Part shown: piece after piece, positions 1 to 32,948 of the stretch
Layout of the letters: each line of letters begins with the position of its first letter
How positions within the stretch are numbered: the first letter of the stretch is position 1
Source: Vulcanimicrobiota bacterium
GTDB taxonomy: Bacteria; Vulcanimicrobiota; Xenobia; Xenobiales; JADMJV01
Assembly: GCA_022842865.1 (NCBI GenBank)
Contig: JALHOV010000012.1
Span: 1 to 32,948 of the forward strand
Direction: 5' to 3'
DNA length: 32,948 nt
Notes under the pieces: model-generated
The model's input: the letters and a program-made list of their open reading frames with translations, nothing else
What the model was told of the DNA's origin: nothing
Database searches by the model: none
Translations under genes and position numbers: made by a program

Positions 1-3000
1 GCGATCGGCATAGTCTGCCACCACCAGGATAAATCGGCCCCGATGGTCTTCCATCTGCTTGAGCATGGTTTTGGCAGCGTCTGCTTTGAAGGCTTCTGGC
101 GCACGGGCCAAACCGCCGATCTCGTCAATGAAGCCGCCCTGGCCCCACATGCTTTCGAACAGCTTCTGCACCTTGGTGGTGGTTTGGCCGACAAAACCAG
201 CCTGCAGGTCCGCGCCCTGACTCTCGCTCAGGCCGTGGCTGGGGATAATGTCGTAGGCAGCCATGAGCTTGACGATCAAGCGTGCCATGGTGGTTTTGCC
301 GGTGCCAGGCGGGCCGTCCAGGATGAAATACGGCTCGAAGCTGGCCAACGGATCGTTGCCCATCTCTTTGTCATACTCGATCGAGTCACACAAGGTGCGC
401 AGCTCGGCTTTGAGATTGTCCAGACCCTCGAGGGCGTTGATTTCCTTCCATACCTGGTCGGGTGTCAAGGCTTTTTCGGCGGCGAAGTCGTCGGGGGCCA
501 GCGTCTGCAAGGCCGCTTTGGTCATTTCCGTTTGGCCCGAGGTGAGGCGGGTGGTCTGCTTCTTGATGGCGATGTCGATCATAGATCCCACGCTGCCGGC
601 GTTGCCAAAGTTCTTCATCTTGCGGCGTTCCCGCTCCAGGCGCATCAGAGCAGCCTCACGAGTCGGCTCATCCAGCAGGCGCTGCTTGTCGGCTACCATT
701 TTGTCGAGAATCGAGCCCAGTTCCTCACGATTGTAGTCCTCGAAGGGAACCGAGGTAAAGCGGCGTTCGGCTCCATCGTCCACGTCGCGAATCAAATCGC
801 GCATTTCGCCTTTGTAGCCGGCGCCGATGAAAACGGTGTCGGCATAATCGGGGTGACCCAGGTAAGGAATCATGGCCCGGAAAGCCAGCCGGCCTTCCTG
901 AGTATCCTTGAGCTGGTGCATCTCATCCACAAAGATGACGGCGCCTTTGTTTTGCTCGAACAGCTTCTTGACGTTTTCCTCGGGCTGACTGCCGGAGAGC
1001 AAGTCCTGCACGCGGATTTCCTTGAACTTGTTGTTTTTCAGATAACCGACTTTGGTCAGGGCGTCAGCAAACAGCTTGGCCACGGTGGTTTTACCGGTGC
1101 CCGGATTGCCTTCGAAAAGCAGGTTGAGGCGGGGCGGGTCGCCGGTCAGACCGTATTCGGCCTGAGCCTTCTGCAGCTTGACCTGGGCCAACACGCTGCG
1201 CAGCTCGCGCTTGGCGGCGCCCAGGCCGACCATGCGCTCGAGTTCGTCGAGCGGATCTTTTTCCTTGACCATCTTGGCGTTGATGACGTCGTTGGTGTTG
1301 ACGCGAGACACCGCCGAGGGATCGCGTTCAAGAAAGGGCATCAGCTTGGCGCTTCGTTCGGTCTGGGCGGACTTGACTCCGCGCCAGAGCGTGAAGGCCT
1401 GACCCACTTCGCCGTCCTTGGCTTTGGCACCGATGGCGCTGATGGCTTCCTGACTGAGATCATAACCTTCGGCCTGGGCCTTCTGAGCCAGCAAATTGGT
1501 GATCATGGGAGCGCTCAAGGGCTGCGTGTTGAAGCGCTTGTGGGTCACCGTGGGCAAAGCCGTCTTGAGGCGCTCCAGATCGGAGTTGGTCCCCTGCAGC
1601 AGCAGCGGCGACTGACCGCCGAAGCGCTCGATATACTTGCCCAGGGTGGCGAAACCGGGGCTGTTCAGCCCGATCTGGGCCAAGTCGTCGAGCACCAGGA
1701 AGGCGGCGCGGCCGCTCTGGACCTGCTCGTTGAGCACCTTCTCCAGCGCATCCGGGCTGTTGAAGGTGGCGGCGGGCAGACGGAGCACGCCTTCGCCTTC
1801 GCGCCAGCGGGGGACCCCGGGGTTGCGGGCATCACGCAGCGCTTCGCCGAGACGATCGACCAGTTCGCTGACATTGTGCTGGGGCTCGCCCTTGATTTCA
1901 AAGACGTAGGGAAGCGGCGGCAGTCCCTGGGCCTTCTGCACCCGGTTCAGTTCTTCGGCGGTGCGCAACTCCTCGAACGGATCGGGGTTGACGTTGACGA
2001 TAGGCTGAGTGGTCACCTGCAACTCGGCCAGCGCTTTGGCGTCCAGCTTGTGTTTGGTGTAATATCCCTTTTCCAGAGCGGCGAACGAAAGCGGAAACTG
2101 ACGCGCCATCCGGTCCGGATCGAGCTGGTAGCGAGTGAACATCTCGGCCCCGAAAAGGCTCTGGTCGGCCTGGAAGCGTCCCGGCAGGTTCGGTCCCTCG
2201 GCTTTGAAAGCGTCCGCCAGGCCTTTACTGGAGCCGCCGGTGTTCATCACCTTATCGTAGGCGTTGCCGATTTCGCGCATCATGGTATCGGGAGCAATGT
2301 GCAGACGGCCGCCCTTCCAGTGGGAGCGCAGCAGGATCCGTGGGTTTTGCCCCTGCTCCACGATATGGGCGCCTTCTTCCATGTCGGTCAGGTTGCCGCT
2401 TTTTTCCATTTTGCCCTCGAGCTTGGCGTGGGCGTTGGAGACGCGGTCACGGGTGACGGTGATGGAATACTTAAATTTATCCAGGTCTTGCAGAATGCCG
2501 GTGGGAAGGGTATTGAGACTGCGCTTGAGCAGGGCCATGTCGCGGTCGTCGGCCGGTTCGTCCAGCTTGACCAGCTTCTCGATGGCGGTCTGGCGAAGCT
2601 TCTTTTCCGCGTCGTCCTTGCCCGCGTAGAGGATGACTTCCGGTTCCGACTTGAAGAAGGTTTCGCCAAAAGCCAGGCTGGAGCGGGACTGAGCCGCCCA
2701 TTCTTTCCAGGATTCCTTGCCGAGCACGGTCTGACGTTCTTCGGCGGTGGCCTGGCGCAGCAGCGGGTGCTGTTCGATTTCGCCGTTAAAGCGCGCTTCG
2801 ATCTCGCTCCAGGAGTTGCTTAAGGTGGTGCTACCCAGGTCTTCCGGCTTGGGCACGCTGCCCCGGTCCATGGATTGGGACAGTTCCTGATCGATGCGCG
2901 TCTGCCAGTTGGCACTCACGTCGTCGAGCACGGATTTGCGCAAACTCTCCAGTTCGCCTTTGGTGGCCGCTTCAAAGGCCTTGGCGTCTGGCTCATGTCC

Positions 3001-5454
3001 GGCCGTCTTGCTCAGGAAGCCGGTCAGCACGGTGGCTACCGCTTCGTCGGTGCGGAACATGCTCGAACTCTCCAGTTGCTCGCGAGCGCCACCGCGAACC
3101 TCGGCGGGGGTAGACTCCTCGTCGCTGAGATGCTGCACGAAGGTGCGGGAAATATTGAGGCGCTCGGAGAGCTTCTCGGGAGACAGGCCGCTCAACACTT
3201 CGTGACCGAGTTTGGCCACGTCGGTCTCGCCGTTCTGAATGGCGGTCAGGGTGGCCTGAGCCAGCTTCAATCCGGTCGGCACGTCCTGCAGGTAACCGGC
3301 CAGAGGAGCCACCAGCTTGCTCACGGCCCGATCGCCGGCGATGTCGCTTTCCTTGGCAATACCCGAAAGATAGGTCATGGCCAGGCTGCGCTGGTCGGCC
3401 TCGCTGGTTTTGTCACCGGCAATGGTCGGCATCAGTTGCAGCGCCAGCGAAGCCAGGGCTTTGCCGGAAGTTTCCTCGCCGCCCTTGGAGAGCTTCTCGA
3501 GGGTGGCTTCGACCACTTTGACCCGGGCCGGAACCGACTTCTGCACGGCGCACAGCTCGGTGGCTACGCGGCACAGGGCTTGTTCTTTAGGATTGGTGGA
3601 CTGGTTCCCGATGGCGTTCAGGAAGAAGTTGCCGACGGCGGCTTTCTCTTCGGGAGTGGCTTTGGCCACCTGAGTCATGGCTTCTTTGCCCAGTTCACCC
3701 AGGGTGGCATCGAGCGGCTTGGTCAAACCCTTGGAAAGCAGATTGAGGGTGCACTGACCGATGGCCACGGCGGCGGCGGCCGGCAACTTGGCGGCGGCGT
3801 CTGCGCTCATGCGGCTGATCAGCTTCTCGGATTCACTCAAGCCGTGCTGGGCAATGCCAGCCAGGATCGCGCTGCTGACCGGGGCCTGATCTTTGGCGTC
3901 CACTTTGGTGTTCAGCACCAGTCCAGCCAGCACGACGCTGACGGGGGCCAGGATTCGCTTGCTCAGCATATCCAAACCGGCCTGAGCCAGCGCCAACTGC
4001 GTAGCCGGGGCGCGCTCGGCTGCGGCGCTGCTCACCACTTGAGAAAAGGCCTTTTCACCCGGGTTGGCCGAGGGCAGATCGGCCACCATTCCCAGGATGG
4101 CCTGGCCGACGGCGGCTTGCTCTTGGGGTTGAGCGCCTTTGGCCTGTTCCATGGCGGCCTGACCGAAAGTGGCGAACTCGCTGGCGCTCTTGGGGAGCTC
4201 CCCGGCCGACAACGACTGAAGGCCCGCCCGAGCCAGAGCGGCCTGAGCCGCGACCGGTAGCTTCTCTCCCGCGCCCAGCAGGTTTTGCACGAAAGCCTTT
4301 TCTTCGTCGCTGGTAAGCGTGGAATGGGAAAAAACGGTGAGGACGGCGTTTCCGAGGGCGGATTTTTCCTCGGGTTTAGCGGTGCCGATCAGGGCCAGCG
4401 CCTGGCCGCCAATCTGAGTCAGCGAGCGTCCGGTCAAACCGTTCGCCCCGCCCGCCATGAAAGCCAGAGAAGCCTGTCCAAGTGCAGCTTTGCAAACATC
4501 AGGCAGAGCTTTGCCGGCGTCCTGGATGGTCATGCAAAGCGACTTTTCGGTATCGCTGGTGAGGCTCGAAGCGTTCAGATGAGTCAGCAACGAGCTGGCC
4601 AAAGCCGCGCGATCGGCAGCCGGTGCGGCGTTGGTTAAATTCAGGGCCTTGGCGGCCACATCGGCCAGTTTTTGACCGGTCAATGCAGTGACTCCCGCGG
4701 CCACGGCTTCTAAGCCGGCCTGAGCCAACGCCGTCTGGGATGCGCCCGCCAGTCCCTTGCCGGCGCCGCTCAGGGCGGTCAGCAATCCTTTTTCGGCTTC
4801 GTTGGCGTTGGCCGAAGCGGTAATGGCCGCCAGGACCGAGGTTCCCAGGGCCGCCTGATCGGGAACGGCCTGACCCGGGACCAATCCCAAGGCGGCGGTG
4901 CCCCACCTGGCCAGAACCGGCCCGTTGACCCCGGTCAGCCCTTGAGAAATGGTCTGCAGGGTGGCTTGCGAGAGGGCGCCCTGAACCGAGGCGGAGAGCG
5001 ATTTACCGGCACCCAAGGACAGGTTGCTGACCGTCTTTTCGTCCTCGTTGCTGGTAGCCTGAGCAATCCCGGTCAGGAAACGCTCGCCTACTTTGGCGCG
5101 CTCCTCGGGCTGTAGCAGACCCGATTGTTGCATGACCTTGGTGGCCACGCCGGCCAGCACGCCGCCGGCAGTCCCCGTGAGCTGCTCGGTCAAAGCCTCG
5201 AGCGAAGTGCGATGCAATGCCAACTTGGCGGTGACGGAGCCGACCACGGCGGCCGATTGCTGGGCGACGTCGGCCAGATTCTTTTCCAGGGGATTCTTAC
5301 TATAACGGGGCAGTTCGGCGACAAATTTGTCAGCCATCTCGACCTGCTCTGACTCGGTCGGCAAGCCACCAGTCCAGCTGCTCTTGGTCATCTTTCTCAG
5401 CGTCTCGGCGGCGAGTTGCTGAGTCGTTTCAATTTTTGGTCCAAAGAGCGACAC
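1..5454 (-). CDS. Giant repeat / pseudo-metallopeptidase / tandem AAA+ ATPase protein (C-terminus cut by window edge)
   Basis: Reading the minus strand from a GTG at 5454 gives 1818 codons with no stop before the window ends. GGGGGA lies six bases upstream of the GTG. Residues 81 to about 815 form helical repeats of 82 residues. Residues about 1020-1125 look like a zinc-peptidase fold with a disabled site (REIGN at 1060-1064; FGAEMFTRY at 1101-1109). A degenerate AAA module follows, with a Walker B-like FLVLDDL near 1252-1258 but no P-loop. A complete AAA+ module has Walker A GNPGTGKT (1449-1456) and Walker B VIFVDE (1506-1511). The next has GPPGTGKT (1714-1721) and GGFIDE (1773-1778), then runs off the edge. 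The paired AAA modules resemble the SpoVK/CbbX/EccA family, which remodels protein complexes; that assignment is family knowledge. There is no signal peptide, so it is probably cytoplasmic. The substrate is unknown. Confidence 0.88.
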   Translation of the reverse strand, partial: MSLFGPKIETTQQLAAETLRKMTKSSWTGGLPTESEQVEMADKFVAELPRYSKNPLEKNLADVAQQSAAVVGSVTAKLALHRTSLEALTEQLTGTAGGVLAGVATKVMQQSGLLQPEERAKVGERFLTGIAQATSNEDEKTVSNLSLGAGKSLSASVQGALSQATLQTISQGLTGVNGPVLARWGTAALGLVPGQAVPDQAALGTSVLAAITASANANEAEKGLLTALSGAGKGLAGASQTALAQAGLEAVAAGVTALTGQKLADVAAKALNLTNAAPAADRAALASSLLTHLNASSLTSDTEKSLCMTIQDAGKALPDVCKAALGQASLAFMAGGANGLTGRSLTQIGGQALALIGTAKPEEKSALGNAVLTVFSHSTLTSDEEKAFVQNLLGAGEKLPVAAQAALARAGLQSLSAGELPKSASEFATFGQAAMEQAKGAQPQEQAAVGQAILGMVADLPSANPGEKAFSQVVSSAAAERAPATQLALAQAGLDMLSKRILAPVSVVLAGLVLNTKVDAKDQAPVSSAILAGIAQHGLSESEKLISRMSADAAAKLPAAAAVAIGQCTLNLLSKGLTKPLDATLGELGKEAMTQVAKATPEEKAAVGNFFLNAIGNQSTNPKEQALCRVATELCAVQKSVPARVKVVEATLEKLSKGGEETSGKALASLALQLMPTIAGDKTSEADQRSLAMTYLSGIAKESDIAGDRAVSKLVAPLAGYLQDVPTGLKLAQATLTAIQNGETDVAKLGHEVLSGLSPEKLSERLNISRTFVQHLSDEESTPAEVRGGAREQLESSSMFRTDEAVATVLTGFLSKTAGHEPDAKAFEAATKGELESLRKSVLDDVSANWQTRIDQELSQSMDRGSVPKPEDLGSTTLSNSWSEIEARFNGEIEQHPLLRQATAEERQTVLGKESWKEWAAQSRSSLAFGETFFKSEPEVILYAGKDDAEKKLRQTAIEKLVKLDEPADDRDMALLKRSLNTLPTGILQDLDKFKYSITVTRDRVSNAHAKLEGKMEKSGNLTDMEEGAHIVEQGQNPRILLRSHWKGGRLHIAPDTMMREIGNAYDKVMNTGGSSKGLADAFKAEGPNLPGRFQADQSLFGAEMFTRYQLDPDRMARQFPLSFAALEKGYYTKHKLDAKALAELQVTTQPIVNVNPDPFEELRTAEELNRVQKAQGLPPLPYVFEIKGEPQHNVSELVDRLGEALRDARNPGVPRWREGEGVLRLPAATFNSPDALEKVLNEQVQSGRAAFLVLDDLAQIGLNSPGFATLGKYIERFGGQSPLLLQGTNSDLERLKTALPTVTHKRFNTQPLSAPMITNLLAQKAQAEGYDLSQEAISAIGAKAKDGEVGQAFTLWRGVKSAQTERSAKLMPFLERDPSAVSRVNTNDVINAKMVKEKDPLDELERMVGLGAAKRELRSVLAQVKLQKAQAEYGLTGDPPRLNLLFEGNPGTGKTTVAKLFADALTKVGYLKNNKFKEIRVQDLLSGSQPEENVKKLFEQNKGAVIFVDEMHQLKDTQEGRLAFRAMIPYLGHPDYADTVFIGAGYKGEMRDLIRDVDDGAERRFTSVPFEDYNREELGSILDKMVADKQRLLDEPTREAALMRLERERRKMKNFGNAGSVGSMIDIAIKKQTTRLTSGQTEMTKAALQTLAPDDFAAEKALTPDQVWKEINALEGLDNLKAELRTLCDSIEYDKEMGNDPLASFEPYFILDGPPGTGKTTMARLIVKLMAAYDIIPSHGLSESQGADLQAGFVGQTTTKVQKLFESMWGQGGFIDEIGGLARAPEAFKADAAKTMLKQMEDHRGRFILVVADYADR
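3259..5214 (-). repeat. Eight 82-residue helical repeats within the giant AAA+ protein
   Basis: A short helix signature of the form QAxL (for example QATLQ, QAGLE, QASLA, RAGLQ, QAGLD, QCTLN, EATLE, QATLT) recurs at residues 163, 245, 327, 409, 491, 567, 649 and 733, with a weaker copy (HRTSL) at 81. The spacings are 82, 82, 82, 82, 76, 82 and 84 residues. Inside each unit a conserved EKAALG-like segment lies about 37 residues after the signature, and an acidic xEK segment about 57 residues after it. The units are rich in alanine and leucine, which suggests an alpha-solenoid scaffold. I know of no named repeat family that matches. Confidence 0.85.
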
Positions 5455-5460
5455 GGAGAT

Positions 5461-5466
5461 TCCCCC
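5461..5466 (-). promoter_or_regulatory. Ribosome binding site for the giant AAA+ gene
   Basis: The minus strand reads GGGGGA six bases before the GTG at 5454. This spacing supports GTG as the start, and there is no ATG nearby in frame. Confidence 0.6.
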
Positions 5467-5551
5467 AGTTAGGCTAACGTATCGTTCGTTATAACCGATC
5501 GCGGGCCTGTGCGGGGCACCCAAATGTTACGAATCTGTTAAAGTCAAGACG

Positions 5552-5698
5552 TTATGTTCCCATCAGGGCGGTGCCGCCCAACAGCGACCCGTAGGCGATG
5601 GCCATCCAGGGTGCACCTTCAGGAGCAGCGGCTCCATAATGGATGGCTACTCGATGAAAAAAAGCGCCTGCGATGGCTCCAAGGATTGCTCCAAGCAT
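5552..5698 (-). CDS. 48-residue glycine-rich membrane microprotein
   Basis: An ATG at 5698 opens a 49-codon frame ending in TAA. GGAAGG sits seven bases upstream of the ATG, a strong ribosome binding site. The product starts MLGAILGAIAGAFFHR and ends in a second hydrophobic stretch around AIAYGSLLGGTALMG. The small-residue pattern (GxxxG, AxxG) is typical of packed transmembrane helices, so two short membrane helices joined by a proline-rich turn are plausible. It lies 97 bases upstream of the giant AAA+ gene in the same direction, downstream of a good promoter, so the two may share a transcript. I do not recognise a family. It could be a regulator or anchor for its neighbour, which is inference. 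Confidence 0.6.
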   Translation of the reverse strand: MLGAILGAIAGAFFHRVAIHYGAAAPEGAPWMAIAYGSLLGGTALMGT

Positions 5699-5898
5699 AA
5701 AAGTCCTTCCTGAGCCCAAGAAAATGGGCTATACCCAAACCTGCCAGAACGAGAAGAGAGCTATGCCCCGCATTCAAAGGGTCGGCAGGCGGGGGGCTAA
5801 GCTTGAGAACGCGATCTCGTGGGTGAACGGGTCACAGTGGGGCGGTCCAAGGCCCATCGAGACGGTTCGGCCCGGTGATTTTCCGGGCGCGCCGACAG
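5699..5898 (-). other. Structured 5' leader or small RNA upstream of the microprotein
   Basis: About 200 bases separate the predicted transcription start from the microprotein ATG. On the minus strand this stretch can form GCCCGG-AAAATCA-CCGGGC near its start, CCCCGC-(17)-GCGGGG in the middle and GCCCA-TTTTCT-TGGGC close to the ribosome binding site. I see no match to 6S RNA, SRP RNA, RNase P or a riboswitch I know. The last hairpin is close enough to the start codon to affect translation, but no function can be assigned from sequence. Confidence 0.4.
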
Positions 5899-5904
5899 AC
5901 TTTC

Positions 5905-5933
5905 AGTATAGGCGGCCCGGGAGGGCAAGTCAA
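5905..5933 (-). promoter_or_regulatory. Near-consensus sigma70 promoter
   Basis: On the minus strand, TTGACT (-35, 5933-5928) and TATACT (-10, 5910-5905) are separated by exactly 17 bases. Each hexamer differs from the consensus at one position. Transcription would start near 5898 and run through the structured leader, the 48-residue gene and possibly the giant AAA+ gene. This is the best-matching promoter I saw in the window. Confidence 0.7.
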
Positions 5934-5956
5934 ACCGAGAACCGAACTTATTTAAG

Positions 5957-6640
5957 GTGCAACGCAGCCCACTATTGGTGTTAGGGGAAGATACCGAACT
6001 CGATCGGCTCACCACCGCGCTCTTTCAATGGTTCTTTGGGCTCTGGATGCTGTCTTGTCCTTTTCTGCTGGGATTCATCCGCACGCCTGCCGCCCAACTG
6101 ATCTGCACGATTTTTGCCGCACTGGGGCTGCTGCTGACGCTGCTGTGCTGTTTGAAGCCTCTGCTGCGCTGCCAGCTGGTGCTGGATACCGAGCGTCAGG
6201 AGTTGTACCTCAGACACCGGCGCTTTTTCTTCTTCACTTCCCTCATGCCCGTGGGCGGAGCCGAGGAACTGGCTGGCACCACCTGGGCCGGCGAGTTGCC
6301 ACAGGCTCCCTTCACCTTCTGGTGGCGCTACGTGTCTCTGATCGTCACCAAAAAGGGACGCCGTTTCCGTGCTCTCCGGTCCGATCGAGAGTTTGAGCCG
6401 GCCCAGAGCGACGCCCGGCGTCTGGCTTACGAACTGGGCACGCTGTGTTACCCCGGCCAGGCCCAAAGCTTGCTGAGCTTGAGTCGCGAGGGGGAGAACC
6501 TGCGTTTCCATCACCGCCCCCTGATGGCCGGCCGGTGGGACGGCTGCGCCCTGATTTTCTGGGGCCTGATGATCATCCCCAGCGGCGTGATGCTCTGTTA
6601 CGGCCTCTACCAGTTGTGGGAAATGCTGCTCCGGCCTTGA
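5957..6640 (+). CDS. Membrane protein with PH-like cytosolic domain
   Basis: The 227-residue product has two N-terminal transmembrane helices (about 21-41 and 47-68), a soluble middle portion and a C-terminal helix (about 195-222). The middle portion follows the alternating beta pattern of bacterial PH-like domains: LVLDTERQELYLRHRR, then WWRYVSLIVTKKGRRFRAL, then a closing helix DARRLAYELGTLC. I inferred this by eye. The start is uncertain: GTG at 5957 is the earliest, with GTG at 5978 as an alternative and no clear ribosome binding site for either. Its stop codon overlaps the TTG start of the next gene, so the two are probably translated together. The minus-strand gene ending at 7541 has a similar architecture. 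Confidence 0.7.
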   Translation: MQRSPLLVLGEDTELDRLTTALFQWFFGLWMLSCPFLLGFIRTPAAQLICTIFAALGLLLTLLCCLKPLLRCQLVLDTERQELYLRHRRFFFFTSLMPVGGAEELAGTTWAGELPQAPFTFWWRYVSLIVTKKGRRFRALRSDREFEPAQSDARRLAYELGTLCYPGQAQSLLSLSREGENLRFHHRPLMAGRWDGCALIFWGLMIIPSGVMLCYGLYQLWEMLLRP

Positions 6641-7596
6641 CGGATGAGCTAACCGCCTGCCTGGCCGGCTACGTGGAGCAGGCCAGCCTCGAGTCCAGCG
6701 GCCAGTTCACCCTGAGCGCCGAGCACGGAATGGAGAAGCTCAAGCGCTTCACCCTGGCCGAACCCCGCCTCTATGTGCTGAACGCCATGGCCGCCGCTCA
6801 ATCGGCCCCCTCCCGCGCCATCCAGGTCCATTGTGACGCCGACGATACGATTCTAAGCGCCGACACCGAGGTAGATTTCGGTCCGTATCTCAAAGATCTG
6901 AGCCATCGCCTGCTCGACGACAAGTGCCCCCCGGCCGTCAAAGAACTGGCCATGGCCTACCACGCCGCTAAAGGTCTCAAGCCTGCCCTTATCGAGGTCA
7001 GCACACGCAGCCAACGCCTGCACTGGTCGCCCGACAAGGGAGAATCGGTAGTCGACTTCCAGGGTGACGGCCTGCGTCTGCAGGTGCGAGAAAAGATGAG
7101 CCTGCGCACGGTCCGCAAGTATTTCTCGTATCGCTTTGGCGAGGTCCGCCTGGACACCGAGGAGGACGCCCTCAAACGTCACTGCAACCTGACTTCGTTG
7201 CCCACCGTCATCAACGGCCAGTCCCTGACCCGCCCGCTGGTCCTGGGCGAATGCCGATTCCACCTGTTCTCGGGCTGCAAAGACCTGGAGGATAGCCATC
7301 CGCTGGCCCGCTGCCGCCGCGAACATGGCCAGTTGAAAGCCGTGCACAGCCAGCCCGGCCCTTTCCCGGTGGTGCTGGCCCAAGGCGGTCGTTTGCCCCC
7401 GTATCTGACACTGGTTGTGCGCGGCGTCAACTACCGAATGCCGCCGATGCCCGGCGACCGAGGCGAATTCCGCGCCGTCGCCTATGTGGACCACCTGCGC
7501 AAGGACCTCTCCCAGACCCAATTGGTCCACGACGAAGAGCTTAAGCGAGTGCTGGCGGACCTGAACAAGCTGCGCCTGAAAATGTGCTCCATTTGA
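6637..7596 (+). CDS. Protein of unknown function, possible degenerate GHKL-type (Hsp90/MutL-like) relative
   Basis: TTG at 6637 overlaps the TGA of the preceding gene (TTGA) and gives 319 residues. This is an unusual but likely coupled start; the frame is open further upstream, but only inside that gene. The first half (helical segment with YVLNAMAAAQ near residue 50, then IQVHCDADD) and the second half (LNKLRLK at the end; a C-terminal pattern RHCNLTSLPTVINGQSL) recall the order of helices and strands in GHKL ATPases, where a segment like LPVxINGxxL closes the transducer domain. The nucleotide-binding motifs of the family (N helix, DxGxG) are not visible, so I would not predict ATPase activity. 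There is no signal peptide or membrane helix. The assignment is weak. Confidence 0.65.
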   Translation: MTDELTACLAGYVEQASLESSGQFTLSAEHGMEKLKRFTLAEPRLYVLNAMAAAQSAPSRAIQVHCDADDTILSADTEVDFGPYLKDLSHRLLDDKCPPAVKELAMAYHAAKGLKPALIEVSTRSQRLHWSPDKGESVVDFQGDGLRLQVREKMSLRTVRKYFSYRFGEVRLDTEEDALKRHCNLTSLPTVINGQSLTRPLVLGECRFHLFSGCKDLEDSHPLARCRREHGQLKAVHSQPGPFPVVLAQGGRLPPYLTLVVRGVNYRMPPMPGDRGEFRAVAYVDHLRKDLSQTQLVHDEELKRVLADLNKLRLKMCSI

Positions 7597-8263
7597 ACCA
7601 GTCGGCGATCGCCTGAGCGTGTTCGCGTAACTCGCAGCGCTTCCATTTCTGGCCGTTGATCGTCACCCACCAGCAGAGCTGATCGCGCTTGGGCAGCACC
7701 GTCAGTTCTTCCAGAACCTCGATCCTCAGGTCGGCCCAGGCGATTTCTCCATAAGGCGGAATCAGCGCCACGCGCCGCTGCCGATCCAGAACCACTTGCT
7801 CCTCCCGATTGAGCCGCGCCTGGCGCAGAGCCGAACGCAAAGCAAACCAGACCAGCAGCCCCAGATGAAGCCAGATCAACCACCAGTGGACCACGAACAG
7901 ATAAACCGGCAGCAACAGCAGGCTCCAGGCAAAGAGAGAAGCGTAACCGCGCCAAAAAACCGAGCGGTAGTGGGCCAGCAGACCGACTTGCTGGCCACGC
8001 GACCAGGTCGGCAGGCCGGCCGGAACCCGCCGATCATACCGTATCCTGAAAAGCGCTGCCAGAGGAACCGCCCAGCAGGCCAGGGTCAAGGGGAGCACGG
8101 CCAGTAGAAAGAGCGCCCAGCGCAACGGATCGCCCTGTTGGTCGTGAATGCGGCGCAGCAACTCGAGATCGAGCCAGCTGAAGGCCCCCGCCCCCAGCAC
8201 CCCGATGGCAAGAAAACCGCCCAACATCAACCGCGCCAACACGGGCCTGCAGTTCGGCCGCAA
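7541..8263 (-). CDS. Membrane protein with PH-like cytosolic domain (second copy of the architecture)
   Basis: The 240-residue product has about four hydrophobic helices (near 12-34, 47-73 and a long stretch 104-142) followed by a soluble C-terminal domain. That domain reads VVLDRQRRVALIPPYGEIAW, then LCWWVTINGQKWKRCEL, then the helix HAQAIADWFKW. This matches the strand-strand-helix order of the domain in the 5957-6640 product, so the two may be distant paralogues (inference). The start is unsure: TTG at 8263 is the longest option, with GTG 8242 and ATG 8227 downstream in frame. Its last 56 bases overlap the convergent gene ending at 7596, so the two transcripts are antisense at their ends. 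Confidence 0.7.
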   Translation of the reverse strand: MRPNCRPVLARLMLGGFLAIGVLGAGAFSWLDLELLRRIHDQQGDPLRWALFLLAVLPLTLACWAVPLAALFRIRYDRRVPAGLPTWSRGQQVGLLAHYRSVFWRGYASLFAWSLLLLPVYLFVVHWWLIWLHLGLLVWFALRSALRQARLNREEQVVLDRQRRVALIPPYGEIAWADLRIEVLEELTVLPKRDQLCWWVTINGQKWKRCELREHAQAIADWFKWSTFSGAACSGPPALA

Positions 8264-8367
8264 CCCCAGAATCCTGCGTGGCCACTCCTGGCCAAGCCCG
8301 CCCCGCCCACCCGCGATTCCTGGCCGAACCGGCGGGACAACCGTCGAAGCTGTGGAACGGGGGCCCT

Positions 8368-9774
8368 GTGTTTGGTTTTCTAAAAGGCCCCGTCAAAGAA
8401 TCGGACAAAACCCGTGAGCAACTCTTTCTGCTGGCGGAGCGAGGGCTGCAGGTGGAACTGGCCGAGCTGTGTCGGCAAAAAAAAGCCGAAATCGCCGAAG
8501 AGTTTGCCGGTTGGTTGGAGATGCCGCCCAAAACTCGCAGCCAGCCCAAGCTAGCCCAAAAATATGCTCAGGGCCTGCTGGTCGTAGCCGAGAAAATGGC
8601 TCTACTGGGCGACGACCGTCCGCTGGACCTGCTTTCTGATGGCAAGCCTTCGAGCTGGCGCTCGGCCCTGCGCCAGGCCAACGAACTCATGACGGAACTG
8701 CGCTTCGCCGAGGCGGTCAAAATTCTCGAGCCCTATCTGGTTACGGGCTATCACGGCTCTCAGGAAGGGGCCGACCAGTATCAAGGCATTACGGTCAGCA
8801 AGCTGGGCGAGTGCGAATTTCAGCTGGGCCACTTCGACAAGGCAGACGCGCACTTGCGCAAGGCACTGGCCCTGTGCGAAAGCCAGAAAGACTGGCCCAA
8901 CGTCTACGCCAACCTGAACCACCTCTACGAGTTGGAACGCTATCGCGGCAAGGCCGACGTGGCTCAGAAACATGCGTTGCAGTTGGCCCAGGTGCTGCGC
9001 GCGCAAGGCCAGGACCGCGCCCACGCCGACTACCGGGCGCGCACGGCCGAGGCCCCGCCGGTGCGCGTGGTCGCCTCGCTGAACGGAGTCCAGATGGAAA
9101 TGGACGAACTCCCCCTGGACGCCACCCAGGCCAGGTTTTTCCAAGCCCGCAACCGGCCCACCCTGGTCCTGGCCGCCGCCCTGACCGCCGAGGGTCGTCG
9201 GGCCTTCGAGCAGGGCAATCATGCCTCCGCGCTGGACTCCTTTTCCAAAGCCGCCCAACTGGATGCCTACGACCCGGACTGCCGGTATCTGGCCGCACTT
9301 TGCCTGCTCCACCTGAAGCGTTATGCGGAAGCCAGCGCCTCCTACAAGCAGTTGGAACGCCTGGCGCCGGGCTGGTCGCAGGTGCGCCACGACATCTGGC
9401 TGGCTCAAGAACTGGCCGCCGGCCGCCTGAATCACGAAAGCTGGCTCTTGGAACTGGAGTTCCTCCATGGCGCCGTTCCTCCATTAGAACGCGTGCTGCA
9501 AGCCCTGAACCTCTATCCCAAATACGCCCCCCTCCTGCTGGCCCACGGTCGCGTCCTGAAGGTCTCCGGGGAAGAAGCAGAAGCCAACAAAGCCTATCAA
9601 AAAGCGCTGGCCCTGGCCGAGAACGAGGACCTCAAGTCCCGCATTCTGCTGGCCGCCAGCCAGGTGGTCCCCCAAGCCGAACTGCGCAAACAAATCCTGG
9701 GCCATCTGCTTAGCCTCAAACTCCCCAACCTGACCGCGGCGGCCACCGCTCGCTACCTGCTGCGGCATCTTTAA
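8368..9774 (+). CDS. TPR-repeat protein
   Basis: I chose GTG at 8368, which gives MFGFLKGPVKESDK and 468 residues. The frame is open to 8278, but that extension is proline/arginine-rich and lies in the divergent spacer. Two blocks of tetratricopeptide repeats are visible. One contains KLGECEFQLGHFDKADAHLRKALAL. The other contains RRAFEQGNHASALDSFSKAAQLDAYDPD, then YLAALCLLHLKRYAEASASYKQLERLAP, with a further copy near the C-terminus (EEAEANKAYQKALALAE). TPRs form helical scaffolds for protein binding. The N-terminal 100 residues are helical and unassigned. There is no signal peptide, so it is likely cytoplasmic. A Uma2-like pseudogene follows after 16 bases. Confidence 0.85.
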   Translation: MFGFLKGPVKESDKTREQLFLLAERGLQVELAELCRQKKAEIAEEFAGWLEMPPKTRSQPKLAQKYAQGLLVVAEKMALLGDDRPLDLLSDGKPSSWRSALRQANELMTELRFAEAVKILEPYLVTGYHGSQEGADQYQGITVSKLGECEFQLGHFDKADAHLRKALALCESQKDWPNVYANLNHLYELERYRGKADVAQKHALQLAQVLRAQGQDRAHADYRARTAEAPPVRVVASLNGVQMEMDELPLDATQARFFQARNRPTLVLAAALTAEGRRAFEQGNHASALDSFSKAAQLDAYDPDCRYLAALCLLHLKRYAEASASYKQLERLAPGWSQVRHDIWLAQELAAGRLNHESWLLELEFLHGAVPPLERVLQALNLYPKYAPLLLAHGRVLKVSGEEAEANKAYQKALALAENEDLKSRILLAASQVVPQAELRKQILGHLLSLKLPNLTAAATARYLLRHL

Positions 9775-9790
9775 ACCGGAGGGGACTTAC

Positions 9791-10371
9791 TTGAAGACGA
9801 ACCAGACGTACTCGGTCGAGGAGTACCTCCAGTTGGAAAGGGAGGCCCACGAAAAACACGAGTATGTCGCCGGGTCGATTTACGCCATGTCGGGTGGCCG
9901 CAACGTTCATCAGCTAATATCAACGAACGTTACGGTCGCTCTGGCCACACAGTTACGCGGCAACTCCTGTCGAGCCTATAACTCAGACACCAAAATACGC
10001 ATTCGGATGCCCGGGCAAACCCGCTTCTAGAGTACCCGGACGCATCGGTGATCTGTCGCCCGAATTCTCAAAGAGACAACTTTCAGGATGAGCCCGTGCT
10101 GGTCGTGGAAGTCCTATCCGAGTCTACCCGGCGCGTCGACCTCAGCGAGAAGAAGGAAGCCTACCTGACCATTCCGTCACTGGCCCTGTATCTGATCTGC
10201 GAAACCGAGGAAAGCTGCGTCACCGTATGGCGTCGAAGCGAAGAAGGCTTCCTGAAGGAAACCTGGAGGGACCTCGACTCTCAAATCACCTTGCCGGAAT
10301 TGGGAATCTCCCTGGCGCTGGCAGAGATATACGACGCAGTCGACTTTTCAACGCCGACCAGACCCGAATAG
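9791..10371 (+). pseudogene. Frameshifted Uma2-family (DUF820) endonuclease-like gene
   Basis: A TTG at 9791 behind GGAGGGG starts a frame that reads YSVEEYLQLEREAHEKHEY and continues to a TAG at 10028-10030. The remainder of a Uma2 protein continues in another frame: LEYPDASVICRP, then VLVVEVLSES and SEKKEAYLTIPSLALYLI, to a stop at 10369-10371. Joined, the pieces give about 193 residues, the usual Uma2 length. The PD...E-x-L...K arrangement of the PD-(D/E)XK nuclease fold is preserved across the break. A single missing base around 10021-10028 (CCGCTTCTAG) explains the split. Uma2 proteins are abundant, poorly understood nuclease-fold proteins. It is either a recent pseudogene or a sequencing error; the remaining sequence is well conserved. 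Confidence 0.85.
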
Positions 10372-10373
10372 AA

Positions 10374-12674
10374 TTAGTCTTTGACCAGGTGGCGTTCCAG
10401 CCATTGCTCCATCTCCCAGAGGCAGTGAAGCACCGACTCGCGGGCGCGGTAGCCGTGATCCTCGAGCGGCAGCACGCACAAACGCGCTCGCGCCCCCAGA
10501 CCCTTGAGGGCCTGGTAAAAACGCTCGCTTTGCAGGGGGAAGGTGCCCGAGTTGGAGTCTTCGGCGCCGTGGATGAGCAGCACCGCGTCCTGGATCTGAT
10601 CGGCCACGTGAAAGGGTGACATGGCCTGGTAGGTCTCGCGCGCCTGCCAATAAATGCGCTCCTCCGACTGGAATCCAAAGGGGGTAAGCGTCCGATTGTA
10701 AGCGCCGCTTCGACAAATAGCCGCCTTAAAGAGCCGGCTGTGAGCCAGGAGATTTGCGGCCGTGAAGGCTCCGTAACTATGCCCGCCAATGGCCATGCGC
10801 GAACGATCCCCCACGCCACGGCGCACCAACTCGTCGATGGCCGCCCCCGCGCTGTCCAGCAACTGCTTCACGTAGGTGTCGTTGGGCTCTTCCTCGCCCT
10901 CCCCCACCACCGGAAAGCTCGGGTCGTCCAGCACCGCATAACCCAGCAGAGCGAAAAACAACGGCCCGCCCCAGGATGGGTGAATGTAGCGGAAGGGACT
11001 GTCGCGCAACTGCCCGGCACGCGCGGCGCTTTTGTACTCGCTGGGATAGGCCCAGAGGAGACCGGGCAGAGCCGAGCCATCGTGGTCGGGGGGCAAATAC
11101 AAAGTACCGGTCAACTCGACGCCATCGCTGCGCTGATAGCGAATCAGCTCCTTGCCCACCCGCGTCAGCATGGGCACGGCCGGCTCGATCTGGGTTAACT
11201 CGCGAGCCTGGTTGTCATGCCACAACACCAGATTGGGCGGGCGCATCTGACTCTCGCGCTGAATCAAAAGGCACCTGGCTTCCGAATCCAGGAGCCCGAC
11301 CGGATAATCATAAAAAGGCGCCTCACTTTGAAAAAGACGCTGGCTGGTTTTCGAAATCAGGTCGAAACGGTCCAAAAACGGTCGCTCTCCCTGAGCCGAA
11401 GCCCCCGCACCCACCAGATAAATGCTCTGCCCACTGCGAATCAGACGCTGCCGGCCCTGGTCATCCAGCTGAATGAGCGGACGACCCGGATTGATGTAAT
11501 CGTCCTCGCTCGAATATTCGAAGAGCAATTCGCGCTGGCCACTGCCGGGAAAGACGCGCCAGACGCGACGGTTGCGCGTCTTCCACCAGCCTTCTTGCAC
11601 AATGGCCAGATCGTCGTCGCCAAAAGTCAGCGACTCGATTCGGCCCGCCACTTCCAGAAAAACGCGGGGCTCCTCCCCCACGGCTTTCTGCATCAAGGCA
11701 TCGCGAACTTCGGCCTGCTGACGTGGATCGCCGCCGTCGCGGGCTTCCAGCCAGATGACCGTGCAGGCCTCATCCTCGCGCCAACAAGCATACCGGCGAC
11801 CGGGACGCACCGCGTCAAAATCAGGCGGAGTGCTTTCTTGCAAGGCAAGCTCGGAAACCACCTCGATCTCCTGGCCGGAAAAGTCCATGATGGCGGTGCG
11901 TAGAGGAAAGCGACCCATCGGCACCTGATAGGAAAACGGCCGCAAAATTTCCGAATACAAAATGTAACGACCGTCCGGGGAAATGGTGAAGCCTGAAAAT
12001 AATTTTCCAGCCAGCACCACCTGCGACTGACCCTCCAGGTCGATCGAAACCATGTCACTGGCCAGGTAATGGACAAAAAGAGCTTCATCATGCTCATTTT
12101 TGAGCAAGTCCTGAAAAGTGCGGCTGGGTGACCGGCCGCCCGAATGCTCCTGCACAATCGGTGAGCCGGGAACCGCCGGAGCGGTCGGGGCCGGGCCCTG
12201 GTCGGCCGGCACCAGCTGGGCCAGCAGACCGCTGGAATCGCGCAGCCAGCGAAAATTGACCGTTCCATTCACCTGATTCAGCCGCCCGGCCAGACGCCGG
12301 GCCTGAGCGGTGGCCACCTCGGCCAGCCAGAGTTCGTCGTTGTGACTGAAGGCCAGATACCTTCCGTCGGGAGACCAGTTCAGGGTGCGGATGCGCGGAG
12401 CTTCCGGCATTCCCTCGATGGCGCGAATCTGCCCCTGCAGATCCTGAAAAGAAAGCGCATCATAGTAGAGATCGCGGTTACACAAGCGCCATTCCGGGTG
12501 AAAGCGCAGTCCGGCCAGGCGCATTTCCGGCTGGGAAAGATCGATCAACTCCAGCAGCACCTTATATTCGGTCAGCACCCAGTGATTGCGCTGAGGAGAG
12601 AGCACGAAAGAGCGACGGCGACTGGCCTCGACCGCCTGGGCCAGCAACGGTGAAGGGGTTTGATAGCCACTCAT
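10374..12674 (-). CDS. S9 family peptidase, glutamyl endopeptidase-like (S9D)
   Basis: The 766-residue protein has an N-terminal beta-propeller (WD-like segments such as IRTLNWSPDGRYLAFSHNDE) and a C-terminal alpha/beta-hydrolase domain. The catalytic triad is visible: Ser633 in GGHSYGAF, Asp706 in HGAEDSNSG and His740 in LEDHGYRARES. The stretch RSGAYNRTLTPFGFQSEERIYW matches, from memory, the signature region of the chloroplast glutamyl endopeptidase subfamily, which cleaves after Glu in peptides. No signal peptide is present, so it should act in the cytoplasm on short peptides. ATG at 12674 overlaps the TGA of the upstream aspartokinase gene (ATGA), so the pair is translationally coupled. 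The frame extends to 12758, but that part is inside the upstream gene and is rejected as the start. Confidence 0.92.
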   Translation of the reverse strand: MSGYQTPSPLLAQAVEASRRRSFVLSPQRNHWVLTEYKVLLELIDLSQPEMRLAGLRFHPEWRLCNRDLYYDALSFQDLQGQIRAIEGMPEAPRIRTLNWSPDGRYLAFSHNDELWLAEVATAQARRLAGRLNQVNGTVNFRWLRDSSGLLAQLVPADQGPAPTAPAVPGSPIVQEHSGGRSPSRTFQDLLKNEHDEALFVHYLASDMVSIDLEGQSQVVLAGKLFSGFTISPDGRYILYSEILRPFSYQVPMGRFPLRTAIMDFSGQEIEVVSELALQESTPPDFDAVRPGRRYACWREDEACTVIWLEARDGGDPRQQAEVRDALMQKAVGEEPRVFLEVAGRIESLTFGDDDLAIVQEGWWKTRNRRVWRVFPGSGQRELLFEYSSEDDYINPGRPLIQLDDQGRQRLIRSGQSIYLVGAGASAQGERPFLDRFDLISKTSQRLFQSEAPFYDYPVGLLDSEARCLLIQRESQMRPPNLVLWHDNQARELTQIEPAVPMLTRVGKELIRYQRSDGVELTGTLYLPPDHDGSALPGLLWAYPSEYKSAARAGQLRDSPFRYIHPSWGGPLFFALLGYAVLDDPSFPVVGEGEEEPNDTYVKQLLDSAGAAIDELVRRGVGDRSRMAIGGHSYGAFTAANLLAHSRLFKAAICRSGAYNRTLTPFGFQSEERIYWQARETYQAMSPFHVADQIQDAVLLIHGAEDSNSGTFPLQSERFYQALKGLGARARLCVLPLEDHGYRARESVLHCLWEMEQWLERHLVKD

Positions 12675-15259
12675 AAGGTGGGCAGACAGAGCACTTCGCG
12701 GCTCCAGGCGTGGGCCGAGATGGCTTGCTTGACCTGTTCGATCTGGCCCCAGCTGCAAGGCTGCAAGGCCAGCACGATGTGGGCCAGACCATCCGGATCA
12801 GAAATCTGGGTGGCCTCGCGGATCGACAACCCCAGTTGGGCCAGGGCTGTGGCCACCGCGGCAAAAACCCCTGGTTGATCCGTAACGCTGCAGCGCAGAT
12901 ACCAACCCTGCACCACCGAACGCCAGTCGCGCAGAGCGGCCGGCTGCAGCGGCGGCAAAGCGGTCATTTGGCGCAGCTGGGTCAGATCGCGCACCACCGA
13001 TCGGGCCGTGGGCAGAGGCCCGGCCCCCTTCCCCACCATGGTGAATGGCTCGTCGCGACCTGCCAGTTGCAGGGCCACCGCATTGGTCTCCTGACGCACC
13101 GAAGCCAGCGGATGCTCCAGCGGCACCAGCGCCGGACTGGTCCATAGCTCCAATCCGTCGGCGCTGCGCCGGCAACAAGAAAGCGGCCGAATGGCGCAGT
13201 GAAAACGCTGAGCGCTGGCAAAATCAACGGGCAGCAACTCTTCCAGACCCTGACGGCGGATTTCTCCCCAGGGAACCCAGCAATGGAAGATCAGGCTGCT
13301 CAACAGAGCCAGCTTCTGACTGGCGTCAGCGCCCGAGACGTCAAAATAAGGGTCGGCTTCGGCGAACCCGGCCCGCTGCGCGGCGGCTAAAACCTCGTCA
13401 TAGGGCTGGCCGGCCGCCATATGGGTCAACAGGTAATTGCTGGTACCGTTGGCGATGGCCAGCACGCCCTGCACGTCCTGATTGCTGGGCATATGCCGGA
13501 CCACGTCGAGCACCGGGATTTCGCCGCACACACTGGCCTCGAAGGCCAGAATGCGAGCATGCTTGCGGGCCGCGGCAAAAAGCTCCAAACCGTGCTCGGC
13601 CAGTACCGCTTTGTTGGCCGTGACCACGTGCTTGCCCTTACTCAAGGCCTGTAAAATCAGCGTGCGCGCCGGCTCCAGGCCGCCCATCAACTCTAAGACC
13701 ACGTCCACGCGCGGGTCGTCCACCACCAGCTGGGGATCGGTGACCAGTAGACCGGAAAAGTTCTCGCGTTTCTTGTCGACGTCGCGCACCGCCGCGATGG
13801 GAAAACGCCAACGACTGCGGGCTTTAGCCGAATCGTGCAGGTGGCTCTGGTAGTAAAGAACGCCGCTGCCCACTGTGCCCAGTCCCAACATGCCGCAATA
13901 CAGCTCGTGTCGGCAGAACAACTGACGGTACAACTGCAGGAGCAAAGCCTGGAAGTGGCGCTTGCGCACCACGATTTCAAAGGTGCTGTCGGTCAAAAGC
14001 TGCGGACTCTTGTGGACCGGCGGTACCACTTCGCCCTCGGCCCGCGGCAGCCACTCGATCGACTGATGAATGGCAGCCAGAATGTCGTGGTTCTCGCCGA
14101 TGGCGTCCCCGACCACCTTCAAGAGCACCTGGTCCTTAGAAAGATGGCTGTCGGGAAACTCTTTCTCGAGTTGTTGCACTTCCGCGGTGCATTGATCAAA
14201 CACAAAACTGGCGCGGCCGCTGGAGTAACTGGCCATGAGCAGGCGCACACCGGGCAACTCCTCGACCATGCGCCAGAGGGGACGATAGTCGTCCTCCCGA
14301 TCCAGGTAAACGGTGAGCACCGGCACCCCCTCCAGGGCGGTAATTCCTTTGGGAACGCCGGCCGGCGAGCGATGGCCCTGCAGCACCGTGCCCGGATGCT
14401 CTGGATTGAAGGTGTTTTTCACGGTCAGGCGCAGATGCCGCCCCTTGCGCGAGGCCATGGTGGCGGCCGCCAGGCACTTCTGATACAGCACCTTGCTGCC
14501 GAAAGCGGCCATCTGATAGGCCTCCTCGTGGGACAACTGGGGAATGGTATGAGGATGGCCCTCTTCGCGAAAAGGCTTGGGCAAGAAGTTCGGATTGGTG
14601 GTGGCTACGCCGTCCACGTCCGTAAAGATCTCCACCTCGCGCTTGAGAGCAGCTCCTACCACGGCGGCCGTGTAGTCCGAACCGCCGCGCCCCAGCGTGG
14701 TCGGTCGGCCGTCAGCGGTCACCCCCACGTAACCAGGAACCACCGGCAAGCCGCGCAACTGAAAGATCTTCTGAGCCATCGGCTCCAGCGAACTTTCCAA
14801 GATCGATGCGTCCTGAAACCGATCGTCACTCACCAGACCCAGCTCCTGCGGCGAGAGATCCTGGGCGTCCCAGCCCCGCGAACGCAGTGCGGCCGCCATC
14901 ATACGAGCCGACAGGCGCTCGCCCCAACCCATCACCCGATCCAACTTTTCTTCCAGGGGCAGCTCGGTTTTCAGATGAGCCAGCAGTTGCTCCCATAAAT
15001 CCGCCAGCAGGTCAGTGGCCAGCCCCAGGGACTCCAGCAAGGCCTCGTGAATTTCCTGAAGGGGTCCGAGTTTGGGCTCTTTCACCAGAGCCTGCAACAA
15101 ATCGGTGACCTTGGCCCGGTTTTTGGTCGACCCCACCGCCGACACCACTACCACCGGGTTCAGGGCACGTTTGGACTCGATAATATCCAGTACTTTCCCC
15201 CAGGATTCGGGAGTGGCCAGGCTGGTGCCGCCAAATTTGAGGACGATCTTCGGTCGCAT
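12671..15259 (-). CDS. thrA: Bifunctional aspartokinase / homoserine dehydrogenase
   Basis: The 862-residue enzyme catalyses the first and third steps from aspartate to homoserine, feeding threonine and methionine. Aspartokinase motifs: KFGGTS (8-13) and GRGGSDYTA with FTDVDGV. ACT regulatory domains lie between the two halves. Homoserine dehydrogenase starts near 455 with the NAD(P) loop GLGTVGSGV (459-467), followed by LMGGLEPA, TANKAVLA, GEIPVL, GTSNYLLTHM and EADPYFDVSGADASQK. Unlike E. coli ThrA, it carries a further ACT-like domain at the C-terminus (784-862, CSVTDQPGVFAAVATAL), as in many monofunctional Hom proteins. ATG at 15259 has GGAG about seven bases upstream. The open frame continues to 15919 but there runs antisense through the GH43 gene. 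Threonine feedback is likely from the ACT domains (family knowledge). Confidence 0.95.
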   Translation of the reverse strand: MRPKIVLKFGGTSLATPESWGKVLDIIESKRALNPVVVVSAVGSTKNRAKVTDLLQALVKEPKLGPLQEIHEALLESLGLATDLLADLWEQLLAHLKTELPLEEKLDRVMGWGERLSARMMAAALRSRGWDAQDLSPQELGLVSDDRFQDASILESSLEPMAQKIFQLRGLPVVPGYVGVTADGRPTTLGRGGSDYTAAVVGAALKREVEIFTDVDGVATTNPNFLPKPFREEGHPHTIPQLSHEEAYQMAAFGSKVLYQKCLAAATMASRKGRHLRLTVKNTFNPEHPGTVLQGHRSPAGVPKGITALEGVPVLTVYLDREDDYRPLWRMVEELPGVRLLMASYSSGRASFVFDQCTAEVQQLEKEFPDSHLSKDQVLLKVVGDAIGENHDILAAIHQSIEWLPRAEGEVVPPVHKSPQLLTDSTFEIVVRKRHFQALLLQLYRQLFCRHELYCGMLGLGTVGSGVLYYQSHLHDSAKARSRWRFPIAAVRDVDKKRENFSGLLVTDPQLVVDDPRVDVVLELMGGLEPARTLILQALSKGKHVVTANKAVLAEHGLELFAAARKHARILAFEASVCGEIPVLDVVRHMPSNQDVQGVLAIANGTSNYLLTHMAAGQPYDEVLAAAQRAGFAEADPYFDVSGADASQKLALLSSLIFHCWVPWGEIRRQGLEELLPVDFASAQRFHCAIRPLSCCRRSADGLELWTSPALVPLEHPLASVRQETNAVALQLAGRDEPFTMVGKGAGPLPTARSVVRDLTQLRQMTALPPLQPAALRDWRSVVQGWYLRCSVTDQPGVFAAVATALAQLGLSIREATQISDPDGLAHIVLALQPCSWGQIEQVKQAISAHAWSREVLCLPTL

Positions 15260-15349
15260 GGCCCGCTCCGTTCGATTTACCAGGCAGCGATGCCTTGCGG
15301 TTAACACCACGGAAACCTGAGAACGACCCGCGCCGCATAGAGTCAGGGG

Positions 15350-16282
15350 ATGATGATTCTCCCTTATACGGCGCCGCCGGCCACCTACAACAACCCGGTA
15401 ATCCGCCATGATGCGCCAGATCCGGGCGTCCTGAAGACGGAGAACGACTATTTTATGGTCACCACCGGTGGTAACCATCAGGAAGGCGCCTTCCCCATCT
15501 ATCGCTCCGAAGATCTGGTGAACTGGGAGCCCAGCGGCACAATTTTTGCCAAACGCCAGGCCCCGGGCTGGAGCAGCGGCGATTTCTGGGCGCCCGAAAT
15601 TCATCCGGTGGGCGATCAGTTCATCGCCTACTTCACGGCCCGCGACCGTTCGGGAATGTTGCGCATCGGCGCGGCCACCTCCCCCAAAGTGGAAGGCCCC
15701 TACCAGGACATCGGCCAGCCGCTGGTGGCCGAACCCCACATCGGAGTCATCGATCCAACCTTCTTTCGCGATGACGACGGCAGCCAATACCTCTATTGGA
15801 AAGAAGATGGCAACGCCTTCAACCCCCCGCAGCCCACCCGCATCATGGGCCAGAAGCTGGAAAAAGACGGCGTGACTCGCTCGGGCGAGCCGGTGGAGGT
15901 GCTGCGCAACGATCCCCAATCTTGGGAAGGCGACATTGTGGAAGCGCCTGAGATGGTCAAACGCGGAGACTACTATTACCTACTTTACTCAGGCAACGGC
16001 TACTGGGGCGAAGACTACGCCGAAGGCGCCGCCCGCGCCAAATCGCCGCTCGGTCCTTTCGAAAAGGCGGGCAAGCCCTTCCTGACCAGCACCGAGCGCT
16101 GGGAAGGCCCGGGCCACGCACACATCACGCAAGATGGCAAGGGCCAAGATTGGCTGGTTTACCACGCCTGGGACGAGGAGCACAAAGGTCGCCAGGTGCT
16201 CATCGACCCCTTGACCTGGGGACCCGACGGCTGGCCGCACATGCAAGGTCCTTCCCTGGGAGGGGCTGCTCCATCGAAATAG
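15350..16282 (+). CDS. Glycoside hydrolase family 43 protein
   Basis: The 310-residue protein has the five-bladed propeller signature of GH43. The catalytic base is Asp24 in DAPDPGV, the pKa modulator is Asp135 in VIDPTFF and the acid is Glu198 in VEAPEM. FWAPEIH at 79-85 is also typical. The family removes arabinose or xylose units from plant polysaccharides and oligosaccharides. No signal peptide is visible, so it probably acts on imported oligosaccharides. Two adjacent ATGs (15350 and 15353) follow AGGGG; the second has the better spacing. No sugar transporter or other glycosidase lies nearby, which is unusual because GH43 genes often sit in utilisation clusters. The exact substrate cannot be predicted. 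Confidence 0.9.
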   Translation: MMILPYTAPPATYNNPVIRHDAPDPGVLKTENDYFMVTTGGNHQEGAFPIYRSEDLVNWEPSGTIFAKRQAPGWSSGDFWAPEIHPVGDQFIAYFTARDRSGMLRIGAATSPKVEGPYQDIGQPLVAEPHIGVIDPTFFRDDDGSQYLYWKEDGNAFNPPQPTRIMGQKLEKDGVTRSGEPVEVLRNDPQSWEGDIVEAPEMVKRGDYYYLLYSGNGYWGEDYAEGAARAKSPLGPFEKAGKPFLTSTERWEGPGHAHITQDGKGQDWLVYHAWDEEHKGRQVLIDPLTWGPDGWPHMQGPSLGGAAPSK

Positions 16283-16296
16283 AACAGAGGGGGGTT

Positions 16297-16330
16297 CTAG
16301 GGGGAGACGCAGTCCCCACTAGTTTCTGTT
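16297..16330 (+). terminator. Candidate terminator hairpin after the GH43 gene
   Basis: CTAGGGGGA (16297-16305) can pair with TCCCCACTAG (16313-16322), leaving one bulged base and a seven-base loop. TTTCTGTT follows. The uridine tract is imperfect, so termination is likely but not certain. It lies between the GH43 stop codon and the aminotransferase start. Confidence 0.5.
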
Positions 16331-16343
16331 GATAAGGGCGGTT

Positions 16344-17561
16344 ATGGAAAAGTTACACGCAATGAAGCTGGCTCAAAGAGTCCAGGTTATGAAACCCTCG
16401 AGCACCCTGGCCGTTACGGCGCTGGTCAAGAAAATGACCTCCGAGGGTCACAAAATCATTGGTTTTGGAGCGGGTGAGCCCGACTTCGACACTCCCCAAC
16501 ACATTAAAGACGCGGTGGCTGAAGCCCTCAAGCAAGGCCTCACCAAATACGAGCCGGTCAGCGGCACCCCCGCCGCCCTCAAGGCCGTGGCCCAATACAT
16601 GGAACCCAAAATCGGCCGCAATCTCGGCCCCGAGAACGCGCTCATCTCGTGCGGCGGCAAGCACAGCCTGTATCTCGCCTTCATGGCCCTGGTCGAACCG
16701 GGCGATGAAGTCATCATTCCCGCACCCTACTGGGTCAGTTACCCGGAACAGGCCCGCCTGTGCGGAGCCACGGTGGTCGAAGTGCCCGGCAGTGTCGACA
16801 ACGACTTCAAGATCACCCCCGAGCAATTGGAAAAGGTGATCACGCCCCGCTCCAAAGTGCTGATCATCAACAGCCCCTCGAACCCCAACGGAACCATGTA
16901 TTCGCCGGCCGAACTGAAGGCGCTGACCGAAGTGGTGCTACGCCACCCGCAGCTGATCGTCTTTGCCGACGACATCTACGAGCGGCTGGTCTACGGTTCC
17001 GAACCCTTTGTGAGCTGGTCCTCGCTCCACCCCGACCTGTTTGAACGCACCGTCACCTTCAACTGCCTGAGCAAAAGCTACGCTATGACCGGCTGGCGCG
17101 TCGGCTTCACCGTGGCCGAACCCAAGCTAATCAAGGCCATGTCGGGCCTGCAAGGACAGATGACCAGCAACATCACCAGCTTCATCTATCCCGCCATCGT
17201 GGCCGCTCTCACCGGGCCGCAAGACGAAGTGGAAAAGATGCGCCAGACCTTCGACGGGCGCGGTCAGTTGATGCATCGCCTCTTCTCGGCCATCCCGGGT
17301 GTGAAATGCTGCAAACCTACCGGCGCCTTCTACGTCTTTCCCGACATTTCGGCACACTTCGGCAAAACCGACCCGGCCGGCAAGAAGCTGATCACGGCGG
17401 CAGATTTCGCGGAATCGCTGCTGAGTCACGCCCAGGTTGCAGTGGTACCCGGCGAAGACTTCGCCGGGCCCAACCATGTGCGGGCCAGTTTCGCCACCAG
17501 CAATCAGAACATCGAAGAAGGCCTGGAGAAACTGGCTCGATTCGTGGAGCAACTGCGCTGA
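16344..17561 (+). CDS. aspC: Pyridoxal phosphate-dependent aspartate aminotransferase
   Basis: The 405-residue protein is a class I/II aminotransferase of the Ib type (as in Thermus AspAT). The PLP-binding lysine is Lys244 in SKSYAMTGWR. Other family landmarks are GAGEPDFDTP near 42-51, NSPSNPNGT, the ADDIYE PLP contact and a C-terminal arginine in RASFATS that binds the substrate carboxylate. It interconverts aspartate and oxaloacetate, and members sometimes also act on prephenate or other amino acids. ATG at 16344 is chosen because AAGGGCGG lies just upstream; ATG at 16362 and TTG at 16329 are alternatives. Its TGA overlaps the ATG of the next small gene (TGATG), so the two are coupled. It provides or uses aspartate, the substrate of the aspartokinase nearby. 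Confidence 0.92.
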   Translation: MEKLHAMKLAQRVQVMKPSSTLAVTALVKKMTSEGHKIIGFGAGEPDFDTPQHIKDAVAEALKQGLTKYEPVSGTPAALKAVAQYMEPKIGRNLGPENALISCGGKHSLYLAFMALVEPGDEVIIPAPYWVSYPEQARLCGATVVEVPGSVDNDFKITPEQLEKVITPRSKVLIINSPSNPNGTMYSPAELKALTEVVLRHPQLIVFADDIYERLVYGSEPFVSWSSLHPDLFERTVTFNCLSKSYAMTGWRVGFTVAEPKLIKAMSGLQGQMTSNITSFIYPAIVAALTGPQDEVEKMRQTFDGRGQLMHRLFSAIPGVKCCKPTGAFYVFPDISAHFGKTDPAGKKLITAADFAESLLSHAQVAVVPGEDFAGPNHVRASFATSNQNIEEGLEKLARFVEQLR

Positions 17562-17791
17562 TGGAAGAGTCGGAAAGGCTCGAAGAAGTAGCTGCTCTGG
17601 CCGACGACCTGGAACAGGCCCCCTGGGTTGGATGGGGCCTCTGGGGAGAAGAGCAGGAGTCCACCAATTTGCGGGTGCGGGCCGGCGACTTCGCCAACCC
17701 CGAGTCCAAGTACCTGGAGGAGAACGCTCCCCAGGCTACGCCGGCTGTGCAGCTGCAACGAGCTTTGGGACGCTTCCTGGGCAGGTCCTGA
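17561..17791 (+). CDS. Small acidic protein coupled to the aminotransferase (weak GatC-like resemblance)
   Basis: ATG at 17561 overlaps the aminotransferase stop, giving 76 residues. The sequence begins with an acidic helix (EESERLEEVAALADDLEQA) and ends LEENAPQATPAVQLQRALG. The order of an N-terminal helix followed by a segment ending in ENAP loosely recalls GatC, the small subunit of the Asp/Glu-tRNA amidotransferase, but the usual GatC core is not clear and no gatA or gatB is present. I would call it a hypothetical protein. Translational coupling suggests it is made together with the aminotransferase. Confidence 0.6.
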   Translation: MEESERLEEVAALADDLEQAPWVGWGLWGEEQESTNLRVRAGDFANPESKYLEENAPQATPAVQLQRALGRFLGRS

Positions 17792-17821
17792 AACGAAAAG
17801 ACCCGGCCACGCCCATCCCAG

Positions 17822-18205
17822 CTAGTGCCCGAGGTACAGTGGCAGTTGCCATCCGGGCGGGCCTTTGAGCAACAGCTCGTCTTTATTCACTTCCGTCTTC
17901 CAACGCAAGACCGCTCCAGCCTTTACTTCCATGCGAGGCGGCGGCGTGTCCACTCCTTTGCGACGAATCTCTAGCACGAAAGGCTCGGCCTGAGCCACTC
18001 GGACCACCAACTCGTTCTTCGCCCAGGTGAAGGGCCCGCTGGCTTTCGAAACTTTCTTATCGTCGGTAAAGTGCAAGCTGGCTGTCTGGTCGTCACCTAA
18101 AACCAGAGAAAAGCTCTGGCTCGGGGAAAGTGTGCCGCGATAGGACTTTGCACCATCCGCTCCCAGCGGCAAGGCAAGACAGAAAAGCAACAGGAACTTG
18201 CGCAT
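17822..18205 (-). CDS. Small exported protein of unknown function
   Basis: From ATG at 18205 the product is 127 residues with a clear Sec signal peptide (MRKFLLLFCLALPLGADG, cleavage near residue 18-19). The mature part is about 108 residues and beta-rich (SFSLVLGDDQTASLHFTDD, PFVLEIRRKGVD), like a small beta-sandwich, and has no cysteine pair. I do not recognise a family. The frame extends to 18262, but that extension would bury the signal peptide. The ribosome binding site (AGG one base from ATG) is poor, so another start cannot be excluded. It is transcribed divergently from the peptide transporter. Confidence 0.7.
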   Translation of the reverse strand: MRKFLLLFCLALPLGADGAKSYRGTLSPSQSFSLVLGDDQTASLHFTDDKKVSKASGPFTWAKNELVVRVAQAEPFVLEIRRKGVDTPPPRMEVKAGAVLRWKTEVNKDELLLKGPPGWQLPLYLGH

Positions 18206-18332
18206 ACCTGGTCTTTCTTGAGACAGCCCCCAGGGCCTTTCTGGCCCACCAGCAAGCCCCACTTCTCCACTTATTCATAGAACGGCAACGTGGCCCCCGA
18301 CCGGCAGGCCTAAAATCGGGTGTCACATAAAC

Positions 18333-18337
18333 GGAGG
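18333..18337 (+). promoter_or_regulatory. Strong ribosome binding site of the peptide transporter
   Basis: GGAGG lies six bases before ATG 18344. This decides the start against the in-frame upstream GTG at 18320. Confidence 0.8.
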
Positions 18338-18343
18338 AACCCC

Positions 18344-20230
18344 ATGCCAGAGAAGTCCCAGGAACCAACGGTTTTAGGCCACCCGGCCGGACTATTCGTA
18401 CTATTTTTCGCGGAAATGTGGGAGCGATTCTCCTACTACGGCATGCGCGCCCTGCTCGTTTTCTACATGATCAAGGGCTTCCTGGGCTACAACGACGCCA
18501 ACGCCTATAAGATCTACGGGGCCTACACGGCTCTGGTCTACGCCACCCCCTTCATCGGCGGCATGCTGGCCGACAAAGTGCTGGGTGCCCGCGTTGCCGT
18601 CATCATCGGCGGCGTGCTCATGGCCCTTGGCCACCTGCTCATGGGTATCCAGAACCCGACCGCCTTCTTCCTGGCGCTGGGCCTGCTCATCACCGGCAAC
18701 GGTTTCTTCAAACCCAACATCTCCACCATCGTCGGCTCCCTCTACAAGCAGGGCAACCCGAAACGGGACGCAGGTTTCACCATTTTTTACATGGGCATCA
18801 ACCTGGGAGCAGCCATGTCGCCCCTGTTGTGCGGCTACGTGGGCGAAAAATTCGGCTGGCACTATGGCTTCAACCTCGCCACCATGGGAATGCTCATCGG
18901 GCTGGCCGTCTTTGTGGCCCCCAATGTTGTCACCCAATTTATGATTCTGGGCGGGGCCTTCGGCAGCGCCGCCGCCCTCATTTACTTCCACGAAGGCTCC
19001 ACTGCGCTGGTTATCAACGGCTTCGTGGCCGTCACCCTGGTGGCGGCGGCCCTGGTGGCCGCGGTGGCCATCCAGCGCGGCGGGCTGCCACAGGATGCGG
19101 GCCGCTGTCCTCACCCCGACCGACTGCTCAACTCGGTGATGATGACCCTGGTGGGAGTGGTCATCGCCGTGCCCACCTTCGCATTCCTGGTGCAGCAAAG
19201 CTCGGTGGCCGGCACAGGCCTTATCGTCTTCGGCGGCGGCGCCTTCCTATGGTTGATCTACGGCGCCTTTCAAAGCCAAAAAGTGGAGCGCGAGCGCCTC
19301 TTTGTGGTGCTGATTCTCATGTTCTTCTCTATGCTCTTCTGGGCGTTTTTCGAACAGGCCGGCAGCTCGGTCAGCAATTTCACCGACCGCAACGTCAACC
19401 GCGTCAGCGGTGGCCACGTCATCACCCAGAGCGAAGTGGGCCAAACCCTGACTTTTGAAATAGGTCAGGCCCAACTGGGCTACAAAAACGGCGACCAGCT
19501 CATCACCATGTCGGTGCTGGACGAGGCCCGCAAAGAGAAGAAGACCAACGTTTCCTGGACCGTCACGCCCGAGCATGTGGGCATGGTCACCGAGGGCAAG
19601 GAAATGCCGGCCAGCACTTTCCAGGCCGCCAACGCCATCTTCATCGTGGTGCTGGGACTGATTTTCAGCGCTCTCTGGGGCTTTCTGGCCTCGCGCAAAA
19701 TGGAACCGAGCACTCCCGTCAAGTTCTCCCTCGGGCTGATCCAATTGGGCCTGGGCTTTGTGGCCTTCTGGTACGGCGCCGCCCACCCCGACAGCCGCGG
19801 CATGGTTTTCGTGGGCTGGCTGCTGCTCGGCTATCTGATGCAGACCACTGGCGAGCTTTGCCTGTCCCCGGTCGGTCTTTCCATGGTCACCAAACTTTCG
19901 CCGGCCCGCATGGTCAGCACGGTGATGGGCGCCTGGTTCCTGGCCACCGCCTTCTCCAACTTCCTGGCCGGCATGATCGCCAGCCTGACCGGCGTTTCTG
20001 GCGAAGGCGGCAAAGAAGCCACCATTCCCATCCCCCTGGAAACGGTCGGCGTTTACGGCGGAGTCTTCAAAATCATCGCCATGACCGCTATCGGCTCCGG
20101 CGTCTTCTGCCTGCTCATCTCACCCATCCTGAAGAAATGGATGCACAGCGACGTGGTCGACCCCATCGAGCCCAGCGACCAGGGCCAGCCCCTTGAAATT
20201 GGTTTCAGTCCGAATAAGGACGAGCTATAG
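18344..20230 (+). CDS. POT/PTR family proton-dependent oligopeptide transporter
   Basis: The 628-residue protein is an MFS transporter of the proton-coupled oligopeptide family, importing di- and tripeptides across the inner membrane. The family signature ExxERFSYYG is seen as EMWERFSYYGMRALLVFYM in the first helix (about 20-38), and FYMGINLGAAMSPLLCGYVGE matches the PTR2 signature. About 12-14 hydrophobic helices are visible. A polar segment of roughly 90 residues (from TDRNVNRV to MPASTFQAAN) is inserted between two helices in the second half, as in some long bacterial members, and should be extracytoplasmic. Its 3' end overlaps the convergent PLP-enzyme gene by 26 bases. It complements the cytoplasmic S9 peptidase in peptide use (inference). 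Confidence 0.93.
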   Translation: MPEKSQEPTVLGHPAGLFVLFFAEMWERFSYYGMRALLVFYMIKGFLGYNDANAYKIYGAYTALVYATPFIGGMLADKVLGARVAVIIGGVLMALGHLLMGIQNPTAFFLALGLLITGNGFFKPNISTIVGSLYKQGNPKRDAGFTIFYMGINLGAAMSPLLCGYVGEKFGWHYGFNLATMGMLIGLAVFVAPNVVTQFMILGGAFGSAAALIYFHEGSTALVINGFVAVTLVAAALVAAVAIQRGGLPQDAGRCPHPDRLLNSVMMTLVGVVIAVPTFAFLVQQSSVAGTGLIVFGGGAFLWLIYGAFQSQKVERERLFVVLILMFFSMLFWAFFEQAGSSVSNFTDRNVNRVSGGHVITQSEVGQTLTFEIGQAQLGYKNGDQLITMSVLDEARKEKKTNVSWTVTPEHVGMVTEGKEMPASTFQAANAIFIVVLGLIFSALWGFLASRKMEPSTPVKFSLGLIQLGLGFVAFWYGAAHPDSRGMVFVGWLLLGYLMQTTGELCLSPVGLSMVTKLSPARMVSTVMGAWFLATAFSNFLAGMIASLTGVSGEGGKEATIPIPLETVGVYGGVFKIIAMTAIGSGVFCLLISPILKKWMHSDVVDPIEPSDQGQPLEIGFSPNKDEL

Positions 20231-21362
20231 CGTCAAAGGCCTGCAGGAAAGCCTCCAGGTCGGACTGCTGGTTGTAAAAATGGGGGGAAATGCGGATGCC
20301 GCAGTCGGGGCGATAATCCACAATCACCCCCTGCGCCTCCAGGGCTTTCTGACACTCGCGCGCGCCGGGAAAGTCGACGCACACCATGCCGTTGCGAAGA
20401 TCGGCCGAGCGCGGACTTTTTACATTCAAGCCCCGCTCCAACAACTGCTCGAAAAGCCAACTGGTCAACTGCTGCGAGTGGCTGCGGATCGCCGGCAAGC
20501 CCAATTTTTCGATCCACTCCAACCCCTGACGGGCGGCAAACAGGGCCAGCACATTGGGCGTACCGTTCAAAAAGCGCAAAATCCCCTGATTCAACTCAGG
20601 GATCCGCGTCTTCTCGTAGGCAAAGGGATTGGCCAGCGAAAACCAGCCCACCAGCGTGGGTTCCAGTTGCTGGATCAGCTCCGGCCGCACGTACAAAAAG
20701 CCGCCGCCAGGACCGCCGCACAGCCATTTGTGACAACCCGCCACATAAAAATCAAAGCCTCCCCGGGTCAGATCGATGGGTACGCAGCCAGCCGCCTGGT
20801 AAGCATCTACGACCAGCAGCGCCCCCATTTCGCGGGCCTTACGCTGCAGCCGCTCCACGTCTTGTAAAGCGCCCGAACGAAAGTAGGCATGACTGGTCAC
20901 CACCAGGGCGGTGCGCTCATCGATGGCTTCCTCCAGAAGTTCTACCGGCATCAGCACCGGGTCTGGAGAGGGCAGCACCACCACTTCCGCTCCGTAGACC
21001 TCTTGAGACTGCCAGAAGGGCAAGCTGGTGGTAAATTCCAGGTCACAAAGCACCACGCGGCGGCGTTCCGGCGTGTAGCGCAAACAACTGGCGATGATGG
21101 CAAAGCCCAAAGTGACGTTGAGGCACGGCACGATGGTGCCCTGGGGCGCCCCCAGAATGCGCTCGAGCCGACTTCCGAATTCGCCGATGACCTGCCACCA
21201 CTCCCCGTCCCAGGCCAGAATGCCCTGGCTGGCCCAGAGTTCGGAGTAACGCTGCAGTTCGGCAGGTGTGCCCGCCGGCATGGCGCCCAGACTATGGCTG
21301 GCCAGATAATTCTTCTGTGCCAGGATCGGAAACTGGTCACGGGGCGCGAGCGACTGCTGCAA
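20205..21362 (-). CDS. Class V aminotransferase-fold PLP enzyme, kynureninase-like
   Basis: The 385-residue protein has the PLP lysine at Lys212 in the motif GCHKWLCGGPGGGFLYVRP and the ring-contact aspartate at Asp186 in VVDAYQAAG. The early segment NYLASHSLGAMP corresponds to the kynureninase signature around residues 18-29. These features favour kynureninase or a related hydrolase over cysteine desulfurase, but no other tryptophan-degradation gene is present, so the substrate is uncertain. TTG at 21362 is preceded by AGGAG four bases away, which supports this unusual start. It is divergent from tlyA across only 35 bases, so their promoters must overlap. The 3' end overlaps the transporter gene by 26 bases. 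Confidence 0.85.
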   Translation of the reverse strand: MQQSLAPRDQFPILAQKNYLASHSLGAMPAGTPAELQRYSELWASQGILAWDGEWWQVIGEFGSRLERILGAPQGTIVPCLNVTLGFAIIASCLRYTPERRRVVLCDLEFTTSLPFWQSQEVYGAEVVVLPSPDPVLMPVELLEEAIDERTALVVTSHAYFRSGALQDVERLQRKAREMGALLVVDAYQAAGCVPIDLTRGGFDFYVAGCHKWLCGGPGGGFLYVRPELIQQLEPTLVGWFSLANPFAYEKTRIPELNQGILRFLNGTPNVLALFAARQGLEWIEKLGLPAIRSHSQQLTSWLFEQLLERGLNVKSPRSADLRNGMVCVDFPGARECQKALEAQGVIVDYRPDCGIRISPHFYNQQSDLEAFLQAFDAIARPYSD

Positions 21363-21397
21363 GGTTCTCCTCCAAATAGTCAGAACAGACTGGGGGC

Positions 21398-22198
21398 GTG
21401 CCGAAAAAAACTCGACTGGACCAACTGTTGGTGGAGCAAGGCTTCTTCCCCTCCCGGGAAAAAGCCCAGGCCTCCATCATGGCCGGGTTAGTGCTGGTCG
21501 GCGGACAACGCTGCGACAAAGCCGGCACCCCCATCAAAGAAGACGCCCTCATCGAGATCAAGGGCAAACCCCATCCCTACGCCAGCCGGGGCGGGCTCAA
21601 GCTGGCCCAGGCGCTGGATCTGCTGCAGTGGGATGTGAGCGAATGGAAGGCGGTTGACCTGGGAGCTTCCACCGGAGGTTTCACCGACTGCCTGCTGCAA
21701 AAGGGCGCCGCCCAGGTATGCGCCGTAGACGTGGGCCGGGGTCAACTGGACATGAAGCTGCAGCAAGATCCCCGCGTGATCATCAAAGACAAAACCAACG
21801 CCCGCTACCTGGAACGAGAGCAACTGCCCTTTCCCCCCGACCTGGTCACCGCCGATCTCGCCTTCATCTCCTTGAGGCTCCTCTATCCCGTCATCTGGGA
21901 ATGGCACTGCCCGCGGCTGATCACCCTCATCAAACCGCAGTTCGAAACCGAGGCCAAGAATCTGCGCAAAGGCGTAGTTCTCGACCCACGGGTGCATCAG
22001 GAAGTCCTGGCGCGCAGCACCAGCGAGGCGTCCGAAGCGGGCTGGCTTTTAGAGAACTTGACCTACTCGCCGGTGCGCGGACCGGCGGGAAATATTGAAT
22101 TTGTGGCAGGTTTCACCCGCCATGAATCTAAACCAGCCAGGCAGGCCCAAATGAATTGGGCCGAACTTGTGGCGCAAGCCCATCAGTCGGCGGTGTAA
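21398..22198 (+). CDS. tlyA: TlyA family rRNA (cytidine-2'-O)-methyltransferase
   Basis: The 266-residue protein has an N-terminal S4 RNA-binding domain (about 4-62, RLDQLLVEQGFFPSREKAQ) and a FtsJ-like SAM methyltransferase domain. The SAM-binding loop is VDLGASTGGFTD (86-97), and later motifs are ADLAFISLR and LIKPQFE. TlyA methylates ribose 2'-OH positions in 16S and 23S rRNA and affects capreomycin sensitivity in mycobacteria (family knowledge). GTG at 21398 follows GGGGGC. The TAA stop overlaps the ATG of the MCE gene (TAATG), which places tlyA at the head of a plus-strand run of five genes. Confidence 0.93.
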   Translation: MPKKTRLDQLLVEQGFFPSREKAQASIMAGLVLVGGQRCDKAGTPIKEDALIEIKGKPHPYASRGGLKLAQALDLLQWDVSEWKAVDLGASTGGFTDCLLQKGAAQVCAVDVGRGQLDMKLQQDPRVIIKDKTNARYLEREQLPFPPDLVTADLAFISLRLLYPVIWEWHCPRLITLIKPQFETEAKNLRKGVVLDPRVHQEVLARSTSEASEAGWLLENLTYSPVRGPAGNIEFVAGFTRHESKPARQAQMNWAELVAQAHQSAV

Positions 22199-23283
22199 TG
22201 CTCAGTAAAGAGGGTCGGATCGGTCTGGTCGTGTGCAGCATCTCCATGGTGATGCTCGGGATGGCCCCTACCCAGACCAAGCGCACGCCGCTGGGTGGCG
22301 CCCAGTACAAACTGGTCTTTCACGCCTGCCAGGGGCTACGTGTGGGCGATCCGGTCACTTTGGGAGGCGTCGATGGCGGCCGCGTGGTCGACATCGACTT
22401 CGCGCCCAAGGAAGAGTGGAACGATCTCAATCCTCCGGGCGAAAACCGCCCGGTGGTGCTGGTCACGGTAGGTCTTTATCAGGGCTACAAGCTAACCAAA
22501 GGCACCGCCTACAAAGTGGTTTCCACCCTGCGCGGACGGCATTTCATCAACATCCTGCCCCCGCCGCCCGGCGAAGCCGCATCCGATGGAGTTCTCAACA
22601 ACGAACTGAACAACACCGGCGATGACCAGATGCTGGCCACCATCAAACAGTTCAAAGTGCTCAATCAGTCGACCAAAGACATGCGGTCCAGCTTTGCCGA
22701 CCCCGTCTTCCGACGCGACATGAAGGACCTGGCCTCGAATATGCGGTTCTACTCGGCCGAATTCGTGCGCGTTAGCCAGGGCTCGCGTGCCCAGGTGCTG
22801 AAAATGCAGCAGAGTCTCGAGCGCCAGGAGGCCGCCTTGTTGGCCAACGTCCAGCGCATGGACGAAAAAACCGCCCGTGCCTCGGCCTTAATCCGCACCA
22901 TGGTGCCGGCTGCGCGTGCTCAACTGGCCAGCTACCAGGGCAAGCTCGACGCCGGCCAAAAGCAGATGGACCAGGCCTACCAGCTGGCCGCAGGCTACAC
23001 CAAGGGCCTGTTGGAGCTCAAGGCTCGCCTGGAGAACAGTCCACTGGCCAAACTGGACCCCGACAAACTCGGCCAGCAGGTGCACGACTGGAAAAACAAA
23101 CTGGAGGACTACGCCAACCTGGCCGGCGATATGCACACCCTCTCCTCGGATCCCCAGATCCGGGACGGACTGAAGGATCCGATTCGCAAGTTCAAAGCCA
23201 GGTCGGAGCAGTGGAAAGAGCAGGTGCACGGCTTCGAAACCCAGGTCGAACCCTTTCGCTGGCTCATTCCCCGGGAACACTGA
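22198..23283 (+). CDS. MCE/MlaD family lipid-transport-type protein
   Basis: The 361-residue product has one N-terminal membrane anchor (about 7-22, RIGLVVCSISMVMLGM) and an MCE domain (about 37-122). Within it, LVFHACQGLRVGDPVTLGGVDGGRVVDI is matched by eye to the MCE core (quoted by position 40-67 in part). A long helical, coiled-coil-prone C-terminus follows (about 140-350). MCE proteins form hexameric rings that carry lipids between inner and outer membranes together with an ABC permease and ATPase. Neither partner gene is in this window, so it is an orphan here. The ATG overlaps the tlyA stop. Lack of a lipobox supports an inner-membrane anchor facing the periplasm. Confidence 0.85.
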   Translation: MLSKEGRIGLVVCSISMVMLGMAPTQTKRTPLGGAQYKLVFHACQGLRVGDPVTLGGVDGGRVVDIDFAPKEEWNDLNPPGENRPVVLVTVGLYQGYKLTKGTAYKVVSTLRGRHFINILPPPPGEAASDGVLNNELNNTGDDQMLATIKQFKVLNQSTKDMRSSFADPVFRRDMKDLASNMRFYSAEFVRVSQGSRAQVLKMQQSLERQEAALLANVQRMDEKTARASALIRTMVPAARAQLASYQGKLDAGQKQMDQAYQLAAGYTKGLLELKARLENSPLAKLDPDKLGQQVHDWKNKLEDYANLAGDMHTLSSDPQIRDGLKDPIRKFKARSEQWKEQVHGFETQVEPFRWLIPREH

Positions 23284-23327
23284 CCTCCCCGTAGGATCTT
23301 TTTAAGGGCGGAGGAATAAGCTGAGGT

Positions 23328-24218
23328 ATGGCCAGCTCGCGAATGGATGCTTTTTTTCAGGGATACAACCCGTACACGGGTTCGGCCCTGCCGAAACCTG
23401 CTCGCCACGAAGGCCCCCAATCCAGCGCTTCCTCCTATCAGGGCCATCCCAACCAGGGCCAGATGCCGCAAGACTCGATGGCCCCGCAGGTCAATCCCCA
23501 CGAGGTCCTCGACCCGCTCTATATGGCTCAGAATGAGCTCGACAAAGCCAAAGCCGGCATCGCAAAAGTCCGCAACTACTGGACCAACGTCCAGCGCGAA
23601 GTCAACTCCGCCTCCACCCAGACAAGCCGGGCCAACAACGACCTCTATCCGGCCGAAAGCGACACGGAAGAGACGGACAATTCGCGCACCGGCCAGTGGG
23701 CCAACAGCAGTCTGGATCAGATCGAGCGCCAACTTTACAACCTCCGCTACGACAGCTCCAATCCCAGCTATGCCCTCATCGAAATCAAAGGTCAGTTGTC
23801 CAGCGCTCAGGGCTACCTGAGCCAGGTGGACTCGAAGCGCCTTCCCAACCCCTATCGCCACCAGGAAGCAACACGCAACATGGGCGACTTCAGCACCCAA
23901 CTGTACCGCATCGAAATGGCCCAACAGCAACTGGAGCAGAAACTGCAAGGACTGCAAACCCCGATCAGCTCGGCTCGCTATGACTTGAACGCGGTGGCGC
24001 GCGATACCGAAGGCGTGTCGTTGGCCTACCAGGCGCGTGCCGCACGCGGCAACTTAACCACCCTTTCCCAACAGTTGCAGCAAATCGACCAACATTTGCG
24101 CTATTCGGAAGCAGATCTGCGGACGGCCGAAACTTCCGCCAACTCGGCCGATCAGAATCTGCAAAATGCCTATGACGAATATCAATATAGCTGGCGAACC
24201 TCTGATCGCAGGGTGTAA
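23328..24218 (+). CDS. Coiled-coil protein of unknown function
   Basis: The 296-residue product opens with about 60 disordered residues rich in Pro, Gln, Ser and Gly (for example SSYQGHPNQGQMPQDSM). Long helices full of Gln, Asn, Leu and Ala follow, with heptad-like spacing: ELDKAKAGIAKVRNYW, RIEMAQQQLEQKLQGLQ, LTTLSQQLQQIDQHLRYSE. There is no signal peptide or membrane helix. It starts 44 bases after the MCE gene, and GAGGT lies directly before ATG 23328; ATG 23343 is an alternative. I do not recognise a family. A structural or filament-forming role is possible from composition alone. Confidence 0.8.
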   Translation: MASSRMDAFFQGYNPYTGSALPKPARHEGPQSSASSYQGHPNQGQMPQDSMAPQVNPHEVLDPLYMAQNELDKAKAGIAKVRNYWTNVQREVNSASTQTSRANNDLYPAESDTEETDNSRTGQWANSSLDQIERQLYNLRYDSSNPSYALIEIKGQLSSAQGYLSQVDSKRLPNPYRHQEATRNMGDFSTQLYRIEMAQQQLEQKLQGLQTPISSARYDLNAVARDTEGVSLAYQARAARGNLTTLSQQLQQIDQHLRYSEADLRTAETSANSADQNLQNAYDEYQYSWRTSDRRV

Positions 24219-24245
24219 ATAGAATGGGTCGGAGGTAGTCTGCTC

Positions 24246-25130
24246 GTGAAATCTACTCGTTGGGTCCCAATGCTTTTGCTGGTAGCCTTGATCGGCCCGG
24301 TGCAATCCGCTCCCGACAAGAACCACATTTATCTGGTGGTCGCCCAGTCCGGAAAGTGCACCGTTGCCGGCAAACCCATTTCCCTCTTGAGCTACCTGTC
24401 GATCCAAGACACCGTCTCCTGCCCTCCCAACGGGTCGCTGACCGTGACCAACGTGTTAACCGGCGCACGCTATCAGATTTCCGGCCAGACGGCTCTGGCC
24501 AAAGAGCTGGTCCCGAACCACAAGACCATCAAGACCGTCCGCCAGAGTCAAGAGCAGCGACAAGGCATCGAAGTCAGCCATCAGGTGGACATGAGCAAAT
24601 ACGGCGGTTACACCAGTCGCTCCCTCGGAGTCAAAGCCGATGCCCCCATCCCCGTCTCCCTCGAAAAGCTCCCGGTCGTGCTCGACCTGACCCTCAGCAA
24701 ACACAAATTGGACGGGCCGAACCCGATGATTCGCTACCGCAAAGTGAATGATCACGGCTATCCGGAATATGTACGCGCGGTGGTTTCCCCCGACGGCAAC
24801 CGACTGACGCTACCCGACTTGAAGATCCCGCCCGATCAGACGACCATGATCTTTTTTGGTGACCCGGAAAAGACGGATGGGCGGGAGGTCTCCGACGGTC
24901 AGGCATCCTTCGCGGTCACCGTGATCAACCCGAAATTGGAAAAGAAACTGCGCACCGTGCGCAAGATGGCTGATAAAGCCTCCGAGCTGGAAGCCTATGA
25001 GGCCTACTGCCAGCTAGAAGTCTACTGGCCCGCCCGCCAACTCCGGGACTCTCTGCTCAAGCAGTATCCAGAAGCCAGGGGAGAAATCGGAGAACTCTTC
25101 AAGAAGTGGATTGAGCCGGTGCCGAAATGA
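24246..25130 (+). CDS. Exported protein with FecR-like N-terminal domain
   Basis: The 294-residue product starts at GTG 24246 and has a Sec signal peptide (about 1-21, VPMLLLVALIGPVQSA). The following 60 residues (YLVVAQSGKCTVAGKPISLL, then GSLTVTNVLTGARYQISG) follow the small beta-barrel pattern of FecR-like domains: a GxV-like strand, a threshold-like turn and a closing strand. A middle beta-rich region and a C-terminal helical segment (KMADKASELEAYEAYCQLE) complete it. The FecR call is by eye and moderate at best. ATG of the caspase gene overlaps its stop (ATGA), so the two are translationally coupled and both are exported. Confidence 0.75.
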   Translation: MKSTRWVPMLLLVALIGPVQSAPDKNHIYLVVAQSGKCTVAGKPISLLSYLSIQDTVSCPPNGSLTVTNVLTGARYQISGQTALAKELVPNHKTIKTVRQSQEQRQGIEVSHQVDMSKYGGYTSRSLGVKADAPIPVSLEKLPVVLDLTLSKHKLDGPNPMIRYRKVNDHGYPEYVRAVVSPDGNRLTLPDLKIPPDQTTMIFFGDPEKTDGREVSDGQASFAVTVINPKLEKKLRTVRKMADKASELEAYEAYCQLEVYWPARQLRDSLLKQYPEARGEIGELFKKWIEPVPK

Positions 25131-26947
25131 AGGCGGCTCTCTCTTTGGCCGCAGCCCTGGCCTTGAGTGCACCCGCCCTGGCCGAGGGACAAACCTGGGC
25201 GGTCGTGGTTGGCATTGATAACTACACCAAGGAAGGCATCCCCGCTTTGCACTATGCGGGAGCCGACGCCAAGATCTTCGCCCAGGCGCTGCAGACGCTA
25301 CTGAAGGTCCCCAAAGATCACCTCTACTTGTTCACCAGCGACTCGGTCGAGTCGGGACAATCCCCCTCCCGCCTCAATCTCGTCTACCGCCTCGACTGGT
25401 TGAGCAAGAACGCCAAGGCCGACGATATAGTGATATTTTACTTTGCCGGCCACGGAGCCCAGGTCGAAGGCTCCTCTTTCCTGTTGACCGACGATGCCGA
25501 CCCTCGCAGTTTGGAAACGCTCAAGGCCTCGGCGCTCAACACCGCTGACCTGAACCGGTTGATCGACCGCACCGCGGCGGCCAAGACCCTGACGGTGCTG
25601 GACGCCTGTCGCAACAATCCCAGTGGAGGGCGCGACGAATATAGCGTGGCCGCCCAGTTCGCCCTGACCGGCAAAGGCAAAGAGGTGGTCGGTCTGGTCA
25701 GTTGCAGTCCCGGCCAACGTTCTTGGGAATGGGAAGACAAGAAGCACGGATTCTTTACCTATTTTTTGGTGGAAGCGATGCAGGGCAAAAGCGGCGGGAT
25801 CAAGGGGAACATCACCCCGGCATCGCTGGCGGAATTTCTCGACACCCAGGTTCCTACCCAGACCCTCTCGGTGGTTCGCCAGAAGCAAAACCCCCGACTC
25901 TTTTACGATGGCCCCTCCAGTAGCGGCTGGGTGCTCGGCAAAGCACCCGCCTCCGGCACACCCATCAAAGACTTGGAAGGGCTGGCCGCCAAAGCCGAGC
26001 TACTCACGGCCGAGAAGGTCGAGCTGGAAGCCAGGCTGCGCTCCGAGGAGGCCCGTCGACGCCAGGCCGAGCTACGTCTAGAAGCTGCCGAAAGAAAAGC
26101 CGGCGCGGTGGGAATTCAGCCCTCCGACCAAGTGCAAAAGCTTGCGCTGGCCCGCGACCTGGCCATGAAAGAACTGCTGGAAACCAAAAAAGAACTGGAA
26201 ACCTTGCGCGTGCAGTTGGCGGCCCGAGGCGGTCCCACCGCCGAAACCGAGCTGATGCTGGCTGAGCGCGAACAGCTCCGTGCCGAGAACAAAGTCTTGC
26301 TGGCAAAAATTGTGGTTCTGGAAGGTCGCTTGCAAGACGGCAAGGTGACCTCCATGGCGCGCAGTTTCACGCTGGAAGACCAGGGTCCGCTATCAGCCCG
26401 GGTCACAGAATTGGAACGCCTGGCCAGCACCCAGCCCAGCGACGAAAACCGGAAGCGAGCTGCCGAAGCCCAGGTGGTAAGGGAGCTGGATCACTCCGCG
26501 CAATATCGCCACGAGCTGGACCGTCTAACCACCAAGTTTTTTCAAGAAGTCGTCCAGAAATCCGAGCAGCGCTTCGCTAACCAGTTGGAGATGTCTCTGG
26601 AGCAGCAAGCGGAAATCGACACTCTCAAGCTGCAGTTGGCGTTAAGTGACAATCGGGCCGAGCAGGCCAAACTGGGCAAGCGTCTGGCCCAGAATCAGCT
26701 AGAGAGCGTGAATGACGCCAGCACTCCCGTCCTGGAGGCGGCCCGCGAGAATGACGAAAAGGCATTACAGCGAGCCCAAGCGGAAAATCGTCGCCTGCTG
26801 GCAAGCCTGCAAGACATGATCAAGTTCGAACCTGCCCGCCGGCGCTTCATCTCCAGGCGTTTCCGCGAGATCAATTCGATGCCGGGCATGGGCGACATCC
26901 TGGACATTCCGGTCAAGACCGGTCCCGAGCTACAAACCCTACCTTAA
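25127..26947 (+). CDS. Exported caspase-family (C14) cysteine protease with C-terminal coiled coil
   Basis: The 606-residue protein has a Sec signal peptide (MKAALSLAAALALSAPALA, cleavage near residue 19). The caspase-like domain (about 21-255) starts with TWAVVVGIDNY. The catalytic dyad is visible: His109 in YFAGHGAQ and Cys161 in VLDACRNNP. Residues about 282-570 are a nearly continuous coiled coil (for example AELLTAEKVELEARLRSEEA). Bacterial caspase homologues (metacaspase-like, orthocaspase) usually cleave after basic residues; I cannot predict the specificity here. The signal peptide places it outside the cytoplasm, unusual for proteins linked to cell death. Its TAA overlaps the TAA of the convergent tpsB gene by the bases TTA/TAA at 26944-26947. 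Confidence 0.92.
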   Translation: MKAALSLAAALALSAPALAEGQTWAVVVGIDNYTKEGIPALHYAGADAKIFAQALQTLLKVPKDHLYLFTSDSVESGQSPSRLNLVYRLDWLSKNAKADDIVIFYFAGHGAQVEGSSFLLTDDADPRSLETLKASALNTADLNRLIDRTAAAKTLTVLDACRNNPSGGRDEYSVAAQFALTGKGKEVVGLVSCSPGQRSWEWEDKKHGFFTYFLVEAMQGKSGGIKGNITPASLAEFLDTQVPTQTLSVVRQKQNPRLFYDGPSSSGWVLGKAPASGTPIKDLEGLAAKAELLTAEKVELEARLRSEEARRRQAELRLEAAERKAGAVGIQPSDQVQKLALARDLAMKELLETKKELETLRVQLAARGGPTAETELMLAEREQLRAENKVLLAKIVVLEGRLQDGKVTSMARSFTLEDQGPLSARVTELERLASTQPSDENRKRAAEAQVVRELDHSAQYRHELDRLTTKFFQEVVQKSEQRFANQLEMSLEQQAEIDTLKLQLALSDNRAEQAKLGKRLAQNQLESVNDASTPVLEAARENDEKALQRAQAENRRLLASLQDMIKFEPARRRFISRRFREINSMPGMGDILDIPVKTGPELQTLP

Positions 26948-28509
26948 AAGCGTGTCTGCAGGCCGGCGTAGAGAGCAGGACTGCGCCCCGTGCTGGACGG
27001 CGTGGGAGAAATCGGAAACCCCAGATCGAGACGCAGCGTGGCGTGTTGCTGAAGGCCAAAGCGGAAGCCGAAACCGGCCCCGGTCAGGTGCGAGCCCAGG
27101 GGTAGATCGCCGGGCAAGGCCCTGCGCAGACTGACCCCGCCGTGGTCGATAAAGGCGGTCACCTGAAAAGCGTCCAGGTCTTCCTCGAAAGGAGACCAGC
27201 GCAATTCGGCTCCCAGCACGTAGGCGTTGTCCCCCAGCAATTGAGCTTGAGGATAACCGCGCACGGTGTCAGGACCACCCACCGCGAATTGTTCAGCTAC
27301 GTATAGCGGTTGAGTGGCGTATTGGCCGCTGGCGCGGAGGAGCGCGTAAAGGCCGGTATCCAGGTTCTGAATGCGCGCCAGATCCAGATTGAACTTGGCG
27401 AATCCCCCGCTGGCCCCCACCCGACTGACCAACGGGTCGCTGGCGGGAGTACCGCCCAGGCCCTGGGTGTAGGCGGCCTGGAGCAGGGTGCGCCCCTGGA
27501 TGGAGCGCCAATCGGCCTGATAAGTCAGCCTGGCGCTATTGTATTCATCCCGTGAAAATGGCTGCAACCCTCCGAAGAAATTGTTGCGGATAAACTTGTG
27601 CGAGGCGGCCAGGCCGAGATTGCTGGAGAACTCTAACTGGCGCTCCAAGGGATGGCTGACGGCCACCGTATAGATGTCGGCGTTGCCGCGCACGTCCAAA
27701 ATCGCGCCCAATCCCTCAGACACAGCGAAGGCGCCGTTGGCGTAGCCGAAATTCAGGGTGGTGCCATCCTGATTCAGGGGCATTTGATAATTGATCTGGT
27801 AAAAGCTGTTCTCCCGGGACGGAAAGCCGAGCACGCCGCGCAAACTGATTTGGTCCGCCTGTTGCAGCACATTGCCCGCGTCAAAGGTCAGGCCGACGCG
27901 GTGCTCCCCGGTGGCCGAAGTTCCGTAGTTGTTGTAATCCACCCCGCCATGCACCGGCGTGGCATCTTCCACTCGCAGGGTGACATCGGTCTGACCGACC
28001 TCAGAACCGGGCGCCATGACCGCCTTGACCTGCAAATCCGGCAACTCATTCATTAAGAGCATGGCCCGCTGAAAGCGGTCATTACGGAAGGTTTCCCCAT
28101 CGAAGCTGCGCTGAAAGCGCTCGCGAATGAATTCCGGGTCGTAATGTTCGGCGCCCTCCACCGTGACTTTGCCGACTTTGCCTTCGACCACTCGCAGCTC
28201 GACCTGGCCGTCCTGAATCGACTGCTGAGGAAGGTAGGCCCGCACCAGGAAATAGCCATTGCGCTGATAGAGGGCGGTGAGGTTGCGAGCCACTTCGCGC
28301 AGTTGGGCCAGAGTCAGGGCCTGACCCTGATAAGACTGATAGACCTTGTCCAGCTCCTCAGGAGCCAGCAGCGTATTCCCGGTGACCAGGAATTTGGAAA
28401 CGACCACCGTCTTTTCTGTGGCTTCCGTTGTGACGGGCTGGTCGGGCAGTGGCTGCGCCCAGGCGCCCAGAGAACAGCCCAAGCAAAACCCGATCAGGTG
28501 CATTCGCAT
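26944..28509 (-). CDS. ShlB/FhaC/HecB family two-partner secretion outer-membrane transporter (TpsB)
   Basis: From ATG 28509 the product is 521 residues. A signal peptide (MRMHLIGFCLGCSLGAWA) is followed by two POTRA domains (about 30-105 beginning VVVSKFLVTGNTLL, and about 106-180 containing GKVTVEGAEHYDP). A 16-strand-type beta barrel comes next, with Val-Arg-Gly-Tyr at 416-419 in the conserved loop-6 motif, and the chain ends in a terminal Phe (LQTRF), as in outer-membrane proteins. TpsB proteins export large beta-helical TpsA partners through the outer membrane. The partner is the divergent gene at 28564. ATG 28503 and the upstream ATG 28581 are alternative starts; the chosen one places the signal peptide at the N-terminus. 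Confidence 0.93.
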   Translation of the reverse strand: MRMHLIGFCLGCSLGAWAQPLPDQPVTTEATEKTVVVSKFLVTGNTLLAPEELDKVYQSYQGQALTLAQLREVARNLTALYQRNGYFLVRAYLPQQSIQDGQVELRVVEGKVGKVTVEGAEHYDPEFIRERFQRSFDGETFRNDRFQRAMLLMNELPDLQVKAVMAPGSEVGQTDVTLRVEDATPVHGGVDYNNYGTSATGEHRVGLTFDAGNVLQQADQISLRGVLGFPSRENSFYQINYQMPLNQDGTTLNFGYANGAFAVSEGLGAILDVRGNADIYTVAVSHPLERQLEFSSNLGLAASHKFIRNNFFGGLQPFSRDEYNSARLTYQADWRSIQGRTLLQAAYTQGLGGTPASDPLVSRVGASGGFAKFNLDLARIQNLDTGLYALLRASGQYATQPLYVAEQFAVGGPDTVRGYPQAQLLGDNAYVLGAELRWSPFEEDLDAFQVTAFIDHGGVSLRRALPGDLPLGSHLTGAGFGFRFGLQQHATLRLDLGFPISPTPSSTGRSPALYAGLQTRF

Positions 28510-28563
28510 TCGCCCGGTTACTCGAGAAAAATGAGAAAACCTGCCCAGCGAGAAGAGACGCCC
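28510..28563. other. Divergent spacer between tpsB and tpsA
   Basis: Only 54 bases separate the two start codons. I see no good -35/-10 pair within it. Either one promoter lies inside the other gene's 5' end or a shared regulator-controlled promoter is used. GAGAAGAG before the tpsA ATG is a weak ribosome binding site. Confidence 0.5.
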
Positions 28564-31500
28564 ATGAGCGGACGTATCCATCGAACACTTTTGGCTGCCC
28601 TCTTGTCCTCTGGAATGGCGCTGGCGTTACCCGAAAACGGCCAGGTGATGCAGGGCAACGTACAGTTTGCGCAACCGCAAAATCACATTTTGCAGATTTT
28701 GCAGTCGAGTCCCACTGGAATCATCAATTGGGGCTCCTTTAATATCGATGCCAATCAATTGGTGCAATTTCTCCAGCCCGGAGCCGGCTCCGCCCTGCTC
28801 AATCGAGTCATCGGCCAGGATCCCAGCCAGATTTTGGGGCAAATCCAGGCCAACGGCCGCATTTTACTGGTCAACCCGAACGGCATTCTGTTCGGCCCCG
28901 GAAGCACCGTCAATGCCGGCAGTTTCCTGGCCACCACCCTTTCCATTCAGGACCAGGACTTTCTTCAAGGCCGCTACGACTTGCGTCAGGACCCCAACAG
29001 CCCCTTACGCGCCGTCGTCAATCAAGGCGAAATTCGCGTCACCGACGGGGGCTTCATCGCTCTCATTTCCCCGCTGGTTGACAATCAGGGCCTGCTGGTG
29101 GCTCAACAGGGCCAGGTGGTGCTGGGCGCCACCACCCGGGCCACCCTTCAGGTGGATGCGGGTGGTTTGCTGCAGGTGAGCATTCCCGACGGCTTTCGGG
29201 GCGAGGCGCAGGTGAATCCGCAAACGGTGCTGCTGACTCAAGGCCAGATGAGCGACACCCTGGCCCAATTGGTCCGGGGCGGTCACCCCGAAGGCGAGCG
29301 CATCATCGAAACCGCCCAGGGCATCCAGTTGGTGGGCGCCGAGGGTCTGCTCGTCAACCAGGGGACGGTTCGCGCGGACGCGCTCCAAGGGCCGGCCGGC
29401 GGCATCCTGATGAATTCGAGCCAGGCCACCGTGTTAACCGCCAATAGCCTGTTGAGCGCCAGTTCCGCTCACGGAGACGCCGGTTCCATCTACGCTCTGT
29501 CGGGCGGTGCCATGGTCCAGAACGGGGCCATTCAGGCTCGATCGGCGGCGGGCGGCAACGGGGGATTTGTGGAAGTCAGCGGCCGACGCGTTCAGTTGAC
29601 CCGTGGAGCCGACCTGACTGCGTCGGAAGGAAGACCTGGCCACCTGCTCATCGACCCTGACTTTATCACCATCGTGGCGGCAGGCGGCACCAGCACCCCC
29701 GACATCTTCTTTGCCGACAACCCGGGAGCATCTTTGACCGTTGACGCAGGCGCACTTGACCTTCCCGGAACCACGGTGACTTTAGAGGCGGAGTTGGATC
29801 TGTCCATCGACACCGGCGTTCAGGTGAATCTGAGCGGGGCGACCGATCTGGTGCTGTCCGCCAACCGTGACTTTATCATGAATGAAGGCAGCGCCATCAT
29901 CGCGGCCGACCCCGCCGCCTCGGTCACCATCTCGGCAAACCAGAACGCCTTTATCCGAGACCTACAACTGTCGAATATCGATATCCAGGCGGGCGGTAGC
30001 GTTCAGCTCGAGGGCACGACCAGCGGGCCCCCCATGATTCTGGGCCGCCCGACCGACACCACCGTCCTGGATGTCACCGCCGATTCCATCCAGCACATCG
30101 GCCAGATCGAGCTGGTCGGCAACCGGGTCCAGGCCACCGAGACGGCAACCGGTCCCCTTTTCCTGAACGGCGGTGCCAATGTCAGCATCGTTGCCAATGC
30201 CGCCAACGTCAGCCTGACAGGCGGCGGCACTGGCCTGGGAGTGGTCTTTTCGGAAGAGGCAATCTTGAGGACAAGTTCAGCCGCCAATCTCACGTTGGCC
30301 TCGCCCTCCTCGAACGTCAATTTCCAGGACCGCTCCGGATTGAACCTGGTGGGTCCCGCTGCCATCAACATCAGTACTCCGGCAGGCGGCTTTTTCACCT
30401 TCACCGGGGTCTCCATCAACGCCACTGACCCGGCCTCTCGTTTAGACGTTCAGGGGGACCGGCAGTTTGCTCTCAGGAGCACTCAAGCAGTCCCCACTCA
30501 AAATAGCCAGCTCACCGGCTCGCTTGACCTGTCCAACACCACTGTCGGAACGCCAGCCAGCACCACAGTGCTGAATGCAACCGCCGGCACCATCTCGATC
30601 GAAGGACTCACCGTCGTCGGAACCGGCGCCGATATTGACCTCGGCTCTGCCGGGGGGCTCTCTTTTTTGAACAATTCGCAAATGCGCGTCCAACCTTCCG
30701 GCGCCAGCGTGAACATGACCGCCCAGGATGCGCTGGTGTTGGGCGTCAATTCAACCCTTCAGGTCGACGGCCCCTCGGATGTCCGTCTGACCTCAAATAC
30801 CAGCGACGTGTTTCTCAACCGCGACTCCAGGCTGGACCTGACCGGGCCCTCCACCGTCACCATCAACAGCCCCAACGGACAAACCACCTTCTTTGAGCGG
30901 GCCACCATCAACGCCACCAACCCGGCCTCCAGCGTCAATATCTCGGCCGGACAGCAACTTCAAGTTGAAGGCGACCTGTTGGTGCCAACCATCGATATGC
31001 ATTCCGACCGCCTGGTACGTTTGCTCGGCGGCACCGTCGGTACGCCCGGCAGCCCAACCTCGTTCAATGTGACCGGTGGGGGAATGCCGGACGGCATTGC
31101 CGTGGTCGCTGGCTCCAACCTGGACATCCAGGGCACCCTTGTCGACATCACCCTGACCTCGGCCGCAGATGTTTTTATAGGCCAGGACTCGACCGTACGC
31201 ATCCTGGCTCCCACCGCCAACCTGGTGGCCGTAGGGAACCGACTGGGAGGCGACGGAATTTTCGTGGGCACCAACTCTACGCTCAGCGCCAACGGAGCCG
31301 CCAACATCACACTCAACGCCAACACCGGAAATGTATTGCTGCGCGAAGGCAGCTCCATCCAGGTGGCCGGGACCGGCGACCTCACTGTGACCGCCCCCGC
31401 CGGCCGGGTGAATATGAGCGACGGTGCCAGCCTGAACGGCAACTCCAGGGCCATTCTAACCGCCCGCGACGGCATGGACATCGGCAACCTGCGAGTACCA

Positions 31501-32948
31501 ACCAACCACCTTCAGTCGACCAACGGGGGAATAGCTTTTCAAAACTCCACCATCGGTCGCCCTGAGGCAGCCACCGTTCTCAATGTCAGCAGCCCCGAAA
31601 TCCTGTTCAATCTCAATCGCACGACCCAGGTAGTGGGCACTCAAGCCCAGGTGAATCTTGGAGCTGGCAACAACGTCCTGGGATTGCCTGGAAGCCAGTT
31701 GAATCTTTCTAGCTCCCAGTCCAATGTCAACGCCACCGCTCCTCAGCTTCTGGTTCTGGATACCGTCACCAGTAATGGCGCCGGAAACTTTAGTTTACGC
31801 GGCGGCACCACCCGAGTCGATACTCTTCTCTCTGCCCCTGGAGCCAACAGCCGAGCCGAATTGACCGCCACCAACAATGACCTGAGCGTAGCCGGCTTGC
31901 AGATTGGCAACGTCAGCTTGAACGCGGCCAACAGCGTCGTCTTTACCGGAGGAACCATCGGTCGGCCAGGGTCGCCCACCCAGGTGGAGGCCTCGGCCAA
32001 TCTCGACGTGGCAATCCTCGACAATCTCTTGATCGAGGGCAGCTCGGTCGACTTCCAATTGAGCGCCAGTCGCGACATCTTCCTGGTCGCCGCAAAGTCC
32101 GTCACACTTGCCGGCTCCAACAATCACCTGCGCTGGCAGGCCGGGAACAACACTTTGCTCTCCACGAACTCAACCATCACGGCTCCAGGCCCAACCGAGC
32201 TAGAACTCCTTGCCGGTACCAACCTGATCGCACAAATTGGCTCATCGGTCGTTCTTCCCGACCCGAATTCCCAGCTGAACCTCCAATCCAATGGGACTCT
32301 TTTTGTCCATCGAGTGACCACTGGCGGAAACTTGAGCACCACGGTCACGGCCGGCAATGTGCGTCTGACCGATCAACTGGCGGCCAACAACCTGACTTTG
32401 AACATCTCGGGTGAACTGATTGCCCAGCCCGACTCCCGACGGCCCGCGCTGGTCGGGACCAATGCGCTCAACGTGACCGCCAGTCGAATCTCCGGCCCCC
32501 TGGACGACCCGGAATCCGGGCTGGTGAAAGCCCTGACGTTCGCCACCGGGCCGTCTGCTCAGGTCCAACTAAACGTCACCGGCACGAACAACACCGCCAC
32601 GGGTAATCGAGCCGCCAACCTTCTTTATCAGTATCCCCAAAGCGGCAATCTGGTTCTCGTGCATCCCTCAGGTGACGTGCTGCTGGTGCAAGAACCAGCC
32701 CCCCCGGAACCACCCGCCGCCGCTCCGGTGCCCCTCCCTGCCCCTCAACCAGATCGCTTGGGCGAACTCGCTCAACTGACCGGTCAGAGCGTCAACGTGG
32801 TGTTCTACCCCTTTGCTTCCTATGCCAGCGCAAGCACCCAGGACCTGGTGTTTCTAGCTTACGACAACGCTGGACTGATTGCGAACCATCCGGTCTCCCC
32901 CAACTCCGCCTTGCTGGAGCGCTCCATTCTAGCACCAGGCGAGACGAC
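28564..32948 (+). CDS. Filamentous-hemagglutinin-type two-partner secretion exoprotein (TpsA), C-terminus beyond window
   Basis: From ATG 28564 the frame stays open for 1461 codons to the window end. A signal peptide (SGRIHRTLLAALLSSGMALA) precedes a TPS domain with the hallmark NPNG (104-107) in LLVNPNGILFGPGSTVNAG, which TpsB recognises in the periplasm. After about residue 300 come FHA-like segments such as GGNGGFVEVSGRRVQL. The bulk is low-complexity, Asn/Ser/Thr/Gly-rich beta sequence expected to form a long beta-helix, organised in units of about 165-170 residues. A proline-rich linker (around 1377-1395) precedes a final, non-repetitive part with several aromatic residues. The function may be adhesion, toxin delivery or surface layer; the missing end would decide. 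Confidence 0.92.
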   Translation, partial: MSGRIHRTLLAALLSSGMALALPENGQVMQGNVQFAQPQNHILQILQSSPTGIINWGSFNIDANQLVQFLQPGAGSALLNRVIGQDPSQILGQIQANGRILLVNPNGILFGPGSTVNAGSFLATTLSIQDQDFLQGRYDLRQDPNSPLRAVVNQGEIRVTDGGFIALISPLVDNQGLLVAQQGQVVLGATTRATLQVDAGGLLQVSIPDGFRGEAQVNPQTVLLTQGQMSDTLAQLVRGGHPEGERIIETAQGIQLVGAEGLLVNQGTVRADALQGPAGGILMNSSQATVLTANSLLSASSAHGDAGSIYALSGGAMVQNGAIQARSAAGGNGGFVEVSGRRVQLTRGADLTASEGRPGHLLIDPDFITIVAAGGTSTPDIFFADNPGASLTVDAGALDLPGTTVTLEAELDLSIDTGVQVNLSGATDLVLSANRDFIMNEGSAIIAADPAASVTISANQNAFIRDLQLSNIDIQAGGSVQLEGTTSGPPMILGRPTDTTVLDVTADSIQHIGQIELVGNRVQATETATGPLFLNGGANVSIVANAANVSLTGGGTGLGVVFSEEAILRTSSAANLTLASPSSNVNFQDRSGLNLVGPAAINISTPAGGFFTFTGVSINATDPASRLDVQGDRQFALRSTQAVPTQNSQLTGSLDLSNTTVGTPASTTVLNATAGTISIEGLTVVGTGADIDLGSAGGLSFLNNSQMRVQPSGASVNMTAQDALVLGVNSTLQVDGPSDVRLTSNTSDVFLNRDSRLDLTGPSTVTINSPNGQTTFFERATINATNPASSVNISAGQQLQVEGDLLVPTIDMHSDRLVRLLGGTVGTPGSPTSFNVTGGGMPDGIAVVAGSNLDIQGTLVDITLTSAADVFIGQDSTVRILAPTANLVAVGNRLGGDGIFVGTNSTLSANGAANITLNANTGNVLLREGSSIQVAGTGDLTVTAPAGRVNMSDGASLNGNSRAILTARDGMDIGNLRVPTNHLQSTNGGIAFQNSTIGRPEAATVLNVSSPEILFNLNRTTQVVGTQAQVNLGAGNNVLGLPGSQLNLSSSQSNVNATAPQLLVLDTVTSNGAGNFSLRGGTTRVDTLLSAPGANSRAELTATNNDLSVAGLQIGNVSLNAANSVVFTGGTIGRPGSPTQVEASANLDVAILDNLLIEGSSVDFQLSASRDIFLVAAKSVTLAGSNNHLRWQAGNNTLLSTNSTITAPGPTELELLAGTNLIAQIGSSVVLPDPNSQLNLQSNGTLFVHRVTTGGNLSTTVTAGNVRLTDQLAANNLTLNISGELIAQPDSRRPALVGTNALNVTASRISGPLDDPESGLVKALTFATGPSAQVQLNVTGTNNTATGNRAANLLYQYPQSGNLVLVHPSGDVLLVQEPAPPEPPAAAPVPLPAPQPDRLGELAQLTGQSVNVVFYPFASYASASTQDLVFLAYDNAGLIANHPVSPNSALLERSILAPGET
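30037..32000 (+). repeat. 165-170-residue repeats in the TpsA passenger
   Basis: A marker of the form (T/L)(I/V)G(R/T)P followed by S/T-rich residues recurs at codons starting 30043 (LGRP), 30547 (VGTP), 31039 (VGTP), 31555 (IGRP) and 31960 (IGRP). Each is followed by a similar beta-rich pattern (TTVLDVT, TTVLNAT, TSFNVT, ATVLNVS, TQVEAS). Spacings are 168, 164, 172 and 135 residues. The first four markers thus fit a regular unit; the last is shorter, perhaps from a deletion. I infer modular duplication with strong divergence, because DNA identity is low. Confidence 0.65.

Follow-up and report, generated by a model that had tools for sequence, protein, structure and literature searches.

Gene structure and domain order

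What kind of protein is encoded by the very long open frame that runs off the beginning of an Eremiobacterota contig, and what might it do in the cell? The window analysed here is a stretch of 32,948 nucleotides at the start of contig C12, which belongs to an 8.0 Mb metagenome-assembled genome (MAG) of 809 contigs. An earlier note on this DNA placed the frame at positions 1 to 5454 and read it as a single giant protein joining helical repeats, a dead-looking zinc-peptidase domain and three AAA+ modules. That placement is correct, the gene (gene A) lying on the minus strand, and the order of parts was borne out: solenoid, zincin-like domain, degenerate AAA1, AAA2, AAA3 and tail. The features, in window coordinates, are as follows.

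1..5454, minus strand: gene A, GTG start at 5454, 1,818 codons, 3' end cut by the contig edge
2947..5355, minus strand: alpha-solenoid, residues 34-836, built of 82-residue four-helix repeats, nine of them clear and one weak (AlphaFold2, repeat HMM)
2668..2934, minus strand: linker, residues 841-929, with W, D and P columns conserved across paralogues; helical character assumed
2020..2622, minus strand: zincin-like pseudo-peptidase domain, residues about 945-1145, lethal-factor/PPEP fold (Foldseek, Pfam ATLF, profile alignment)
2257..2277, minus strand: REIGNAY replacing HExxH, residues 1060-1066, both histidines absent in 11/11 members
1300..1917, minus strand: AAA1, residues about 1180-1385, degenerate, KGEPQHN replacing Walker A, Walker B-like FLVLDDL
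475..1257, minus strand: AAA2, residues 1400-1660, Walker A GNPGTGKT, Walker B VIFVDE, AAA_lid_6, pore loop deleted
1..453, minus strand: AAA3, residues 1668-1818 (cut), Walker A GPPGTGKT, Walker B FIDE, FVG pore loop

ORF analysis of the window found the frame open down to base 1, without a stop. Its start is likely the GTG at 5454, which is immediately preceded by a ribosome-binding-like stretch (GGGGGA) and aligns with the ATG starts (MSLFGPKIE, MAIFGPKIE) of three relatives. From the aligned start each of these relatives has one uninterrupted ORF, of 2,097 residues in G003 (89% identity to gene A), 2,087 in G001 (78%) and 2,105 in G002 (67%); by comparison with them the complete gene A product would be about 2,100 residues long. 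The same single ORF in three other assemblies, each from a different species, rules out an assembly artefact and upholds the single frame of more than 1800 codons reported earlier. The relatives are also MAGs and the gene set comes from one genus, hence the sequence sample is small.

The missing C-terminus, which the earlier note hoped to retrieve from an adjoining contig, opens contig C40, also of this assembly. The first 489 bases of C40, in frame 1, continue the sequence of the relatives and end in FEYHCPYCGGINSPTCAYIGQSLDWKIQHSLKKPW plus the tail, leaving a gap of about 124 residues between C12 and C40. The tail carries a zinc-ribbon-like CxxC...C motif and has no significant match in Pfam.

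Elsewhere in the window lie an aspartokinase fused to a homoserine dehydrogenase and ending in an ACT domain (12671-15919, minus strand), the open frame of which starts well upstream of the likely start; a caspase-domain (C14) protein (25127-26947) with, by eye, a signal-like N-terminus and a long coiled-coil-like tail; and a two-partner secretion pair (26947-32948). The pair consists of a ShlB/FhaC-type transporter on the minus strand and, on the plus strand, a TPS-domain protein that continues past the window end.

The solenoid

AlphaFold2 models the N-terminal part of the protein as an all-helical superhelix (mean pLDDT 82.6) with a four-helix period of about 82 residues, its helix starts falling at residues 34, 116, 197, 279, 361, 443, 520, 601, 684 and 762. 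In leave-one-out HMM tests repeat units 1-9 score 18-67 bits, against at most 10 for shuffled sequences (100 shuffles each), while unit 10 fails (2.2 bits against 4.5); the mean pairwise identity between units is 23%. The tests and the four helices per modelled unit together confirm the 82-residue repeat that had been read from the letters. The repeat is without a match in Pfam or PDB, and a comparison of the solenoid with PDB folds returned nothing at E <= 0.001. An HMM trained on the units of A detects ten units in A itself, four in its paralogue B, five to seven in C and one in D.

The solenoid had been presented as a part of this one protein. It is not confined there: the 82-residue repeat recurs in a few other Eremiobacterota genomes, in proteins without an AAA module (L058, L085, L086, L087, L091, L088). 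By eye, several of these AAA-free proteins seem to have a membrane hairpin and share a conserved VxIGGxxIxKR tail, and one resembles an M13-type peptidase.

A zincin-like domain without its zinc site

For the zincin part of the predicted model, the top Foldseek matches are PPEP-1 and PPEP-2 (E about 1e-3, TM 0.59-0.66 on the target), and lethal factor is also matched. Pfam ATLF is matched by 1/10 members only (E 1.6e-4). In a single hhalign comparison, the domain aligns with an intact standalone HELGH (HELGHAL) protein of the same genome (E 2.3e-5). These three lines of evidence back the zincin-like assignment of the earlier note.

The HExxH site itself is absent in 11/11 family members. At its position the family reads REIGxAY (RQIANAY once); further downstream it retains a glutamate that falls in the third-ligand region of the alignment. 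Set against the ATLF/PPEP zinc peptidases, the family has the fold and lacks the zinc site, and the domain is dead-looking, as the earlier note had judged it. As both histidines are missing in every member, loss of the active site predates the split of the paralogues. Among A orthologues dN/dS over this segment is 0.09-0.16, which indicates that the dead domain has been maintained.

A congener encodes a protein (L051:5325-8774, on G001:C18) in which three tandem units of about 180 residues precede a pair of AAA modules from the same clade. By eye the L051 units resemble matrixin-type zincins without HExxH, a reading for which Pfam and PDB sequence searches gave no support; related tandem units without AAA modules occur in L104-L109. 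Separately, an FtsH homologue, an intact lethal-factor-fold peptidase and other proteins near the loci have in common N-terminal low-complexity stretches with a DSVxLG/DSVxLS-like motif (L016:15302-17089 on the minus strand, L061 and L050:3502-4449), possibly a sorting tag.

The AAA modules and their clade

AAA2 and AAA3 match Pfam AAA and have intact Walker A and B motifs, invariant in all members. AAA1 has no match in Pfam; we regard it as a degenerate AAA module because of its Walker B-like strand and its alignment to AAA3 (hhalign E 2.9e-5), despite the lack of a Walker A motif. There are thus three AAA modules, as first described, the first of them degenerate. Confidence in the predicted structure is low over the zincin-AAA half (mean pLDDT 54.8), where only the zincin part and AAA2 gave usable fold matches.

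The top PDB matches are CbbX for AAA2 (profile E 4e-30; Foldseek E 1e-4) and an EccA1 chain for AAA3. AAA2 also contains AAA_lid_6 (43.8 bits against a cut-off of 24.3), a library resemblance that stands outside the three residue features taken from PMC10659427 as signatures of the SpoVK/CbbX/EccA clade. In sensor 1 the conserved tyrosine of the GY signature is present: AAA2 has AGY in all copies and AAA3 has ADY, which keeps the tyrosine and loses the glycine. The asparagine before the arginine finger is replaced by aspartate in every aligned copy (DDGAERR in AAA2, DPGISRR or similar in AAA3). The sensor-2 arginine (GNAR) is lost, AAA2 reading GNAG and AAA3 SSGD or SGGD; GNAG is also present in one annotated EccA reference. 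Given the last two changes, ATP turnover could be slow or absent. A bihelical hairpin ahead of Walker A, which the clade has in common with FtsH, would lie in a stretch that is modelled here with low confidence.

None of the NCBIfam equivalog cut-offs is reached (SpoVK TIGR02881, 190/423 bits; EccA TIGR03922, 171/467; CbbX TIGR02880, 141/459). The AAA tree puts AAA2 and AAA3 on separate branches, both very long and with full support, and gives them no firm position among SpoVK, CbbX and EccA. On account of these long branches and the deviations from the signatures, we treat the family as a derivative of the SpoVK/CbbX/EccA clade and file it under no single member. That CbbX is the top PDB match to AAA2 might suggest a RuBisCO activase of the CbbX type; the CbbX score is far below its cut-off, and the RuBisCO large subunit is found in 0/5 congeneric genomes, which rules this function out and leaves it next to no credibility.

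The earlier view that members of this clade usually have TPRs or nothing in front proved too narrow. N-terminal fusions to beta-helix, beta-prism and RNA-helicase domains have been published for the clade (PMC10659427), and a 1,111-residue Streptomyces protein, encoded near eccC, combines a beta-helix with two AAA modules.

Operon, paralogues and selection

Gene A is the first of two or three paralogues that form an operon with overlapping genes. On C40 gene B begins before gene A has ended (ATCGTGATTAAT), the two sharing 8 bases, and in the window genome gene C begins at the last base of the B stop (AATAGTG, one-base overlap). The 8-base overlap of A and B is found in 3/4 species (G001 and G003 being the others), while G002 has a 36-base gap; G002 additionally has C plus a separate single gene, D. 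The full lengths are 1,566 residues for B, 1,713 for C (window genome) and 1,540 for D.

Within one genome, A and B are most alike in AAA3 (91% identity), and the figure falls along the protein to 82% in AAA2, 62% in AAA1, 57% in the zincin-like domain and 26% in the solenoid. Over AAA3 the two genes differ with dN 0.066 at dS 0.99, synonymous sites being near saturation throughout (dS 0.8-1.7), so that selection, rather than recent copying, has kept the two alike. Among A orthologues dN/dS is 0.02-0.16 for the zincin-like and AAA segments, with AAA3 lowest (0.02-0.06), and 0.11-0.33 for the solenoid. All segments, dead domains included, are under purifying selection.

Instead of a motor, the AAA modules could be slow switches or assembly platforms of an ATP-regulated scaffold, which would hold a complex together without threading; a module without Walker A (AAA1), another without a pore loop (AAA2) and the lost sensor-2 arginines all favour this, and both the length of the solenoid and the dead state of the peptidase fold would suit it. 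Against a scaffold speak the invariant Walker A and B motifs of AAA2 and AAA3, the FVG pore loop kept in AAA3 and the especially low dN/dS of that module. We consider it somewhat unlikely.

Distribution

A profile of the zincin-like domain, searched against 149 genomes of the phylum, found 11 copies, all of them in congeneric genomes (4/5); the remaining 144 genomes had none. In all 11 copies the domain is fused to AAA modules; the finding that could have undone the earlier reading, the parts encoded as separate genes in close relatives, was not made in any relative found. A scan of GTDB contigs with the gene A protein, which reaches close relatives only, returned the same genus alone, and outside the genus there are relatives of the AAA part only. 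As far as seen, the family is restricted to one Eremiobacterota genus. In G004, the search for an empty site met a flanking gene as a fragment at a contig end.

The combination is absent from the family libraries and the literature searched. No model of Pfam, NCBIfam, PHROG or PADLOC spans it and the library cut-offs rule out a known named family, in keeping with the claim that no such fusion had been described. A viral or phage origin was also rejected: one scan of IMG/VR viral contigs found no relative of the zincin-like domain, and phage and plasmid matches cover only the AAA part.

Patchiness within the genus (4/5), expansion into paralogues and a fast-changing solenoid are what a conflict or phage-defence machine might show. 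The PADLOC matches, however, are to generic AAA over about 60-200 residues, and in several species the locus is syntenic beside housekeeping genes, with no defence neighbours seen; we therefore hold a defence role to be very improbable.

That the family might serve a type VII-like secretion system, as an EccA-like helper, would accord with the EccA profile match over AAA2 and the EccA1 match over AAA3, with the finding of AAA_lid_6 in A, B and C alone among the proteins of the window genome, and with a full-length EccC-like protein, having FHA/kinase and VWA neighbours, in that genome and three congeners. However, the EccA score is low (171 bits against 467), no EccC match reaches the EccC cut-off and the loci are unlinked. 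The idea is weakened further by discordant distributions: G001 has A and B and no full-length EccC match, whereas G004 has EccC and no family member. Such a role is decidedly unlikely.

The EccC-like protein is about 1,400 residues long (L121:7385-11587 and L122, on G003:C12 and G000:C347), its profile match is full-length and below cut-off, and its neighbours look like VWA, PP2C-type and FHA/kinase proteins, a possible type VII-like system in Eremiobacterota.

Possible function

Like the earlier note, we infer a large remodelling or scaffolding machine. Characterised members of the clade are dedicated chaperones, whose variable N-terminal domains act on dedicated clients (PMC10659427). By analogy, the reading we prefer, to which we give an even chance, is that of a dedicated giant AAA+ remodelling chaperone with solenoid and pseudo-zincin as its arm, A, B and C co-assembling or sharing a partner. 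The proteins would be cytosolic. AAA2 and AAA3 would probably form an ATP-driven motor ring, in which AAA3 would supply the sole recognisable substrate-gripping pore loop and AAA1 may serve as a structural tier, itself dead; selecting and presenting a dedicated client might fall to the solenoid together with the dead zincin fold. A, B and C probably co-assemble, or else may serve one shared partner with different clients, and selective retention of AAA3 is expected if they share an assembly or partner while their arms diverged. Neither co-assembly nor the arm can be obligatory, since D, present in one genome, stands alone and has hardly any solenoid. No client gene linked to the locus was found.

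A bolder version, which we think unlikely, is a three-tier hetero-oligomeric AAA+ unfoldase in which the dead peptidase fold would bind a peptide in its former cleft and hand it over to the motor. Were it true, the L051 repeats without HExxH, a second and unrelated set, would have arrived at the same principle independently. The published survey of the clade reports no association with peptidase domains and proposes that its members assemble and activate clients rather than feeding a protease (PMC10659427). Here a peptidase fold is present in a clade protein, its active site lost, the loss fixed before the paralogues split, and the domain under purifying selection, so that the idea of AAA+ machines using pseudo-peptidases as client receptors can be put to the test.

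Comparison with known systems

Of the known systems, CbbX (PDB 3syk, 3syl, 3zuh), the red-type RuBisCO activase, shares the AAA core and lid of AAA2, but has about 310 residues, one AAA module and neither solenoid nor zincin fold. SpoVK of Bacillus and Clostridia, which is sporulation-specific (PMC10659427), is the top NCBIfam match to the family protein (residues 1426-1680, E 3e-56); it differs in having about 320 residues and a single AAA module, and the family protein stays well short of its cut-off. EccA-like ATPases of type VII secretion systems, and Streptomyces WP_072489024.1 with its beta-helix and two AAA modules near eccC, likewise place two clade AAA modules behind a repeat domain. 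In these, however, the repeat is a beta-helix or TPR, the GY and NPG boxes are kept, and neither a zincin fold nor a degenerate AAA1 is recognised.

The zincin-like domain shares its fold with PPEP-1, PPEP-2 and the ATLF domain of lethal factor, from which the family differs by the loss of both zinc histidines. AAA+ proteins of the FtsH family reside in membranes and have a C-terminal peptidase domain of their own. Among them the plant FtsHi pseudo-proteases are reported to retain a zinc-peptidase domain without an active site (PMC8197885). The present family, by contrast, joins an N-terminal fold of the lethal-factor/PPEP type to AAA modules of a different clade.
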